From NCBI RefSeq assembly GCF_001434475.1, contig NZ_AZGF01000003.1, positions 1 to 64,000 on the forward strand: a stretch of 64,000 nt of DNA. Direction: 5' to 3'. Positions 1 to 64,000 of the stretch are shown one piece after another. Source of the DNA: Paucilactobacillus suebicus DSM 5007 = KCTC 3549. GTDB lineage: Bacteria > Bacillota > Bacilli > Lactobacillales > Lactobacillaceae. Positions within the stretch are counted from its first letter, which is position 1, and each line of letters starts with the position of its first letter. The position numbers were made by a program, and so were the translations under genes. The notes beneath the pieces were generated by a model that did not search any database, was not told the DNA's origin, and saw only the letters and a program-made list of their open reading frames with translations.

Positions 1-55
1 TCTATCAGTACCAAATATTGTAGAACCAAAATCTATAAAAAAACCCAGTCTACAC

Positions 56-91
56 AAAAAGAGCATTGATCATTTTGATCAATGCTCTTTT
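56..91 (-). terminator. rplS intrinsic terminator
   Basis: A near-perfect hairpin (stem GAGCATTGATCA with its complement, three-base loop) lies 8 bases past the rplS stop. The A-run at 56-60 becomes a U-run on the minus-strand transcript. The T-run on the other side would also allow termination of plus-strand transcription. Confidence 0.9.
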
Positions 92-98
92 AAAAATA

Positions 99-455
99 TT
101 ACTTAACACGACGTTCTGGAATACGAGCGGCCTTACCATGTAATTCACGCAGGTAGTACAACTTAGCACGACGTACGCGACCATGACGTGTAACTTCAAG
201 ATGGTCAACACGTGGTGTGTGAAGTGGGAATGTACGTTCCACACCGACACCGTTACTGATCTTACGAACAGTATATGTCTCGCTAATGCCAGCACCGTGG
301 CGCTTAATAACAACACCTTCGAACAATTGGATACGTTCGCGGGTACCTTCAACGATTCGTGCATAGACACGAACAGTATCTCCAGGACGGAAATCAGGCA
401 TATCTGTACGAAGCTGATCAGCCGTGATCTTTTCAATTAACTTGTTTTGACGCAT
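99..455 (-). CDS. rplS: 50S ribosomal protein L19
   Basis: Ribosomal protein L19, 118 residues, which sits at the 30S-50S interface of the large subunit. The protein begins [16 protein letters not shown] and contains the family segment [16 protein letters not shown], followed by the basic [17 protein letters not shown] stretch. The frame is open upstream to 479, but the ATG at 455 is preferred because GAAAGGAAAG lies just before it and L19 proteins normally start at this methionine. It is the last gene of the rimM-trmD-rplS group and has its own terminator. A structured leader and a possible promoter lie between trmD and this gene, so it may also be transcribed and controlled separately. The identification is secure. 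Confidence 0.98.
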
Positions 456-530
456 GTTTTTCTTTCCTTTCGCCGACATTCATGTCAGATTACTAACAGC
501 GGAATACCGTTTCTGCGGCTTTAACAGCCA
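456..530 (-). promoter_or_regulatory. candidate L19 leader (structured 5' UTR)
   Basis: The 75 bases before rplS can fold into several small hairpins on the minus strand, including GGCTGTTAAAGCC, CAGAAACGGTATTCCGCTG, and TGACAT/ATGTCG just before the ribosome binding site. An autoregulatory L19 leader is known upstream of rplS in Firmicutes. I infer one here from position and pairing, not from a covariance match. Confidence 0.4.
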
Positions 531-536
531 TTAAAT

Positions 537-566
537 ATACTAACATAGTTCAATACTCATTGTAAA
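537..566 (-). promoter_or_regulatory. possible rplS promoter
   Basis: On the minus strand, TTTACA and TAGTAT are separated by 18 bases, with a TG one base before the -10 box. The promoter lies right after trmD and would start transcription about 75 bases before rplS, making the structured leader. Confidence 0.45.
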
Positions 567-569
567 GAA

Positions 570-1328
570 CTATTCTGGCTCGGTATCGTCTTCTTCAATT
601 TTTATATCGGACAACAAGTGTCTTTGTTCCGCAGTTAACTTAATTTTATCTAATAGATCTGGCCGGCGGTGCAACGTTCTTCTTAATGATTCTTTAGAAC
701 GCCATTGCCTAATGAGCTGATGATTACCACTCAACAGTACATCTGGGACCTTCATTCCACGAAAATCAGCTGGTCTAGTGTATTGCGGATACTCTAATAA
801 TCCATTTGAAAATGAATCCCCGCTGGCTGAATCGTGATTACCTAGCACACCTGGAATAAAACGGACAGTGGCATCAATCATGACCATTGCGGCTAACTCT
901 CCGCCAGTTAAAACAAAATCACCTAGCGATACCTCATCAGTGACCAAATTACGGATCCGTTCATCATATCCCTCATAGTGACCACAAATAAAGGTTAGAT
1001 GTTCTTCTTGTGCTAAGTCATTGGCCAGACGTTGGTCGAATCGCTTGCCCGCCGGATCGAGCAGAATCACCCTGCCTTTTGGCATCTCTGGATCTGTTTC
1101 CTTGTTAATGGCATCAAAGGCATCAAAAATTGGTTGTGCCTGCAACAACATGCCAGCTCCACCACCATAGGGAGCATCATCAACGTGACGTTGTTTATCT
1201 GTGGTATATTCTCGAAAATCAGTAACGTTAACGTCTAATAGCCCCTTCTCGGTTGCCTTACCAAGAATAGATTCAGTAAGTGGACCTTTAAACATTTCTG
1301 GGAAAAGACTTAGAATATCAATCCTCAT
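570..1328 (-). CDS. trmD: tRNA (guanine-N1-)-methyltransferase TrmD
   Basis: TrmD methylates G37 of tRNAs with a G at position 36, using S-adenosylmethionine, which keeps the reading frame during translation. The 252-residue product starts [13 protein letters not shown]. It shows the SPOUT trefoil-knot segments [15 protein letters not shown] and [20 protein letters not shown], then the C-terminal helical part with [16 protein letters not shown] and LLSGNHQ. Its ATG overlaps the rimM stop by one base (TAATG), so the two are translationally coupled. Length and motifs are normal for the family. It acts in the cytoplasm. Confidence 0.98.
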
Positions 1329-1831
1329 TATTCTAATCCCTCCATCAACTCAACAAAAACAGTTTGATTATCCAGATCAACCTTCTTAATGACATCATCA
1401 ATGACTGGCAAAAGTAAATCACTTTTCTTTGGTCGTTTTACTACCCACACGTCATTTGCTCCAGGAGATAGAATTTCTTTAATTGTACCAAGTTTTTTTC
1501 CATCCAGAGTTTGGACTCCTAGGCCGATAATTTGATGATGATAATACTTTCCATCTTCAAGGTCTTGCTGATCATCTTCGCTTACCATCAGCTGATGCGT
1601 TTTAAACTTTTCGATTTGATTGATATCATTAAATTCTTTAAAAGTCACCAAGAAAAAATTTTTTTGCATTCTGGCACTTTTGACAGTCACTTTAATTGGA
1701 TCAGCATCTTCAATGTACAGGGTATTGCCGACTTTGAATCTTTCATCTGGGAAATCAGTTGTTGAAACGACTTTGACTTCGCCACGAATACCGTGTGTAT
1801 TCACAATTTTACCAACATTATAGTATTTCAA
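1328..1831 (-). CDS. rimM: 16S rRNA processing protein RimM
   Basis: RimM (167 residues) helps mature the 30S head domain and binds S19. The N-terminal barrel is visible as [18 protein letters not shown], and the C-terminal PRC-barrel carries [21 protein letters not shown]. The start codon is TTG, fixed by a GAGGAG sequence six bases upstream and by the family N-terminus. A terminator separates it from khpA upstream, so rimM-trmD probably needs its own promoter or depends on read-through from rpsP. It overlaps trmD by one base. Confidence 0.96.
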
Positions 1832-1870
1832 ATTGGACTCCTCTACTAACCCACATGTAAGTTAGAATAT

Positions 1871-1904
1871 AAAAAACGCCTGCACGGTTATTGTGCAGGC
1901 GTTT
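1871..1904 (-). terminator. terminator overlapping the 3' end of khpA
   Basis: A perfect 12-bp stem (AAACGCCTGCAC at 1874-1885 with 1893-1904) and a 7-base loop are followed on the minus-strand RNA by a U-run. The upstream arm encodes the last codons of khpA, and the khpA stop codon lies in the loop. This should end or attenuate the rpsP-khpA transcript before rimM. Confidence 0.88.
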
Positions 1905-2160
1905 CGTGGTTGCGATGATCGTTAATCAGTAACCGTACTTTTCTAGATTTATCATTAATTGTGCTATGAACAATTGTTCTAATTGCAGCTGCAACGTGTC
2001 CATTACGACCGATAACACGACCAACATCATCCGAATGAACATTCAAAGTGTACTGCTCAAAATTTTGAGTTTTTTCTACTTGAATATCAATCGATTCAGG
2101 ATGGATGACAATCGGTTGAACAATTAATCTAATTAACGTATCTATTTCAGTACTAGTCAT
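1888..2160 (-). CDS. khpA: KH-domain RNA-binding protein KhpA
   Basis: A small cytoplasmic RNA-binding protein (90 residues) of the YlqC/KhpA family, which in other Firmicutes pairs with KhpB (Jag) and affects cell division and envelope growth. The single KH fold has its GXXG loop as GRNG in DDVGRVIGRNGHVAAAIRTI. It follows rpsP by 12 bases in the usual order. Its last codons form part of a terminator hairpin, an economical arrangement that ties the gene end to transcript termination. KhpB is not in this window. Confidence 0.95.
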   Translation of the reverse strand: MTSTEIDTLIRLIVQPIVIHPESIDIQVEKTQNFEQYTLNVHSDDVGRVIGRNGHVAAAIRTIVHSTINDKSRKVRLLINDHRNHETPAQ

Positions 2161-2172
2161 GATTATTTACCA

Positions 2173-2448
2173 CTACTTCTTTGAAAACTTTTCATCGTGA
2201 AACTTTTTCATGATACCGGCATTTGACAAAATGTTACGAACAGTATCTGAAGGTTGAGCACCGTTGTTAAGCCATTGCATAATGTTTTCTTCTTCAAGCT
2301 TAACTTCTGCTGGTTCAATCAATGGATTGTAAGTACCCACTGTTTCGATGAAACGGCCATCACGTGGTGAACGTGAATCAGCAACTACGATACGGTAGAA
2401 AGGACGCTTCTTTGAACCCATGCGCTTCAAGCGAATTTTAACTGACAT
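2173..2448 (-). CDS. rpsP: 30S ribosomal protein S16
   Basis: Ribosomal protein S16 (91 residues) supports assembly of the 30S body. The protein starts [20 protein letters not shown] and contains [22 protein letters not shown], both diagnostic. A GTG four codons upstream keeps the frame open to 2460, but the ATG at 2448 matches the family start and lies 11 bases after GGGAGG. A sigma-A promoter is at 2487-2515. Here the gene is separated from ffh by about 34 kb, although ffh is its usual neighbour in lactobacilli. Confidence 0.98.
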
Positions 2449-2486
2449 TGAATTAGACACCTCCCAAACTTTTATTAACAGGTAAT

Positions 2487-2515
2487 AATATACCAGTGTT
2501 CGAAGTGAATGTAAA
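2487..2515 (-). promoter_or_regulatory. rpsP promoter
   Basis: On the minus strand, TTTACA and TATATT are spaced by 17 bases, about 40 bases before the rpsP start. It sits in the short gap left by the pntB end and gives the ribosomal genes a promoter of their own. Confidence 0.65.
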
Positions 2516-2589
2516 GTAAAATTCCTTAACAGTTTTATTTTTTCGATTCACTTCATTAATTTAGAAAGTTCAGGATTTTTTCAAGGCAA

Positions 2590-4005
2590 CTATTCATCCA
2601 GGTATTCCTTAGTTGAAGCAATGATATCTTGAAGTCCTTTCTTCGCATCAGCAAACAACATGTGAGTCTGATCATCGGAGAACAGTTCGTTTTGAATGCC
2701 AGCATAACCAGTGCTCATCGAACGTTTGATAACGACAACAGACTTAGACTTATCAATGTCCAAAATTGGCATCCCCGTAATTGCAGTCCCCTTACGACGA
2801 GCGGCAGGATTGGTAACGTCATTAGCACCAATAACTAATGATACATCAGTATTTTCAAACATCGAGTTTGCTTCTTCCAGCTGCTTCATCTGATCATATG
2901 GAACGTTTACTTCAGCAAGTAAAACATTCATATGTCCAGGCATACGACCAGCGACTGGGTGAATAGCGTAGTTAACATTAATATCATGATCTGTCAGTAA
3001 TTTAGCTAATTCAGCTACTTCATGTTGTGCTTGAGCGGCAGCTAAGCCATATCCAGGTACAATCATGACGTTTTGGGCATAAGCCAACTGAACCCCAACA
3101 TCATCAGGTGAGGTTTCTTTGACATTAACTGGCACATCATCTGCAGCTGCACTGTTACTATCACCTGTACCAAAACCACCTGCGATAATGTTCATAACCG
3201 ATCTGTTCATTGCTGCAGCCATTTGGAGGGTCAGAATAGTACCAGCGGCACCAACCAAAGCACCGGCAATGATCAAGGCTTGGTTATCAATAACGAAACC
3301 AGCCATTGCAACGGCTAAACCAGTGAAGGCGTTCAAGAGAGAGACAACCACTGGCATATCAGCACCACCGATTGGAATGGTCATCAAAATACCAAAAATT
3401 AAACTAGCTACAAGGGTTAATACTAACCACCATGCATTAACTGGAAAACCAATTGTTAATACGACGGCGGCAACAATGACAATAACAACGATGGCGTTAA
3501 GTAATTTTGCACCAGGAAATGAAATTGGTTTACCAGAAATATTACCTGCAAGTTTTCCAGTTGCAATTAGTGAGCCAGAGAACGTAACTCCACCAATTAC
3601 CAGATCAAGAGCAACTGGGAAGGAAAAGGCAAAACTGATATGACTACCCGCAGTCAAGCTAAGGTAATCAAATGTACCAATTGCGGCAGCGGCACCGCCA
3701 CCCACTGCGTTGAAAAGACTGACCAGTTGTGGCATATCTGTCATTTCAACGGTTCGAGCACGAATGGTACCATATGCTAGTCCTAGAATCAGGCCAGCGG
3801 CTAAAACAATGCTGCCAGTCATTGTTGCTTCATGTTTGTTAATAACAATTAAGAACGTCATGATGACGGCAATGATCATCCCCACTGCTGAAACACGATT
3901 CCCATTACGTGCAGTTTTAGGTGTCCGCATCATGTGTAATCCAATGACATAACAAGCAGCACTAACCAAATACATGAGCGACACAAGCGTAATTAATCCT
4001 GACAT
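2590..4005 (-). CDS. pntB: NAD(P) transhydrogenase subunit beta
   Basis: PntB (471 residues) forms the NADP(H)-binding domain III and part of the membrane channel of the proton-translocating transhydrogenase, which moves hydride between NADH and NADP+. The first about 270 residues hold many hydrophobic helices. Then come the domain III motifs: GYGLAAAQAQHEVAELAKLL, HPVAGRMPGHMNVLLAE, and the lid segments IGANDVTNPAARRK and KRSMSTGYAGIQNEL. The start overlaps the pntA2 stop by one base (TAATG), so the three subunits are coupled. Length is normal. In a fermentative lactobacillus it would balance NADPH against NADH. Confidence 0.97.
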   Translation of the reverse strand: MSGLITLVSLMYLVSAACYVIGLHMMRTPKTARNGNRVSAVGMIIAVIMTFLIVINKHEATMTGSIVLAAGLILGLAYGTIRARTVEMTDMPQLVSLFNAVGGGAAAAIGTFDYLSLTAGSHISFAFSFPVALDLVIGGVTFSGSLIATGKLAGNISGKPISFPGAKLLNAIVVIVIVAAVVLTIGFPVNAWWLVLTLVASLIFGILMTIPIGGADMPVVVSLLNAFTGLAVAMAGFVIDNQALIIAGALVGAAGTILTLQMAAAMNRSVMNIIAGGFGTGDSNSAAADDVPVNVKETSPDDVGVQLAYAQNVMIVPGYGLAAAQAQHEVAELAKLLTDHDINVNYAIHPVAGRMPGHMNVLLAEVNVPYDQMKQLEEANSMFENTDVSLVIGANDVTNPAARRKGTAITGMPILDIDKSKSVVVIKRSMSTGYAGIQNELFSDDQTHMLFADAKKGLQDIIASTKEYLDE

Positions 4006-4325
4006 TACTTGTCGCCTCCATCCTGTTTTTGATCATCTGTTTTCTTAGGCTTTGAGAACATCTGAAGCATTCTGTCAGTAACGACATAACCACCAGAGAC
4101 GTTAATCGATGCTAAGAAAACAGCAATGAAGGCAATTACATAAAACAACACTGAGTGAGCTTCAAGTGCAATTAAAATTGTTCCGACAACAACAACACCA
4201 TGAATAGCGTTGGCACCAGACATCATTGGTGTATGAAGAGTTGAAGGAATTTTACTAATAACTTCGAATCCAACAAGAATACTTAGAACAAAAATAGCAA
4301 TATTAGTATATAATTCTTGACTCAT
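4005..4325 (-). CDS. pntA2: NAD(P) transhydrogenase subunit alpha, membrane part
   Basis: This short subunit (106 residues) carries the three or four membrane helices that form the C-terminal end of PntA in Escherichia coli but are a separate polypeptide in Rhodospirillum and many Firmicutes. Typical text is SKIPSTLHTPMMSGANAIHG followed by VVVVGTILIAL and a GGYVVTDRMLQMF end. One base separates it from pntA1, and it overlaps pntB by one base. It acts in the cytoplasmic membrane with PntB as the proton channel. Confidence 0.95.
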   Translation of the reverse strand: MSQELYTNIAIFVLSILVGFEVISKIPSTLHTPMMSGANAIHGVVVVGTILIALEAHSVLFYVIAFIAVFLASINVSGGYVVTDRMLQMFSKPKKTDDQKQDGGDK

Positions 4326-4326
4326 A

Positions 4327-5523
4327 TTAGCTCTCCTCCTTTGTTTCCGAATCTTCTGCTGGCTCTTCTGGTTTCGGTAGCTCAGGAAGGTCTAGAGCCT
4401 TTCTCAACCTTGCATTAATAATTTCACCATCATATACGGCAGCCAATCCAGTTAAAACATCATCAGTTGGATCAATTTGAATTTGATCATCTTCAATAAC
4501 GTAGTTAATAACTGCTTGAACGTTTTTTGCAAATAATTGTGATGACGAATTAGCTACTCGGCTAGCAAGATCACCCGCACCAACGATGGTGACATGGTTA
4601 TCGGTAACGACAGTTTCAAAAGGTTTGCTTCCTGCAACGTTACCACCAAGATCACTAGCTCCTAGATCAACGAACACAGTTCCTGGCTTTGAATTTTGCA
4701 CACTGTCTTCAGTTACCATCAACGGTGGTTTGTGACCAGGCACTTGTGCGGTAGTAATGACAATGTCGTTTTGAGCAATAAATTCAGCCAATTCTTTATG
4801 TTGAGCTTCTTGTTCTTCGTCAGTTAATTGACGTGCGTAACCACCACTACCGGCACCGTTAGACACAGAACTGGTTAAGAAAGTAGCACCCAGAGATTCA
4901 ACTTCGCCTCGTGATGCTGGACGAATATCATATCCTGAAACGATTGCGCCAAGACGCTTAGCAGTCCCAATTGCTTGAAGACCTGCGACACCTGTTCCCA
5001 AAACTAGAACTTTAGCTGGCTTGATCGTTCCGGCCGCAGTGATCATCATTGGAAAATATTTTGGATACAAATCACTAGCGATTACGGCTGCTTTATAACC
5101 GGCAACACTGGATTGTGAACTGAGTACATCCATTGTTTGAGCTCTACTGATGGTTCGTGGTAATAAGTCAAACGACAAAACATTAACTTTGTTCTTAGCA
5201 AACTCCGTCATTTCGTCCGTAACCGTTAATGAATTTAACAACCCTAATATTAACTGACCGCTCTTAAATTGCGATCTGGTTTGTTCGTCGGGGTTATCAA
5301 TCATGACGACAATATTAGACTGCTCAATGACAGCATTTCGATCGACAACTTTTGCACCCGCACTCTCATAGTCGTTGTCAAAAAAGTTAGCATCTTCTCC
5401 GGCACTAGCTTCGACGAGTATCTGTAACCCCTTTTTTACCAATCTCTTGGTAACTTCAGGGTCAAGCGCCACACGGTGCTCATGTGGCGATGATTCTTTA
5501 AGGACACCAATTGTAAGACTCAT
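4327..5523 (-). CDS. pntA1: NAD(P) transhydrogenase subunit alpha, NAD-binding part
   Basis: This is the soluble domain I of the transhydrogenase (398 residues), which binds NAD(H). It resembles alanine dehydrogenase: an N-terminal part beginning MSLTIGVLKESSPHEHRVAL, then a Rossmann fold with VLVLGTGVAGLQAIGTAKRL, GYDIRPASRGEVESLG and VPGHKPPLMV. The open frame extends to 5610, but the ATG at 5523 is chosen because GGAGGA lies just before it and the family starts here. It is the first gene of a pntA1-pntA2-pntB operon with a strong promoter and a cre-like site between promoter and start codon. Confidence 0.96.
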   Translation of the reverse strand: MSLTIGVLKESSPHEHRVALDPEVTKRLVKKGLQILVEASAGEDANFFDNDYESAGAKVVDRNAVIEQSNIVVMIDNPDEQTRSQFKSGQLILGLLNSLTVTDEMTEFAKNKVNVLSFDLLPRTISRAQTMDVLSSQSSVAGYKAAVIASDLYPKYFPMMITAAGTIKPAKVLVLGTGVAGLQAIGTAKRLGAIVSGYDIRPASRGEVESLGATFLTSSVSNGAGSGGYARQLTDEEQEAQHKELAEFIAQNDIVITTAQVPGHKPPLMVTEDSVQNSKPGTVFVDLGASDLGGNVAGSKPFETVVTDNHVTIVGAGDLASRVANSSSQLFAKNVQAVINYVIEDDQIQIDPTDDVLTGLAAVYDGEIINARLRKALDLPELPKPEEPAEDSETKEES

Positions 5524-5549
5524 CCCAAATTCCTCCTCCTGAAAAATGT

Positions 5550-5564
5550 TTGAAAACGGATTCA
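5550..5564 (-). promoter_or_regulatory. candidate CcpA cre site for pntA
   Basis: The plus-strand sequence TTGAAAACGGATTCA matches every fixed position of the cre consensus WTGNAANCGNWNNCW. It lies about 6-20 bases downstream of the predicted transcription start and before the pntA ribosome binding site, a place where CcpA usually blocks elongation. Confidence 0.6.
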
Positions 5565-5576
5565 CAATGCAATTAT

Positions 5577-5605
5577 ATTGTATTCCTTTTGCAATAAATT
5601 GACAA
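5577..5605 (-). promoter_or_regulatory. pnt operon promoter
   Basis: On the minus strand, TTGTCA and TACAAT are spaced by exactly 17 bases, about 55 bases before pntA1. A 13-bp palindrome, ACCATTAAATGGT on the plus strand at 5606-5618, touches the -35 box and could be an operator for an unknown regulator. Confidence 0.8.
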
Positions 5606-5669
5606 ACCATTAAATGGTAAAAATGTTTGATTTATGTGCTTTAAATAGCTCAATAACGCAAAAATATAC

Positions 5670-5718
5670 AAAAAACCCCAGTTAACGACCAGCTTTGTCA
5701 AACTGGTTGGTAACTGGG
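5670..5718 (-). terminator. terminator of the Ser/Thr-rich protein gene
   Basis: A 16-bp stem (5677-5692 with 5703-5718, two mismatches) is followed on the minus-strand RNA by a run of U from the A-run at 5671-5676. It ends the gene that stops at 5777. Confidence 0.85.
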
Positions 5719-5776
5719 ATGGGTTGTTCACGTAATCACATATATCAGTTTTATTACGTAAAATTATCGAATGCTA

Positions 5777-6460
5777 TTATTTACTGCTGGATGTGGCCGC
5801 CGTACTCGAAGAACTAGTTGAAGTAGGTTCAGATGATGATCTAGTTGCGGCACTGGAACTGCTAGCTTTAGCTGCTGTCGTTGAACTACTCGTCGAATTA
5901 GTTTTGCTATTGGTAGTAGATGAGGAAGATTTAGTTGATGTGCCATAGCTCTTGGCACTGGTATTGGTTCCAGTAGTTGTACTGTACGAAGGACTAACTG
6001 TGCTTGTGGACGTTGCAGTACTGGTGGCTGTATTGTCCGTTACGGTAGTTTGTGCAGAAGCTTTGCTTGAAGAACTCGATTTAGACTTTTTCTTATGTTT
6101 GCTGCTTGAACTCGATTTAGAAACAGAGGAAACTTTGGTTTTAGAACTAGCAGATGAGCTGGTTGATGTTGAGGATCCTGCACTCAGAGCTAAACTGAAC
6201 ACAATGATTGCCATAATGGCACAAAGCCCTAAGATCCACGGTAAAGGATGTTTATTGAACCAAGCAAAGTATGGCTTTAGCTTGTCATACCTTCCAGTTT
6301 CAGGCTTCTTATTATTGGTGGATTGATGTACAGGTTTAAATGCCCTAGCGTACTTGTTTCGTTTTTTAAATAATTGCGTTGATTTTTTGGATCTGCCTGT
6401 ATTTGTGTGATGTCTGCCAACTCTTGTCGTTGCATTTTGATCTGAACCACGTTTTCTCAA
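5777..6460 (-). CDS. Ser/Thr-rich single-pass membrane protein, function unknown
   Basis: I do not recognise a named family. The 227-residue product has a very basic N-terminal part (about residues 1-70, many R, K and H), one hydrophobic segment at about 75-94 (WILGLCAIMAIIVFSLALSA), and then about 130 residues made almost only of Ser, Thr, Ala and Lys. The positive N-side predicts the tail is outside the cell, where it would be a mucin-like stalk and a possible glycosylation target. The start codon is TTG and the ribosome binding site is weak, so the exact start is uncertain. A terminator follows. It lacks LPXTG and any enzymatic domain. Confidence 0.75.
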   Translation of the reverse strand: MRKRGSDQNATTRVGRHHTNTGRSKKSTQLFKKRNKYARAFKPVHQSTNNKKPETGRYDKLKPYFAWFNKHPLPWILGLCAIMAIIVFSLALSAGSSTSTSSSASSKTKVSSVSKSSSSSKHKKKSKSSSSSKASAQTTVTDNTATSTATSTSTVSPSYSTTTGTNTSAKSYGTSTKSSSSTTNSKTNSTSSSTTAAKASSSSAATRSSSEPTSTSSSSTAATSSSK

Positions 6461-6624
6461 ATAAATCCCAACCTTAATTTCGAATACATAATGATGTTTA
6501 AATAGCTTTATAAAAATTAGTCAGGAATGATGTAGTCCCTGCTAATGTCCACTATTATCTTAATTTAATTTATCAGTGACTTCAACAAAATTAGTGTGAT
6601 GGTTTTGTGTTAAAAGTTTGACAT

Positions 6625-6654
6625 CAAAAAAAGAAGTCCACCAAGGGACCTCTT
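6625..6654 (-). terminator. gadB terminator
   Basis: A 9-bp stem (6631-6639 with 6646-6654), fully paired in the minus-strand RNA when one G-U pair is allowed, is followed by a U-run. It lies 23 bases past the gadB stop. Confidence 0.8.
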
Positions 6655-6676
6655 AATTATTTATATTATCTCTATC

Positions 6677-8077
6677 TTAGTGAGTAAAACCATAAGTCTT
6701 GATTTCTGCTTTTTCATGGAATAATACGTGAGCGTTATTTAAATCTTTAACAGCTTGCTTCAGGTCTTGAACATAGTTGTGAGCCATGTTCATCCCCAAA
6801 TCTGACCGCACTACAATTCGTTGAATCACTACTTTATCAAGATCCTTTGGCAGCGGATAAGCCGGTACCTGCCAGCCTTTCATCAGTAGGCGATCCGCCA
6901 AATCATAAAGCGTCCACTCGCGGTTATCATCTTTAGTCAGCTTGTAACAGATAATCGGTAGTTGCGCCCCGTCATTGATGACGTCAAAAATATCCATTTT
7001 TTTAATTTCTTTTGCAATGTAGGCAGCGACATCGTGAGTGTGTTTTTGAATGTCATAGTACCCGTCTGAGCCAAACCGAATGAAATTATAATACTGGCCA
7101 ATTAACTGAGCGGCACTGTGTGAAAAGTTAATGGCCATCGTTGGCATTTCACCGCCCAAATAACTAACCTTGAAAATCAATTTCTTAGGTACAAACTTAG
7201 CGTCTCGCCACAGAATCCAGCCAATACCAGGGTAAACTAAGCCATATTTGTGGCCTGAGGTGTTAATTGAAACAACATTTTTTAATCGAAAATCCCACTT
7301 GAGATTTGGTTCCATAAACGGGGTATAGAACCCTCCGGAAGCAGCATCCACATGAATGTATACTTTATATTCTGTGTGTGCGTTATAGTCTTCTACGAGT
7401 TGATCTAGTTTCTGGATATCGTCATAGCGACCAGTATAAGTAATCCCCAGAATGCCGACAATACCAATCGTGTATTTATCGACGTAGTCCATCACGGTAT
7501 CCATGTTTAAGGATTGGTGATTTTGATCCAGTGGTACGGTGCGCATTTCAATATCCCAGTAGGTACAGAATTTCTCCCAGCAGACTTGATAGCCGCTGGA
7601 AATAACTAGGTTTGGTTTGTGAGCATTAATATCCAAGCCCAGCTTTTCAGCCCGTTTACGCCAGGAAAACTTCATGGCCATGCCACCTAACATGCATGCT
7701 TCCGACGACCCGACGGTAGAAGTACCCATATACTTTTCCTTTTTATCAGCATTCCATAGATTGGCGATAATGCTGACACAGCGATTTTCAATTTCAGCGG
7801 TCCTTGGATATTCAGATTTATCAATAGCGTTTTTTTCCAATGATTCGCTCATTAGTTTGACGGCTTCGGGTTCCATGAACGTCTGACAAAATGTTGCCAG
7901 ATTTAATCTGGAATTTCCCTCGTCCAGCAACTGATCTTTCACGAGCTGGTATGCAATTCTTGGTGAAAGAGATTCTTTATTTAAACGATACTTTGGCAGA
8001 TCGTGATCTTCACCATTTGATCCAAAAGTTGGCCTGAGTAACGAATTTTCTTCTTGATCGTGTTTTCCATATAACAT
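6677..8077 (-). CDS. gadB: glutamate decarboxylase
   Basis: This PLP enzyme turns glutamate into 4-aminobutyrate and CO2, consuming a cytoplasmic proton, and gives acid resistance when paired with an antiporter. The 466-residue protein is full length for lactobacillus Gad enzymes. Visible are DEGNSRLNLATFCQTFMEPE near residue 55, the cofactor region HVDAASGGFYTPF (about 242-254), the Schiff-base lysine in SGHKYGLVYPG (about K277), and a C-terminus ending TYGFTH as in lactobacillus GadA-type proteins. The ATG follows GAGGTGG by seven bases. No glutamate/GABA antiporter gadC and no gadR-like regulator is next to it. A promoter and a cre-like site lie upstream. Confidence 0.97.
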   Translation of the reverse strand: MLYGKHDQEENSLLRPTFGSNGEDHDLPKYRLNKESLSPRIAYQLVKDQLLDEGNSRLNLATFCQTFMEPEAVKLMSESLEKNAIDKSEYPRTAEIENRCVSIIANLWNADKKEKYMGTSTVGSSEACMLGGMAMKFSWRKRAEKLGLDINAHKPNLVISSGYQVCWEKFCTYWDIEMRTVPLDQNHQSLNMDTVMDYVDKYTIGIVGILGITYTGRYDDIQKLDQLVEDYNAHTEYKVYIHVDAASGGFYTPFMEPNLKWDFRLKNVVSINTSGHKYGLVYPGIGWILWRDAKFVPKKLIFKVSYLGGEMPTMAINFSHSAAQLIGQYYNFIRFGSDGYYDIQKHTHDVAAYIAKEIKKMDIFDVINDGAQLPIICYKLTKDDNREWTLYDLADRLLMKGWQVPAYPLPKDLDKVVIQRIVVRSDLGMNMAHNYVQDLKQAVKDLNNAHVLFHEKAEIKTYGFTH

Positions 8078-8118
8078 ATTAGAGCCACCTCACTTCGATT
8101 TATGTGTTATCTACTAAT

Positions 8119-8133
8119 TGTAACCGGTTCCAA
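8119..8133 (-). promoter_or_regulatory. candidate CcpA cre site for gadB
   Basis: On the minus strand TTGGAACCGGTTACA satisfies all fixed positions of WTGNAANCGNWNNCW. It is the core of a near-perfect 20-bp palindrome centred on AACCGGTT. It lies about 6-20 bases after the predicted gadB start site, the same geometry as the pntA site. Confidence 0.6.
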
Positions 8134-8145
8134 TTGTGTAATATT

Positions 8146-8174
8146 ATCTTATCATTTTCAATAAGAAGACTCAA
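8146..8174 (-). promoter_or_regulatory. gadB promoter
   Basis: On the minus strand, TTGAGT and TAAGAT are spaced by 17 bases, with an extended -10 TG. The start site would be about 60 bases before the gadB ATG. Confidence 0.6.
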
Positions 8175-8250
8175 TTTAGTAAGACTTTAGATGAACTAAA
8201 TTAACCTGGTAAGTATATAATTAACTAAAATGGTCAAAGGAGGAATTATA

Positions 8251-8520
8251 ATGACTCGCCCAATGCATCGTAAACATTATCGTGTTGATAACGATACAGA
8301 CCTTAATAATTTGATTAAAGACTTGAAAAAACGTGGATACGAGTGGTTTAGTCCAACTCTTGCCAACCAACCGATCAATATGCCATCAGTGGTTCATGTT
8401 GACCCGAACACAATGACCATCACAACGAGCGATATCCCCTTACTGAGTCAAGAAGATATCGATTACGATATTGTCAAATATACTAGCGGTGACAATCTGG
8501 ACTTGCCGGATGGTCGTTAA
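8251..8520 (+). CDS. small hypothetical protein, 89 residues
   Basis: I do not recognise the family. The protein is soluble, rich in Asp and Asn, and begins MTRPMHRKHYRVDNDTDLNN, then has KDLKKRGYEWFSPTLANQP and a C-terminal acidic end. There is no membrane segment or cysteine. The ATG at 8251 follows AAAGGAGG by seven bases, which decides it over the GTG upstream at 8230. The gene is divergent from gadB, and a TATAAT at 8216-8221 could be its -10 box. A terminator follows it. It is a real gene judging from the ribosome site and terminator; its function is unknown. Confidence 0.75.
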   Translation: MTRPMHRKHYRVDNDTDLNNLIKDLKKRGYEWFSPTLANQPINMPSVVHVDPNTMTITTSDIPLLSQEDIDYDIVKYTSGDNLDLPDGR

Positions 8521-8538
8521 AATCGTATCCACAGATAG

Positions 8539-8590
8539 AAAAACACGAGTGAACCGTCAGAAATAAATCTGATCGTCCACCCGTGTTTTT
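8539..8590 (+). terminator. terminator after the 89-residue protein gene
   Basis: A long hairpin has outer arms AAAAACACGAGTG and CACCCGTGTTTTT and a second inner stem. A run of T follows on the plus strand and a run of A precedes it, so it can act in both directions and may also end the small gene at 8589-8852. Confidence 0.8.
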
Positions 8591-8852
8591 ATTTAAGATA
8601 GCTTGTTGCCGTAATGCGTCGTCTTAACCTGAAAAAACTGTTAACAACAAATTTAACATTTTCTACTGTCATGAACAAAATTAGTTCACCGATTAGACAG
8701 ACGACTAATAGAAATGAAAATGCTTCGATTATTTTTTTAAAACCATTTGCAATGTATCCTAGTGATTGCTTCAAGTTGATGCCACCAATCATATATTTGT
8801 TCGCTGTTTGAAATATCTTGTTTATTATAGCACCGCCAGCCGACTTAACCAC
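8589..8852 (-). CDS. possible small membrane protein
   Basis: This is an open frame of up to 87 codons from a GTG at 8852. About residues 45-65 are hydrophobic (FSFLLVVCLIGELILFMTV), followed by a basic end (RLRRRITA), as in a single-pass membrane protein. There is no good ribosome site at the GTG. A TGCTATAAT extended -10 motif inside the 5' part suggests that transcription starts there and that the true start could be the methionine of NKYMIGGINLKQ. It is bounded by a shared terminator and the L,D-transpeptidase gene. I do not recognise it, and it could be non-coding. Confidence 0.4.
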   Translation of the reverse strand: MVKSAGGAIINKIFQTANKYMIGGINLKQSLGYIANGFKKIIEAFSFLLVVCLIGELILFMTVENVKFVVNSFFRLRRRITATSYLK

Positions 8853-8885
8853 TACCTTATCAAAATCTTAAATGATCTATTAGGA

Positions 8886-8912
8886 AAAAAATGGTTATTT
8901 GTTGAAAATAAC
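8886..8912 (-). terminator. weak terminator of the L,D-transpeptidase gene
   Basis: A 7-bp AT-rich stem (GTTATTT with AAATAAC) overlaps the stop codon and is followed on the minus-strand RNA by a run of seven U. It is weak because the stem is short and lacks GC. Confidence 0.4.
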
Positions 8913-10268
8913 GACTGGTGTACCAACGGAAACAGCCTTGTATAGCTTTGCTACAAATGCTGGTGGATTGTTGACACAACCGTGACTTCCGTGGGACAGG
9001 TACCAGTCTCCGCCATAGCGTGGTTGCCAAGGAGAATCATGTAATCCGACACCTGTGTCGTTCGCTGGCATCCAGTACTTTACTGGTTGAGAATAGTTGG
9101 CGCCGTGTAAAGTTGCATTTCTTTGTTTGCTCCAGATGTAATCGACGCCGGTGGGAGTTGATTTATGTTTAGTTGGATTGCCAGTGACAACATCTGAATC
9201 CATCACTAATTTACCCTTTTTATAAAAGTACTCATGTTGATTCTTAATATCAACCTCCACGTAGGTACTACCAATGTCTGTACCATTTCGATGGTAACCT
9301 CTACCAGTTGTAGCAACCCAACGATGAAAGTTTTTACCGTCATTAATGTTTTGACTTAACATTGTTAATTCTTGCTTTTTATCTACAGACCAGCCATAAA
9401 TGCCACCTTTAACGTCAACGGTTCCTTCTTTAGTGGATTTGAATTTATGATCCTTGCCGTACGTTGCATATTGATGATTGACCTGATCCAGGAATGTCTC
9501 TATTTTACTGGTATCGAGTTGAACATCGCCATTGTTTTCTTTAATCCAAGACTGTACCCGTTGTCGATTAACTTTGAGAGATTTATGGTCGTATATTTTA
9601 ATAGCGCCACTAACATTACCCATTTTAGTCATTTTGGATTTTGCTTGCTTAAATTTGGCCATATTTGTGGTCAATAACGGTTTAATGTACGTAGCGTTTA
9701 GCTTAACGGTATTTTGGTTATGATCCACACTAGTACTGATTGCCTTCGCCAGTCTGGTTGCACTAATTTGATTACCTTGATGTTGTTTGTGGGTAATCAA
9801 TTTACCGTTTCTATATGTTAAATACGCGTCCTTTGATGGTTGACGTTTTTGATTTAGCTTATCAGCGGTCTGTCGACTATATTGCTCCAGTGTTTTTTGA
9901 TTCAATAACGCACGACTATTGGGAATTGTTTGTGCATTGTTGGTTAGAACTTTAATCGGCCAATCCCAAGCATGCTGTTTTCTAGCGAGCTCTTTCAACG
10001 GTTGTTTAAAGTCTTTACGTATTCCAATTGTTTGTTGACTATCTTTAGCAACTATTTTGCCATTTTCCACCAGCGTCATTTGATTAGTTTTTAAGTGGTG
10101 AATTAAAATTTTATCTGCCTGATCAACACTTTTTCCAGCAATCTTAGTACCTAAAATTTCTGTGTGTGGCAGAAAATGACTATGATAATGAATTACACCA
10201 CCAAAATAAATAATTATCAAAACAATAATTCCCAATGCCACGTATCCGCGACTGTTCAACTTTCTCAT
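8895..10268 (-). CDS. L,D-transpeptidase (YkuD family)
   Basis: This is a cell-wall enzyme predicted to form or remodel 3-3 peptidoglycan cross-links, or attach groups to the stem peptide, outside the cell. The 457-residue protein has an N-terminal membrane anchor (GYVALGIIVLIIIYFGGVI, about residues 8-26). A middle region resembles the peptidoglycan-binding repeats that precede YkuD domains (about 40-310). The C-terminal YkuD domain has LHDSPWQPRYGG and the catalytic SHGSHGCVN with its cysteine. GGGAG precedes the ATG by eight bases. It stands alone as a monocistronic gene. Such enzymes are common in lactobacilli; the exact substrate is not visible. Confidence 0.9.
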   Translation of the reverse strand: MRKLNSRGYVALGIIVLIIIYFGGVIHYHSHFLPHTEILGTKIAGKSVDQADKILIHHLKTNQMTLVENGKIVAKDSQQTIGIRKDFKQPLKELARKQHAWDWPIKVLTNNAQTIPNSRALLNQKTLEQYSRQTADKLNQKRQPSKDAYLTYRNGKLITHKQHQGNQISATRLAKAISTSVDHNQNTVKLNATYIKPLLTTNMAKFKQAKSKMTKMGNVSGAIKIYDHKSLKVNRQRVQSWIKENNGDVQLDTSKIETFLDQVNHQYATYGKDHKFKSTKEGTVDVKGGIYGWSVDKKQELTMLSQNINDGKNFHRWVATTGRGYHRNGTDIGSTYVEVDIKNQHEYFYKKGKLVMDSDVVTGNPTKHKSTPTGVDYIWSKQRNATLHGANYSQPVKYWMPANDTGVGLHDSPWQPRYGGDWYLSHGSHGCVNNPPAFVAKLYKAVSVGTPVVIFNK

Positions 10269-10492
10269 CTTAAGTACTCCCTATGGTGCTTACCAATTAT
10301 TACAACAATATTACGTTAACATTTCATAGACGTAACATCAATGTTTTTTTATGATGGCGGTATTTTTTGTGAACATTGTCATAATTTAAGATTCGATAAC
10401 TTTCTTAAGATAAAGACTAATCTTTATGATAATCCTTATATAAATTTGCGCCGTAAATTCACAATTTCAACACTGGTGGAATGATAAAATAT

Positions 10493-10518
10493 CTTCGTTG
10501 TTTAAATTAACAAAGAAG
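10493..10518 (+). promoter_or_regulatory. hairpin covering a ribosome binding site
   Basis: The arms CTTCGTTGTT (10493-10502) and AACAAAGAAG (10509-10518) pair with one mismatch around a TAAATT loop. The second arm contains most of the AAGAAGG that serves the gene at 10528, so the fold would hide the ribosome site. An extended -10 (TGATAAAAT, 10482-10490) lies just upstream. Confidence 0.5.
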
Positions 10519-10527
10519 GTTATTAGT

Positions 10528-10962
10528 ATGTCACAATATAAGACATTTATTTTAAATTTTGATAATGGCGATCATTACACATTCAGTATGGCGGATACTA
10601 AGTTGGTATTTGCAGCTGTTACGCATGATTTTATGTACATTGATGGCTCGATTCATAATATTTTACACACATCATCTGTGTACTTAGAACTGCCAGTTGC
10701 TAAACTGCAACATATTATCAAAACAAACCTAAATCGATCGCTTACCCTTCAGCGACGCTTAGAAATTGGAGGCTTTGACTCAATTTCTTTTAGTGATAAA
10801 ACAATTGAAATTGGTAGTGGTCGAAACCATCCGAATGTTAAAATTGATGAAATTAGCGGAGTGAAACCGAAAAACACTGATAGATTTTTTGTAAACATTC
10901 ATCCGGAAAACGGGATTGATGTTGAAACTGGCGAAGTTGATGAACTAATTGCGGGTAAATAA
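10528..10962 (+). CDS. hypothetical protein, 144 residues
   Basis: I do not recognise the family. The product starts MSQYKTFILNFDNGDHYTF and is soluble, mixed alpha/beta in appearance, without cysteines, signal peptide or membrane segments. Its length and the alternating hydrophobic strands (DFMYIDGSIHNIL, RLEIGGFDSISFSDKTIEIG) suggest a small beta-rich domain. The ATG at 10528 is chosen over one at 10498 because AAGAAGG lies eight bases before it. That ribosome site is inside a predicted hairpin, which suggests translational control. The gene ends about 130 bases before a long hairpin shared with the convergent gene. Confidence 0.7.
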   Translation: MSQYKTFILNFDNGDHYTFSMADTKLVFAAVTHDFMYIDGSIHNILHTSSVYLELPVAKLQHIIKTNLNRSLTLQRRLEIGGFDSISFSDKTIEIGSGRNHPNVKIDEISGVKPKNTDRFFVNIHPENGIDVETGEVDELIAGK

Positions 10963-11092
10963 GATCAAAAAGTATTAAACACATGGTTGGTTCAAGATCC
11001 AGCGGTATCTACGAATATTACCAAAACTACTAATCTAGGCCTCAACTTATCTAGTTTAAACATTGCAAACACCGATTTCTGATCATATAAGC

Positions 11093-11137
11093 AAGAGACC
11101 CCAAACCAAAATTCAGGATTTTGGTTTGGGGTCTCTT
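11093..11137. terminator. 20-bp-stem hairpin between convergent genes
   Basis: AAGAGACCCCAAACCAAAAT is followed by a five-base loop and its perfect complement. It lies between the stops of the genes at 10528-10962 (+) and 11175-11885 (-). A classical T-run is missing on either side, so its role as a bidirectional terminator is inferred from position and stem strength. Confidence 0.65.
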
Positions 11138-11174
11138 ACATTATTTGAATAAAAATGCTGCTGTTACTCTCTTA

Positions 11175-11885
11175 TTAATTCCAATCATGGCTAGTTTGAA
11201 CAACCATATAGAGACGATCGTGGTTATCTCTGCCAGCTTTTTTACCAATATCCTTGAAACTGCCGCCAACCTGTTTCATACCGGTCATATCAAGTACTTC
11301 AGAATCATCGATATTGACGCTAAAGTACTGCTTTGCTAACGATAAAGCCAACTTGGTGTAGCCAGATTCATTCACAATTACTCGGCCACTATCATCAAAG
11401 GTGAAGACGTCATCATTGAATGGATCTTCTGGAATACCTCTTAAAATATTACTTTTTGCCTCGATCACTGCCACACCAGCTTCAATGATTAAGTAGATGT
11501 GATACTGATCATCCACCGCTTCAATTAATCTCAATGTGTGTTCTGGTAATTTATTGCCAATACCATCTAGAAACTCTGCACCCTCTGCTGCAACGGAGAA
11601 TTGGTGATTGCTGTAGATGTCACTTAAAACTCTTCTAGCCTGCCAATTAGATGTTTGGTACATTAATTGGTCTTCTTTAAATTTATTTTCTGAGTACATC
11701 TGACCATAATTAAAGTCTTTGTACAGTGTTGACCACATCTCATTCGTACTTGGTATTGGTTTTAGTTGTATTGTTTCTTCTTCCATTTCGTCAAGATTAG
11801 TATTTGTAAAGCTGCCAAGTGCGTATATTTTGCCAAAACGACTGTACTGATCCCTGATTCCCTGAAATAAATTATGTTGGTCCAT
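11175..11885 (-). CDS. hypothetical protein, 236 residues
   Basis: I do not recognise a family. The protein is soluble and acidic, starting MDQHNLFQGIRDQYSRFGKI. The middle part has LRLIEAVDDQYHIYLIIEAG and the end has a DDSEVLDMTG segment. There is no signal peptide, membrane helix or obvious catalytic motif. The ATG at 11885 is preferred over the GTG at 11894, because the GGGGTGA before it then works as a ribosome site. It is monocistronic, framed by two very stable hairpins at 11093-11137 and 11995-12040. Codon use looks like the neighbours, so I see no sign of recent transfer. Confidence 0.7.
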   Translation of the reverse strand: MDQHNLFQGIRDQYSRFGKIYALGSFTNTNLDEMEEETIQLKPIPSTNEMWSTLYKDFNYGQMYSENKFKEDQLMYQTSNWQARRVLSDIYSNHQFSVAAEGAEFLDGIGNKLPEHTLRLIEAVDDQYHIYLIIEAGVAVIEAKSNILRGIPEDPFNDDVFTFDDSGRVIVNESGYTKLALSLAKQYFSVNIDDSEVLDMTGMKQVGGSFKDIGKKAGRDNHDRLYMVVQTSHDWN

Positions 11886-11994
11886 GAAAATCACCCCAGT
11901 TTTAGTAGGTTACCCTACTTATTTTACACTTTTTAATTAATTTTGTTGTTCAACAACATTAACCGTGATTGGAATTCCTAGCTGATTTTCGGCC

Positions 11995-12040
11995 ATATAA
12001 GGCCCCCAAAACTAAAATTTTAGTTTTGGGGGCCTTATAT
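11995..12040 (-). terminator. 46-bp perfect palindrome after the dehydrogenase gene
   Basis: Bases 11995-12017 are the exact reverse complement of 12018-12040 with no loop base left over; the core is GGCCCCCAAAACTAAAA and its complement. It lies about 40 bases after the dehydrogenase stop and probably terminates that transcript. It also resembles the hairpin at 11093 in having C-rich then A-rich arms (CCCCAAA). Confidence 0.7.
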
Positions 12041-12078
12041 TTTAAGGGACAAAGATCCCCTATATCTTATAGATCAAT

Positions 12079-13119
12079 CTATGCAGGAATGATCATTGAC
12101 TTGATAACTTCACGATTGGTCATAGCTTGGTAAGCTGAATCAATATCATCGAGACTATACGATTTAGTGAAGACTTTGCCAGGATGAATATCACCGTCTA
12201 GCACAGCCTTTAGTAAAACTTGTTTATCGTAAGTTGTGACCGACGCAGGACCACCGGCAATGATAGTGTTTGTGTAAAATGACTGAGCCATATCCATCTT
12301 TGGTTCATGTGGAAGCCCCACACGGCCAATGATGGCACCTGGACGACCAAGCTTCATTGCTTCTTCGTTTGATTGTTCACTGCCGACACATTCCAACACT
12401 GCATCAACGCCGGCATTGTTTGTTAATTCTTTGACTTTGGCAACAGCATCATCCCCACGCTCTGCGATAATATCTGTAGCACCAAATTCAAGAGCTAGTT
12501 TTTGCCTGTCTTCATGGCGACTCATAGCAAAGATTCGCTTTGCTCCGCGCATCTTAGCCGCAATAACTCCGCATAGACCAACGGCACCGTCACCGATAAC
12601 CGCCACCGAATCACCCTTCTGGACGTTTGCTACGCGAGCGGCGTGATAACCAGTGGCCATCACGTCAGCTAAAGTTAGCAATGATTTAAGCATTTCTTCA
12701 CTGTAATCGTCTGGATTACCGGGGATTTTAACCAATGCCCATTCCCCGTGTTGGAACCGAATATATTCAGCTTGAACACCATTACTGAAGTTATCAGTAT
12801 GGTTTTGACAGTCACCATCAAAACCGGCAAGACAAGCAGCACAATGGCCACACCCGTGTGTAAATGGTGCAATAACGAAATCGCCAGTCTGAACCGTTGT
12901 AATGGCTGATCCAACTTCGGTAACGATACCGATTGCTTCATGACCGGAGTTTTCAGAATTTTCGGGAACATCGTCTAAACCACGATATGCCCACAAATCG
13001 GATCCACAGACACAGGTTCTAACGATCTTGATAATGACGTCGTCATCCTTTTGGATAGTTGGCATGTCAATATCCTTAACTTCAACTTTACCTGGTTTAA
13101 CAAAAATTGTTGATTTCAA
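12079..13119 (-). CDS. zinc-dependent medium-chain dehydrogenase
   Basis: This is a member of the MDR alcohol dehydrogenase family (346 residues), predicted to oxidise or reduce an alcohol/aldehyde or polyol with NAD(P). The catalytic zinc ligands are in RTCVCGSDLW and NSGHEAIGI. The structural zinc loop is GCGHCAACLAGFDGDC, and the Rossmann motif is SVAVIGDGAVGLCGV. The likely start is TTG at 13119, because AAAGGAG lies seven bases before it and a GTG at 13128 would overlap that site. It has its own promoter (13196-13224) and ends before a 46-bp palindrome. Substrate cannot be told from the sequence; related proteins are often annotated as threonine or alcohol dehydrogenase-like. Confidence 0.92.
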   Translation of the reverse strand: MKSTIFVKPGKVEVKDIDMPTIQKDDDVIIKIVRTCVCGSDLWAYRGLDDVPENSENSGHEAIGIVTEVGSAITTVQTGDFVIAPFTHGCGHCAACLAGFDGDCQNHTDNFSNGVQAEYIRFQHGEWALVKIPGNPDDYSEEMLKSLLTLADVMATGYHAARVANVQKGDSVAVIGDGAVGLCGVIAAKMRGAKRIFAMSRHEDRQKLALEFGATDIIAERGDDAVAKVKELTNNAGVDAVLECVGSEQSNEEAMKLGRPGAIIGRVGLPHEPKMDMAQSFYTNTIIAGGPASVTTYDKQVLLKAVLDGDIHPGKVFTKSYSLDDIDSAYQAMTNREVIKSMIIPA

Positions 13120-13195
13120 ATTTAGCACTCCTTTTGAATGACTGAGTATTGAATTGCAAATTAATGGTCTAAAGTTCAGATAATTACAAAGAAAT

Positions 13196-13224
13196 TGTAT
13201 ACCTTTGAGTAAGCTTTAAGTCAA
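13196..13224 (-). promoter_or_regulatory. promoter of the dehydrogenase gene
   Basis: On the minus strand, TTGACT and TATACA are spaced by 17 bases, about 75 bases before the TTG start. Confidence 0.7.
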
Positions 13225-13239
13225 GATGTTTATTGATTT

Positions 13240-13617
13240 TTATTTTGGTGTGACGATGACGGTTGCACTGATTGGTCCTTCTGCAACCATCGGTGGTAGG
13301 TAAGAACTGCCATCATACTTACTTTCATACGCAGCATTAATTTTGTCAGTTAACTCGGCGTCGTTGATAATTGGTGCAAAGTTAACTTGATATTCATGGC
13401 CGGCCAAACTGATTTTACCGGCTTTTTGGGTGATTGCTGAGTTGTACCATTTGGATTTTTGACCGTTCCAGGCACGAATATAAAGTCCATCGTCTACTAC
13501 AACCGACCAAATCCATGTCGGGGTACCAAACGTCTTGCCGTCATCGTAGTATGGTGAAACGTGAAAATCGTCTGCTTGTTTAAATTTACTTAATTGTTCT
13601 GAAGTCCATTCACTCAT
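13240..13617 (-). CDS. DUF2255 family protein
   Basis: A 125-residue soluble protein of the DUF2255 type, recognised by WTSEQLSKFKQADDFHVSPY, GTPTWIWSVVVDDGLYIRAW and YNSAITQKAGKISLAGHEY. This family has a nitroreductase-like or pyridoxamine-oxidase-like split-barrel look and often lies near LysR regulators and oxidoreductases. No reaction has been assigned to it as far as I know. It begins one base after the acetyltransferase stop, so the two form an operon facing away from the LysR gene. The ATG at 13617 is preceded by AAGGAGAG. Confidence 0.85.
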   Translation of the reverse strand: MSEWTSEQLSKFKQADDFHVSPYYDDGKTFGTPTWIWSVVVDDGLYIRAWNGQKSKWYNSAITQKAGKISLAGHEYQVNFAPIINDAELTDKINAAYESKYDGSSYLPPMVAEGPISATVIVTPK

Positions 13618-13618
13618 A

Positions 13619-14161
13619 TTAATCTCTCCTTACAATTTTTCTGATCTCTTTAGCTGGTACTCCGGCCACAACCGTATTATCGGGGACGTCTTTAGTCACC
13701 ACCGCTCCGGCACCAACAATTGAATTTCTTCCAATTGTAACGCCGGGGAGAACAATTGCTCGTGCTCCAATCCATGCGTTTTGTAAAACATGAATTGAGC
13801 TAACCAACAATTCCCGCCGATTGTCTGGATCAGGGTCATGATTGACCGTAATCAGTGACGCACCGGGTCCAATTAGAACATTATCTTCCAATTTGATACC
13901 GCCTAGATCTGTCATTTGAACATTAGCGTTTAACAAAACATTGTTTCCAAATTCAATTCCAGCACCATAATCAGTGGAAAAAGGTAACTTCATCTGTAGA
14001 TCTTTTGGAGCTGGTCGTCCTGTAATTTCTGAGATAAACTGCGCAATCATTTTGGCTGAATCTGCATTTGCATTCATATCTCTTACTAGCCTTTGATTAC
14101 GATTAATTGTGGCTCGACGGTCTGCAAGATCGGTTGCGGTTAATCTGACTGTTTTGTTAAT
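13619..14161 (-). CDS. maltose/galactoside O-acetyltransferase-type hexapeptide protein
   Basis: This is a left-handed beta-helix acyltransferase (about 180 residues) that would move an acetyl group from acetyl-CoA to a sugar or similar hydroxyl compound. The N-terminal helical part has INRNQRLVRDMNANA. The hexapeptide repeats run from GIEFGNNVLLNANVQM to IGRNSIVGAGAVVTKDVPD and end in VVAGVPAKEIR, with the likely catalytic histidine in TVNHDPDPDNRR. The start is uncertain. AGAGGAG sits nine bases before an ATT at 14161, while the nearest standard codon (TTG, 14170) directly touches it, and a GTG lies at 14197. I list the ATT start. It forms an operon with DUF2255 and is divergent from LysR. 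Confidence 0.85.
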   Translation of the reverse strand: MNKTVRLTATDLADRRATINRNQRLVRDMNANADSAKMIAQFISEITGRPAPKDLQMKLPFSTDYGAGIEFGNNVLLNANVQMTDLGGIKLEDNVLIGPGASLITVNHDPDPDNRRELLVSSIHVLQNAWIGARAIVLPGVTIGRNSIVGAGAVVTKDVPDNTVVAGVPAKEIRKIVRRD

Positions 14162-14197
14162 GTAAATCAACTCCTCTCTGAAGTGTATCGACAACAC

Positions 14198-14294
14198 ATT
14201 GATAAGCTTATTTTAAAGATATAAGATGATTATGTTAAATACCTATTGATAATGGTTAACTATACGTTTTAACTATCGATTGGAGGAATTAGTG
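14198..14294. promoter_or_regulatory. divergent control region, acetyltransferase/LysR
   Basis: The octamer TTAACTAT occurs at 14256-14263 and again at 14269-14276, a 13-bp period, just before the LysR ribosome site. LysR proteins usually bind the region between their own gene and the divergent target, so these repeats are candidate operator parts. I see no clear sigma-A promoter pair. Confidence 0.35.
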
Positions 14295-15173
14295 ATGGAA
14301 ATTAGGGTTTTACGCTACTTTGTATCAGTTGCGCAAACACATAATATGTCTGAAGCTGCCCGGATATTGCACGTGTCACAGCCGACATTGTCACGTCAGA
14401 TTGCTGATTTAGAGGTGGAAGTTGGTGGTCCCCTATTTGAACGACGATCACGTGAAATGGTTTTAACCGCAACCGGTAGATATTTACTGTCAAAGGCGAA
14501 CACGATTCTTTCGTTGGTTGATAAAACGACTACTAATTTACAAGCTCAACAAGTTGATATATCTGGCAGTTTGGATATTGGATCAGGAGAAAGTGAAAAT
14601 TTGGATGCTTTAATGAAGCTACTGGCACACTTTCAGTATGATTATCCTAATGTCACGATTCATCTACATACGGGTAACGCTATGACAACGGAAAACCAAC
14701 TCGAAAATGGATTGCTTGACCTAGGTGTTACGATGGGCCGGCGAGATCTCCGTTCTTTTGATTCGTTAAAATTACCACAACAAAATCGTTGGGGTGTAAT
14801 TATGCGAAAAGATAGCCAGTTGGCACAAAAAAGCAGTGTTGTGCCCACCGATCTGATTAATTTACCAATTTTTGTTTCGGAGCAAGCCATGCAGCGTGAC
14901 TTTTTTGCGGACTGGTGGAGAAACGTCAAAGATTCTATCAATGTGATCGGTACTTACGACTTGCTCTACAATTCAACGTTATTAGTTCGTGCAAGAAAAT
15001 GCTATGCAATTGCATTTGACGGACTGCTTAGCGGCAATATGGCTAAAGATTTAACATTTCGACCACTTCAACCTGAACTTAACGAACCAATTAATATAAT
15101 TTGGTCGAAAAATCAACAATTATCACCAATTACTGCCCTATTTTTGAAGAGGCTACGGGCCGCTTTCGGATGA
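14295..15173 (+). CDS. LysR-family transcriptional regulator
   Basis: A DNA-binding regulator of 292 residues. The N-terminal winged helix-turn-helix is plain: MEIRVLRYFVSVAQTHNMSE, then AARILHVSQPTLSRQIADLE and GGPLFERRSREMVLTATG. The rest is the periplasmic-binding-like effector domain (about residues 90-290). The ATG at 14295 is used because GGAGG lies eight bases before it and the family starts with this sequence; a TTG at 14280 keeps the frame open further. It points away from the acetyltransferase-DUF2255 pair and most likely controls that pair and itself. The effector is unknown. A bidirectional terminator follows. Confidence 0.93.
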   Translation: MEIRVLRYFVSVAQTHNMSEAARILHVSQPTLSRQIADLEVEVGGPLFERRSREMVLTATGRYLLSKANTILSLVDKTTTNLQAQQVDISGSLDIGSGESENLDALMKLLAHFQYDYPNVTIHLHTGNAMTTENQLENGLLDLGVTMGRRDLRSFDSLKLPQQNRWGVIMRKDSQLAQKSSVVPTDLINLPIFVSEQAMQRDFFADWWRNVKDSINVIGTYDLLYNSTLLVRARKCYAIAFDGLLSGNMAKDLTFRPLQPELNEPINIIWSKNQQLSPITALFLKRLRAAFG

Positions 15174-15198
15174 GATTATACAAAGTTGTTATCGTTCA

Positions 15199-15227
15199 AA
15201 AAAAGCATCCTTTCTGGATGCTTTTTT
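15199..15227. terminator. bidirectional terminator, LysR gene / sufB
   Basis: AAAAAAGCATCC and GGATGCTTTTTT form a perfect 12-bp stem with a five-base loop between the convergent stops of the LysR gene and sufB. T-runs exist in both directions. Confidence 0.92.
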
Positions 15228-15241
15228 GGTTATAGTTTCGC

Positions 15242-16648
15242 TTAACCGATGCTACCTTCCATTTCGAAGCCAATTAATCTATTTAATTCAACTGCGTACT
15301 CCATGGGCAATTCTTTTGTGAAGGGTTCAATGAAGCTCATCACGATCATTTCAGTCGCTTTTGCCTCAGAAATACCACGGCTCATCAAATAATATAACTG
15401 TTCTTCTGAAATTTTTGAAACTTTAGCCTCGTGTTCCATGGCCACATCAGCGCACGAGATCTCGTTAAATGGAATTGTATCACTGGTAGACTGATCATCC
15501 ATGATAATGGTGTCACATTCCACATGAGCAAATGATCCTTCTGAATGCTTGTTAAACCGAACTTTGCCACGGTAGTCTACTGCACCGCCATCTTTAGAAA
15601 TCGATTTTGAGATTACTGACGATGAGGTGTTTTTAGCATTGTGAATCATCTGTCCACCAGTGTCCGAATCAATATTTCGGCCGGCGACGGCAATTGACAG
15701 CATGGTGCCACGAGCGCCCTCACCGTTTAAGTAAACAGATGGATATTTCATGGTCACTTTTGAACCTAAATTACCATCCACCCATTCCATCACAGCATTA
15801 TCGAGTGCTTGGGCCCGTTTAGTCTCCAAACTGTAAACGTTGTTTGACCAATTTTGAATTGTCGTATACCGGCAATATGCGTTTGGCAACACGTTAACTT
15901 CCACAACTGCAGCGTGTAAATTATCTTGATTGTAGATTGAAGCACTACATCCCTCAACGTATTCAACGTGGGCACCTTCATCAACGATGATCAACGTTCT
16001 TTCAAACTGGCCTGATCCTTCGGTGTTCATGCGGTAGTACGATTGCAGTGGCATTGATAACGTGACACCTTTTGGAACATAGATAAATGTGCCACCTGAC
16101 CAAACTGCCGCATTCAGTGCTGCAAACTTGTTATTAATAGGTTTAATAAGTTGACCAAACCATTTCTTAAATAATGCTGGATGTTCTTGTAATGCTGAAT
16201 CGATGTCTGAAAATATTACACCTTGTTTGTCAAAGCTTTCTTTCATGTGGTGATAAACGACTTGTGATTCATACTGTACGGCCGACCCCATTAAGAATTC
16301 CCGTTATGCTTCCGGTATGCCAATCTTGTCAAAAGTATCTCTCACATCTGTTGGCACTTCATTCCAGCTATCATGGGTTTCATTAGTATATTTTTGATAA
16401 TATTTCATATTTTTTAAATCTAACCCACTTAAATCAGGTCCAAATGAAGGAAACGGCATTTTTTCGTAAACATGAAATGCTTGTAATCTGTAATTTAACA
16501 TCCATTCTGGTTCACTTTTATCCCGCGAGATTTGGCGGACAACGTCCTCTGTTAATCCTTCATTTGTCGAAAATATTGGATCCACATCATCGTGAAAACC
16601 AAATTCGTAGCCAGCATTGTTGGCTAAAATATCTTCTAGTTTATCCAT
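15242..16648 (-). pseudogene. sufB: SufB Fe-S assembly protein, interrupted by an in-frame stop
   Basis: SufB is the scaffold subunit of the SufBCD complex that builds Fe-S clusters. Reading from ATG 16648 (AAGGA nine bases before it) gives 114 residues ending DTFDKIGIPEA, then a TAA at 16306-16304. The same frame continues without any shift as [20 protein letters not shown] for another 353 codons to 15242. The second part has the family segments [13 protein letters not shown] and [19 protein letters not shown]. Known SufB proteins have Glu or a similar residue where the stop is. The combined length of about 468 residues is normal. No sufC, sufD, sufS or sufU is near, although these normally form one operon. 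It is either a recent nonsense mutant, a read-through gene or a sequence error. Confidence 0.9.
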
Positions 16649-16703
16649 AAACTCATTTCCTTACTATGTATTTATTTTGTTGTTCTATGTGGTGAAAATA
16701 CAA

Positions 16704-17010
16704 AATCTACCCTCCTTAATCTAATTAAAACTAGATTATAAACCAATCCAGCAACATTACATAGTGTTAGAATAAATAATTTATATATTTTTGTATATAA
16801 AGATTAACGATGCTTTTGTTGCTGTGAAATGAAAAACACCTGTTCTAATAGACTGAGATCATCCACATGATTTTATATTTTAATTATGATACCTCACTAG
16901 TACACAATCTAAAAATTTCAACAAATATTTTTATAGAAGTAATCTAAAATTTTTTAAATATTTTAGAATTAAGCCTTCTAATTGCTGATATATTAACAAT
17001 AATCTAAAAC
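16704..17010. repeat. AATCTA(AAA) repeat cluster between sufB and the acyl-CoA dehydrogenase gene
   Basis: The 483-base gap 16649-17131 has no gene. It holds AATCTAAAA at 16906, 16941 and 17001, AATCTA at 16704 and 16718, an inverted TAGATT at 16732, and an inverted TTTTAGAATT at 16961. The pair 16718/16732 and the pair 16941/16961 form imperfect palindromes. They look like binding sites of one regulator acting on the divergent sufB and acyl-CoA dehydrogenase genes. The region is otherwise very AT-rich. Confidence 0.45.
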
Positions 17011-17056
17011 CTTAACTTTAGTAACATACATATTTGGGCAAAATATAGTGTAGATA

Positions 17057-17085
17057 TTGACTTATATAAAATTGGAATATACAAT
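17057..17085 (+). promoter_or_regulatory. promoter of the acyl-CoA dehydrogenase-etfBA operon
   Basis: TTGACT and TACAAT are spaced by exactly 17 bases. Transcription would start near 17092, about 40 bases before the first ATG, which has GAGGGGTGA as ribosome site. The AATCTAAAA repeats lie just upstream. Confidence 0.8.
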
Positions 17086-17131
17086 GTCTGTGAGAGATTG
17101 TGAATTATATAACTATGAGGGGTGATAAAAG

Positions 17132-18253
17132 ATGGAACAACAAAATATAATGGCTGCTGGAATGTTGCATAGGATGATTCGTGAATTTACTGACAATGAG
17201 TTAGCCCCACTGGATATGCAGATCGATGCACAAGGAGATTATCCAGATGGATTATTTGATAAGGTTGTCAATAACGGCTTGCTAGCAATCACACTTCCTA
17301 AGGATTACGGTGGTGCTGCTTTTGATTACGAGACTGCAGCTAAAGCACTTCATATCATGGCAATTGGGAATGCCAGTATGGCAGTCACACTGGAAGGTCA
17401 CTTTAAGACGTTGGAACAAATTTTAAAGTACGGTGATCAACGATTAAAAGATGCTTATTTGCCAAGTGCTACTCATCGAATTTTCGCCTTTTCTCAGACA
17501 GAGTCATCTGGCGGTTCTAATCCTAAAGGAATTTCTACCCGTGCCACTCGTCAGGGAGATGACTGGATTATTACGGGTGATAAAATCATGATCACTAATG
17601 GCGGACTAGCCCAAGTATATTGCGTTTTAGCAAAAACCGATGATGATCAAATGGGCGTCTTTTTGGTTGACCAAGATATGCCCGGATTTTCTTTTGGTAA
17701 ACGCGAAGACTTTATTGGTTTGCGTGGTACACCGGTTGGTGAAATTGTGATGGATCATATTAAGGTTCCTAGTTACCACCTGCTGGGCAAAGTTGGTCAA
17801 GGCCTGGAAATTGGCAACAATGCTCATGATGATGCACGAATTTTAATGGGTGCAGTTTTGACAGGTATTATGGAACACGAGTTGCAGATTGCGGTTGATT
17901 ACAGTAAGCAACGTAAAGCATTAGATACCCCACTATATGAATTGCAATCAATTCAAGAAAAGATCGCAGAGATTGCCATTGCCCGTCAAAACACTGAATT
18001 ACTCTACCAGCATGGTGCCCAATTGAAGCTTGCACATCAGTCATATGCTCAAGTGGCAGCGATGACTAAATCGTATGGTAGTCGTGCGGCTGTTCGTTCC
18101 GGCGATATGGCACTACAAGTGCTAGCGGGATATGGATACAGTCGTGAATATCCTATTGAGCACTTGATTCGCGATGCACGCGCAATGGAAATTGCCGAAG
18201 GTACTGTTGAGCGAATGAACGGTGAAATCACACTGAAGCAGATTAATCGTTAG
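17132..18253 (+). CDS. acyl-CoA dehydrogenase
   Basis: This is a flavoprotein of 373 residues that oxidises an acyl-CoA to the 2-enoyl-CoA, or runs in reverse, with electrons passed to ETF. Family segments are FSQTESSGGSNPKGISTRAT (FAD/substrate loop), GDKIMITNGGLAQVYCVLAK, GLRGTPVGEIVMDHIKVP and GYGYSREYPIEHLIRDARAM. IAEGTVERMN follows, where the glutamate of EGT is in the usual catalytic place. It heads an operon with etfB and etfA (11 bases to the etfB ATG). No thiolase, enoyl-CoA hydratase or acyl-CoA ligase is nearby, so the substrate is unknown. Complete acyl-CoA dehydrogenase/ETF sets are unusual in lactobacilli. Confidence 0.95.
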   Translation: MEQQNIMAAGMLHRMIREFTDNELAPLDMQIDAQGDYPDGLFDKVVNNGLLAITLPKDYGGAAFDYETAAKALHIMAIGNASMAVTLEGHFKTLEQILKYGDQRLKDAYLPSATHRIFAFSQTESSGGSNPKGISTRATRQGDDWIITGDKIMITNGGLAQVYCVLAKTDDDQMGVFLVDQDMPGFSFGKREDFIGLRGTPVGEIVMDHIKVPSYHLLGKVGQGLEIGNNAHDDARILMGAVLTGIMEHELQIAVDYSKQRKALDTPLYELQSIQEKIAEIAIARQNTELLYQHGAQLKLAHQSYAQVAAMTKSYGSRAAVRSGDMALQVLAGYGYSREYPIEHLIRDARAMEIAEGTVERMNGEITLKQINR

Positions 18254-18264
18254 GAGTGAGTCGG

Positions 18265-19041
18265 ATGAAAATTGTTGTATGTATCAAGCAAGTACCAAAA
18301 AGTGATTCGGTAAAAATTGATCCCAAGACCAATAATATGATTCGAGATAACGTTGAAGGTGTAATTAACCCATTTGATAAAAATGCAATTGAAGCTGCCT
18401 TGACGATTAGAGACCAACTTGGTGGTGAAGTAATCATTCTAAGTATGGGTCCTGATAGTTATATGAGTTCCTTGCGTGATGGCCTTGCAATGGGAGCTGA
18501 TCGAGCCGTCTTGTTGAGTTCCCGTGCGTTTGGTGGCGCAGATACTCTCGCAACCGGCTATACAATCAGTCAGGCACTGAAAAAAATTGGTGATGTTGAT
18601 TTAGTTTTGTTTGGTCGCCAGTCTGTGGACGCGGATACCGGTCAAGTTGGGCCAATCGTGGCACAATATCTTGATGTTCCTCAAATTACCTTTGTTGAAC
18701 AGTTGCGGATGATTGACCAGCATACTTTGATTGGTCAACGATTATTAGATGGTTCAACCCAACAAGTCCAGGTGACATTACCGGCAGTTGTAACTGTCCG
18801 TGCCGAACTAAATACACCACGATATGAGACGCCAGTTAATATTCAGTCCAGTTTTGAAAAAAATGTTGATGTATGGGACGAACATGACATTGATTTAGAC
18901 AAGAGTCGCATTGGCCAAGCTGGTTCTCCGACGGTTGTCAAAAGAGTTTTTGCGCCTGACAAAAAAGGACGGCAGACAAAGACTTTGAATGGTAATGCCA
19001 AAAAAGCGGTGCAAGAATTGCTGGGACAGATTAACAATTAA
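18265..19041 (+). CDS. etfB: electron transfer flavoprotein subunit beta
   Basis: EtfB (258 residues) pairs with EtfA to carry electrons from acyl-CoA dehydrogenase. It starts MKIVVCIKQVPKSDSVKIDP and contains NPFDKNAIEAALTI, SMGPDSYMSSLRDGLAMGAD and the signature VDADTGQVGPIVAQYLD. The ATG at 18265 is used because TAGGAG lies eight bases before it; a GTG at 18256 is in frame but too close to the ribosome site. It lies between the acyl-CoA dehydrogenase gene and etfA in one operon. Whether the complex does electron bifurcation cannot be decided here. Confidence 0.95.
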   Translation: MKIVVCIKQVPKSDSVKIDPKTNNMIRDNVEGVINPFDKNAIEAALTIRDQLGGEVIILSMGPDSYMSSLRDGLAMGADRAVLLSSRAFGGADTLATGYTISQALKKIGDVDLVLFGRQSVDADTGQVGPIVAQYLDVPQITFVEQLRMIDQHTLIGQRLLDGSTQQVQVTLPAVVTVRAELNTPRYETPVNIQSSFEKNVDVWDEHDIDLDKSRIGQAGSPTVVKRVFAPDKKGRQTKTLNGNAKKAVQELLGQINN

Positions 19042-19052
19042 GGGGTGATAAC

Positions 19053-20015
19053 ATGACACAAACAGAAATTTGGGTATACGTTCAGACCAATCAAACATCA
19101 GTTGAACCAACCAGCCTTCAGTTAATTACCAAGGCTAAAGAAATTGCAGTTAATCAACGGGTAGTCGCAGTGATGCCAACTGTTGTTTCTGAAAAACTAA
19201 TTAATGAAGTCCAGGAGTATGGTCCTGATAAAATTATTACCCTTGAAGATGATCGGTTTAAAACAGCTACTGACACTGAAATTGCTGATGTATTGTATCA
19301 AGTAGTTAGTACCAGAAAACCGAATAGTCTTTTAATTCCTGCAACAGTGATTGGTAGATCAGTTGCACCACGCCTACAAGCAATGTTACAAACTGGATTA
19401 ACGGCTGACTGTCTAGACGTTTATTTTGATGGTGATACGCTAGTTCAAGTAAAGCCCACGTATGGTGATGACATTATGTGCGAAATTACATGCCCTGATC
19501 ATCAACCACAAATGGCGACTGTCCGCCCTAACGTTTTCAAAGCAGTTAAACAAAATAATGACACGACAATTGAGAAAGCTGATTTTGAATTTCATCCTGA
19601 AACTCAAGTGAAGGCAAGTACACCTCAGTCAATTATTAGCAGTGCCGCCAACATTGGGGATGCTAATGTGGTCGTTGCTCTCGGCCGTGGAGCTAGTAGT
19701 CCAGCCATCATTGAAAAAGCCCGTAAACTAGCGGCTAAGCTTGGTGGCATGGTTGGCGTGTCTCGACCATTAACTGACAGTGATGAATTTGGTCACGAAA
19801 GCCAAATTGGTCAAAGTGGCCAGTCAATTGCGCCTGACCTGCTGATTAATTTTGGCATTTCAGGAGCTGTACAGTACCTGGTCGGTATTGAGAATGCTAA
19901 GACAATCGTTTCAGTCAATACTGATCCAGATGCTCCAATTTTGGCAGCATCTGATTACGCATTTGTCGGAGATGCAAATGATTTTATGGATAATTTACTG
20001 GAACAAGTAAGATAA
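19053..20015 (+). CDS. etfA: electron transfer flavoprotein subunit alpha
   Basis: EtfA (320 residues) binds the FAD of the ETF heterodimer. The N-terminal domain is followed by the FAD-binding C-terminal domain. In that domain VVALGRGASSPAIIEKARKL, VGVSRPLTDSDEFGHESQIG and ISGAVQYLVGIENAKTIVSV match the family (signature with the usual Q-S/T-G loop as QIGQSGQSIAPDL). It follows etfB by 11 bases with GGGGTGA as ribosome site and ends the operon. Neither ETF-quinone oxidoreductase nor a quinone pathway is visible in the window, so the electron donor or acceptor is open. Confidence 0.95.
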   Translation: MTQTEIWVYVQTNQTSVEPTSLQLITKAKEIAVNQRVVAVMPTVVSEKLINEVQEYGPDKIITLEDDRFKTATDTEIADVLYQVVSTRKPNSLLIPATVIGRSVAPRLQAMLQTGLTADCLDVYFDGDTLVQVKPTYGDDIMCEITCPDHQPQMATVRPNVFKAVKQNNDTTIEKADFEFHPETQVKASTPQSIISSAANIGDANVVVALGRGASSPAIIEKARKLAAKLGGMVGVSRPLTDSDEFGHESQIGQSGQSIAPDLLINFGISGAVQYLVGIENAKTIVSVNTDPDAPILAASDYAFVGDANDFMDNLLEQVR

Positions 20016-20022
20016 AAATACT

Positions 20023-20066
20023 AAAAAATAGACGCATTACCTTAGATTTGAGGTAATGCGTCTATT
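20023..20066 (-). terminator. terminator between etfA and ilvD
   Basis: A perfect 16-bp stem (20027-20042 with 20051-20066) has an A-run at its left side, giving a U-run for the minus-strand ilvD transcript. It probably also stops the etfA transcript from the other side, though the T-run there is missing. Confidence 0.85.
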
Positions 20067-20083
20067 AGTATGCAGTATAAAAA

Positions 20084-21778
20084 TTAATCTTTTTTCCAAA
20101 AGTCCGTTGTGGCACCTTCAGATGAACTTGATACAAGGTGTGCATACTTACCTAATACACCACGCGAATACAATGGTGGAATTTTGGTTTCTTTGCGTCG
20201 TTTGGCCATTTCTTCGTCTGATACTTTCATGGTGATTTCACGAGTATCTTGATCGATCACGACAGTATCTCCGGTGTGAAGGTAGGCAATTGGACCAGCG
20301 TCCTGTGCTTCTGGTGCAATATGGCCAACCACGAATCCGTGTGAACCACCAGAGAAACGTCCATCCGTCAGTAGAGCAACGGTTTCACCCTGCCCTTTAC
20401 CAACCAAAATACCAGAAAGCGACAACATTTCCGGCATGCCAGGGCCGCCTTTCGGGCCAACAAATCTAACGACAACAACATCGCCATCTACAATTTCATC
20501 AGCCATAGCGGCATCAATCGCATCTTCTTCGTTATCAAAAACCTTGGCTGGACCTTCATGGCGTCGCGCCTTCAGACCGGCTACCTTAATTACGGCACCA
20601 TCGGGAGCAAGATTACCGTGAAGAATAATTAATGGACCATCTTTTCGCTTAGGATGTTCAAGTGGCATAATGACTTTCTGACCTTCTTTAAGCGATGGAG
20701 CATCTTTTAAATTCTCGGCCAGTGTTTTACCAGTTACAGTCATGCAATCACCATGTAGGTAACCATTTTCGTATAGATATTTCATGACGGCTTGAACACC
20801 ACCAACACTGTATAAATCACGGAATACGTACTTACCGCTTGGCTTTAAATCAGCTAAATGAGGGACTTTTTTCTGGAATGTATTGAAGTCGTCAATTGTT
20901 AACTCCACGTTTGCGGCATGGGCAATTGCCAACAGATGAAGAACAGCATTAGTTGATCCACCCAATGCCATGACCACCGTAATTGCATTTTCAAATGCAT
21001 CACGCGTCATGATGTCCTTTGGATAAATTCCCTTTTTTAGGAGGTTGATAACAGCCTCTCCGGCCTATTCAACATCTTTTTTCTTTTCTTCAGTCGTGGC
21101 TGGATGAGATGCTGATCCTGGTAGACTCATCCCCATGGCCTCAATTGCTGAAGCCATAGTGTTGGCTGTGTACATACCACCGCAACCACCGGGTCCTGGG
21201 CATGCATTACACTCAATGCGGTTAACTTCTTCTGATGAAATATCACCATGATTCCATTGACCAACGGCTTCAAAAATTGAAATTAAATCAATATCTTTTC
21301 CATCTAAATTGCCGGGATCAATGGTGCCACCGTAGACAAAAATAGCCGGAATTTCAGTGTTAGCAATCGCAATCATTGATCCAGGCATGTTTTTGTCGCA
21401 ACCGCCGACTGCCACAAATGCATCGCAATTATGACCACTCATCGCTGCTTCAACTGAATCGGCGATAATATCGCGAGATGGTAACGAGAAACTCATCCCT
21501 CTGGTTCCCATTGAAACCCCATCTGAAACAGTGATCGTGCCAAATTGGACCGGCCAACCACCTGCGGTAATTACCCCCTTCTTTGCTAATTTACCTAAAC
21601 CTTCTAGATGCATATTACAGGGAGTATTTTCTGCCCATGTACTAATAACACCAACGATCGGTTTCTTAAAGTCTTCGTCTTTCATACCGGTGGCGCGTAA
21701 TAAGGCACGGTTGGGTGCTTTAACCATTCCATCATAGACGTGACTGCGAATCCGAAGGTCTTTTTCTTCATTCGCCAT
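20084..21778 (-). pseudogene. ilvD: dihydroxy-acid dehydratase IlvD, interrupted by an in-frame stop
   Basis: IlvD is the Fe-S enzyme that dehydrates dihydroxy acids in valine, leucine and isoleucine synthesis. From ATG 21778 (AAGGAG eight bases before it) the frame runs 237 residues to [10 protein letters not shown] and a TAG at 21067-21065. It then continues in the same frame as [20 protein letters not shown] to the normal end at 20084. Cluster and active-site text is intact: [53 protein letters not shown] and [12 protein letters not shown]. The total of about 564 codons is normal. No other ilv or leu genes are near. It is a recent nonsense mutant, unless the stop is a sequence error. Confidence 0.92.
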
Positions 21779-21955
21779 ATGTATTTCTCCTTCCGAAACC
21801 ACAAACTAACTACCTTGTTGGTTTCTAATCGTATTTTAACATAGAAAGCTTTGTATATAGATGGATTATAAGTAAATTAAATAAAAAACTTGAAAGTTAA
21901 AGCATTTAATGTAAAAATACAACTACTTTAGTAATTTTTGAAGGAGGTCAAAACA

Positions 21956-22297
21956 ATGCGTGATGACATTAAGATCAATGATAAAGCGGAGCCTATTGAA
22001 GAATCATTACTAGATGTGTTAGAAACAGTTATGGATCCAGAAATAGAATTAGATATTTATAATTTAGGATTGATTTATGAGATTAACTTAGAAAATAATG
22101 GCAATTTACATATTATTATGACTTTTACCGGAATGGATTGTACCTGCATCGGATCAGTATCCAATGATTTGAAAACCAAACTACCAAAATTAAATGAAAT
22201 TAACGATGTTTCTGTAGATATTGTTTGGTCGCCTGCTTGGAACATGACCAGAATTAGTAGAATTGGTCGTATGACATTGGGAATCAGCCCTCGCTGA
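21956..22297 (+). CDS. DUF59/MIP18 family protein (SufT/PaaD-like)
   Basis: This is a small cytoplasmic protein (113 residues) of the family that helps Fe-S cluster assembly or insertion. The diagnostic segment is VMDPEIELDIYNLGLIYEI, then the strand LHIIMTFTGMDCTCIGSV, and WSPAWNMTRIS near the C-terminal end. The ATG at 21956 is set by GAAGGAGG eight bases upstream. It is divergent from ilvD, an Fe-S enzyme, and lies 6 kb from sufB. This agrees with a role in Fe-S metabolism, but the link is inferred. The two nearby cysteines in DCTC are a possible metal site. Confidence 0.88.
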   Translation: MRDDIKINDKAEPIEESLLDVLETVMDPEIELDIYNLGLIYEINLENNGNLHIIMTFTGMDCTCIGSVSNDLKTKLPKLNEINDVSVDIVWSPAWNMTRISRIGRMTLGISPR

Positions 22298-22351
22298 TGT
22301 TACAATAAATACATATTTTAAATTCATTTATTAGGAGAAGTGATAGTTTTG

Positions 22352-22705
22352 ATGCTGAATCTTGCAAGAATTTATGATGAAAATCAGCCTGATGGTTACA
22401 GGGTACTTGTTGATAGAATTTGGCCACGAGGGATGAGTAAAGTTCGCGCTAAACTAGATCTTTGGGAGAAGAATGTGGCCCCATCAACGGAACTACGCAA
22501 ATGGTTCGGTCATGATCCTCAAAAGTTTGCTGAATTTAAAGAACGCTATACTGCAGAATTAAATGCAAGTGGTGCTGCATCGGCATTATTTGATAAAATT
22601 AAAGATCAGCCCAATGTATTACTGCTGTACGCGGCAAAAGATGTAGAAAATAATAATGCGGTTGTACTACAAGAAATATTGAACGGAATGAATAAAAATA
22701 AGTAA
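22352..22705 (+). CDS. DUF488 family protein
   Basis: A protein of about 117 residues, recognised by YRVLVDRIWPRGMSKVRAKLDLWEKNVAPS and FGHDPQKFAEFKERY, both typical of DUF488. The function of the family is not established. There is no signal peptide and no cysteine, and the protein is cytoplasmic. The start is uncertain among GTG 22340, TTG 22349 and ATG 22352, because AGGAGAAG lies at 22333-22340; I use the ATG. It is 54 bases after the DUF59 gene on the same strand, so the two may be co-transcribed. A terminator follows at once. Confidence 0.88.
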   Translation: MLNLARIYDENQPDGYRVLVDRIWPRGMSKVRAKLDLWEKNVAPSTELRKWFGHDPQKFAEFKERYTAELNASGAASALFDKIKDQPNVLLLYAAKDVENNNAVVLQEILNGMNKNK

Positions 22706-22748
22706 AGCTACAATACAGTGTGGACCTGTAAGGAGCTTTACTTTTCTT
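22702..22748 (+). terminator. terminator after the DUF488 gene
   Basis: GTAAAGCT (22702-22709) pairs with AGCTTTAC (22734-22741), and an inner TACAG/CTGTA stem lies in the loop. A T-rich run follows. The stop codon is inside the left arm. Confidence 0.75.
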
Positions 22749-22760
22749 TTGACTAATATT

Positions 22761-23306
22761 TTATCCAAACATAGTTTTTATATTTTTATTTTTAACATTA
22801 TTGTCCAAACGACAAACTATACCAAGAAATAAATCGTCGTTTTTTAAAAAGTCGATAATCTGAGTTGCTACAGTAGATTGCAATAGTTTAATTTCTTCGA
22901 AAGCTTTTTTCTGCGAAATAATATTACACATAATACCCTCACTATTGTCAGTGGGGATTTTTTCCTGTGCGTCCAATTTACTGGAATCTCTAATAACATA
23001 AATAACGCCATATTTATCAGTACAAAGATAATAATATTTCTTTTTTTTGTTATCAAAAATCGTATCCGTTGAATTCATTCTCTTGAAATCTGTATTGAGT
23101 ATACGTCGTACTTCTTTCAATTTATTTTGTAACGATGTGTACTCACCACAGGTTTCACATTTAGATGTATCTGAGCCAATTATGTGATCGCTATGGTTAA
23201 TGTCATGGTCATTATTGAGGTCTATACTTTGTGCTAACATCAACCCTCGATAGTGCTTTAACTCAAATTTCATTTCATTATTGTTGTCATTTTTTAAAAA
23301 ATTCAA
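22761..23306 (-). CDS. hypothetical protein with a CxxC motif, 181 residues
   Basis: I do not recognise a family. The sequence is AT-rich, Asn/Lys-rich and soluble. It has CETCGEYTSLQNKLKEVRRI at about residue 50, which could bind a metal or be redox-active, then a strand-rich middle (KKYYYLCTDKYGVIYVIRDS) and a basic end. It lies 48 bases after asnB on the same strand and would be the last gene of the GT-C/asnB group. Base composition matches the AT-rich envelope island rather than the housekeeping flanks. The start is not firmly fixed, because an upstream ATG and an internal ATG (NNNEMKFELKHYRG) both fit. Confidence 0.6.
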   Translation of the reverse strand: MNFLKNDNNNEMKFELKHYRGLMLAQSIDLNNDHDINHSDHIIGSDTSKCETCGEYTSLQNKLKEVRRILNTDFKRMNSTDTIFDNKKKKYYYLCTDKYGVIYVIRDSSKLDAQEKIPTDNSEGIMCNIISQKKAFEEIKLLQSTVATQIIDFLKNDDLFLGIVCRLDNNVKNKNIKTMFG

Positions 23307-23354
23307 TTTATCAGACTCCTATCCAAAATAATTGAATTGGTTACTCATTTCTTG

Positions 23355-25217
23355 TTATTTAAAACTGGTTAGATCATGGCTTGAATATATGCCATACCAA
23401 GTTAAAAAGGCTAGTATGGTCCAAATTTTCCTCGAATTATCTTTGGTTCCATCACGGTGATCATTTAATAATTTTAGTACATAATCTTTGTTAATTATGT
23501 CATCAGCCGATGAATGCTTAATAATTTTTCTGGCCCATTCGTAAAGATCATCTTTTAACCAATCATTGAGCGGAACTGTGAAATTTAGCTTCTGGTGATT
23601 AACCACTTCGTCAGGTAGAAAAAACTTTGCCGCTTCTCTTAAAGCTATCTTTGTCTGCCCATGATTTACTTTTAATTTTGTGGGAATTGTTTTCGATAAT
23701 TCGTATATTCTCCTATCGACAAACGGTGTTCTTAATTCAAGTCCAAAAGCCATCGACGTACGATCAGCATTTAACAATAAATTATCTGGCAACCAGTAAT
23801 GTAAATCGATATCTTGCATTCTTGAAATTGGATCAGAACCGATTGATCTTTGATATTCACTGTTAACAGCTTGAAAGAATGGCCTTGAAAGATTGTAGTG
23901 GTTCATTAATTGTTGCTTTTCATCTTCTTTAAATATTTTGGTACCCACAAACCTTTCTTCTAAGGGAGTTGTACCACGTAGTAAAAAGTTTTTGAATCGT
24001 GAGCCGTCGGTATCATTACTTAATGATTCCTTTATGGAATTTTTTAAGGATTTGGGCAATAATTTAAACCATTTAAGTGACTTTGGCTCAGTGTAAATTC
24101 TATAACCACCGAACATTTCGTTGGCGCCCTCTCCTGACATTATAACTTTGCAATAATTGCTACTAAGTTTTGCCAAAAAATATTGAGTAAACGCAGCAGG
24201 ATCCGCCAGTGGATCGTCTATATAGTAAATAAAATTAGAAAACTCTTTCATAAAATCATCAGGTGTGATAATTAAACTTTCGTTATCAACTTGTAATGCG
24301 TTAGCCGTTTGTTTTACTAAATCCAGTTTGTTATACCCCTTTCTATCGAATCCAACAGAAAATGTTTTAATTTTTGGGTTAATTTCTCTAGCTATTGCCA
24401 CAATAATTGAAGAGTCGATTTCTCCGGATAGAAAAGCACCTATTGGAACGTCTGATCTCATATGTTTTTCTACTGAATCCTGTAGGGTCTCTATAATCGA
24501 CTGTATTAAATTATTTTTATTGATTTTATTATTTGGGACAATCTTCGCATCAAAGTATTGTTGAATATGCATCCGTCCATAAAAAGTTTTAGTAAAGCTA
24601 TGGCCTGGCAATAGTTCAATAATATTGTTGCTTAATGTGGATTCGCCCGGAATATACTGATACGTAAAGTAATCCTGTAGCGCATTCATATTGATATCAT
24701 CGTTCTTAATATTCTTCATCAATGATTTTTTTTCTGATGAAAAATATATTTTTTTATTCGTTTCAAATAAAAATAATGGTTTAATGCCAAAGTGATCTCT
24801 TGCACCAAAAACCTCATGAGTCTTGGTGTCCCAAATTACAAACGAGAACATACCTCTCAAATGGGTTACAACAGCACTACCATATTTTTTATAGCCGGCA
24901 AGCAAAATCTCAGTATCTGAGTGAGTTTTAAATTCGTAATTTTCTCTTTCAAGTGATTTCCTTAAATCTATATAATTGTATATCTCTCCGTTAAAGACAA
25001 TCCAGTAACGATCATTATCGTAAGATAGTGGTTGTTTACCTTGATCAAGGTCAATAACACTCAGTCTTCTGTATCCGACACTAATATCATTGTTTTGATA
25101 ATAAATTTCATCATCTAGCCCTCGGTGTTCAGTTTGTTTACACATCAATCTAATCTCACGCATATCAATACTTTTTTCACCATTACCATTATGAATTACA
25201 CCAACAAAGCCACCCAT
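23355..25217 (-). CDS. asnB: AsnB-like asparagine synthetase/amidotransferase with altered active sites
   Basis: A 620-residue class-II amidotransferase, full length for AsnB. Recognisable are FNGEIYNYIDLR and SDTEILLAGYKKYG in the N-terminal glutaminase domain, GARDHFGIKPL, and the C-terminal ATP-pyrophosphatase domain. Key residues differ from the family. Residue 2 is Gly (MGGFVG) instead of the nucleophile Cys, HRGPD is HRGLD, the P-loop SGGIDSS is SGEIDSS, and GEGADE is GEGANE. Each differs from the usual codon by one base as far as I can judge. It should not use glutamine and may not activate aspartate at all. AsnB relatives amidate peptidoglycan in lactobacilli, which fits its place 18 bases after a membrane glycosyltransferase gene. 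It is a pseudoenzyme or a decaying gene. Confidence 0.85.
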   Translation of the reverse strand: MGGFVGVIHNGNGEKSIDMREIRLMCKQTEHRGLDDEIYYQNNDISVGYRRLSVIDLDQGKQPLSYDNDRYWIVFNGEIYNYIDLRKSLERENYEFKTHSDTEILLAGYKKYGSAVVTHLRGMFSFVIWDTKTHEVFGARDHFGIKPLFLFETNKKIYFSSEKKSLMKNIKNDDINMNALQDYFTYQYIPGESTLSNNIIELLPGHSFTKTFYGRMHIQQYFDAKIVPNNKINKNNLIQSIIETLQDSVEKHMRSDVPIGAFLSGEIDSSIIVAIAREINPKIKTFSVGFDRKGYNKLDLVKQTANALQVDNESLIITPDDFMKEFSNFIYYIDDPLADPAAFTQYFLAKLSSNYCKVIMSGEGANEMFGGYRIYTEPKSLKWFKLLPKSLKNSIKESLSNDTDGSRFKNFLLRGTTPLEERFVGTKIFKEDEKQQLMNHYNLSRPFFQAVNSEYQRSIGSDPISRMQDIDLHYWLPDNLLLNADRTSMAFGLELRTPFVDRRIYELSKTIPTKLKVNHGQTKIALREAAKFFLPDEVVNHQKLNFTVPLNDWLKDDLYEWARKIIKHSSADDIINKDYVLKLLNDHRDGTKDNSRKIWTILAFLTWYGIYSSHDLTSFK

Positions 25218-25235
25218 TTAAATAACCCTCCATTA

Positions 25236-27185
25236 TTAAATCTTATGTTCATCGGAAGTAGCAACACTTTTAACGTAATACCTCAAGTAAGTGTCATTCA
25301 TATTTTTTACGTGAAACTCACCTACCGGGTAACTTGATTGAACACCGCCTAATTTTAGATCTCTATTACTTAAGTTTTTAACGCTGACATTTAAAACGCC
25401 CGCTTTTTGAGATGCGTAGGAAATATTATTGATACTCGTTGAACTACCTATTTCCTTTTTTATAATTTTACCGTCATGTTTAATAACAACCTTAACCGGA
25501 ACCTGTATGTGACCACTAACTAATTCGATATTGGAACTATTTGAGTGAGTAACAATATTAGATGAAATCGTCTGGTTAGGCTTAATATCAATCATTTCGT
25601 TATCAAAATAACGTCCATCGCCCTGTTCAGCAACAAGTAAATCTTTTTTAACAACATTAGAATTTTTAAATTCATTACCAAACGTACTCAGTAGCGCTAA
25701 GGTGACAATGCCTGAAAAGAAAATTTTCTTTTTAATTACCAATCGACTGAATACTTCAGAATTACTAAAGCTTGAAACGCTCCATAACATTAATATTGGA
25801 AGTAGCGGAACTGCATATCTTGGTTCCACTTCCCAAAAAATAATGTGAAAACTACTCAAACCAAGTGCAATCAAAATTGCTAAGCCATTGTTATCTTGAT
25901 TACGGGTGCTTAAGAAACTGAAAGCTGAACTTATAAATAAAAATACTAGAAAAATTTGAGAGATTAGAGATATCCAAGAATTAACTATGTCTTGATTGTA
26001 TAGATACCAACTTGGTTCTTTTTCCCACTGTGTAGTTAATTTCAAACTGTCAAATGTACCAGATGAAGTAAACACAAAGCTCTTTTTCAAAAGGTGTTGC
26101 GCTAAGCCAATAAATCCCATATTTTTAATTCGATCTTTAATAATTTTTTTCTCGGAAGTTTCTTTTCGTGTTTTTGTTTGTAAACTCATTTGATAGTGTG
26201 CATCCTGATAATCATATTCGCCGTTTGTGTTTGGATTTAATGACATTGCAATCCAGCTGGTTGCTGGTAGTTCTTCATTTGGTCTAGCCTGATAATCGTA
26301 AACATGATTTTCTAATTGAAATGTGCCAATTCCAATGAAAATACAAACTATGCTAATTATCACGGATGTTAGTAGATTTTTACTTGACCACTGCTTTTTT
26401 ATTAGCTTTGTTACTATCATAATTCCAACGGCAATCAGCAAGACGATCATATTTGGTTTAATGAGTGTGCTGAAAATATCCAGCAAAACCATAACAGCAA
26501 AAGAAGCGTATTTTTTATATCCAACATTTGTATCAAAATATATCCACAAAGCGAAGGTTATGATTGGAACAGGTATTACAAATGCATCTGAATAGACAAA
26601 TAGTCCGTATGCATATAAAGGAACACTAAATAGCCAAAATATTGCGAATATAATTTTTAAAGTGTCCATTTTCCAGTAATGGAAAATCTTTATCCCTGCT
26701 AATAGTGCCATGTCAATCCAGACGAATTGAATGATATTAACAGATTGCCAAACGTAGTTAACGGAGAATATTCGAACAAATTTGAGTATATATACTAATA
26801 AATAAACATAGTTTACATTGTTTTTATAGACATAAAAATAATTGGCCCACTTAGTTGTCCCTTTAACTAGTGCCATTGCTTGATTTCTGACAAAAAAAGA
26901 ATCAGCCCTACCGTAATCCACAAAATTAAAAGAAAACCATAGTTGCGTTAAAAAAATTAACAACAAAACTACTGCTAACACAATCTTTTTAATTCTGGTG
27001 TTCATTCTGTTTATCAATACATACATTATTCTTGTAACTAGTATTAGGGTTATTGCACCAAACATTATCCAGAATGGGCTAACCAAGAAGGAACTTTGAT
27101 TAGTTAACATGGAATAAAAAGATGCCATCAACGAAATTGAAAAGAATATTAAAACACCAACGATTTTGATTTTTGATAGATTCAC
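25236..27185 (-). CDS. GT-C-like membrane glycosyltransferase, copy A
   Basis: A 649-residue polytopic membrane protein. About 12 hydrophobic helices are spread over residues 8-500. An early acidic loop NFVDYGRADSFFVRNQAMAL and the loop KWANYFYVYKNNVNYVYLLV are followed by a C-terminal extracellular beta-rich domain (about 510-645). It resembles GT-C enzymes that take a sugar from a polyprenyl-phosphate donor outside the membrane. Two relatives lie at 30929-32902 and 34584-36524. Residues about 200-320 are almost identical to the copy at 34584, including 109 bp of identical DNA. It is followed by asnB after 18 bases. Acceptor and sugar are unknown. Confidence 0.8.
   Translation of the reverse strand: MNLSKIKIVGVLIFFSISLMASFYSMLTNQSSFLVSPFWIMFGAITLILVTRIMYVLINRMNTRIKKIVLAVVLLLIFLTQLWFSFNFVDYGRADSFFVRNQAMALVKGTTKWANYFYVYKNNVNYVYLLVYILKFVRIFSVNYVWQSVNIIQFVWIDMALLAGIKIFHYWKMDTLKIIFAIFWLFSVPLYAYGLFVYSDAFVIPVPIITFALWIYFDTNVGYKKYASFAVMVLLDIFSTLIKPNMIVLLIAVGIMIVTKLIKKQWSSKNLLTSVIISIVCIFIGIGTFQLENHVYDYQARPNEELPATSWIAMSLNPNTNGEYDYQDAHYQMSLQTKTRKETSEKKIIKDRIKNMGFIGLAQHLLKKSFVFTSSGTFDSLKLTTQWEKEPSWYLYNQDIVNSWISLISQIFLVFLFISSAFSFLSTRNQDNNGLAILIALGLSSFHIIFWEVEPRYAVPLLPILMLWSVSSFSNSEVFSRLVIKKKIFFSGIVTLALLSTFGNEFKNSNVVKKDLLVAEQGDGRYFDNEMIDIKPNQTISSNIVTHSNSSNIELVSGHIQVPVKVVIKHDGKIIKKEIGSSTSINNISYASQKAGVLNVSVKNLSNRDLKLGGVQSSYPVGEFHVKNMNDTYLRYYVKSVATSDEHKI
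26415..26523 (-). repeat. 109-bp inverted repeat, left copy
   Basis: The reverse complement of these 109 bases is identical to 35255-35363. It lies in copy A and codes for GYKKYASFAVMVLLDIFSTL and the next residues. A wider stretch of about 330 bp around it is strongly similar between the two genes. Confidence 0.9.
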
Positions 27186-27383
27186 ATTTTCACCTGTTAT
27201 AATTTATTTTAATTTAGTAATTAATCACCCCGTATTTCACTTTCACGAGTAAGCATAGTCGAACAAAAATACTTAAAAAAGACCATAAAAATAAAATTAA
27301 AATGAGATTTTCACACTAAACTAAAAAGTACTATGATAATTTCACAGCGTCGATAAAAATTTACTTAATTTATGAGATAGTCA

Positions 27384-27412
27384 TTGAATAAAAAAATTTG
27401 TGGTAGTATGTT
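27384..27412 (+). promoter_or_regulatory. promoter of the response regulator gene
   Basis: TTGAAT and TATGTT are spaced by 17 bases. The start site would be about 27419, so the RNA begins right at the hairpin 27421-27480. Confidence 0.55.
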
Positions 27413-27420
27413 TACTCGCG

Positions 27421-27484
27421 GATCGTGTTGAACTTTTTGCCTATGTAACATATCAGTCTTGTCTTTCATTCAACACGATCTTTT
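27421..27484 (+). ncRNA. leader hairpin (attenuator or small RNA) before the response regulator gene
   Basis: GATCGTGTTGAA (27421-27432) is the exact complement of TTCAACACGATC (27469-27480), with a 36-base loop, followed by TTTT and then TCTCG. With the promoter just upstream, this makes a terminator-like element at the 5' end of the transcript. It may be an attenuator or a separate short RNA of about 65 bases. The rest of the gap 27186-27515 is AT-rich with TTTCAC motifs. Confidence 0.5.
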
Positions 27485-27515
27485 CTCGTACATACCTATA
27501 ATTGGAGGTTATAAA

Positions 27516-28214
27516 GTGAATAAAACAGTCTTATTAGTCGAAGATGAAATTGGATTAATTGATTCTCTTAAAACCGAATTTGAGTTTGAAAATTATAACG
27601 TTTTAACATCTGCAAACGGAATCGATGCGGTTGATTTATTTTTAAAAGAACGAGATAAAATTGATTTAATTTTACTCGACTGGATGTTGCCTAAATTAGA
27701 TGGTCTGGGTGTCTTAAGAAGAATTAAAAAGGATGGAGATGTACCAATCATTATGTTAACCGCTCGTGATTATACTGGTGATAAAGTTGCCGGTCTTCTT
27801 GAGGGGGCTGATGATTACGTAACCAAGCCTTTTGATACTGAAGAATTATTAGCACGAATGGAGGTTGTTCTTCGACGCCCAAGTTCAAACCATTTACAGG
27901 GTAACGATGGTGTTTACAGGTTGGATGACTTAATTGTTGATAATGATAAACATCAGGTAATTAGAGGTTCTCACAATATTCAACTAACACAGCGTGAATT
28001 CAACCTTTTATTAGAGTTAATTAAGCATTCCGGAAAAACGTTTACTCGTGATGAATTAATAAATTCAGTATGGGGAGTTGATTTTGACGGGTTACCAACC
28101 GTCGTTGATGTATATATTCGATACTTGAGAAATAAAATTGATAGAATACCAGGAGAAAACAAATTGATTCACACTACTCGAGGCGTTGGTTATTCTTTAT
28201 CCTTAAACAGATAA
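27516..28214 (+). CDS. OmpR-type response regulator without a partner kinase nearby
   Basis: A two-component DNA-binding regulator of 232 residues. The receiver domain starts VNKTVLLVEDEIGLIDSL and has the phosphoacceptor aspartate at about D55 in LILLDWMLPKLDG, the conserved Thr in MLTARD and the lysine in YVTKPFD. The winged helix domain has LTQREFNLLLELIKH and PTVVDVYIRYLRNKID. The GTG start at 27516 follows GGAGG by seven bases. No histidine kinase is in this region. The gene is divergent from the copy A/asnB genes and upstream of the DedA-PAP2-GT2 genes, so it is likely to control envelope functions. A strong terminator follows. Confidence 0.95.
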   Translation: MNKTVLLVEDEIGLIDSLKTEFEFENYNVLTSANGIDAVDLFLKERDKIDLILLDWMLPKLDGLGVLRRIKKDGDVPIIMLTARDYTGDKVAGLLEGADDYVTKPFDTEELLARMEVVLRRPSSNHLQGNDGVYRLDDLIVDNDKHQVIRGSHNIQLTQREFNLLLELIKHSGKTFTRDELINSVWGVDFDGLPTVVDVYIRYLRNKIDRIPGENKLIHTTRGVGYSLSLNR

Positions 28215-28519
28215 AAAAGCTGACTAACATTATTTTTTATAATTTCACAACTATATAATATTTGTAGCAATGTGCCCTATGACTGTTTATTTACATGAAA
28301 AAAGTTCTTCATAATCTATGAAGAACTTTTTTTGTTTATTGAAATTTCACATATAACTGTATTCATATATATAGCTTCCGGTTGTCATGAAAGAATAAAT
28401 GAGATTTTATCATCTGACTATTATTTTAACGATCTTTTTTAACTTCAATTGTTCTAATAATATGAATACCGAGATACGGGTCTCACAAAGTAAAAAAAGA
28501 GATAAAGAGAGGTAGTTAA
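28215..28519 (+). other. intergenic region before the DedA gene
   Basis: This stretch of 305 bases has no gene. It contains the response regulator terminator (28298-28332) and TTTCACA at 28243 and 28345, the same heptamer seen before the response regulator. I see no clear sigma-A promoter, although TTGAAA at 28339 could be a -35 box. Confidence 0.5.
28298..28332 (+). terminator. terminator of the response regulator gene
   Basis: AAAAAAGTTCTTCATA and its exact complement form a 16-bp stem with a three-base loop and a T-run. Confidence 0.92.
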
Positions 28520-29170
28520 ATGATAACGTCGTTAATGACATCAATTTTAAATATTAGTCACTTGTTACCTCAAGTGATTGCACAGTTCGGCTGGTTAACC
28601 TATATTGGATTATTTGGGATAATTTTCATTGAGACAGGTTTAGTTCTTTTCCCTTTTCTTCCAGGAGATTCAATTTTATTTTTGTGTGGTTCAATTGCAG
28701 CTTTATCAAATCATCCACTTAATCACATAATTCTAATCATTGTATTGTCAATTGCAGCAATTTTAGGTGACTTCGTTAATTTCGAAATTGGTCAGCATTT
28801 GGGTAAACATTTAACCGGTTCTAATAAATGGAGTAAATGGATAAAGCCAAAATATGTGAAAGATGCTCAGTCCTTTTTCAATAGACATGGTTCATCCGCC
28901 ATTTTTTTAGGAAGATTCGTTCCAATTATCCGAACCTTTATCCCCTTTACTGCTGGTGCCAGCAAAATGCAATATAGAAAATTTGCTATTTTTAATATTT
29001 TAGGTGCGTTTTCATGGGTTGCCGTGGCCGTACTTGCTGGTTTCCTTTTTGGAAATGTTTCAATTGTCAAGGCTCACTTTGAGCTAATTATGGTGGCAAT
29101 TATTATAATTTCACTGGCACCTGCCGTCTTGATGAGTGTAATTCAAAATAAGAGAAATGTTGGATTGTAA
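28520..29170 (+). CDS. DedA-family membrane protein
   Basis: A 216-residue integral membrane protein of the DedA/SNARE-associated family. Typical text is ETGLVLFPFLPGDSILFLCG near residue 40, GHQLG-like ISQHLGKHL, FFNRHGSSAIFLGRFVPIIRTFIPFTAG (about 115-145), and helices at the end. Some DedA members move undecaprenyl phosphate back across the membrane. Since the next genes use or release such carriers (PAP2, GT2, GT-C), that role is plausible here but is an inference. The ATG follows GAGGTAG. It is separated from PAP2 by 142 bases, which hold an 8-bp inverted repeat (ATTATTTC/GAAATAAT). Confidence 0.92.
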   Translation: MITSLMTSILNISHLLPQVIAQFGWLTYIGLFGIIFIETGLVLFPFLPGDSILFLCGSIAALSNHPLNHIILIIVLSIAAILGDFVNFEIGQHLGKHLTGSNKWSKWIKPKYVKDAQSFFNRHGSSAIFLGRFVPIIRTFIPFTAGASKMQYRKFAIFNILGAFSWVAVAVLAGFLFGNVSIVKAHFELIMVAIIIISLAPAVLMSVIQNKRNVGL

Positions 29171-29312
29171 ATTTACAATCCTTAAGATTTATCGTTTATG
29201 TTGTTAATTATTTCGATATCTGAAATAATTGTAATGGGTTTCAAATTAAGAATAATATTATACGATTAATATAAAATGAATAAAATAATTTATTTGAAAG
29301 GAATTAATTATA

Positions 29313-29978
29313 ATGCATAAACATAGTATGTGGTTAGTTACTGGTATTGTATCAACCATTTTGTTTATTTTTATCGTATTTGGAGTAATCACTAAAAACA
29401 ACGTTATAACAAATTTTGATTTTGTTTGTCAGGCTGCAGTTGGATCAATGGTAAATCCAAATGCTACACGAATCATGTCTGTTGTTGCATTTTTTGGAAG
29501 CCCTACTGTGAACATTGTACTAACGATATTAATAGCCATCGTCCTTTGGATCATAAAAGACAAAATAATTGCTTTATGGATTATGTGTACCCAACTTGGA
29601 GGAAGTGCTTTAGCATTTATCATTAAAGAGTTAGTTCACCGACACAGACCAGGTATGCAAATAATAAAAGATAGTGGTTTCAGTTTTCCAAGTGGACATA
29701 CTTTTAATACTGCAATCTTAGTGTTGATTGTTATGTTTATTATCGTACCAAAGATTCAGGGGCAAGAATATGAGCTTGTTGTAAATCTGCTCTCAATTAT
29801 ATGGCTATTTGCGGTGGCATTCTCGAGAGTTTATTTAAGAGCTCATTGGCCTTCTGATGTTGTCGGTAGTATCGCTTTAGCTTTAGCTTGGTGGGAAATT
29901 GCACGTATTCTATATTTCAAATTCTCTCCTCTTTTAGAAAAATACTTAAAAATAGATAATTCGAAAGGTAGAAATTAG
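29313..29978 (+). CDS. PAP2-family lipid phosphatase
   Basis: A membrane phosphatase of 221 residues, with five or six helices. The three PAP2 motifs are present: KELVHRHRP (about 105-115), PSGHTF (about 128-133) and SRVYLRAHWPSDVVG (about 168-182). Proteins of this type remove a phosphate from undecaprenyl pyrophosphate or phosphatidylglycerol phosphate outside the membrane. The GT2 gene starts four bases after its stop, so both are in one transcript, which favours a role in recycling the carrier lipid. The ribosome site is GAAAGGAA. Confidence 0.95.
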   Translation: MHKHSMWLVTGIVSTILFIFIVFGVITKNNVITNFDFVCQAAVGSMVNPNATRIMSVVAFFGSPTVNIVLTILIAIVLWIIKDKIIALWIMCTQLGGSALAFIIKELVHRHRPGMQIIKDSGFSFPSGHTFNTAILVLIVMFIIVPKIQGQEYELVVNLLSIIWLFAVAFSRVYLRAHWPSDVVGSIALALAWWEIARILYFKFSPLLEKYLKIDNSKGRN

Positions 29979-29982
29979 TGAC

Positions 29983-30939
29983 ATGGATAAACTTACAATT
30001 GTTGTGCCAGCCTATAATGAGGAAGAGGTTCTACCTGATTCTGTTCGAACACTTTTGAGTGTTGAAGACAAATTAATTAGCTCTCAAATGTTCGATTCAT
30101 CGTCAGACATTTTAATTGTCGATGATGGATCGACAGATGATACATGGAATATTATTAATGAAGAAAATGAAAGAAACAAAAGAATTACTGGTATTAAATT
30201 TAGTCGAAACTTTGGTCACCAAAATGCTTTGATCGCTGGAATGACGGAGGCCATTAAGACTGCAGATATAGTGGTTACAATCGATGCGGATCTACAGGAT
30301 GATCCTAACGCTATTGAGAAAATGACCAGAGAATTTTTAAATGGTTCTGATATTGTATATGGAGTTCGAAATGATCGCCACACGGATACCTGGTTCAAAC
30401 GAACCTCTGCTGGAGCTTTTTACAGAATATTAAATGTATTGGGAGTTCACTTGATTAGAAATCATGCTGACTTTCGGCTGATGTCAAAACGTGCAGTGGA
30501 AGTGCTTCTTGAGTATAAGGAACGAAACCTATTCATCCGTGGCATGATCCCATTAATTGGTTTTCAGAGTTCAAAGGTTTACTACAAGCGATCACCTCGA
30601 ATGGCTGGTGAATCAAAGTATCCGCTTAGAAAAATGTTATCATTTGCGTGGGACGGACTGACGTCCTTTTCGATTGCCCCAGTTAGGGCAATCCTTATGT
30701 TGGGAATATTGTCCAGTCTATTAGGAGTTGCCGCCTTCTTCTATTCAATACTCACTAAGTGGTTTGGATTTACGGTTCATGGATGGTCTTCACTGATGAT
30801 TTCAATTTGGGTTCTCGGTGGTCTGCAAATGGTAAGTTTAGGAGTAATTGGTGAATACATTGGTAAAGTAACCACGGAAGTTAAACAAAGACCAAGGTTC
30901 ACAATCGAAAAGAAAATAGGTTTGCAATATGAAAAATAA
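29983..30939 (+). CDS. GT2 polyprenyl-phosphate glycosyltransferase (GtrB/CsbB-like)
   Basis: A membrane-bound family 2 glycosyltransferase of 318 residues that loads a sugar from a nucleotide sugar onto a polyprenyl phosphate. The N-terminal catalytic domain starts MDKLTIVVPAYNEEEVLPDS. It has LIVDDGSTDDTW, FSRNFGHQNALIAGM and the metal-binding TIDADLQDDP. Two hydrophobic helices follow (about 235-255 and 265-290). The GT-C gene begins inside its last codons (11-base overlap), so donor synthesis and sugar transfer are translationally coupled. This is the usual three-component glycosylation arrangement, but no GtrA-type flippase is seen nearby. Sugar is unknown. Confidence 0.94.
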   Translation: MDKLTIVVPAYNEEEVLPDSVRTLLSVEDKLISSQMFDSSSDILIVDDGSTDDTWNIINEENERNKRITGIKFSRNFGHQNALIAGMTEAIKTADIVVTIDADLQDDPNAIEKMTREFLNGSDIVYGVRNDRHTDTWFKRTSAGAFYRILNVLGVHLIRNHADFRLMSKRAVEVLLEYKERNLFIRGMIPLIGFQSSKVYYKRSPRMAGESKYPLRKMLSFAWDGLTSFSIAPVRAILMLGILSSLLGVAAFFYSILTKWFGFTVHGWSSLMISIWVLGGLQMVSLGVIGEYIGKVTTEVKQRPRFTIEKKIGLQYEK

Positions 30940-32902
30940 AAAATTTTCGTTGCTAACCATTTTTCCGATAATTTTAGTAATCGCACTTTCGATTGGCATT
31001 GTTGCAAATCTTTTTGATTCAGCAAATCCTAATTCAATTTCGATAGTCCTGTTTATTAGCTTAATAATGCTACTAACATGGTTTTTTACAAAAGATAAAT
31101 CTTTTCTAACCGAAAACAGTATCAGAATAATAACTTACAGTACTATTTTATTGATTTTATTGATACAAATTATCGTAATTGCTTATTTCAAAGCCTCAGT
31201 TTATCATGACCCATTTAGAGTATTTTCCCAGGCAGAATTGTTGAGTCGAAATAGTTTTGACTGGTCTCGTTTCACATACTTTTATCGATATCCAAACAAC
31301 GTTAGCCTAGCTTTCTTAATGTCTTTATGGCTAAGAGTATCTAATATTTTCTCAATTTCCACCAATATATCGTTGAACATATTGTCTATTATTTTAATCG
31401 ACAGTTTTATATTGATGATGCTAAAGACCGTCAGGAAAAAATCAAAAAATGATGCACTCTTTATTTTTTTGACCTTATTTTTCCTAATTGGCCCATTTTC
31501 CTACTCATACTATTTACAAGTCTTTTATTCAGATTTACCTTCTATGTATATACTGCTACTAACTTTTATTGTTTTAGACAACTGGAACACTTTAAATAAA
31601 ATAAGACGGTATTTATACGGAATATTATTGTTTTTTGCAATATTGATTGGACAATTAATCAAACCAAATTTGGTTGTTTTCGTTGTGGCCATCGCCATTG
31701 TTTTATTATTTGAGTTTAAAAATAACAAAACGTTAACACGACAAATTATGATTCCTCTATCTATAATATGTATTGGTATCTTTGCGGCCTTTCCAGTTGG
31801 ATCCGAAATTAAGACAATTACTCACTTTTCTAATAATGCAAGATATGAAATGCCATCTTCTAACTGGATTTGGATGAGTTACAAACCGACCGGCCATGGA
31901 ACGTACAATGGTGCTGATATTAAAAAGATGAATTCCCTACCAGATGAAAAAGCTAGGCAAAAATATTTTGCGCCACATTTAATTGAAAGAATAAAAAAGC
32001 TAGGATTTAGTGGAGTTATTAAGTTATGGGTTGTTAAGGCCGGTATTCTTCTAGATACTCGGACTATTCCAAAATCTTACACTGGCGGCTTTATAGAAGT
32101 GCCTCACATTTATGCCAAATTTCAAGATTTTGTAAGTATATTGGAATCGATGTTTTATAGAGCCAGTTTTGTTTTCATTTACATGATAAGCATCATGACA
32201 TTGTTGACTTCATTAAAAACCAAAGAATATCTTAATAGCCCAATCAATATACTAGCGATTGTACTTGCAGTGGGCTATATTGCATTTCATACACTGGTTT
32301 GGGAAACTGAAAGTCGTTACGGCCAAGTTTTATTTCCAATTCTAATTTTTATGGATACTCACCTATCCTTGTCCCAGACAATTAAGATTATGAATAAAAA
32401 TGTAATAGTGATGTGGAGCACGTGCGGATTGATTATAGTCAGTTTGTTTAGCTTTTTTTAAACCCCTGGGCGTAAGCATCCCAGTGTTTTTAGTAAAACG
32501 TCAACTGTTGTTGCAACACAGAGCAGCGAACTATCAACGCAATACAAGCCGAAACTCAATAAATTAAGTAAAGGTAGTGTTGCATCGCAAAAAGTTAAAC
32601 TAAATCAGAGAACTAATAGTTTCTCTTTATTCATGCCACATAAAAACAATATTAACGCATATCTTCTTGATACTAAATCAAGTAAAACTTACAAATTCAA
32701 ATATTCTGATCACAGACTTAGAGTTAAGGCAGATCTTAGGGCTGGAATTTATAAGGTGGTTGTTACCAGTCCAGTAAAAACCAATAATAAGTTTGAGATT
32801 ACAACAACTAAAAAATACAAATTAGCAAATTACCCACTAAGTATAAATGGAAAATCTAATCCTTATCAATCGTTCATTTATGTGGCTAGTTATAATAAAT
32901 AG
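30929..32902 (+). pseudogene. GT-C-like membrane glycosyltransferase, copy C, interrupted by an in-frame stop
   Basis: This is the third member of the GT-C-like family in the island. The first 510 residues hold the membrane helices and loops (FDWSRFTYFYRYPNNVSLAF, ETESRYGQVLFPILIFMDTH). A TAA at 32459-32461 comes right after the last helix (LFSFF). The same frame then stays open for 146 more residues, to 32902, and encodes the extracellular domain that copies A and B carry (STVVATQSSELSTQ aligns with STVVAEQGNGKYFSD of copy B). The full length of about 657 residues agrees with 649 and 646. The membrane part could still be made. It overlaps GT2 by 11 bases. Confidence 0.8.
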
Positions 32903-32921
32903 TGTTAATTTCTACACGAAA

Positions 32922-32954
32922 GGACTATCTAGTCTAATTAGATAGTTCTTTTTT
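32922..32954 (+). terminator. terminator of the DedA-PAP2-GT2-GT-C genes
   Basis: GGACTATCT pairs with AGATAGTTC (one G-U) around a loop, followed by six T. An outer CACGAAA/TTTTCGTG pairing extends it. Confidence 0.82.
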
Positions 32955-33084
32955 CGTGAAAAAATTTAAGATTAAGAACATGTAAATCATAAAAACAATT
33001 CTTTTTTTGCATGGAAGAATCACAATATAATCTTATCCATTGACTATTCTACTAGAATACTAAATGTATGGAGGTAATTATGCC

Positions 33085-34323
33085 TTGGAACAACAGTCAC
33101 TCAAAAAGCCTGCTTATCTTTATGAAATTGACTTCATGCGTCTTTTCTTTATCTTAGGTGTGCTTTTCAATCATGTTATCAATCAGTTTACGGCCAATAT
33201 GGTCTCAGATCCCACTAATACCGAGTATAAATTACTTTCTGTGAGTTTGATAGTTCATTTCACACGAATGGGTTTCATGTTCATGACCGGTGTTGTACTG
33301 ACTCTCAACTATTATCATCGTCATGATTGGTTAACATTTTATCGAAAAAGATTTAATGGTAGCATATGGCCTTATTTAATCTGGAACGCCCTATTATTGG
33401 TAGTTACAATTATTGTTGGTGAAACTACACAGAACACTAAATCCATATTTAGTTGGTCTGGATTTGGCCAACAATTTGTAAATATTATACTTCACGGCAG
33501 TAATTTTTATATGTATTATATGCTAATCATTATGCAACTATATTTAATCTTTCCAGCATTAATGTGGTTATTTCACCATTGGTCAACATATCATAAAAGA
33601 ATTTTAATCATCAGTTTTTTTATTCAACTTGTTGAGCTAATAATAGCAAAATATGTTTTGCCACATGTAGATACATCTAACTGGATTTATTGGATCAAAA
33701 ATTATGACATAAATGTATTTTCGTATCAGTTTTATTTCATCTTTGGCACTTTCACGATACTTCATTATCACGAAATAACAGATTGGATTAGCAAACGAAT
33801 TAAATTTTTGCTACCCACAACCATACTTGCAGCAATCGGTACAGTTGTGTATTTTTGCTGGTATGACAGGATTGTACTTGGTTTAACTGAAGGTAGGTCA
33901 GTATCTCCTCATCAGCCTTATACATTAATTTATGCCATTTTAGTGATTGTCATCATTTTATGGGTTGGACAACACTATGCTATGTGGTATAAAAACGGGA
34001 TGCCTAAATGGCTTTCGTCTGTTGTAAAAAATGGTGCAAGAGTCAGTTTCGGCATGTATCTAGACCAGACAATTGGTCTGCTGATATTGGATGAAACTTT
34101 ACAGCATATACATGTATCAAATACTACAATGCTTTTTTTAATTCCGTTAGGATACGCATTTGTCGTTGCAATATCATTTGGTATTGCTTGGTTTTGTTAT
34201 AAAGTACGTCCATTTGGCTTTTTAATTGGACGGCCAAATTGGCATCCATTTAAGCGAGCTAAAAAAAGCAAGTCCTCCATTAAAACAACTGCAAAAATTG
34301 GCTATGACATAAATACACGTTAA
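33085..34323 (+). CDS. membrane acyltransferase, acyltransferase 3 family
   Basis: A polytopic membrane protein of about 412 residues of the acyltransferase 3 family (OatA/WecH type), which O-acylates cell-wall or surface sugars. The first helix has the family text YEIDFMRLFFILGVLFNHVI with the conserved histidine, followed by TRMGFMFMTGVVLTL and about nine more helices. The C-terminal tail is basic (KRAKKSKSS). Two starts are possible: ATG 33064 and TTG 33085. GGAGG at 33070 supports the TTG, since the ATG would lie before the ribosome site. Its context suggests modification of the surface glycan. No SGNH domain is attached, so it is not a complete OatA. Confidence 0.88.
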   Translation: MEQQSLKKPAYLYEIDFMRLFFILGVLFNHVINQFTANMVSDPTNTEYKLLSVSLIVHFTRMGFMFMTGVVLTLNYYHRHDWLTFYRKRFNGSIWPYLIWNALLLVVTIIVGETTQNTKSIFSWSGFGQQFVNIILHGSNFYMYYMLIIMQLYLIFPALMWLFHHWSTYHKRILIISFFIQLVELIIAKYVLPHVDTSNWIYWIKNYDINVFSYQFYFIFGTFTILHYHEITDWISKRIKFLLPTTILAAIGTVVYFCWYDRIVLGLTEGRSVSPHQPYTLIYAILVIVIILWVGQHYAMWYKNGMPKWLSSVVKNGARVSFGMYLDQTIGLLILDETLQHIHVSNTTMLFLIPLGYAFVVAISFGIAWFCYKVRPFGFLIGRPNWHPFKRAKKSKSSIKTTAKIGYDINTR

Positions 34324-34340
34324 TAAGTCTGGTATATATG

Positions 34341-34383
34341 GGCAATACAATACTTATAAATGGTATTGTGTTGTCTTTTTTTA
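34341..34383 (+). terminator. terminator of the acyltransferase gene
   Basis: GGCAATACAATAC and GTATTGTGTTGTC pair with G-U wobble, followed by seven T. Further on, ACAATATTTTT occurs at 34421 and 34471, and ACAATATT/AATATTGT form an inverted repeat at 34471-34489, so the gap to the next gene holds possible regulatory sites. Confidence 0.75.
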
Positions 34384-34583
34384 TATCAATAATTTTGTTC
34401 AAAGCGTTGGTATTGTTTTAACAATATTTTTTAACCTATAATTAAACACAACAGGTATTTGAATCCGATTACAATATTTTTAATATTGTCTTTTAGCCTA
34501 GTACAATACTGATATTTGTTGGCTAAAGATATAATAATTTATATTACGTTTCTACATTTTATACCCGACAAAGGAGTAAGGAA

Positions 34584-36524
34584 ATGAAACTTGCCAACAA
34601 AATAGTTTCAGTAATATTTTTTTTACTGGCATTGTTACCCTTATTTTCATGGCTAATTATCAGTAAAACCAACTTCAGCTATATTTTTACTGGGATTACT
34701 TTGATAGTCACTACCGGAGTTCTTATTTTACTTGTTCTATTTAGATTAATTTTTATCTTTCTTTCATCCGTTTCTGAAAAAGTGAATAAATGGATTCTAG
34801 CTATTATATTGTTTATGATAATTATTGTTCAATTATGGCTATCCTTCCACTTCATTGATTACGGTAGAGCCGATTCATTTTATGTCCGTAATGAGGCCGT
34901 TGGGTTGAGTTCCGGTATTCATGAATGGAACAATTATTTTTACGTTTACAGCAATAATGTTAACTATACTGAATTTCTCGCCGGCTTAATAAGTGTTCTA
35001 CATTTTTTAAAGTTCACGAATATTTGGCTTGTCATCAACATAATTAACTTTATATGGTTAGATTGCGGATTATTTGCTGCATTAAAAATAGTTTCATTAA
35101 AACATTTGAGTCCTGCAGCAGGCAATATTTTTAGTATTTTGTGGTTATTTAGTTTGCCTATATATTTTTTTGGTCTATTCGTGTATTCAGATGTCATCGC
35201 ACTACCTGTGCCAATCATAACCTTTGCCTTGTGGATATATTTTGATACAAACGATGGATATAAAAAATACGCTTCTTTTGCTGTTATGGTTTTGCTGGAT
35301 ATTTTCAGCACACTCATTAAACCAAATATGATCGTCTTGCTGATTGCCGTTGGAATTATGATAACAACAAAGTTAATTAAAAAACAGTGGTCAAGTAAAA
35401 CAATATTGACGTCCATGATAATTAGCATAGTTTGTGTTTTTATTGGAATTGGCACATTTCGATTAGAAAACAAAGTTTACAATTATCAGGATAGACCAAA
35501 TGAAGAACTGCCAGCGACCAGCTGGATCGCTATGTCTCTAAATTTCTCAAACGAAGGAATGTATAATTTAACAGATGTTCGTAAGCAGATATCGTTACCA
35601 ACTCATAACGCAAAAATAAATTCAGAAAAAAATATTATTAAAAAAAGAATTAAAATGATGGGTGCGTCAGGATTGCTGTTGCATTTCTTTCAAAAGTTAT
35701 CTATTTTTCTGGGATCTGGAACATTTGGCGGAGAAAAATTAACATCTCAATGGGAAATTGAACCAAGTTGGTATAGAGAAAACCATCAGATATTAAATTT
35801 TCAATTTACCATAATTTCTCAAATGTTATTATCCTTTGTTTTTTTAAACTCGGCTATAGGATTTTTGAGACGGAGTTCCAACTATGATAATTTACTGCCA
35901 TTGTTAATTTTTATTGGTTTATCAACTTTTCATATTTTTATTTGGGAAGTAGAAGCAAGATATGCTGTGCCGCTATACCCTCTTCTACTACTGTGGTGTG
36001 CCGATGGTATCGATTCACTTAAAAAAATTACGTTTAAGATTAGCAGATTTAATCAAGTTTTGCTGAGCTTTTGTCTTATTGCTTGTCTTGGGTTGCTGTC
36101 ATTTATCACGCCTAAAGTATTAAATAATAGATTTTCTTCAACCGTCGTCGCAGAACAGGGAAACGGGAAATATTTTAGTGATGAAAATATAACCTTAAAG
36201 GCGAGAGAACGAGTATTTACAACAGTGAAAGTTCATGAAAAAAGCAATATTCTTAAGATATATGGAAACCACAATAGTACAAAGGTTTTGATTATTTTAA
36301 CAATGGACGGTAAGACCATAAAAACAACGACAACCCGGTTATCTGAAGTTACGACAATGAAATACCCGAAACAGAATCCTGGAAAAATAACAATTGAAAT
36401 AAAAAACTTGAGTAACCATGATACTTCATTAGGCGTTGTTCATTCCCATTATCCTGTGGATTCATTCCATATTAGAAATATTAAGAATACTTATCTGACA
36501 TATTATATTATGTTCCAACAATAA
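34584..36524 (+). CDS. GT-C-like membrane glycosyltransferase, copy B
   Basis: A 646-residue polytopic membrane protein, closest to copy A at 25236-27185. It shows about 12 helices, the early loop SFHFIDYGRADSFYVRNEAV, the loop WNNYFYVYSNNVNYTEFLAG, and ARYAVPLYPLLLLWCADG before the last helix. A C-terminal extracellular domain (about 505-646) follows, starting SSTVVAEQGNGKYFSD. GT-C enzymes of this kind transfer a sugar from a polyprenyl phosphate to a surface polymer. GGAGTAAGGAA precedes the ATG. It stands alone, with a terminator behind it, and shares the 109-bp repeat with copy A. Confidence 0.8.
   Translation: MKLANKIVSVIFFLLALLPLFSWLIISKTNFSYIFTGITLIVTTGVLILLVLFRLIFIFLSSVSEKVNKWILAIILFMIIIVQLWLSFHFIDYGRADSFYVRNEAVGLSSGIHEWNNYFYVYSNNVNYTEFLAGLISVLHFLKFTNIWLVINIINFIWLDCGLFAALKIVSLKHLSPAAGNIFSILWLFSLPIYFFGLFVYSDVIALPVPIITFALWIYFDTNDGYKKYASFAVMVLLDIFSTLIKPNMIVLLIAVGIMITTKLIKKQWSSKTILTSMIISIVCVFIGIGTFRLENKVYNYQDRPNEELPATSWIAMSLNFSNEGMYNLTDVRKQISLPTHNAKINSEKNIIKKRIKMMGASGLLLHFFQKLSIFLGSGTFGGEKLTSQWEIEPSWYRENHQILNFQFTIISQMLLSFVFLNSAIGFLRRSSNYDNLLPLLIFIGLSTFHIFIWEVEARYAVPLYPLLLLWCADGIDSLKKITFKISRFNQVLLSFCLIACLGLLSFITPKVLNNRFSSTVVAEQGNGKYFSDENITLKARERVFTTVKVHEKSNILKIYGNHNSTKVLIILTMDGKTIKTTTTRLSEVTTMKYPKQNPGKITIEIKNLSNHDTSLGVVHSHYPVDSFHIRNIKNTYLTYYIMFQQ
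35255..35363 (+). repeat. 109-bp inverted repeat, right copy
   Basis: Identical to the reverse complement of 26415-26523. Outside these 109 bases the similarity goes on at lower identity over about 330 bp. It encodes the same membrane segment in copy B. Confidence 0.9.
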
Positions 36525-36557
36525 AGTTTAGATAGTACTATCTATCATGAAATTAAT

Positions 36558-36591
36558 AAAAGCCACAACCATTAAATTGGCTGTGGCTTTT
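36558..36591 (+). terminator. terminator of copy B
   Basis: AAAGCCACAACCA and TGGCTGTGGCTTT pair with one mismatch around a six-base loop, with T after it. Confidence 0.85.
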
Positions 36592-36910
36592 ATTATTATG
36601 GATAAAGTAGTTTTTATCAAACTATTAAATTCTTCATTATTACGTTCAGGTGAAGTGAGATTGTTTATTCATGGACCCTAACTTCTATTGAATAATTGTA
36701 CACTAAGTACTGCGATTTCTTCAATATAGCAACATGGTCAGATGTTACGAACAAGATTGACAAATGAATATTTTTTTTGATACACAAACAACAATATTCG
36801 ACCTTAAATTAATTATTTAAGTACAGTCAATTAAAATTATCTTGTATAACAAATATAAATTCAGTAAATCAGTATGTCTAAGCAACAAACTGGTTATTAA
36901 AACACTCAAA
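36592..36910. other. AT-rich gap between the envelope island and ffh
   Basis: About 320 bases without a supported gene. I see no strong hairpin that could end ffh on the minus strand, and no clear promoter. This is the point at which the housekeeping order breaks off. Confidence 0.6.
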
Positions 36911-38353
36911 TCATCTGCGCTTCTTATTCTTCTTCATACGTTTTTTCTTGTTCTTTTTCATCTGACGAGACATGCGTTTCATAGCTAAACCACTGAGTTT
37001 GCTACCACCACCGGGCATGTTACCACCCATTAGGTTTTCCATACCAGACATGTTACCGTTTGAGACTTGTTTCATCATCTTTTTCATTTGGTTGAATTGT
37101 TTGATCATGCGGTTGACTTCAACAACAGGTCGACCAGCACCGGCAGCCAAACGACGACGGCGACTTGGGTTTAAGACATCGGGATTTTCTCGCTCCTCAG
37201 GTGTCATTGAATAAACAATTGCCTTGATGTGTTCCATGTCCTTTGGATCAATGTTAGCGTTTTTTAATGCAGGGTTATTAGCCATTCCAGGAATCATCTT
37301 CATGATGTCTTCCATAGATCCCATTTTTTGAACCTGCGACATTTGATCAAGAAAATCGTTGAAATCGAATGAATTTTCTCGCATTTTTTCAACGGTCTTC
37401 TGTGCTTGTTCTTCATCAAAGTCCTTTTGGGCTTTTTCAATCAACGTCAGCATGTCGCCCATGCCAAGAATTCTAGAAGCCATACGATCTGGATGGAAGA
37501 CGTCTAAATCATCCATTTTTTCGCCTTGACCAACAAATTTAATTGGTTTGCCGGTAACGGCACGAATTGACAGTGCCGCACCACCACGAGTGTCACCATC
37601 TAATTTTGTCAGGACAACGCCGGTAATATCTAATTTGTCGTTAAATCCCTGTGCAGTTTCAACGGCATTTTGCCCAGTCATTGCATCAACAACTAACAGA
37701 ATTTCATCCGGGTCGGCTAATTTCTTGATGTTAGCCAGTTCATCCATGAGCTTCTCATCAATCTGTAAACGACCAGCCGTATCAATGATGACATAGTCAT
37801 TGTGTTGGTCCCGGGCCTGCTCAAGACCTTGACGTACAATTTCAACTGGGTCTACATCAGTTCCTAGTTGAAAAACTGGCACATCAATTGATTCGGCAAC
37901 CTGCTCCAATTGATCAATAGCAGCCGGACGATAAATATCGGCAGCAATGAACATTGGACGAGCGTTCTGATCATTTTTCAATTTTAACGCCAATTTGCCG
38001 GCAGTGGTAGTTTTACCTGCCCCTTGAAGACCAGCCATCATGATGATTGTTGGAATCTTTTCAGATTTGTTGAGGTCAACAGCCTCTTCACCCATCATTT
38101 TGGTTAATTCTTCATTAACTATTTTAACAATTTGTTGGGCAGGATTTAATCCCTTGAGAACTTCGGCACCTGCGGCTCGGGTTCTTACTTGTTTAACAAA
38201 ATCTTTGACAACCTTAAAGTTAACATCCGCTTCAAGTAATGCTAAGCGAATATCACGCATCGTTTCGTTAAGGTCAGCTTCAGTAACCTTTGGCTTACGA
38301 CGCAGTTTGGCCATTGTATCTTGTAATCTTTGTGTTAATCCTTCAAACGCCAT
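36911..38353 (-). CDS. ffh: signal recognition particle protein Ffh
   Basis: Ffh (480 residues) binds 4.5S/6S RNA and signal sequences and delivers ribosomes to the membrane through FtsY. The N domain starts MAFEGLTQRLQDTMAKLRRK. The GTPase domain has GLQGAGKTTTAGKLALKLK, DTAGRLQIDEKLMDEL, TKLDGDTRGGAALS and FVGQGEKMDDLDVF. The methionine-rich M domain (about 320-450) ends in a lysine-rich tail. It starts 12 bases after ylxM. Downstream, rpsP is missing from its usual adjacent position, and no strong terminator is seen. Confidence 0.98.
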   Translation of the reverse strand: MAFEGLTQRLQDTMAKLRRKPKVTEADLNETMRDIRLALLEADVNFKVVKDFVKQVRTRAAGAEVLKGLNPAQQIVKIVNEELTKMMGEEAVDLNKSEKIPTIIMMAGLQGAGKTTTAGKLALKLKNDQNARPMFIAADIYRPAAIDQLEQVAESIDVPVFQLGTDVDPVEIVRQGLEQARDQHNDYVIIDTAGRLQIDEKLMDELANIKKLADPDEILLVVDAMTGQNAVETAQGFNDKLDITGVVLTKLDGDTRGGAALSIRAVTGKPIKFVGQGEKMDDLDVFHPDRMASRILGMGDMLTLIEKAQKDFDEEQAQKTVEKMRENSFDFNDFLDQMSQVQKMGSMEDIMKMIPGMANNPALKNANIDPKDMEHIKAIVYSMTPEERENPDVLNPSRRRRLAAGAGRPVVEVNRMIKQFNQMKKMMKQVSNGNMSGMENLMGGNMPGGGSKLSGLAMKRMSRQMKKNKKKRMKKNKKRR

Positions 38354-38365
38354 AACTTACTCCAA

Positions 38366-38707
38366 TCATTCTTCTTCAAGATTTTCTAAGTGAGCAACTA
38401 AATTATTTAGTTTTTCATCTTGAGGGTAGTTTTTTTTAACATATGTCTGAATTTCATCTGCTTGCTGATTACGAGCAACAAATTCGCTGTACAAATGTAG
38501 CTTACTTTCATAACCTTCAAGAATAGTTTCCGTCCGTTTAATATTATCATATACGGCTTGACGACTCACGGAAAATTCTTCGGCAATTTCACCAAGGGAA
38601 AAATCGTCACCGTAATAAAGTTGAATGTAGCTATCTTGTTTTTTGGTCAGTAACGGTTGATAGAATTCAAATAAAGAGTTAATTCTATAGTTTTTTTCAA
38701 TTTCCAT
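38366..38707 (-). CDS. ylxM: YlxM, helix-turn-helix SRP-associated protein
   Basis: A 113-residue protein of the UPF0122 (YlxM/p13) family, which is encoded with ffh in Firmicutes and supports SRP function, in streptococci by stimulating GTPase activity. It has a sigma-70 region 4-like helix-turn-helix: [20 protein letters not shown] followed by [20 protein letters not shown]. It lies 12 bases from both ftsY and ffh in one operon. Length and sequence are usual. It acts in the cytoplasm. Confidence 0.95.
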
Positions 38708-38719
38708 GGCAGTATCCTT

Positions 38720-40054
38720 TTATTTTGTTGGCTCGACGAGTCCCTTGAACAGTCCGTATACAAATTCGCTGGCATCGAACGCTTGCAAATCGTCAACTTG
38801 TTCACCCAAACCAACGTATTTAACTGGAAGATGCAACTCATTTCGAATAGCCAGTACGATTCCGCCACGGGCGGTGCCATCCAACTTGGTAAGTACAATG
38901 CCAGTGACATCTGTGCTCTCTTTGAACAATTTAGCCTGGCTTAACGCATTTTGACCGGTGGTTGAGTCTAGAACCAACAATACTTCATGAGGGGCGTCCG
39001 GAATCTCACGACTGATGATTCGTTTCATTTTCTCCAACTCATTCATCAAGTTAACTTTGTTCTGGAGACGGCCAGCAGTATCAACAAATAAAACATCGTA
39101 ATTCTCTTTTTTTGCTTTGGATACAGCATCAAATACTACTGCAGCCGGATCACTTTTTTCAGGACCTGCAACGACGGGAACATTATCTCTTTTTCCCCAA
39201 ACTTGTAACTGTTGTATAGCGCCTGCCCTAAATGTATCAGCAGCCGCAAGTAAAACTTTTTTACCTTGTTTTTGGTACATAGCTGCCATTTTACCGATGG
39301 TGGTTGTCTTACCAACACCGTTGACACCAACAAATAAGATAATGGTAGGGCCAGATTTAGCAAAATTAATTTCTGTGTGCTCATCCTTACCTTGCTGTTC
39401 ATACAAATCGACCATTTTTTCAATGATCACGTTAGTTACATCCTGTTTGCTTTTGGCATTCTGTAACTTAACTTCTTCACGCAATTGATCACTGATTGAG
39501 ACAGCCATTTCAAAGCCGACATCGGATTCAATTAAGGCCTCTTCCAAATTTTCAAAGAATTCTTCATCAACATGCCGAAAGTTGGCTAATAGTGCATTTA
39601 GTCGAGCACCAAATCCGGTCCTTGTCTTTTCAAGACCCTTTTCATATTTAGAATCTTGTTTCTCCTCCTCATCTTGAATTGGAGAATCGCTAGTTTCAGA
39701 ATCGTTATCGGCGTTTGATTCTGAACTTTCAGATTGTTCTACAGTGTCTTCTTGTTGCAGTTCATCGGGTACCGGTTCTTCAATCGATGAAGCTGAGCTT
39801 TCTGCAGTTTCAGTGGTTTCAACGTCTTCTGTACTATTTTCAGATTCTATCGATTCTTCTTTACCAGGTTCGATAGTCTTTGAATTTGATGAGGTGTTAT
39901 CTGGAACAGCTTCAGCGGCCGTTCTGTCTTCCCCAGTTGTTGGTTGTACCGCACTTTCAGACTTAATTTCAGCTGCAGAGCTGTTTTCTTCTTTTTGCTC
40001 TGACTGTTCGTCTGTTTTACGTGATTTGCGCTTAAAAATGTCAAATAATCCCAT
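38720..40054 (-). CDS. ftsY: signal recognition particle receptor FtsY
   Basis: FtsY (444 residues) is the membrane-associated GTPase that receives the SRP-ribosome complex. It has an N-terminal acidic A region (about residues 1-135, very rich in Glu and Ser), then the N and G domains with LFVGVNGVGKTTTIGKMAAM, VLLAAADTFRAGAIQQL, DTAGRLQNKVNLM, TKLDGTARGGIVLA and KYVGLGEQVDDLQAF. It begins 11 bases after smc. The acidic region is typical and does not point to a fusion. Confidence 0.98.
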   Translation of the reverse strand: MGLFDIFKRKSRKTDEQSEQKEENSSAAEIKSESAVQPTTGEDRTAAEAVPDNTSSNSKTIEPGKEESIESENSTEDVETTETAESSASSIEEPVPDELQQEDTVEQSESSESNADNDSETSDSPIQDEEEKQDSKYEKGLEKTRTGFGARLNALLANFRHVDEEFFENLEEALIESDVGFEMAVSISDQLREEVKLQNAKSKQDVTNVIIEKMVDLYEQQGKDEHTEINFAKSGPTIILFVGVNGVGKTTTIGKMAAMYQKQGKKVLLAAADTFRAGAIQQLQVWGKRDNVPVVAGPEKSDPAAVVFDAVSKAKKENYDVLFVDTAGRLQNKVNLMNELEKMKRIISREIPDAPHEVLLVLDSTTGQNALSQAKLFKESTDVTGIVLTKLDGTARGGIVLAIRNELHLPVKYVGLGEQVDDLQAFDASEFVYGLFKGLVEPTK

Positions 40055-40065
40055 TAGTTTCCTCC

Positions 40066-43000
40066 TTATACTGGTACATCTTCCAGTGAGACCGAGACCA
40101 TTTTTGAAACGCCAGATTCTTGCATAGTCACACCATACAGGACGTTAGCGTTCATCATAGTACCTTTTCGATGCGTCACAACAATGAATTGTGGGCCACG
40201 GCTTCCGTACATGCTTAAGTATCTTGCAAAACGATTAACGTTAGCTTCATCAAGTGCAGCTTCGGTTTCATCCAAGATTGCAAATGGTACTGGGCGAACT
40301 TCCAGGATTGCAAACAGCAAAGTGATCGCTGTTAATGCCTTTTCACCGCCGGATAGCAGACTCATATGTTGGTTCTTCTTGCCAGGCGGCTGAGCGATAA
40401 TGTCGACACCTGTGGTTAATAAATCGTCTGGATCCGTCAATACTAATTTAGCTTGACCGCCACCAAACATTTGAACAAAGACATGTGAAAATGATGTTGC
40501 AATTTGGTGGAAGCTTTCGTTAAATCTCGTTTTAACTTCTTCATCCATTTCTTGCATTGTATCACTTAACTGTTTTTTAGCATCTAATAAGTCGGTTTGC
40601 TGATCATGCAGGAACGAATACCGTTTGTTAACTCGTTCGTATTCTTCAATTGAACCCAAATTAACTGGTCCAATTTCATCTAACCCACGTTTCAAAAGCT
40701 TGAGCTGTGAACTAATTTCGTTTAGGCTCTTGTCACTCAAATTTTGCTTCGCTTCTATGAAGGTCATGGAGTAATTCTCGGATAATCGATTTAGTCCTTG
40801 ATCAATTTTTGACTCTAAAATCATGTTCTGTGAGTTAACATCGTTTAACTCATTTAGTGATGCTTGTTGTAGCTCTCGTAGTCGGTCAGCGTTTACATTT
40901 GCCTCTTCTAACTTAGATGACTGCGATGTAAGTTGCTGATCAATTTGGCTGAGATTTGATTGAGTCTCCGATTGTTGTTCAGTTAAATTCTTCAATTGCG
41001 TTTCAGCATTTTTACGTTCACTTTGTCGTTCTTCGATAGATTGATTAGCAATATCTGTCTGGCGCTTGATTGAATCTAGTTCATTGTTAATATCGTTGAG
41101 CTGTTCATTTAACTGTTGCCGGTCATCCTTAACGTGACTAACCTTTTCTTGAGCCACGGCAATCCACTGCTTCTTATCATTTAGTTGCTGCGTTCTCTTT
41201 GAGGAAGTTGACTGGACAGTTGATAAGTCATTCTTTGCCTCAGTGATTTGTTGCTTAATGTTTTCAATCTTGTCTTTGATCTCTTTTTCTTGATTATCAT
41301 TGTCGGCGATCTGTTGGTCAAATGATTTGTGAGGATCACCATCCTGATTAATTTCATATTCTAACGCAGATAATTGACGCTTAGCCTCGTTACACTGATC
41401 AGTTAGTAACTTTACACTGCCATTAACTTCTTGAAATTGTTCATTAGTTTCAGCCACTGAATGACGCAGTTCATCGATTGTTACACTATTTGTCTTGCTA
41501 GCGTCTTCGTATTTTTGTACTCTCTCTTCTAGCTGTGTCGAACTGGCTTTAGCTGAACTCAAATCATTATCTAACTGTTCAATTTCTTGCTGTCGACTCA
41601 AAATTCCTTGACGCTGTTGTCGGTTTGCACCACCAGTCATTGAACCACTAGCATTGATTAGTTGGCCATCGAGTGTCACGATTCTAAATCGATGCTGGGT
41701 TTGACGGGCGATTGCAGTCGCATTATCCAGCTGATCGGCGATGATTGTGTTACCTAACAGATGGGTTAATACTACCTGTTTATCGTCTTCAGTGCTAACA
41801 ATATCACTGGCTAGTCCTTGAAAACCCGGTAACGATTCCACCCGAGATAAAATTGAACGATTCGTAGAATAATTTGCCAATGTATCGATTGGCAGGATTG
41901 TTGCACGTCCCGCACGTTGACTGACCAAGTACTTGATGATTTGTTTACCGGTTGACTGATTATCAACAACTAGGTTTTGTAATTGAGCGCCAAGAACAGT
42001 TTCAACGGCCGTTGTGAATTTTGTTGGTACATTTATCAATTCCGAAACGGGCCCAAATAGCCCCTGGAACATTTGGCGATGTTGAAGTACCTGACGAACA
42101 CCTTGGTAAAACCCAGTGTACTCAGTTTCCATCGACTTTAGACTGTTGATCCGTGCTTCAAGAGATTGGACTGTCGCTAATGATTGATACCAGGCCTTTT
42201 GCACCTTATCATAGCCGTACTTAAGTTTTTGTTGTTGACTAAGTTCGCCATTCAGCTGTTGTTTCAAATCGTCTAACTTTGACGATTCTGTGCCGTAAGA
42301 TTCCTGCTTTGAAGTTAATTCTTGATTTAATTTAGATAATCGAGTTTTAATGGTGGCCTGTTGCCTGCCAACTTCTTCCTGTCGTTTTGCACTTTGTTCA
42401 TGATTCCTGGTCAAATATGACTTTTGATTATGAACAGTTGTTAGTTCCTGCATTTGATCAACTTGTTGTCCCTGTAATTCTTCAATTTTTTGGTTCAGAG
42501 CGTCTGCCTGTTGTTGGGCACTCATTGAAGAAAGTTGATCGAGTTCTTCCTTCGCACTCTTAATTGAAGCAAGCTGTTCTGTTATTTGAGTTTCAACATT
42601 GCGTAATTGGTTTTCTACTGTTGTCTTCTGATCAACTAATTCGTCCCGGCGAGATTTCATCTGACTTAGATTACTATCCTGTTGACTTGAACGTTCATTG
42701 GTTAAATTAAGAGTGTTTTTGACATCGGCCAGCTGCTTAGTTTGTGTTAATAACGCTGATTGTAGCTGATCCTTTTTGTTAGTGAGCTCAGTTTGGATCT
42801 GCTTTAATTGATCAATTTTTTTGTTAGCTTCTGCAGTTTGAATCTCATACTGGCTAGCCATCTTCTTAGCACTTTGCTGTTGCTTTTCAATGGACTCCTT
42901 TTGCCTTTGATACTGTTCAATGTTTAGTACCGTTTTAGTTCGATCTAACAAGTCAAATTGAGATTTTTGATCCTTGTATTCACGCGCCAATGAGCTTTGC

Positions 43001-43620
43001 TGAGCTAAAGGTTCCAGCTGAGTTTCAAGTTCACTGATGATATCACTGACACGGTGTAAATTATCAGTTGTATCATTCAGTCGTTTTTCTGCCGTAGTTT
43101 TATTTTTTTTGTATTTGGCAACACCAGCTACTTCTTCAATGACTGCACGACGATCAGTCGATTTACCATTGAAGATGGCTTCAACTCTACCTTGAGAAAT
43201 AATTGAAAACGATTCTCGACCAAGACCAGAGTCCATAAATAAATCAAGAACATCTTTTAAACGACATTCTTGACCGTTAAGCAAGTATTCACTATCACCA
43301 TTTCGATAGAGTTTTCTAGTAATTTTGATTTCAGTGTAGTCACTGCTTAGGTAATGATCTTGGTTATCAAATGTAATCGAAACTTCCGCCCTATTAACAG
43401 GTTTACGGGTGTCAGACCCCGCGAAAATGACGTCAGTCATCTTCGAACCGCGTAAATCTTTGGCGGACTGTTCACCCATAACCCAGCGGATTGCCTCGAT
43501 AATGTTACTTTTACCGCTACCATTTGGACCGACAATCCCTGTCATTCCTGGCATAAATTCGATTTTTGTTTTCTGAGCAAATGATTTAAACCCATTTAAC
43601 TCTAAGGAAATCAACCGCAT
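40066..43620 (-). CDS. smc: chromosome partition protein SMC
   Basis: A 1184-residue SMC protein that works with ScpA and ScpB to organise and separate chromosomes. The Walker A head motif is GPNGSGKSNIIEAIRWVMGE at about residue 32. Coiled-coil arms (about 170-500 and 670-1010) flank the hinge (about 510-660, with GRATILPIDTLANY and ASGSMTGGANRQ). The C-terminal head has LSGGEKALTAITLLFAILE and FAILDETEAALDEANVNRF. It starts 14 bases after rnc. Nothing is missing. Confidence 0.98.
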   Translation of the reverse strand: MRLISLELNGFKSFAQKTKIEFMPGMTGIVGPNGSGKSNIIEAIRWVMGEQSAKDLRGSKMTDVIFAGSDTRKPVNRAEVSITFDNQDHYLSSDYTEIKITRKLYRNGDSEYLLNGQECRLKDVLDLFMDSGLGRESFSIISQGRVEAIFNGKSTDRRAVIEEVAGVAKYKKNKTTAEKRLNDTTDNLHRVSDIISELETQLEPLAQQSSLAREYKDQKSQFDLLDRTKTVLNIEQYQRQKESIEKQQQSAKKMASQYEIQTAEANKKIDQLKQIQTELTNKKDQLQSALLTQTKQLADVKNTLNLTNERSSQQDSNLSQMKSRRDELVDQKTTVENQLRNVETQITEQLASIKSAKEELDQLSSMSAQQQADALNQKIEELQGQQVDQMQELTTVHNQKSYLTRNHEQSAKRQEEVGRQQATIKTRLSKLNQELTSKQESYGTESSKLDDLKQQLNGELSQQQKLKYGYDKVQKAWYQSLATVQSLEARINSLKSMETEYTGFYQGVRQVLQHRQMFQGLFGPVSELINVPTKFTTAVETVLGAQLQNLVVDNQSTGKQIIKYLVSQRAGRATILPIDTLANYSTNRSILSRVESLPGFQGLASDIVSTEDDKQVVLTHLLGNTIIADQLDNATAIARQTQHRFRIVTLDGQLINASGSMTGGANRQQRQGILSRQQEIEQLDNDLSSAKASSTQLEERVQKYEDASKTNSVTIDELRHSVAETNEQFQEVNGSVKLLTDQCNEAKRQLSALEYEINQDGDPHKSFDQQIADNDNQEKEIKDKIENIKQQITEAKNDLSTVQSTSSKRTQQLNDKKQWIAVAQEKVSHVKDDRQQLNEQLNDINNELDSIKRQTDIANQSIEERQSERKNAETQLKNLTEQQSETQSNLSQIDQQLTSQSSKLEEANVNADRLRELQQASLNELNDVNSQNMILESKIDQGLNRLSENYSMTFIEAKQNLSDKSLNEISSQLKLLKRGLDEIGPVNLGSIEEYERVNKRYSFLHDQQTDLLDAKKQLSDTMQEMDEEVKTRFNESFHQIATSFSHVFVQMFGGGQAKLVLTDPDDLLTTGVDIIAQPPGKKNQHMSLLSGGEKALTAITLLFAILEVRPVPFAILDETEAALDEANVNRFARYLSMYGSRGPQFIVVTHRKGTMMNANVLYGVTMQESGVSKMVSVSLEDVPV

Positions 43621-43634
43621 TTTGTTCTCTCACT

Positions 43635-44336
43635 TTACTTACTAGTTTTACGTAAATCATTGAGTGCAGCCTTGGCCGCCTCCATTTCCGCATGTTTCTT
43701 GGAAGTTCCAGTTCCGGAACCAATTTTCTGATTGTCTGCATACACGTTAACTGTATATTGTCGAGCGTTAGCAGGTCCCTCTTCCTTAGCAACCTTGTAG
43801 TCAATATCGACATCACCATTACGTTGTAAAAACTCTTGCAGACTTGTTTTGTAATCAACAGCATGGTCAAACCAGCCTTGATCAAGTTTAGGAAAAATAA
43901 CTTTAGTAATAAACTTCTCAACGGCTTTTTTTCCTTGATCAAGGTAGAGCGCACCAATAAATGATTCAAAAATATCACAAAGTAAAGAAGACCGCTGACG
44001 TGCCCCAGCCATTTCTTCACCGTGTCCAAGACGAATGTATTTATCAAAATGACACTCAAGTGCGAATTTACTAAAACTGTCTTCCTGCACCATTGCAGCT
44101 CTTAGTCTAGTTAGTTCACCTTGAGGCATTTTGGGGTACCGTTGATAAATGTATTCCGAAACGGTCAATTGCAATACGGCATCACCTAAAAATTCAATTC
44201 GTTCGTAAAACTTGAGTCCCTGGTTGGGATGCTCGTTAACGTATGAGGCCTGTGTAAATGCTTCATCAAGTAATTCATGGTTGTTAAAATGAATATCAAA
44301 ATCGTTTGCTAATTCATTTTCTAAGTCTTTAATCAT
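43635..44336 (-). CDS. rnc: ribonuclease III
   Basis: RNase III (233 residues) cuts double-stranded RNA, such as rRNA precursors. The nuclease domain has ERIEFLGDAVLQLTVSEYIY with the acidic metal ligands and LLCDIFESFIGALYLDQGK. The double-stranded RNA-binding domain (about 160-230) has DYKTSLQEFLQRNGDVDIDY and GSGTGTSKKHAEMEAAKAAL. It is the first gene before smc-ftsY-ylxM-ffh. A TATAAT at 44366-44371 on the minus strand, just after the acpP terminator, can serve as promoter for this group. Confidence 0.97.
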   Translation of the reverse strand: MIKDLENELANDFDIHFNNHELLDEAFTQASYVNEHPNQGLKFYERIEFLGDAVLQLTVSEYIYQRYPKMPQGELTRLRAAMVQEDSFSKFALECHFDKYIRLGHGEEMAGARQRSSLLCDIFESFIGALYLDQGKKAVEKFITKVIFPKLDQGWFDHAVDYKTSLQEFLQRNGDVDIDYKVAKEEGPANARQYTVNVYADNQKIGSGTGTSKKHAEMEAAKAALNDLRKTSK

Positions 44337-44365
44337 CGCTACTCCCTTCTTTTGTTATAGTGCTT

Positions 44366-44371
44366 ATTATA
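44366..44371 (-). promoter_or_regulatory. -10 box of an rnc promoter
   Basis: A perfect TATAAT on the minus strand, 30 bases before rnc and after the acpP terminator. The -35 side (TTTTCC at 17 bases) is poor. Confidence 0.45.
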
Positions 44372-44419
44372 CGTGTTTTGCAAGGATTGGAAAAGAGCTA
44401 CCAATGTTTATAATTACAA

Positions 44420-44455
44420 ATAAAAAAGCCACAACATTTTGTTTTGGCCTCTTTA
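44420..44455 (-). terminator. acpP terminator
   Basis: A 15-bp stem (44422-44436 with 44440-44454), with two G-U pairs and one mismatch in the minus-strand RNA, is followed by a U-run. It separates plsX-acpP from rnc. Confidence 0.75.
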
Positions 44456-44473
44456 AAATATTATACATTTATT

Positions 44474-44722
44474 TTACTTTGATGCTTGATGTGAGGCAAT
44501 GTAATTAACAACTTCGCCGATTGTATTCAGCTTTTCGGCCTCATCATCTGAAATTTCGGAACCAAAAGTGTCTTCAACTTCAAGTACGAATTCAACAAAG
44601 TCAATTGAATCTGCATCCAAGTCAGTTTTGAGATTTAACTCATCAGTTACTTTAGCGCGGTCAATATCAAAATGATCCGCAACGATGTCACTTACTTTAT
44701 CAAAAATTTCTTGTTTTTCCAT
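44474..44722 (-). CDS. acpP: acyl carrier protein
   Basis: An 82-residue acidic acyl carrier protein that holds growing fatty acyl chains on a phosphopantetheine arm. The attachment serine is in DLDADSIDFVEFVLEVED (about residue 39). It follows plsX by 40 bases, as usual for lipid synthesis genes. ACP/PlsX start the phospholipid pathway by making acyl phosphate. In lactobacilli a second copy often lies in the fab cluster, which is not in this window. Confidence 0.97.
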   Translation of the reverse strand: MEKQEIFDKVSDIVADHFDIDRAKVTDELNLKTDLDADSIDFVEFVLEVEDTFGSEISDDEAEKLNTIGEVVNYIASHQASK

Positions 44723-44762
44723 AATTAATAACTGCTCCTAGTTTTCGTTTCACTGAAACAGT

Positions 44763-45803
44763 TTAGTCGTTTTCGGGCTGCTTGTCTACATTTTCCGTAG
44801 TTAATTCAGTATCAAAATATTCAACTGTTTGTTCAATGACTTTTGAATCAATCATTGTTTTAATTTGACTGATAGTATTCTTAACCGCATCAGCCTTAGA
44901 CGCACCATGGGTTTTAACAACTGGAGATTTCAGACCTAGCAACACAGCACCACCATATGTTGAAGTCCCCATTACCTTTGCAATTTTACCAAACACTGGC
45001 TTTAACAGTAGGTAGCCGAGCTTTGCGCGTAAACCACCGTCCATGATACCATGCTTAATCAAACTCAGCATGGTTCTGGCAGTACCCTCAGTAGCCTTAA
45101 GTGCAGCATTACCTGTCCAGCCATCGGTGACAATTACGTCAGCTTGACCGGAGAGCATTCCACCAGCTTCAATATTTCCAACAAAATTTAAATCTTCGGT
45201 AGCATTTAACGATTGCCATACGTCTTTATGTAGACGATCACCTTTATCTTCTTCTTCACCGTTGTTTAGCAGTCCGATGCGAGGCTCTGAGACACCTAAT
45301 ACTTTTTGAGCGTAGAATTTGCCTAAGTATGCGTATTGAACTAGGTTGCGTTCCTTACTTTCCGCATTAGCACCAGTGTCTAAATAGACAAAATTGTTTT
45401 GTTTCAAAGCAGGATTAGGCACCGGCAAGATCGAAGTTAAACCTGGACGATCAATTCCCTTGATTCTACCAACAATAAATAATCCAGCCGCAAGTACTGC
45501 ACCCGTGTTGCCAGCAGAGAAAAATGCATCTGCATCATGTTCTTTGACTGCATTTGCAGCTCTAACAATGGATGAGTCCTTTTTCTTACGAATTGCGCGG
45601 ACTGGTTCTTCACCCATTTCAATTTCTTCGGTGGTTGCAATTACTTGGATGCGGTCGTTATTTTTAATTTGCTCATTGACTTTTTTTTCATCACCGAATA
45701 GTAAAAATTCAATATCAGGATATAAATCACGGGCCTGTTCAACCCCTTTAATAATTTCTTGGGGCGCATTATCTCCGCCCATTGCGTCTACAGCAATTTT
45801 CAT
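44763..45803 (-). CDS. plsX: phosphate acyltransferase PlsX
   Basis: PlsX (346 residues) makes acyl phosphate from acyl-ACP, the donor used by PlsY in phospholipid synthesis. It starts MKIAVDAMGGDNAPQEIIKG and contains FFSAGNTGAVLAAGLFIVGR, VYLDTGANAE, GLLNNGEEEDKG and ADVIVTDGWTGNAALKATEG, all typical. It is a cytoplasmic peripheral protein. It lies 24 bases after recG and before acpP. Confidence 0.98.
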   Translation of the reverse strand: MKIAVDAMGGDNAPQEIIKGVEQARDLYPDIEFLLFGDEKKVNEQIKNNDRIQVIATTEEIEMGEEPVRAIRKKKDSSIVRAANAVKEHDADAFFSAGNTGAVLAAGLFIVGRIKGIDRPGLTSILPVPNPALKQNNFVYLDTGANAESKERNLVQYAYLGKFYAQKVLGVSEPRIGLLNNGEEEDKGDRLHKDVWQSLNATEDLNFVGNIEAGGMLSGQADVIVTDGWTGNAALKATEGTARTMLSLIKHGIMDGGLRAKLGYLLLKPVFGKIAKVMGTSTYGGAVLLGLKSPVVKTHGASKADAVKNTISQIKTMIDSKVIEQTVEYFDTELTTENVDKQPEND

Positions 45804-45827
45804 ATTTTTATTCCTCGTTTCTCGTTA

Positions 45828-47864
45828 TTAATCGAAGTGCGTTTGTAACTGATTGCGTTTTAGATATGCAACTAATGGCATATTATCATCGACTGTGTCC
45901 CAATTTGGTGTTTGCAACAATGAAGCGGCATCATGCTGAGCAACTTCCAGCATCTTTAAATCGCCGACCGGATCACCAACTTTAAAGTCAGGAACACCAG
46001 ACTGTTTTTGCCCCAGTACATCACCAGATCCACGTAATTCCATATCTTTTTGTGCAACTACAAAACCATCGTTTGTTTCAGTCATTGTTTGCATTCTTGC
46101 AGTGCCAACCTCATTTTTAGGATCGGCAATTAAAATACAGTAACTTTGTTGTTTGCCACGACCGACACGGCCTCTTAATTGATGTAGTTGCGCTAAGCCA
46201 AATCGATCAGCATCGTAAATCATCATTACCGTTGCATTAGCAACGTCGACACCGACCTCAATAACTGTGGTAGATACTAGCACTTGAATCTCATTTTGCT
46301 TAAATTGTTGCATCACGTCATCTTTTTCATCATTTGCAAGTCTACCGTGAAGCAGGCCAACCTTAAACTGTGGTGAAAAATATGATTGAAGTTGTTCATA
46401 GAGCTCAGTAGCGTTTTTAACGTCTAGAGCTTCTGATTCTTCAATTAAGGGCGTCACAATGTAAACCTGAGTTCCCTTCGATAGTTGCTCCTTAACAAAG
46501 TCTAAGCCAACACCTACCTGATTAGATCTAAGCCATCTGGTTATAATTGGCAGCCTGCCCTTTGGTAATTCATCGATAATAGATACATCCATTTCACCGT
46601 AGGCTGTAATCGCTAAAGTTCTAGGAATTGGTGTGGCAGTCATTGCTAGTACATCAGGATGGTTCCCTTTTTCACGAAGCTTTTGGCGCTGTCCAACACC
46701 AAATCGATGTTGCTCATCGGTAATAATTAAGCCAAGGTTAGCGTATTCAACGCTATCTTGAATTAAAGCATGCGTGCCGATGATTAAATTAATTGCGCCA
46801 GCCTTTATTTGTTTTGCCAACGCATTATGTTGTTTCTGCGTTAGGGTTCCCGTTAGTAAGCCAACGTTGACCGGCAAGTTATCAAATAGTTTGGCTAAGT
46901 TTTGGGCGTGCTGTTCTGCCAATAATTCGGTTGGAACCATCAAAGCAGCCTGATAACCAGCAGTGATTGTAGCATAAATTGCAATGGCAGCGACAATGGT
47001 TTTACCAGAGCCTACATCCCCTTGCAATAATCTATTCATCTGAATCGGTTGGCGTAGGTCACGGCAAATATCGTTAACAACTCGTTTTTGGGCGCCGGTT
47101 AATTCATAAGGAAGACTCTTGATAAAGTCTTTTATTTCATCATTATGATAAAGAATTTCTAAACCATTTCTTTTTTGATTAGCACGTTTGGTTGCCTGCA
47201 ATCTCAGCTGGAATAAAAAAAATTCTTCATAGGCAGCTGTTCGTCTCGCCAATTTGGCGTTTTCATCACTAGATGGGAAATGCATTTCCTTAATCATTTC
47301 TCGTCTTTCCATTAAATGGTAATGTTCAATTAATGTATGTGGTAATAGTGTTGCGATTACTTCCTGATATTTTTTAAATGCTGTTTCAATATCTTTACGG
47401 AGGGTTGTCTGACGAACGTGCTTATTAACAGAATATACTGGACTAAATGACTTGCTATCATCATCACCGACGTTTACCAGTTTGCTTCCTGTCATTTGAC
47501 GTCGCTGACCGTCCCATTTGCCGAAAATAGCAACATCGTTACCTAATTCAATTTTTGATTTGAGATAAGGCTGATTAAAAAAGGTAACGCCAACGACTTC
47601 TTTATTGACGAGTACTCGAAAGCTCAGGCGATTTCTTTTGTAGCCGAAACGTGCAATTACAGGTTCTGACATCACAGTTCCTTTGATCGTCATTTTTTCT
47701 TGATCTTTGGCATTATCAACTGATTGAACTTCAAAGTTATCATAGCGAAGCGGATAGTATGTCAAAAGATCTTCAATTGTCAAAATATTTAAAGAAACTA
47801 AGTTCTCAGCTGATTTAGGACCGATACCCGTTAAATCGGTTACCGAATCTTGAAGACTAATCAT
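45828..47864 (-). CDS. recG: ATP-dependent DNA helicase RecG
   Basis: RecG (678 residues) remodels stalled forks and Holliday junctions. It has the N-terminal wedge/OB domain (VMSEPVIARFGYKRNRLSFR region, about 60-150). Superfamily 2 motifs follow: LLQGDVGSGKTIVAAIAIYA (Walker A), LIITDEQHRFGVGQRQKL (DEQH box), AMTATPIPRTLA, STTVIEVGVDVANATVMMIY and HQLRGRVGRG. The length is standard. A terminator lies between fakA and this gene, so recG may be partly uncoupled from the genes upstream. Confidence 0.98.
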   Translation of the reverse strand: MISLQDSVTDLTGIGPKSAENLVSLNILTIEDLLTYYPLRYDNFEVQSVDNAKDQEKMTIKGTVMSEPVIARFGYKRNRLSFRVLVNKEVVGVTFFNQPYLKSKIELGNDVAIFGKWDGQRRQMTGSKLVNVGDDDSKSFSPVYSVNKHVRQTTLRKDIETAFKKYQEVIATLLPHTLIEHYHLMERREMIKEMHFPSSDENAKLARRTAAYEEFFLFQLRLQATKRANQKRNGLEILYHNDEIKDFIKSLPYELTGAQKRVVNDICRDLRQPIQMNRLLQGDVGSGKTIVAAIAIYATITAGYQAALMVPTELLAEQHAQNLAKLFDNLPVNVGLLTGTLTQKQHNALAKQIKAGAINLIIGTHALIQDSVEYANLGLIITDEQHRFGVGQRQKLREKGNHPDVLAMTATPIPRTLAITAYGEMDVSIIDELPKGRLPIITRWLRSNQVGVGLDFVKEQLSKGTQVYIVTPLIEESEALDVKNATELYEQLQSYFSPQFKVGLLHGRLANDEKDDVMQQFKQNEIQVLVSTTVIEVGVDVANATVMMIYDADRFGLAQLHQLRGRVGRGKQQSYCILIADPKNEVGTARMQTMTETNDGFVVAQKDMELRGSGDVLGQKQSGVPDFKVGDPVGDLKMLEVAQHDAASLLQTPNWDTVDDNMPLVAYLKRNQLQTHFD

Positions 47865-47892
47865 GCCATCCTCCTTTGGTTATATAAAATGC

Positions 47893-47929
47893 AAAAATGA
47901 CCGAGTGAAAACAAGGTTTCCTCTCGATC
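47893..47929 (-). terminator. terminator between fakA and recG
   Basis: The 14-bp arms 47899-47912 and 47916-47929 pair in the minus-strand RNA except for one A-A, with two G-U pairs, and are followed by AUUUUUG. It probably reduces read-through from yloU-fakA into recG. Confidence 0.7.
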
Positions 47930-47941
47930 AAATTTAAACTG

Positions 47942-49636
47942 CTATTCAACTGAAATTAGATATGGATATACAGGTTGATTTCCTGCATGAATTTCAACTT
48001 CTAATTCATCATCAATTGTTGAAATTGCTTCTTCAATAGCTTGAGCAGTTTTTTCATCGCCATCGTTTCCGTAAATAATGGTGATAATTTCGCTATCATC
48101 ATCTAGCATCTTTTTGACCATTTCGATTGCTGCGTCCTGAACGTTGTCGGCGGTTACTTCGATCTTACCGTCAACGATTCCCATGAAATCATCTTTCTTG
48201 ATTTCAACACCGTCTATTGTCGTATCTCTAATGGCATTCGTAACCTCACCACTTTTTACAGTGGATAGGTTGCCTTCCATTGCAGTTTGATTTTCTTCTA
48301 ATGAACTATCTAGATTAAAATCTAGCATTGCTGCCATTCCTTGAGCAATCGTTTTACTGTGCACGATCTTAGTTGGTATATTTACGACTTGTGCAGCTTG
48401 GTCAGCAGCCATAAAGATGTTGCCATTATTTGGCAGGACAATTGCTTTTTTAGCACCGCTGTTGTTAACAGCATCAGCAATATCTTGGGTGCTTGGATTC
48501 ATGGTTTGACCACCACTAATAATCTGGGTCACACCTAAGCTCTTGAATAGCTTTGCAACACCGTCACCAGATGCAATTGCAATAACTGCAGTCTCTGCAG
48601 GTTCTTCAGAAGCAACAGGTTCTTCAGCCTTAGCAATTGGTTCTTTAGAGTCTTTTTCCATGATGGTCTCTTGTTGCCAACGCATGTTGTCAACTTTAAC
48701 CTTTTGAAGGTCACCGAATTCTTGACCCCAAGCTAAGACCTTACCAGGATGCTCAGTGTGGACATGAACCTTAACGATTTCGTCATCATTAACAACTAGT
48801 AAACTATCGCCTAGTTTTGCTAAATAGTTATAAAATTCATCATAATCAAATTTCTTGTCAACTTGTTTACCGCGTCCGATTCGTACCATGATTTCTGTAC
48901 AGTAACCATAGACAATATCATCAGGATCAAGTTGTCCTTGAGCGCTTCTGTGATGTTCAGCATTAATCATCTCGTCCATTTCAGCATTATCTGGTGTATG
49001 TCCATCCTCTGCGGTTGTTTGACCACTTAATGCTTCATAGAAAGCTTTGAGAACAAATACGAGCCCTTGACCGCCAGAATCGACCACACCAACTTCTTTT
49101 AACACAGGTAGCAGATCTGGTGTCTTCTTTAATGCAGCTTCTGATGCATCATAAATGGCTTTAATAATCTCAACCAAATCATCGGTTGTGTCAGCTTTAT
49201 CTCTACCAGCTTTTGCTGATTCACGGACAACGGTTAAAATGGTTCCTTCTGTTGGCTTCATGACAGCCTTGTATGCAGTCTGAGCCCCATTAGCATAGCC
49301 AGTGACAAAGTCGTTAGCATCAAGTGTAGCTTTTCCCTCAATACCCTTTGAAAAACCACGAAAAATTTGTGATAAAATAACACCTGAATTACCGCGAGCA
49401 CCCATTAATAGTCCCTTGGCTAAAGCAGCTGCTAATTCATCTACATCATCACTTGTTTCTTCTCTTTCGTATTTAGCTCCACTAGCCAATGACATGCTCA
49501 TATTGGTACCAGTGTCCCCGTCTGGAACTGGGAATACGTTTAAAGAATTAATGAATTCGGCGTTTTGCTGTAGTCGGTTAGAAGCCGCCTGTACCATCTT
49601 GCCAAATTCAAGATTTGTTATTTTTGTGACTGTCAA
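47942..49636 (-). CDS. fakA: DAK2-domain fatty acid kinase subunit FakA (YloV)
   Basis: A 564-residue protein that, with a DegV-type FakB, phosphorylates free fatty acids for use in phospholipids. The N-terminal kinase domain has SLNVFPVPDGDTGTNMSMSL, GARGNSGVILSQIFRGF and VVDSGGQGLVFVLKAFYEAL. The C-terminal half is the YloV/DAK2-associated domain, with KAIVLPNNGNIFMAADQAAQ. It lies 31 bases after yloU. Its place near plsX and acpP agrees with fatty acid use. FakB is not in the window. Confidence 0.95.
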   Translation of the reverse strand: MTVTKITNLEFGKMVQAASNRLQQNAEFINSLNVFPVPDGDTGTNMSMSLASGAKYEREETSDDVDELAAALAKGLLMGARGNSGVILSQIFRGFSKGIEGKATLDANDFVTGYANGAQTAYKAVMKPTEGTILTVVRESAKAGRDKADTTDDLVEIIKAIYDASEAALKKTPDLLPVLKEVGVVDSGGQGLVFVLKAFYEALSGQTTAEDGHTPDNAEMDEMINAEHHRSAQGQLDPDDIVYGYCTEIMVRIGRGKQVDKKFDYDEFYNYLAKLGDSLLVVNDDEIVKVHVHTEHPGKVLAWGQEFGDLQKVKVDNMRWQQETIMEKDSKEPIAKAEEPVASEEPAETAVIAIASGDGVAKLFKSLGVTQIISGGQTMNPSTQDIADAVNNSGAKKAIVLPNNGNIFMAADQAAQVVNIPTKIVHSKTIAQGMAAMLDFNLDSSLEENQTAMEGNLSTVKSGEVTNAIRDTTIDGVEIKKDDFMGIVDGKIEVTADNVQDAAIEMVKKMLDDDSEIITIIYGNDGDEKTAQAIEEAISTIDDELEVEIHAGNQPVYPYLISVE

Positions 49637-49667
49637 TTAATTATCCTCCTGACGAAATCTCACTAAC

Positions 49668-50030
49668 TTATTCAGCAAGTACGCGAACACCTTGAACAAA
49701 GACGTTCACTGAATTAGCAGTTACGCCAAGCATTGATTCTAAATTATACTTAACTTTTTCTTGAACGCTTTTTGATACTTCTGAAATTTTTGTACCATAG
49801 CCAACAACAATGTTTACGTCAACAGCAATACCATTGTCCTGTTGCTTTACTACGACACCTTTACTAAAGTTTTCCCGTCTTAAGATATCATTGACGTTAT
49901 CTCTCAACTGATTGCGGCTGGCCATACCAACAACACCATAGTTATCTGTTGCGGCACCACCCACTACAGTTGAAATTACATCATTATCAATATCAATTGT
50001 GCCGTACTGGGTTTTAATTTTAACTGCCAT
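49668..50030 (-). CDS. yloU: Asp23/Gls24 family protein YloU
   Basis: A 120-residue Asp23-family protein, starting MAVKIKTQYGTIDIDNDVIS and with VVGGAATDNYGVVGM and VDVNIVVGYGTKISEVSKSV. The family is linked to envelope stress and alkaline tolerance; YloU is always next to fakA in Firmicutes. It is divergent from rpmB. A TG-extended -10 (TAGAAT) about 50 bases upstream is the likely promoter. Cellular role is not fully known. Confidence 0.94.
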   Translation of the reverse strand: MAVKIKTQYGTIDIDNDVISTVVGGAATDNYGVVGMASRNQLRDNVNDILRRENFSKGVVVKQQDNGIAVDVNIVVGYGTKISEVSKSVQEKVKYNLESMLGVTANSVNVFVQGVRVLAE

Positions 50031-50080
50031 GTTAAATGGCCCCCCTTTTTTATTGCAAAGTAACTTTTACTCATAACGAT

Positions 50081-50109
50081 ATTCTACCATACCACATAAC
50101 CGATAAAAA
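50081..50109 (-). promoter_or_regulatory. yloU-fakA promoter
   Basis: On the minus strand, TTTTTA and TAGAAT are spaced by 17 bases, with a TG one base before the -10 box. Confidence 0.5.
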
Positions 50110-50190
50110 GCAAATTACAAACTTATGAACCATTAATGGCGGTAGATTAGTGTTTGTAGCTGTAAAGGTCAAATACTTGATAGAAATCTA

Positions 50191-50219
50191 TTGCAATAGT
50201 CGCGGTGCTATGTTAAATT
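50191..50219 (+). promoter_or_regulatory. rpmB promoter
   Basis: TTGCAA and TAAATT are spaced by 17 bases, starting transcription about 60 bases before the rpmB ATG and facing away from yloU. Confidence 0.5.
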
Positions 50220-50286
50220 ATTTAGGTGAGTTATCGCGCAAATGCGATCAATAAAAAAATTTGATGAGAAGAGGAGGGGTTTATTC

Positions 50287-50472
50287 ATGGCTAAGGATTT
50301 TATCAACGGTAAACGGACACGCTTTGGTAACAAGCGTTCTCATGCCCTTAACTCAAGTCGTCGTAGCTGGAAGCCAAATTTACAGAAGGTAACAATTCTC
50401 GTAGATGGCAAGCCTAAGAAAGTTTACGTTTCAGCACGTACTTTGAAATCAGGTAAAGTGACTCGAGTTTAA
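50287..50472 (+). CDS. rpmB: 50S ribosomal protein L28
   Basis: L28 (61 residues), beginning [20 protein letters not shown] and ending in the basic KSGKVTRV. The ATG at 50287 follows GAGGAGGGG; the upstream in-frame ATG at 50242 is not part of the family. It lacks the zinc-binding CXXC pairs of the other L28 type. It is the only gene transcribed on the plus strand in this part of the cluster and has its own promoter and terminator. Confidence 0.98.
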
Positions 50473-50476
50473 TTAC

Positions 50477-50507
50477 AAAAAATCACATCTAAATGATGTG
50501 ATTTTTT
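50477..50507 (+). terminator. rpmB terminator
   Basis: TCACATC and GATGTGA form a 7-bp stem flanked by A6 and T6, directly after the rpmB stop. Confidence 0.88.
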
Positions 50508-50526
50508 ATTTTACTAAATTAGCACG

Positions 50527-50569
50527 AAAAAAAGCAAGTCGGCTTATTATTAGCCTGACTTGCTTTTTT
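50527..50569 (-). terminator. thiN terminator
   Basis: AAAAAAGCAAGTC and GACTTGCTTTTTT form the outer stem, with an inner GGCT/AGCC, just past the thiN stop. It can act in both directions. Confidence 0.88.
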
Positions 50570-50572
50570 GTG

Positions 50573-51229
50573 TTATTTATCTTTACTTTGAATAACTGCC
50601 ACAATGCCAGTTTCAAATTGAAAATGGTTAGTGGTTCCCTCAAATTCATTACTGGTCCATGAAATTGGATAATTACTGTCAAAATGGTCCAATGTGTATT
50701 TTTCGTCTAATAGTGTTAATCCTTTGACTTCAGTTAAATTGACGAATGCGAGATATTTTTTATCTGGTTCTTTTACAATTGTATAATTTCCCGGACGATA
50801 AAAAGAAATCGTGTTTTGTGCATCAACAATTTTTGTTTTCGAAACAATTGATTTAAATTGGGGATCTAGAACCAGAAATACATTAGCTAGTAAATGATCC
50901 AATCTGCCACCTGTAGCACCATAAATGCGCAATTCATCAAAATCAAAATTATCCATGGCAGTTATCACCCCGATTTGTGTATCTGTCAGGTCTTTTTCCG
51001 GTGGGAACGCTTTGATTTCTTTAATTTGACTACGAACTAACTTATATTCGGATTCATTGATGGAATCGAAATCGCCAACGGCAATTGACGGCACAATTCC
51101 CTGTTTTAGCAATCTAATGGCACCACGGTCAACAGCGACCCATGCGCCGCTGACTTGACCATTTTTTAATTCATCGGGCCACTCTTCAACCGGACCGCCA
51201 ACTAGTATGTTTACTACTTTCGAATTCAT
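50573..51229 (-). CDS. thiN: thiamine pyrophosphokinase
   Basis: ThiN (218 residues) makes thiamine diphosphate from thiamine and ATP. Family text is VNILVGGPVEEWPDEL, WVAVDRGAIRLLKQGIVPS, AVGDFDSINESEY, FPPEKDLTDTQIGVITA and RIYGATGGRLDHLLANV. The frame is open to 51292, but that part overlaps a terminator hairpin, so the ATG at 51229 is the probable start; the ribosome site is weak. A terminator lies between rpe and this gene, so its expression depends on read-through or a weak promoter. Confidence 0.94.
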   Translation of the reverse strand: MNSKVVNILVGGPVEEWPDELKNGQVSGAWVAVDRGAIRLLKQGIVPSIAVGDFDSINESEYKLVRSQIKEIKAFPPEKDLTDTQIGVITAMDNFDFDELRIYGATGGRLDHLLANVFLVLDPQFKSIVSKTKIVDAQNTISFYRPGNYTIVKEPDKKYLAFVNLTEVKGLTLLDEKYTLDHFDSNYPISWTSNEFEGTTNHFQFETGIVAVIQSKDK

Positions 51230-51253
51230 ATCGTTTTCCCATTCTTCCAATTT

Positions 51254-51290
51254 AAAAAATGAAGGCTGAAAAATTATTTTCTCAGCCTTC
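51254..51290 (-). terminator. terminator between rpe and thiN
   Basis: GAAGGCTGA and TCAGCCTTC form a perfect 9-bp stem with a 12-base loop, followed by AUUUUUU in the minus-strand RNA. It starts eight bases after the rpe stop. Confidence 0.85.
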
Positions 51291-51297
51291 AAAGTTT

Positions 51298-51951
51298 TTA
51301 TTTTGTAGCTTCTTTTAACGAGTTCATCTTTGCAACTGGATCGTCTGAATTGAATACATATGATCCGGCAACGGCAACAGTTGCCCCTGCTTTGTAACAG
51401 TCAACAACTGTTTTATCGTTAACACCGCCATCAATTTCAATATCGTAGTTCAAACCACGTTCCTGCTTGATTTTGTCTAATTCAGCAATCTTAGCAACGG
51501 TTTCTGGCAAGAACTTTTGACCACCAAAGCCAGGGTTAACAGTCATTACTAGTACTTGATCAACCATTCCTAAAACTGGTTCAATCAGTGATACTGGTGT
51601 GCCTGGGTTGATAACTACTTCAGCCTTAACGCCACCATTTTTAATTAATTGAAGAGCTCGGTGAATGTGAGAGGTTGCTTCAACTTGGACACCAATGACA
51701 TCTGCACCAGCATCAACAAAGTCTTGAATTAAATGTTCTGGGTTTTGAACCATCAAATGAACATCAAGAATCAGTTTTGAAATTGGACGAATTGCTTTTA
51801 CGAATCCTGGACCATATGAGATGCTTGGAACAAATGTACCGTCCATCACATCAATGTGAAGGTATTCCGCACCGCCTTTTTCTACCTTTTCAATGTCTCG
51901 TTGTAAGTTGACGTAATCTGCACTTAGAATTGATGGAGCAACTTTAATCAT
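51298..51951 (-). CDS. rpe: ribulose-phosphate 3-epimerase
   Basis: Rpe (217 residues) interconverts ribulose 5-phosphate and xylulose 5-phosphate in the pentose phosphate pathway. It is a TIM barrel, with the segments APSILSADYVNLQRDIEKVE, LHIDVMDGTFVPSISYGP, LDVHLMVQNPEHLI, VMTVNPGFGGQKFLPE and IEIDGGVNDKTV. It starts ten bases after rsgA. In a heterofermentative lactobacillus it feeds xylulose 5-phosphate to phosphoketolase. Confidence 0.98.
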   Translation of the reverse strand: MIKVAPSILSADYVNLQRDIEKVEKGGAEYLHIDVMDGTFVPSISYGPGFVKAIRPISKLILDVHLMVQNPEHLIQDFVDAGADVIGVQVEATSHIHRALQLIKNGGVKAEVVINPGTPVSLIEPVLGMVDQVLVMTVNPGFGGQKFLPETVAKIAELDKIKQERGLNYDIEIDGGVNDKTVVDCYKAGATVAVAGSYVFNSDDPVAKMNSLKEATK

Positions 51952-51961
51952 TCTAAATTCC

Positions 51962-52861
51962 TCATTTCTCTTTATTATATTTTGGTTTTTGATTTACCAC
52001 TAAATTGTGAAACATTTGGTAACTCTCATACCGACTAGTCATTATTTTACCATCTGCAAGCGCATTTTTCACGGCACATCCTGGCTCTTTTAGATGTAAA
52101 CATCCTCTAAAACGACAATTGACGCTTAATGAGAGCATTTCAGGAAAATAATGGGATAATTCGACATCTGTCATGTCAAACGCTTCATATGATGAAAATC
52201 CTGGTGTATCGGCAATCAAACACTGATTAACATTCAGCAAGCTAACTTTGCGTGTCGTGTGTTTACCACGTTGCAAAGCCTGTGAAATTTCACCAGTTGC
52301 GAGGTTTAGTTCAGGTGAAAGATTGTTTAACAAGGTTGATTTGCCAGCACCTGTTTGTCCCATGACGACACTAATTTGACCTTTAAGTCCTGCCATTAAC
52401 TTTGTTTTAACTGATTCGTCAAACGCTGGTTGATGGAAAATAACATCGTAGCCAATATCTTGGTAGCCTTTTACAATGTGATCATTAAAATACCGTACTT
52501 CGTCATCTGACAGCATGTCAGTCTTTGAAAAATAGATGATCGGTTTAACATTTTGGGCCTCAAGTGCCACCAACTGACGATCTAATAGGTTAGTCGAAAA
52601 TTCTGGTTCCTTCACCGCTGTCACAACAATTGCAATGTCAACATTAGCAATTGGTGGTCTAACGAGTTCGTTTTTACGGGGATGAACCTTTAGTACGTAT
52701 CCCTCCTGTTGATTATCACTTTGAAAATCAACATGATCACCAACCATCGGTTTAATTTTCTTTGCTCGAAAATTACCGCGAGCCCTGGTTCGATATATTT
52801 TATTATCAGCTAACACATCATAAAATCCACTTAATGACTGTTGAATTACTCCATTTTTCAC
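51962..52861 (-). CDS. rsgA: small-subunit biogenesis GTPase RsgA
   Basis: RsgA (299 residues) is a circularly permuted GTPase that helps finish the 30S subunit. It has an N-terminal OB fold ([20 protein letters not shown]), the permuted GTPase motifs ([36 protein letters not shown]), and a C-terminal zinc site with [15 protein letters not shown]. It follows prkC by 16 bases. The length is normal. Confidence 0.97.
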
Positions 52862-52877
52862 ATGTTTCTCCTATTAA

Positions 52878-54764
52878 TTAACCTTGAATATTTGTAGCAC
52901 TCATAATGGTTTTACCATCGCGGATAACTTTGTATGCACCAGTGCTATCACCATTCAACGTGAACGGCACATTGATCGTTGTATCTTGGCTAATCATAAC
53001 ATCTTGATACTCTTGAGTCAGGTTATGACTGGCGTCTTGAATGTAAATTTGAACACGATTCTGAGTTTGATTATTGGAACCATCAAATGGCACGCTAATT
53101 TGTACAGTGGTGGTATTTTGTTTTGCTTCGGCAACTGTGACTGAAATCGAATCACCATGCGTTACCTTAGTACCAGCACTAGGCGATTGGCTAATTACAT
53201 TCCCCTCAGCAACAGAATCTGACTGCGCTTGCGTAGTCGTTAGCTGTAACTGATTGTCATCAGCGTACTTTTGTACCTCTTTTTCAGACTTATTAGTGAA
53301 GTCTGGTAATGTGATTTTCTTTTTACCTGTGCTGACATTCATGGTAATCGTTGTCTTGTGGGCGTTTACTTTTTTACCAGAACGAATGCTTTGCTTGATA
53401 ATATTTCCCGTGTCAACATCATCAGAATATACCGAGACTTTCTTTACCGTCAATCCCTTGTTTCTTAAACTTTCAGCAACTGTTGCGTAATCCTTGCCAA
53501 CATAGTTTTTTAAAGTAATTTTCTGGCGGCCGGTACTAACAACCAAATTGACCTTGCTGTGTTCCTTAATCTTATGCTGAGCCTGAGGGTTAGATGAAAC
53601 TACGTGACCAGCCTTAACGCTTTCGCTGGTTTCTTTCTTAACAGATCCAACTTTCAGATCGGCTTTTTTTATCTTTTTCTCTGCTTGAGTCTGAGTTAAA
53701 CCACTAGTGTTCGGCACAACTACTCGTGTGGGAACTATTAACCAAACTACAATACATGCAACAATGATTATTAGCAACGTAATAATCCACGGCCATTTAC
53801 GGTGCTTCTTCTTCGGTTGACTATCGTCAATTGAATCAGTGTCACCTTGTTTTTCCACAGCCTTATTCAGATCATCGGGATTAATAACCTTTGTTTCACC
53901 CTGATCAACAGTGCTTGGAACGAATTTGGTTTCGCCTTTTCTGGATGGTGAAAGTGCTGTCGATAGATCATCAGCCATTTCCTTAGCACTTTGATAACGT
54001 TCATCGGGCCTTTTGGCAGTTGCTTTTAGAACAACATTTTCTAGTGCTTGAGGAATATCCTCATTAAATTGTCGGACTGACGGAATTTCATCTCTGAAGT
54101 GTTTGAGCGCAATTGAAACAGCCGTTTCACCTTCGAATGGGACTTTGCCAGTTAACAATTCGTATAAAATTATCCCTAAAGAGTAAACATCTGACTGTGG
54201 AGTCGCAATACTGCCACGTGCTTGTTCAGGTGACAGATAGTGAACGGACCCCATTACTGTGTTTGTTTGGGTCAGCGAATTTTCTGACGCGGCCACTGCA
54301 ATACCAAAATCGGTTATTTTAACTCTTTTTTGGTCGTCAATTAAAACGTTTTGGGGCTTTAGATCTCGATGAATGATGCCATGCTGATGAGCTTCTTCTA
54401 CGGCCGATAGAATTTGTTCCATGATTTCAATAACTTGGTGAAACGGAATTGGAAAGTGAGCGCTGATGTATTCCTTTAAATCAGTTCCCTTAACGTATTC
54501 CATGACTAAGTATTGAAGCCCATGTTCTTCACCAACATCGTAAACACCAACAATATGGGGGTCACTTAACTGCGTTGCCGCAAGGGCCTCTCTTTGGAAT
54601 CGCCGTTTAGTATGTGGATCATCTCGCAAGTCAAGACGTAACAACTTAACTGACACATCTCTATCAAGTATTAAATCGTGTGCCAGATAGACGTTAGCCA
54701 TGCCACCTTCACCCAGCGACCGTATGATTTCGTAACGATTATTTAATTTGTATCCAGGATTCAT
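52878..54764 (-). CDS. prkC: Ser/Thr protein kinase with PASTA repeats
   Basis: A membrane kinase of 628 residues that senses cell-wall fragments and phosphorylates many proteins. Kinase domain (about 10-270): GEGGMANVYLAHD, HRDLKPQNVLIDD, KITDFGIAVA and GSVHYLSPEQARG. One membrane helix (about 325-345, WPWIITLLIIIVACIVVWLI) is followed outside by three PASTA repeats (about 350-550) and a C-terminal extra domain. It overlaps prpC by four bases, so kinase and phosphatase are made together. Confidence 0.97.
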   Translation of the reverse strand: MNPGYKLNNRYEIIRSLGEGGMANVYLAHDLILDRDVSVKLLRLDLRDDPHTKRRFQREALAATQLSDPHIVGVYDVGEEHGLQYLVMEYVKGTDLKEYISAHFPIPFHQVIEIMEQILSAVEEAHQHGIIHRDLKPQNVLIDDQKRVKITDFGIAVAASENSLTQTNTVMGSVHYLSPEQARGSIATPQSDVYSLGIILYELLTGKVPFEGETAVSIALKHFRDEIPSVRQFNEDIPQALENVVLKATAKRPDERYQSAKEMADDLSTALSPSRKGETKFVPSTVDQGETKVINPDDLNKAVEKQGDTDSIDDSQPKKKHRKWPWIITLLIIIVACIVVWLIVPTRVVVPNTSGLTQTQAEKKIKKADLKVGSVKKETSESVKAGHVVSSNPQAQHKIKEHSKVNLVVSTGRQKITLKNYVGKDYATVAESLRNKGLTVKKVSVYSDDVDTGNIIKQSIRSGKKVNAHKTTITMNVSTGKKKITLPDFTNKSEKEVQKYADDNQLQLTTTQAQSDSVAEGNVISQSPSAGTKVTHGDSISVTVAEAKQNTTTVQISVPFDGSNNQTQNRVQIYIQDASHNLTQEYQDVMISQDTTINVPFTLNGDSTGAYKVIRDGKTIMSATNIQG

Positions 54765-55507
54765 GATTGATCATCCTCCTGGTTATTTTCAACAATCAGT
54801 ACGGTGATATTATCTGGTCCGCCAGCCTGATTTGCGTCATTGATTAGTTGTTCACACTTTTGATCCGTTGATGTGTCAGATTCAAGTACTGACAGCATTT
54901 GATCGTTTTCAACCATATTTGAAAGACCATCAGTGCATAAGAGCAGGCGATCTTTATCTTTAAATTTGTATAAATTCACATCAATATCAGCATCGTCTGA
55001 AATGCCGAGAGTTCTTGTAATAATATTTTTTTGAGGATGAGTTCGGGCTTCATCTTCCGTAATTGCGCCGCGTTTTACCAATTCATTAACCAAAGAGTGA
55101 TCTTCAGTTAATTGACTTAATTTTCCATCGCGATTCAAATATCCACGACTATCACCAATATTGGCGACAATCATTTGGTCATCAAAAATAATAGCCGCAA
55201 CCAGTGTCGTGCCCATCCCATGGAGGTCCGTAAACTGTTCAGCCTTTGCAATTATTTGAGCATTTTCGTCACGAACTTCGCTTGACAGCCATTGCACAGC
55301 CATTAACGGTGTATCAAAAGATGTTTCTTCAAAGTGTCGTCCAATGTGAGAAACGGCCATAGATGAGGCAACATCCCCACCTTGATGACCACCAATCCCA
55401 TCAGCAACGATTGCAAATGTTAGTTTATCTAAATTTTTAAAGACGCCGACATAATCTTGGTTTTCTTCTCGAGCTTTGCCGATATCGGTTTTAAAAGCAA
55501 TTTTCAT
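54761..55507 (-). CDS. prpC: PP2C-type Ser/Thr phosphatase
   Basis: PrpC/Stp (248 residues) removes phosphate groups added by PrkC. It starts MKIAFKTDIGKAREENQDYV and has the metal-binding VADGIGGHQGGDVASSMAV, MIVANIGDSRGYL, LLLCTDGLSN and AGGPDNITVLIVEN. It overlaps prkC by four bases and lies 12 bases after rsmB. Cytoplasmic. All acidic metal ligands appear present. Confidence 0.97.
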   Translation of the reverse strand: MKIAFKTDIGKAREENQDYVGVFKNLDKLTFAIVADGIGGHQGGDVASSMAVSHIGRHFEETSFDTPLMAVQWLSSEVRDENAQIIAKAEQFTDLHGMGTTLVAAIIFDDQMIVANIGDSRGYLNRDGKLSQLTEDHSLVNELVKRGAITEDEARTHPQKNIITRTLGISDDADIDVNLYKFKDKDRLLLCTDGLSNMVENDQMLSVLESDTSTDQKCEQLINDANQAGGPDNITVLIVENNQEDDQS

Positions 55508-55519
55508 ACCAATTCTCCA

Positions 55520-56875
55520 TTATTGATTACGTTTCAACGTTGCCACAAAGAAGCCATCGGAGTCAAAATCACTAGGCAAAATTGTCAGAGTTTTATCTTC
55601 ACGGTCGTTGAACAGTTGATTGCTTGTCTCAGTCTTCTGCAATGTAAAATCTGGATGGCTTTGCAAAAACTTATTAACCACTTGATTATTTTCTTGTTGC
55701 AGGATAGTGCAAGTACTATAAGTGATTATACCGCCTTTTTTTACCTTTGTCGCAACAGCGTCCAAAATATTTAGTTGAATTGTTTGCAAGTGGAAACTAT
55801 CTTCTAGTGTCTTTTCATAACGGATTTCCGGTTTTCGTCGAATTAGGCCAAAACCGCTACACGGAGCATCTACTAAAATACGGTCAAATGATTCGTCTGC
55901 GAATTTTTCACTCACTTTACGGGCGTCCAATTGGATTGCATCAATGACAGAATTTGTATGCATTCGTTTAGCATTATCTTTAATTAATTTAATTTTGTGT
56001 TGATGAATGTCCAATGCTGTCACTTTACCACCATTGTTGATGTCCAGATGTTCAGCAATTTGAATTGTTTTACCCCCAGGTGCCGCGCACGCATCGAGTA
56101 CTTGATCACCAGGATTAATCTTCATGCTATCAACGGCTAGCATTGCGCTTTCGTCTTGAATCGTAATTGTCCCATCTCTAAAAAGTGGCGATTCTGCTGC
56201 AGATTTACCACTGATGATCAACGCGTAAGAAGTCACAGTGCTACGCTTGACTGAAAATCCATCATCTTCTAACGATTTGATAACTTGTTCAGTATCAGCA
56301 CTTTGTTTGACCCGGATAGATTGATGGGCTGGTTGGTTAATCTTTTTGAGAATTTCATGCGTTTTTGAGTCGCCATACTGAGATGCCAGTTCATCAATTA
56401 GCCATGATGGAACACTATATTCGGTGCTGAGCCTTGTTGTTTGATCTTGAAGCTGGTCAAAGCTACGAACGCCTTGCCTTAAAATGTTGTGTAGTACTGC
56501 CGTCACTAATTTACGAATACCAGGGTGACCTTTAATTTTGGCAATTTTGATTGATTCATCTGTAATAGCCCATTCTGGCACCTTGTCCAAATATTTGTAT
56601 TGATATAAAGACATTAACAATAGTACTTGAACCCATGACTCTAGCTTCTTCCCTTTTATAAATGGGGCCAGCCAGTATTCAAGGGTAATTCGGTGTTGAA
56701 TGACACCATACACAATATTTGTGAGTAATCGTCGGTCTGCATCGGACAAGTGTGCCTGCGCAATTACCTGATTAAGTTGAAGGTTTGAATAGGCTCCAGA
56801 CAAGAGTACCTTGTCAAGAGCCTCAAGTGCTAGGAATCTGACACTTTGCTTAGTTTTACTAGCCTCGTTATTCAT
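55520..56875 (-). CDS. rsmB: 16S rRNA (cytosine(967)-C5)-methyltransferase RsmB
   Basis: RsmB/Sun (451 residues) methylates C967 of 16S rRNA. It has an N-terminal NusB-like RNA-binding domain (about 1-145) and a Rossmann methyltransferase domain with VLDACAAPGGKTIQIAEHL, DAPCSGFGLIRRKPEIRY (cysteine) and TYSTCTILQQENNQ (catalytic cysteine). Its start overlaps the fmt end by eight bases. The length is standard. Confidence 0.97.
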   Translation of the reverse strand: MNNEASKTKQSVRFLALEALDKVLLSGAYSNLQLNQVIAQAHLSDADRRLLTNIVYGVIQHRITLEYWLAPFIKGKKLESWVQVLLLMSLYQYKYLDKVPEWAITDESIKIAKIKGHPGIRKLVTAVLHNILRQGVRSFDQLQDQTTRLSTEYSVPSWLIDELASQYGDSKTHEILKKINQPAHQSIRVKQSADTEQVIKSLEDDGFSVKRSTVTSYALIISGKSAAESPLFRDGTITIQDESAMLAVDSMKINPGDQVLDACAAPGGKTIQIAEHLDINNGGKVTALDIHQHKIKLIKDNAKRMHTNSVIDAIQLDARKVSEKFADESFDRILVDAPCSGFGLIRRKPEIRYEKTLEDSFHLQTIQLNILDAVATKVKKGGIITYSTCTILQQENNQVVNKFLQSHPDFTLQKTETSNQLFNDREDKTLTILPSDFDSDGFFVATLKRNQ

Positions 56876-57818
56876 GAGTTACAGCCTGTACCCCTTGCTT
56901 TAAGTCTTGATGACCGTTTAAATAGTCTGTGATTGACATTTGCGGCTTGCCTGCAGGTTTAACCTGCTGAAAGCTGATAACAGTTCCCTCACCAGCAGCT
57001 ATGACGAGTTCGTGTTTGCCAACTCGCACAACTTGGCCAGGATTTAGATTGGTTGTCTCATTCAACGGCTCCGCACTGATAATCTTTGTCCTCGTACCAT
57101 CTAAAATTACGTTAGCAATTGGAAACGGACGTAATCCTCTGATTTTGCAGTCAATTTGATGGGCAGTCTGCGTAAAGTTCAACCTTTCTTGCTCCGAAGA
57201 AATATTAGGAGAAAAAGTTACTTGATCTTCATCTTGCACAACGGGATTAATATTGCCACTGATGATGTTTGGTAATGTTTCCATCAATAAATTGCGACCT
57301 AGATCACTTAATTTATCAAACATTGAACCGGTATCATCTTGGTTGGTAATTGGAATGGCCCGCTGCGAAATGATATCACCAGCATCCATTTTCTTGACCA
57401 TGTAAATAATTGACACACCGGTCTCACTATCACCGTTAATAACGGAATAGTGCACCGGAGCACCACCGCGGTACTTTGGTAACAAAGACGCATGGACGTT
57501 GACCGCAGCAATTTTAGCGGCGGCAAGTAACTTCGTAGGTAAAAATTGACCAAATGCAGCAGTCACAATTAGATCTGGATTTAGTTCAATAACTCTGTCC
57601 ATTTCAGAGCTATGATTGATTTTTTCTGGTTGTAAAATTTCAACCTCATACTGCTGTGCAAGTTGTTTCACTGGGGGAGCAGTGACCACATGCTTACGGC
57701 CAACTTTACGGTCTGGCTGTGTAACTACTGCTAACACCTGGTAGTCCGAGGAATCTAGCAGGTCTTTTAGGATTGGTACTGAAAATTGAGGTGTCCCCAT
57801 AAATACGATTGAAGTCAA
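56868..57818 (-). CDS. fmt: methionyl-tRNA formyltransferase
   Basis: Fmt (316 residues) formylates initiator Met-tRNA with 10-formyl-tetrahydrofolate. It starts MTSIVFMGTPQFSVPILKDL and contains the catalytic NVHASLLPKYRGGAPVHY plus GVSIIYMVKKMDAGDI, followed by the C-terminal tRNA-binding domain. It follows priA by 14 bases and overlaps rsmB by eight bases. A def gene is not in the window. Confidence 0.98.
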   Translation of the reverse strand: MTSIVFMGTPQFSVPILKDLLDSSDYQVLAVVTQPDRKVGRKHVVTAPPVKQLAQQYEVEILQPEKINHSSEMDRVIELNPDLIVTAAFGQFLPTKLLAAAKIAAVNVHASLLPKYRGGAPVHYSVINGDSETGVSIIYMVKKMDAGDIISQRAIPITNQDDTGSMFDKLSDLGRNLLMETLPNIISGNINPVVQDEDQVTFSPNISSEQERLNFTQTAHQIDCKIRGLRPFPIANVILDGTRTKIISAEPLNETTNLNPGQVVRVGKHELVIAAGEGTVISFQQVKPAGKPQMSITDYLNGHQDLKQGVQAVTHE

Positions 57819-57832
57819 TAAATTTTCCTCCT

Positions 57833-60253
57833 CTAGATAAAATACTGTGGGTCTGGATCAATTGATATTTGAATTTTATTCTTAGTCAACTTTTGACTGC
57901 GTTGCATTAGTTCAGTTAATAGTTCATGCAACTTATTACTGTGTTTATACTTAATAACAATCTGATAGAAATAACGCCTGTTTACGCGGGCAATTGAACG
58001 CGGTGTTGGGCCTAGAATTACGCATTCCTGTCCTAAACCGTCTTGCAAAAATTTACCGATTGAAAAAATAGTTTTAGCGGCCATCTTCTCTTCCGGATGG
58101 CTCACTGTAATTTGGGTGGTGTAATAGTACGGCGGATAATTACCACGGTGTCGTAATTGCATTTCAATTTCAAAAAATTTTTCAAAGTTATGATGCTTTG
58201 CTAATTGGATGGCATAGTGATCAGGATTATAGGTTTGGATGATTACCTGTCCTGGTTTATCAGCTCTGCCAGCCCGACCGCTAACTTGTGTCAATAGCTG
58301 AAATGTGTGCTCACTTGCCCGAAAATCTGGCAAACCAAGACCGGTGTCTGCATTCAATACTCCAACAAGTGTGACGTTTGGGTAGTCCAGCCCTTTTGCA
58401 ATCATTTGTGTTCCTAAAAGAATGTCTGCGTCGTGATGACCAAACTGGCGCAGTATCTTTTCATGCATTCCCTTGCGTCTAGTTGTGTCCACATCCATTC
58501 GGAGTATACGAGCCTCAGGAATTTTTTCCTGCAATTCGGTTTCCACCTTCTGGGTACCCGTACCATAATATCGAATTTGGTGGCTATGACAATTCGGGCA
58601 GATATCAGGAATTGGTTCTTCATGGCCACAATAATGGCATTTCATTGTGTGCGTATCCATATGAAGAGTTAATGAAATATCACAGTTAGGACATTGTAAA
58701 ACAAAGCCACAATCTCGACACATAATAAATGAAGAGTATCCACGACGGTTTAACATTAAGATAGTCTGCTCGCCACGGCTAATTCTAGTTTGAACTTCTT
58801 CAAGTAATTGGGTTGAAAAATTACTTTCAGTGTGGTGTTTTAATTCTTCACGCATATCAACAACACTGACAGAAGGCATTGGCCGTTTGTTAATTCGATG
58901 TGTCAGCATTAGTTGTTGATAGACATTTTTTTGAGCTCGTGCCCTAGATTCTAAACTGGGTGTTGCACTCCCCAATACTAACGGAGCGTTATGATATTTG
59001 GCACGCCACTTAGCAACTTCCCTTGCGTGATACCTTGGCGTTTCATCCTGTTTGTAGCTTGTTTCATGCTCTTCATCAAGGATGATCAAGCCAATGTTTT
59101 TTAAAGGTGCGAAAATAGCCGAACGAGCACCCACGACAACATGCGCTTCTCCTCTTTCAATTCGGCGCCACTCATCGTATTTTTCACCATTTGACAGACC
59201 ACTATGCATGACGGCAACATCTTTACCGAATCTTTTTTCAACTCTTGAAACGATCTGAGGAGTTAATGAGATTTCTGGGACAAGCATAATTGCAGTTTGA
59301 TTATGATTCAGTGCATTTTGAATGCTTTGCAAATATACTTCTGTTTTACCGCTACCGGTAACTCCTTCCAGAAGAAATGTCTTGTTTTGCTTTTGATCAA
59401 TGGCATCGGTGATTGAACTGACGGCATCTGCTTGTTCAGTATTTAAAGTTAATTCTTTTTCACGATTACTGTTTTTCTGAAGCTCGATTGGTGTTCGGTA
59501 AACTTCAATAGGTAACTTTTTTAACCAGCCCTTCTGCTCACCAATCGTGAACGTAGCATTGCTGATTTTACTGTTTGTTCTTGCATCAGACAACTTGATT
59601 GTTTGACCAATAATACTTTGTAGATAAGACAACAGTTTATTTTGTGCCTTAGCTTGTGCGGTTAAAGTACTGCGCTGTTCTTCAAATTGTTCAAATGACA
59701 TTAATGGAGAAATACCAACAGCTGTCTTAGGCTTAGCCCTGTTTTGAACGTGATAAGTTATCTCAACTTTTTGTTCTTTTTTTAGCTTTAATAAGCGACT
59801 AACTGTTTCTTTCGGCATTGATTCGGGGATGAATTCTATTTCTTCTAAACCGTGGAATAATTCGTCAAAGTCAGTTTCATTAACTTCATCAACTAGTTTT
59901 AGATACTTGGTTGTTTTTGCCTTGAGTAGGTTAGGCAGCATTGTATGCATACAAGTTATTTGAAATGCAAACGTTTCATTCGCCATCCACTTTGACAGAT
60001 CAAGTAATTCTTCGTTCAAGACCGGTGTTAGTTCCATCAACGAATCAATTTTTTTTAGTTCGCCGTCATAATTTGATTGTTCGTCAAGACCGACAACAAA
60101 TCCCTGAACTTTGCGACTACCGTTACCAAATGGTACTGTAACTCGCATGCCACGTTGAATCTGATGCTGCCATTCCTCAGGTACTTGATACGTGTATGGC
60201 TGATTGGTTTGCATAGTTGGCACATCGACTATGATTTGCGCAATTTCTGCCAT
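57833..60253 (-). CDS. priA: primosomal protein N' (PriA helicase)
   Basis: PriA (806 residues) restarts replication at collapsed forks. It has an N-terminal DNA-binding part, a helicase core with LLEGVTGSGKTEVYLQSIQN, LIILDEEHETSYKQDETPRY and LGSATPSLESRA, and a zinc region with CRDCGFVLQCPNCDISL, CHYCGHEEPIPDICPNCHS. C-terminal helicase motifs include TQMIAKGLDYPNVTLVGV and QVSGRAGRADKPG. Its ATG directly follows the coaBC stop. The length is normal. Confidence 0.98.
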   Translation of the reverse strand: MAEIAQIIVDVPTMQTNQPYTYQVPEEWQHQIQRGMRVTVPFGNGSRKVQGFVVGLDEQSNYDGELKKIDSLMELTPVLNEELLDLSKWMANETFAFQITCMHTMLPNLLKAKTTKYLKLVDEVNETDFDELFHGLEEIEFIPESMPKETVSRLLKLKKEQKVEITYHVQNRAKPKTAVGISPLMSFEQFEEQRSTLTAQAKAQNKLLSYLQSIIGQTIKLSDARTNSKISNATFTIGEQKGWLKKLPIEVYRTPIELQKNSNREKELTLNTEQADAVSSITDAIDQKQNKTFLLEGVTGSGKTEVYLQSIQNALNHNQTAIMLVPEISLTPQIVSRVEKRFGKDVAVMHSGLSNGEKYDEWRRIERGEAHVVVGARSAIFAPLKNIGLIILDEEHETSYKQDETPRYHAREVAKWRAKYHNAPLVLGSATPSLESRARAQKNVYQQLMLTHRINKRPMPSVSVVDMREELKHHTESNFSTQLLEEVQTRISRGEQTILMLNRRGYSSFIMCRDCGFVLQCPNCDISLTLHMDTHTMKCHYCGHEEPIPDICPNCHSHQIRYYGTGTQKVETELQEKIPEARILRMDVDTTRRKGMHEKILRQFGHHDADILLGTQMIAKGLDYPNVTLVGVLNADTGLGLPDFRASEHTFQLLTQVSGRAGRADKPGQVIIQTYNPDHYAIQLAKHHNFEKFFEIEMQLRHRGNYPPYYYTTQITVSHPEEKMAAKTIFSIGKFLQDGLGQECVILGPTPRSIARVNRRYFYQIVIKYKHSNKLHELLTELMQRSQKLTKNKIQISIDPDPQYFI

Positions 60254-61459
60254 TTAATCACCTTGCAATAATTGATTTGAGATTAGTTTAATTATTTTTT
60301 CTGCTACGAGCTTTTTGCTCATTTTCGCCCATTTTTGTGGCTCATGTCCTGGTTGCAAAATCGTCACCTGATTGTCATCGCTGCCGAAGCCGACGCCAGT
60401 TTCATTAACATTATTAGCAATAATATAATCAGCATTTTTTTCGTTCAATTTTTTTGTTGCGTTATCAATCAAATTTTGTGTTTCCGCGGCAAAACCAACA
60501 ATTAATTGGTGAGTCTTTCTTGAACCAAATGTTTTTAGAATATCTGGTGTTTCTTTGAAATTGATAAAAATTGAGCGTGTATTTTCACTTTTCTTCATTT
60601 TCTGTTGTGACGTTACTGATGGCGTATAGTCAGCCACTGCGGCAGCCATTATCAAAGCATCTGTCGCATCAAAATTTTGTTCAACGGCTTTTGCCATTTG
60701 TTCTGTTGACTCGACACGTAATAAATTGATTGACGAGTTAATCTCACTGGATGAGTCAATTTGACCGGCGATCAGTGTAACGTCTGCCCCAGCCTCTTGC
60801 GCTGCGTTAGCAATTGCAATGCCCATTTTTCCCGATGATCGATTACCAATGAAGCGTACAGGGTCAATAGATTCTCTTGTGCCACCGGCAGTTACCAATA
60901 TTTTTTTACCGGACAAGGTTAAAGATTGGTTCAATAGTTTTGCAACAGCTGATGTGATTGTGTTTAAAGCAGGAAAACGCCCTTTTCCGCTATAACCTTC
61001 TGCCAGGCGTCCTTCTTCTGGTGCAATAACGGTAATGCCGTCAGCAATTAATTGGTTGACATTACGTTCAGTTGCGGGATTTGACCACATGTGCGAGTTC
61101 ATAGCTGGTACCACAACTTTAGGTGCATTAGTAGCCAAAATAGTTGATGTAACTGCATTATCAGCGATACCATTGGCAATTTTTGCAATTGTATCTGCGG
61201 TTGCCGGTGCAACTACTGCTACGTCAGTCCAATCTGCCAATTCAATGTGCGCAATGTTACTGTGATTATCGTCGCCCCATAAACTAGTTAACACGGGATA
61301 CTTCGTTAGTGATCCAAACGTAGTCTTTGTCACAAATTCCGTTGCAGCTGGAGTCATCGCTACTCTGACTTCATTACCATCCTTTTGCAATGCTCTTAAT
61401 AATTCAACCGCTTTATATGATGCAATTCCACCTGTTACATGGAGAGCTATATTTGACAT
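60254..61459 (-). CDS. coaBC: bifunctional phosphopantothenoylcysteine synthetase/decarboxylase
   Basis: CoaBC (401 residues) joins phosphopantothenate with cysteine and decarboxylates the product on the way to coenzyme A. The flavin-binding CoaC half has ALHVTGGIASYKAVELLRAL, VVAPATADTIAKIANGIADN and VVPAMNSHMWSNPA. The CoaB half has KILVTAGGTRESIDPVRFIG, NRSSGKMGIAIANAA and IVGFAAETQNL. The ATG at 61459 is chosen because GGGGGAT lies before it and the family starts MSNIALHVTGG. A terminator separates it from rpoZ. Confidence 0.97.
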   Translation of the reverse strand: MSNIALHVTGGIASYKAVELLRALQKDGNEVRVAMTPAATEFVTKTTFGSLTKYPVLTSLWGDDNHSNIAHIELADWTDVAVVAPATADTIAKIANGIADNAVTSTILATNAPKVVVPAMNSHMWSNPATERNVNQLIADGITVIAPEEGRLAEGYSGKGRFPALNTITSAVAKLLNQSLTLSGKKILVTAGGTRESIDPVRFIGNRSSGKMGIAIANAAQEAGADVTLIAGQIDSSSEINSSINLLRVESTEQMAKAVEQNFDATDALIMAAAVADYTPSVTSQQKMKKSENTRSIFINFKETPDILKTFGSRKTHQLIVGFAAETQNLIDNATKKLNEKNADYIIANNVNETGVGFGSDDNQVTILQPGHEPQKWAKMSKKLVAEKIIKLISNQLLQGD

Positions 61460-61511
61460 GGTTGATCCCCCGTTCATGATAAATACTAAATAAAATTATA
61501 ACACGGATATC

Positions 61512-61558
61512 AAAAAAACAGACCTAGGGCAATCAATTACTTTGTCCTAGATCCGTCT
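61512..61558 (-). terminator. rpoZ terminator
   Basis: An imperfect long stem (CTAGGACAA with TTGCCCTAG and an outer AGAC/GTCT) is followed by seven U in the minus-strand RNA, 12 bases after the rpoZ stop. Confidence 0.75.
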
Positions 61559-61570
61559 TATTTATTTGGA

Positions 61571-61780
61571 TTAATCCTTGTTACTTTCAGGATCAATTGT
61601 AACTTTACCAGCTTCGATTTCTTCAAGAGCCTTACCAACCGACTTATCAGAATCGTACTTGCTCAATAGTGGTGTTTCACCAGCATCAATTTCGTGGGCA
61701 CGTTTGCTTGCAAGCATAATTAACGAATAACGTGAATCGACACGTTGCAATAATTTATCTACAGATGGGTATAAAATCAT
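61571..61780 (-). CDS. rpoZ: DNA-directed RNA polymerase subunit omega
   Basis: Omega (69 residues) helps fold and hold the beta-prime subunit of RNA polymerase. It begins [20 protein letters not shown] and contains the conserved [19 protein letters not shown]. Its start overlaps the gmk stop by four bases, so the two are coupled. A terminator follows. Confidence 0.96.
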
Positions 61781-62397
61781 TTCTTCATCTCTCCTAACAT
61801 TCCAAGGTAATCGGGCATTACTCGGTGAACGCGTAATCGTTCGCTGCGAATAATGTTTTTAATTTTTTCAACTGCGTTAGGAACTTTATCATTAACAACA
61901 GCATAGTCGTAGTTCTGCATCATTTTGATTTCGCCAACGGCTTTTTCAATGCGTTTGTTGATGACATTCATGGCATCTGTTCCTCGATGAATCAAGCGTT
62001 GCTTTAGTTCCATTAAATCTGGGGGCGTTAAAAATACAAACACTCCATCAGGACATTTAGCCCTAACCTGCATGGCACCATTAACCTCAATTTCGAGAAA
62101 GACATCTTTACCTGAGTCTAACGTCTCATTTACATAGTTTAAGGGTGTTCCATAATAATTGTCAACATACTTGGCATATTCGAGCATTTCACCAGTCTGG
62201 ATATTATGCTCAAATTGTTCCTTGCTTACAAAGAAATAATCAACTCCATCAACTTCGCCAGGACGTGGCTTACGTGTCGTCATTGAAATTGAATACTGAA
62301 AATCATTATTATCTTGATCAAAGATTGCTTTGCGAACCGTACCTTTACCAACTCCGGATGGGCCAGACAAAACAATCAACATTCCGCGCTTTTTCAT
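61777..62397 (-). CDS. gmk: guanylate kinase
   Basis: Gmk (206 residues) makes GDP from GMP and ATP. It starts [20 protein letters not shown] with the P-loop, followed by the GMP-binding [20 protein letters not shown] and [17 protein letters not shown], and [20 protein letters not shown] lies 12 bases before the ATG. It is divergent from the SOS-type gene at 62586; the 190-base gap holds both promoters. Confidence 0.98.
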
Positions 62398-62521
62398 ACG
62401 ATCTTGTAGCTCCTTAACTTATGTGTTATCAACCATTGTGCACTATTTACAGTTGTTTATCAAGAAAATTTACCAAGTCCCCTAGTTGAAAGCCGTTTAA
62501 ATTAAAATTTAATGAGGGGGG

Positions 62522-62571
62522 TTGCAAATTAGAACATTTGTTCGTATAATGTGTACACAAACAAATGTTCG
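62522..62571 (+). promoter_or_regulatory. promoter with two LexA boxes
   Basis: TTGCAA (62522-62527) and TATAAT (62545-62550) are spaced by 17 bases. Between them lies AGAACATTTGTTCG (62531-62544), a LexA/DinR box (GAAC-N4-GTTC). A second one, CAAACAAATGTTCG (62558-62571), differs by one base from CGAAC-N4-GTTCG and covers the start of the RNA. This is the usual layout of an SOS promoter in Firmicutes. Confidence 0.82.
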
Positions 62572-62585
62572 GGAGGATTTCAGTA

Positions 62586-62921
62586 ATGCAAAATTATCAA
62601 AGCACAATTAAAGTAGTCGGTGGGCACCTCAGACAGCAGTTTGATAAATTGTTGCTTGCAGAAAGCCCTCGTCCAAAGATTCAGCCGGTAACTATTAAAA
62701 CTAAAATGCCACTTTTTCAAATCCAATATTTTGTTAAACAGGCAATTGAAAAGAAAATGAATGTTAAAATTCAAATGATTCCATTAACGGATGCAGGACA
62801 AGTAGAAAACGCTAAGGGTGTTTTAAAAATAATTGCGCCAAATAAAATTATGCTAAAATCTAACAATAGTTTGAGATATGTGGTTTCTTACGATCAAATC
62901 AGATTTATCGAGCAAGCATAG
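62586..62921 (+). CDS. probable SOS-induced small protein, YolD-like (tentative)
   Basis: A 111-residue soluble protein, starting MQNYQSTIKVVGGHLRQQFD. Its C-terminal half (GQVENAKGVLKIIAPNKIML, then YVVSYDQIRFIEQA) looks like the YolD-type beta-rich domain, whose relatives accompany Y-family DNA polymerases in Bacillus SOS operons. The likeness is by eye and is weak. The ATG at 62586 follows GGGAGG by nine bases. The promoter carries two LexA boxes, so it is most likely induced by DNA damage. No polymerase gene is beside it. It is convergent with recN, with a shared terminator between. Confidence 0.78.
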   Translation: MQNYQSTIKVVGGHLRQQFDKLLLAESPRPKIQPVTIKTKMPLFQIQYFVKQAIEKKMNVKIQMIPLTDAGQVENAKGVLKIIAPNKIMLKSNNSLRYVVSYDQIRFIEQA

Positions 62922-62931
62922 AAAAGTATAT

Positions 62932-62965
62932 AAAAAGAAGTCAGTTTTAACGCTGACTTCTTTTT
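62932..62965. terminator. bidirectional terminator, SOS gene / recN
   Basis: AAAAAGAAGTCAG and CTGACTTCTTTTT form a perfect 13-bp stem with an eight-base loop between the two convergent genes. Confidence 0.92.
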
Positions 62966-62979
62966 TTGAACATTATTTT

Positions 62980-64000
62980 CTATTTTTTCTGTGCCATATT
63001 AAGTAATTCTTGTGCGTGCTCAAGAGTTAGTTTAGTAACTTCGGCTCCAGATAACATTCTAGCGAGTTCATCGATCCGTTGTTTTTCGGTTAAAGGTGTG
63101 ACGGATGTTGTCGTTCTATTATGATGAACACTCTTTTTAATCAAGAAATGGTGGGCTGCAACTGCAGCCACTTGTGGCAGATGTGTAATGCAAAGAACTT
63201 GTGAAGAACTAGCGATTAATCTTATTTTTTCTGCAATTGCTTGGGCAACTCGTCCACTGACCCCGGTATCAACTTCATCAAAAATGATGCTGGTGATTCC
63301 CATGTTTTGCGCAAAAATCGTTTTTAAGGCGAGCATTACCCTGGATAATTCACCACCAGAAGCAATTTTAGCAAGTGGTCCGAGGCTTTCACCTGGATTG
63401 GTTTGAATGTAGAATTCAACTTGATCTAATCCATTCGGCAGAATATGGTCACTGTGTGAATTTAAAAATTTCACTTCAAAAATGGCCTTTGACATATAGA
63501 GCTCTTTAAGTTGCTGGTCAACGTCTTTTGATAATTTAAAGGCCGCTTTTTCACGCTTTTCGGTTAAAAGATGCCCAGTTTTTAACAAATTCGCTTCAGC
63601 TTGGGCTAGCTTTTCTTCAAGATTATCGTTATCGTCCTCTGCTATTTCCATTGATTTTAATTCCTGTTTTATTTTTTGATAGTAGTTAAGAATCTCATCG
63701 ACAGAATCACCATATTTATGCTCAAGATCTGCAATTAGAACTAGACGATTTTCTATCTCATTTAGGCGCTTTTCATCGAATTCTAAGGAGTCTAACTGGT
63801 TGGATGCTTCACTGGCAGCATCTTGAAGACCATAAAAAGCGTTTGAAATCGAATCAGTTAAATTTGCATACTGTTGATCGAACTCTGTAATTTCTTGCAA
63901 AGCACTCATTACATTTGCCACTGCGTCTAAAATTGAACCATTTTCATCGCCATTTAAAGTAGCATTTGTAAGTTCGAGTGCGTTATTGATTTGCTGGAAA
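62980..64000 (-). CDS. recN: DNA repair protein RecN, C-terminal part (runs off the window)
   Basis: RecN is an SMC-like ATPase for double-strand break repair. Only the C-terminal 340 residues are present; the frame is open to base 64000 and continues outside. A coiled-coil part (about to residue 165 of this fragment) is followed by the signature LAKIASGGELSRVMLALKTI, the Walker B strand IIFDEVDTGVSGRVAQAIAE and CITHLPQVAAVAAHHFLIKK, with the end at LLNMAQKK. In lactobacilli recN lies upstream of gmk-rpoZ in this same orientation, here with the SOS gene in between. The start codon is not in the window. Confidence 0.96.
   Translation of the reverse strand, partial: FQQINNALELTNATLNGDENGSILDAVANVMSALQEITEFDQQYANLTDSISNAFYGLQDAASEASNQLDSLEFDEKRLNEIENRLVLIADLEHKYGDSVDEILNYYQKIKQELKSMEIAEDDNDNLEEKLAQAEANLLKTGHLLTEKREKAAFKLSKDVDQQLKELYMSKAIFEVKFLNSHSDHILPNGLDQVEFYIQTNPGESLGPLAKIASGGELSRVMLALKTIFAQNMGITSIIFDEVDTGVSGRVAQAIAEKIRLIASSSQVLCITHLPQVAAVAAHHFLIKKSVHHNRTTTSVTPLTEKQRIDELARMLSGAEVTKLTLEHAQELLNMAQKK

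Follow-up and report, generated by a model that had tools for sequence, protein, structure and literature searches.

The closest described systems are pairs of related sequences that lie inverted to each other. In Salmonella, two inverted homologous genes are homogenised within the chromosome, with inversion as the alternative outcome (PMC5485169, PMC8262849). In the cited passages, inversion is given for almost half of the conversions selected at one site in the inverted tuf genes (PMC5485169) and for 5 of 59 recombinants (8%) between inverted cassettes (PMC8262849). In the hsdS loci of type I restriction-modification systems, inverted repeats within duplicated genes lead to an in-frame exchange of halves; there, switching has been measured, a recombinase gene is part of some loci, and the one expressed gene draws on silent copies (PMC7394358, PMC6620402). 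Shuffling at the pneumococcal spnIII locus, which uses repeats of 85 and 333 bp, is described as independent of RecA and in part of any known recombinase (PMC6620402). On the side of function, the three-component glycosylation of the CsbB/GtcA/YfhO type combines a GT2, a flippase and a GT-C enzyme (PMC7389260).

Here we describe two genes, A and B, in the first 64,000 nucleotides (the window) of a contig, C23, of Paucilactobacillus suebicus DSM 5007. Like the Salmonella pairs they are inverted homologs that appear to have been homogenised within one chromosome, but the likeness of the tuf genes extends over their full length (12 nucleotide differences are marked in a figure legend; PMC5485169), whereas A and B are alike in an island only, and the events at A and B, unlike those in Salmonella, are deduced from sequence. 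The likeness to the inverting hsdS loci lies in the inverted repeats and in the in-frame exchange of halves that recombination would bring; measured switching, a recombinase gene and silent copies feeding one expressed gene have no counterpart seen here. As in the three-component systems, a GT2 of the polyprenyl-phosphate-sugar type adjoins GT-C membrane enzymes. Unlike in those systems, none of the scanned module proteins matched the GtcA/GtrA-type family, and the module has DedA, PAP2 and response regulator genes. Among the papers listed, no title or opening part of an abstract described GT-C genes of lactobacilli as undergoing conversion or inversion, which does not prove that no such account is in print.

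Genes A and B and their shared repeat

Gene A (25236..27185, minus strand) encodes a membrane protein of 649 residues, predicted to be a glycosyltransferase of the GT-C fold, and gene B (34584..36524, plus strand), recognised by its amino acid identity to A, encodes an inverted paralog of 646 residues. Neither matched a Pfam family, the sequence search found no solved structure resembling the query, and the single NCBIfam model that they touched, TIGR03766, gave 73 bits against a cut-off of 500. The predicted fold comes from an AlphaFold model of A (mean pLDDT 79), whose best structural match is ArnT (5f15; Z 21.2 over 323 residues, rmsd 3.6), followed by ALG12, Pmt4 and oligosaccharyltransferases (OST). 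Foldseek alone gave a weaker result with this model, its best match being PglB (E 9.8e-5, TM 0.35). From the fold and the neighbouring GT2 gene we infer that A and B may transfer a sugar from a polyprenyl-phosphate donor outside the membrane.

The first-pass annotation had claimed an identical inverted repeat of 109 bp in the two genes, and the genome self-search bears this out: the copies lie at 26415..26523 in A (minus strand) and 35255..35363 in B (plus strand), and a search of the genome with the 109 bases returned these two places, both at 100% and in opposite orientation. Longer inverted arms of 408 nt surround this core (26235-26642 and 35136-35543, 88% identity), and the window holds one other exact inverted repeat of at least 25 bp, a local palindrome near 11995. 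The genes diverge, with their N-termini inward, and the spacing between the repeats is 8731 bp (26524..35254, unstranded). This is the segment that a crossover would invert; it is read off the coordinates, and no inversion was observed. The core begins at offsets of 662 and 671 in the two genes, both 2 modulo 3. Because this is the same codon position, a crossover would exchange the halves in frame, so that the geometry proposed earlier, an invertible 8.7 kb with halves joined in frame, is correct. Inverted repeats that would allow an in-frame exchange stand at both segment ends, as in phase-variable inversion. What had to be amended is the extent of the repeat: the 109 bp are identical as described, but they are merely the centre of a tract of 334 bp.

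The homogenised tract

A maximum-likelihood fit with two breakpoints placed this tract at 26242..26575 in A (minus strand, approximately residues 204-314) and at 35203..35536 in B (plus strand), with A-B identity of 91.3% within it against 51.4% outside and a gain in lnL of 106. In the proteins, identity is 50% overall and 38% outside the tract (197/523); by region it is 0.41 for residues 40-200, 0.90 for 211-308 within the tract, 0.51 for 315-470 and 0.28 for 471-640. When the 635 aligned codon pairs were shuffled in 5000 trials, exact runs reached at most 35 bp, against the 109 bp observed. Shuffling the 29 mismatches inside the 334-bp tract gave a run of at least 109 in a fraction of 0.0002 of 100,000 trials. 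Since so clean a run is rare under random placement of mismatches, the core is probably younger than the tract flanks.

Synonymous sites fall into three grades, with pS of 0.76 outside the tract, 0.35 in its flanks and 0.00 in the core. Among codon pairs that encode the same amino acid, 96 of 188 differ outside the tract, close to the 104 expected with random codon choice, so that divergence there is saturated; in the flanks 15 of 60 differ (33.6 expected), and in the core 0 of 33 (19.4 expected). The three grades suggest at least two rounds of conversion, and patchy mismatch repair in one event could give the same picture.

The stretch might instead have been kept alike by selection on a functional motif in the protein, on an antisense gene or on an RNA. 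Antisense open reading frames do overlap the tract in both A and B, and the LIKPN motif, which lies inside the core, recurs in gene C, a distant relative. Against this, the stretch is poorly conserved in the family: the mean amino acid identity of A to 29 members is 0.37 for residues 40-200, 0.23 for 211-308 in the tract, 0.41 for 315-470 and 0.20 for 471-640. Function can make proteins alike, but in the core the codons too are without a synonymous change (0/33), and positions 20000-40000 gave no Rfam match at the gathering score. Constraint of all three kinds was rejected on these grounds, and we hold it to be very unlikely. The saturated codons outside, the unchanged ones in the core and the poor family conservation argue for conversion and not for constraint. 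Residues 471-640 are, among the same relatives, conserved even less than the tract.

The genome is a draft of 81 contigs, and assembly with a short k can go astray at a 109-bp repeat, chiefly in linking the halves; the middles might then have been mis-joined or over-corrected. Collapsed reads do not produce flanks of 87% identity in both copies, however, and the copies are unlike immediately next to the core at either end, which makes an artefact of this kind highly improbable.

Quick trees of 30 rows place A with B as sisters for the N part, the tract and the C part alike (SH-aLRT 85, 98 and 92), and there is thus no topological conflict, the distance alone having collapsed: the path between them is 1.92, 0.10 and 1.61 changes per column, respectively. 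Locus L011 is the next row after A and B in the N and C trees, and the C part of A is slightly closer to it (1.56) than to B (1.61), as fits old paralogs. Judged by these distances, A and B are an old pair of which the middle alone has been kept alike.

The interior module and a possible inversion

Between the repeats, all on the plus strand, lie genes for an OmpR-type response regulator (27459..28214), a DedA/VTT-domain protein (28520..29170), a PAP2-family protein (29313..29978) and a GT2 resembling PgfS (29983..30939), a probable polyprenyl-phosphate sugar synthase that scored 230 bits, under the PgfS model's curated cut-off of 500. They are followed by gene C (30929..32461), a distant GT-C relative of 510 residues cut by a TAA, by an open reading frame that is part of its remaining C-terminal end (32633..32902), and by an Acyl_transf_3 acyltransferase (33064..34323). 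Downstream of A, on its strand and after a gap of 18 bp, is an asparagine-synthase-like gene (23355..25217, minus strand). The GC content of the islet is 31-34%, against about 40% in the surroundings. The genes may have a role in decorating a surface polymer. Relatives of C with 654 and 662 residues align in one frame across the stop; by this alignment, gene C is interrupted by an in-frame stop. It had been counted as a third comparable copy of A and B, which does not hold for a gene with this stop and with 25-27% identity to them.

The interior module is also present on another contig (C45) of the same genome and in a second genome of the genus (G001), in the order response regulator, histidine kinase, DedA, PAP2, GT2 and C. 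No relative of that histidine kinase was found in the 64-kb window. At locus L042, however, the regulator is followed by DedA at 109 bp, and the absence of the kinase is therefore no proof by itself of decay. In L042 and L046 an A-like gene and a response-regulator gene are divergent neighbours, which suggests that the place of A is old and that B is the extra copy.

A frequent inversion of the 8.7 kb in living populations, giving mixed cells with chimeric glycosyltransferases and no dedicated enzyme, would agree with the geometry and the frame and with the position of the tract: in the model of A it spans helices 205-219, 223-242, 244-262 and 268-295, flanked on one side by the N-terminal part and on the other by the C-terminal helices and their beta-rich domain. 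There is precedent by analogy, as far as the cited accounts go, in the inverted cassettes and tuf genes of Salmonella (PMC8262849, PMC5485169) and in the RecA-independent shuffling of spnIII, part of which needs no known recombinase (PMC6620402). The data from the locus itself point the other way. A single orientation of the segment is seen, in a single assembly, which is the one genome of the species; the module to be flipped has an interrupted gene C and lacks the kinase; and the halves show no sign of exchange. For the last point, 12 of 33 aligned relatives were scored in their N and C parts for agreement with A or B at the columns where these differ, which gave Fisher p >=0.16 in 12/12 relatives, and majority residues over all 33 relatives gave p = 1.0, both with low power. 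Frequent inversion thus appears unlikely. A separate pattern in relative rates, in which A is nearer than B to 28 of 29 relatives for residues 315-470, with 20 against 8 of 29 for residues 40-200 and 16 against 13 for 471-640, was considered as a trace of swapped halves and rejected as such.

Programmed inversion, with an invertase that uses the repeat, would resemble shufflons or the hsdS loci that carry a recombinase. In its favour is the analogy with inverting hsdS loci, where the cited descriptions likewise place inverted repeats within related genes (PMC7394358, PMC6620402). The recombinase gene of such a site-specific system did not appear at the locus within the two families searched: none of the genome's 8 Phage_integrase matches and none of its 5 Resolvase matches falls on contig C23. 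The behaviour of spnIII makes this absence indecisive. Perfect palindromes of at least 8 bp are also absent from the core, and graded flanks of 87% would be unexpected around a short crossover site. We regard programmed inversion as extremely unlikely.

Relatives were surveyed for a second example. Neither A nor B occurs in the six other genomes of the genus (one of them 76% complete), two of which have matches at 22-29% identity. Across the family, A is matched in 178 of 397 genomes, at best at 36-39% identity outside its own genome. A contig scan with A found no second genome with both genes, in what is a partial survey of pairs, and a scan with the alignment as query gave 53 loci, all at 38% identity or less. 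Phages gave no match, and the 41 matching plasmid records were all under 60% identity, the best-ranked at 32%. Beyond the short match loci, the sample covered 20 chosen stretches and 53 named loci. Leaving the window aside, it contained nine different pairs of family genes that lie near each other (eight and six per set, five common to both). A comparable tract was found in none of them: identity over 99 bp peaked at 0.71, and exact matches reached 20 bp at most. Three of these pairs are inverted (L040, L041, L042) and reach at most 0.66 and 14 bp.

With one orientation, with neither A nor B found elsewhere in the genus and with no recombinase of the searched families on the contig, the main proposal of the first-pass annotation, a flip that varies the surface glycan, finds no support, and neither programmed nor frequent inversion is supported. 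If conversion recurs, inversion may accompany it at a low rate, by analogy with the Salmonella genes, and inversion of the 8.7 kb may well have taken place now and then over evolutionary time.

Probable ectopic gene conversion between A and B

The fallback proposal of the first-pass annotation, that the repeat may mark gene conversion, is strongly supported by the fit of the tract, the synonymous grades and the poor conservation among relatives: the stretch of high identity is sharply bounded, its synonymous sites are homogenised, and family conservation does not explain it. Ectopic gene conversion has most probably acted repeatedly between these old, inverted paralogs, with rare inversion possible and no programmed switch. 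Intrachromosomal homologous recombination would have copied a mid-gene stretch of one GT-C paralog onto the other, probably more than once and, as judged from one genome, in either direction, with the general (RecA-type) machinery as the presumed agent. Earlier events would have homogenised at least 334 bp, and a later one would have renewed a core of at least 109 bp.

An identity of 51%, as in the outer parts, is too low for ordinary homologous pairing. The early events would therefore date from a time when A and B were more alike, and the island is most readily understood as the remaining portion of the genes where recombination still runs. As the outer parts diverged, pairing would have become possible in the island alone, which could in this way sustain itself, each event resetting it while divergence wears down its edges. 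If the same intermediates were resolved by crossover, the 8.7 kb would be inverted and the halves exchanged in frame. A stronger version, in which recurrent recombination both sustains the island and flips the module so that native and chimeric GT-C enzymes coexist in populations without a dedicated recombinase, the crossover falling between the N-terminal and C-terminal parts of the GT-C protein, seems to us unlikely as a whole.

As it stands, this is a modest evolutionary observation. A and B offer a clean natural case in which conversion seems to have retreated to a self-sustaining island, the two paralogs being saturated elsewhere. Should strains with exchanged halves be found, the pair would link gene conversion, inversion and the diversification of glycosyltransferases; and if the module does flip recurrently, a lactic acid bacterium would possess a switch of glycan specificity that works without a dedicated recombinase.

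A low-GC islet beside ffh

The islet at window positions 22000-37000 has a GC content of 31-34% and adjoins ffh. In the three other members of the genus for which a long stretch is available at this place (G001, G004 and G005), no relatives of the paired glycosyltransferase genes A and B or of the module between them were found downstream of ffh; the comparison covered only 2440 bp in G003 and 388 bp in G006.

Interrupted reading frames and a palindrome

An in-frame TAA ends the reading frame of gene C, the distant GT-C relative within the module (30929-32902), at 510 codons. The alignment of gene C to its 654-aa and 662-aa relatives continues past this codon with the frame unchanged, and the ORF at 32633-32902 lies within the leftover end of the gene.

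Elsewhere in the window, an ilvD-like dihydroxy-acid dehydratase gene (20084-21802) is split by a single in-frame TAG at 21065 into two same-frame ORFs. A 46-bp palindrome at 11995-12040, flanked by two ORFs, is perhaps a terminator.

Composition of the module

The order response regulator, histidine kinase, DedA is found both in the sister module on contig C45 of the same genome and in G001 (kinase at L146:7020-8375 and L148:5069-6424). Since a search of the window (E up to 0.01) returned no relative of the sister-module kinase, the response regulator there, separated from DedA by a gap at 28214-28520, stands without its neighbour. The kinase is likewise absent from that place in L042, a locus with a gene like A beside a response-regulator gene.

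The module may also have a further member, a 181-aa protein encoded at 22761-23306 that has no Pfam or NCBIfam match, since its 35% relative in G005 (L147:13365-13826) adjoins DedA.
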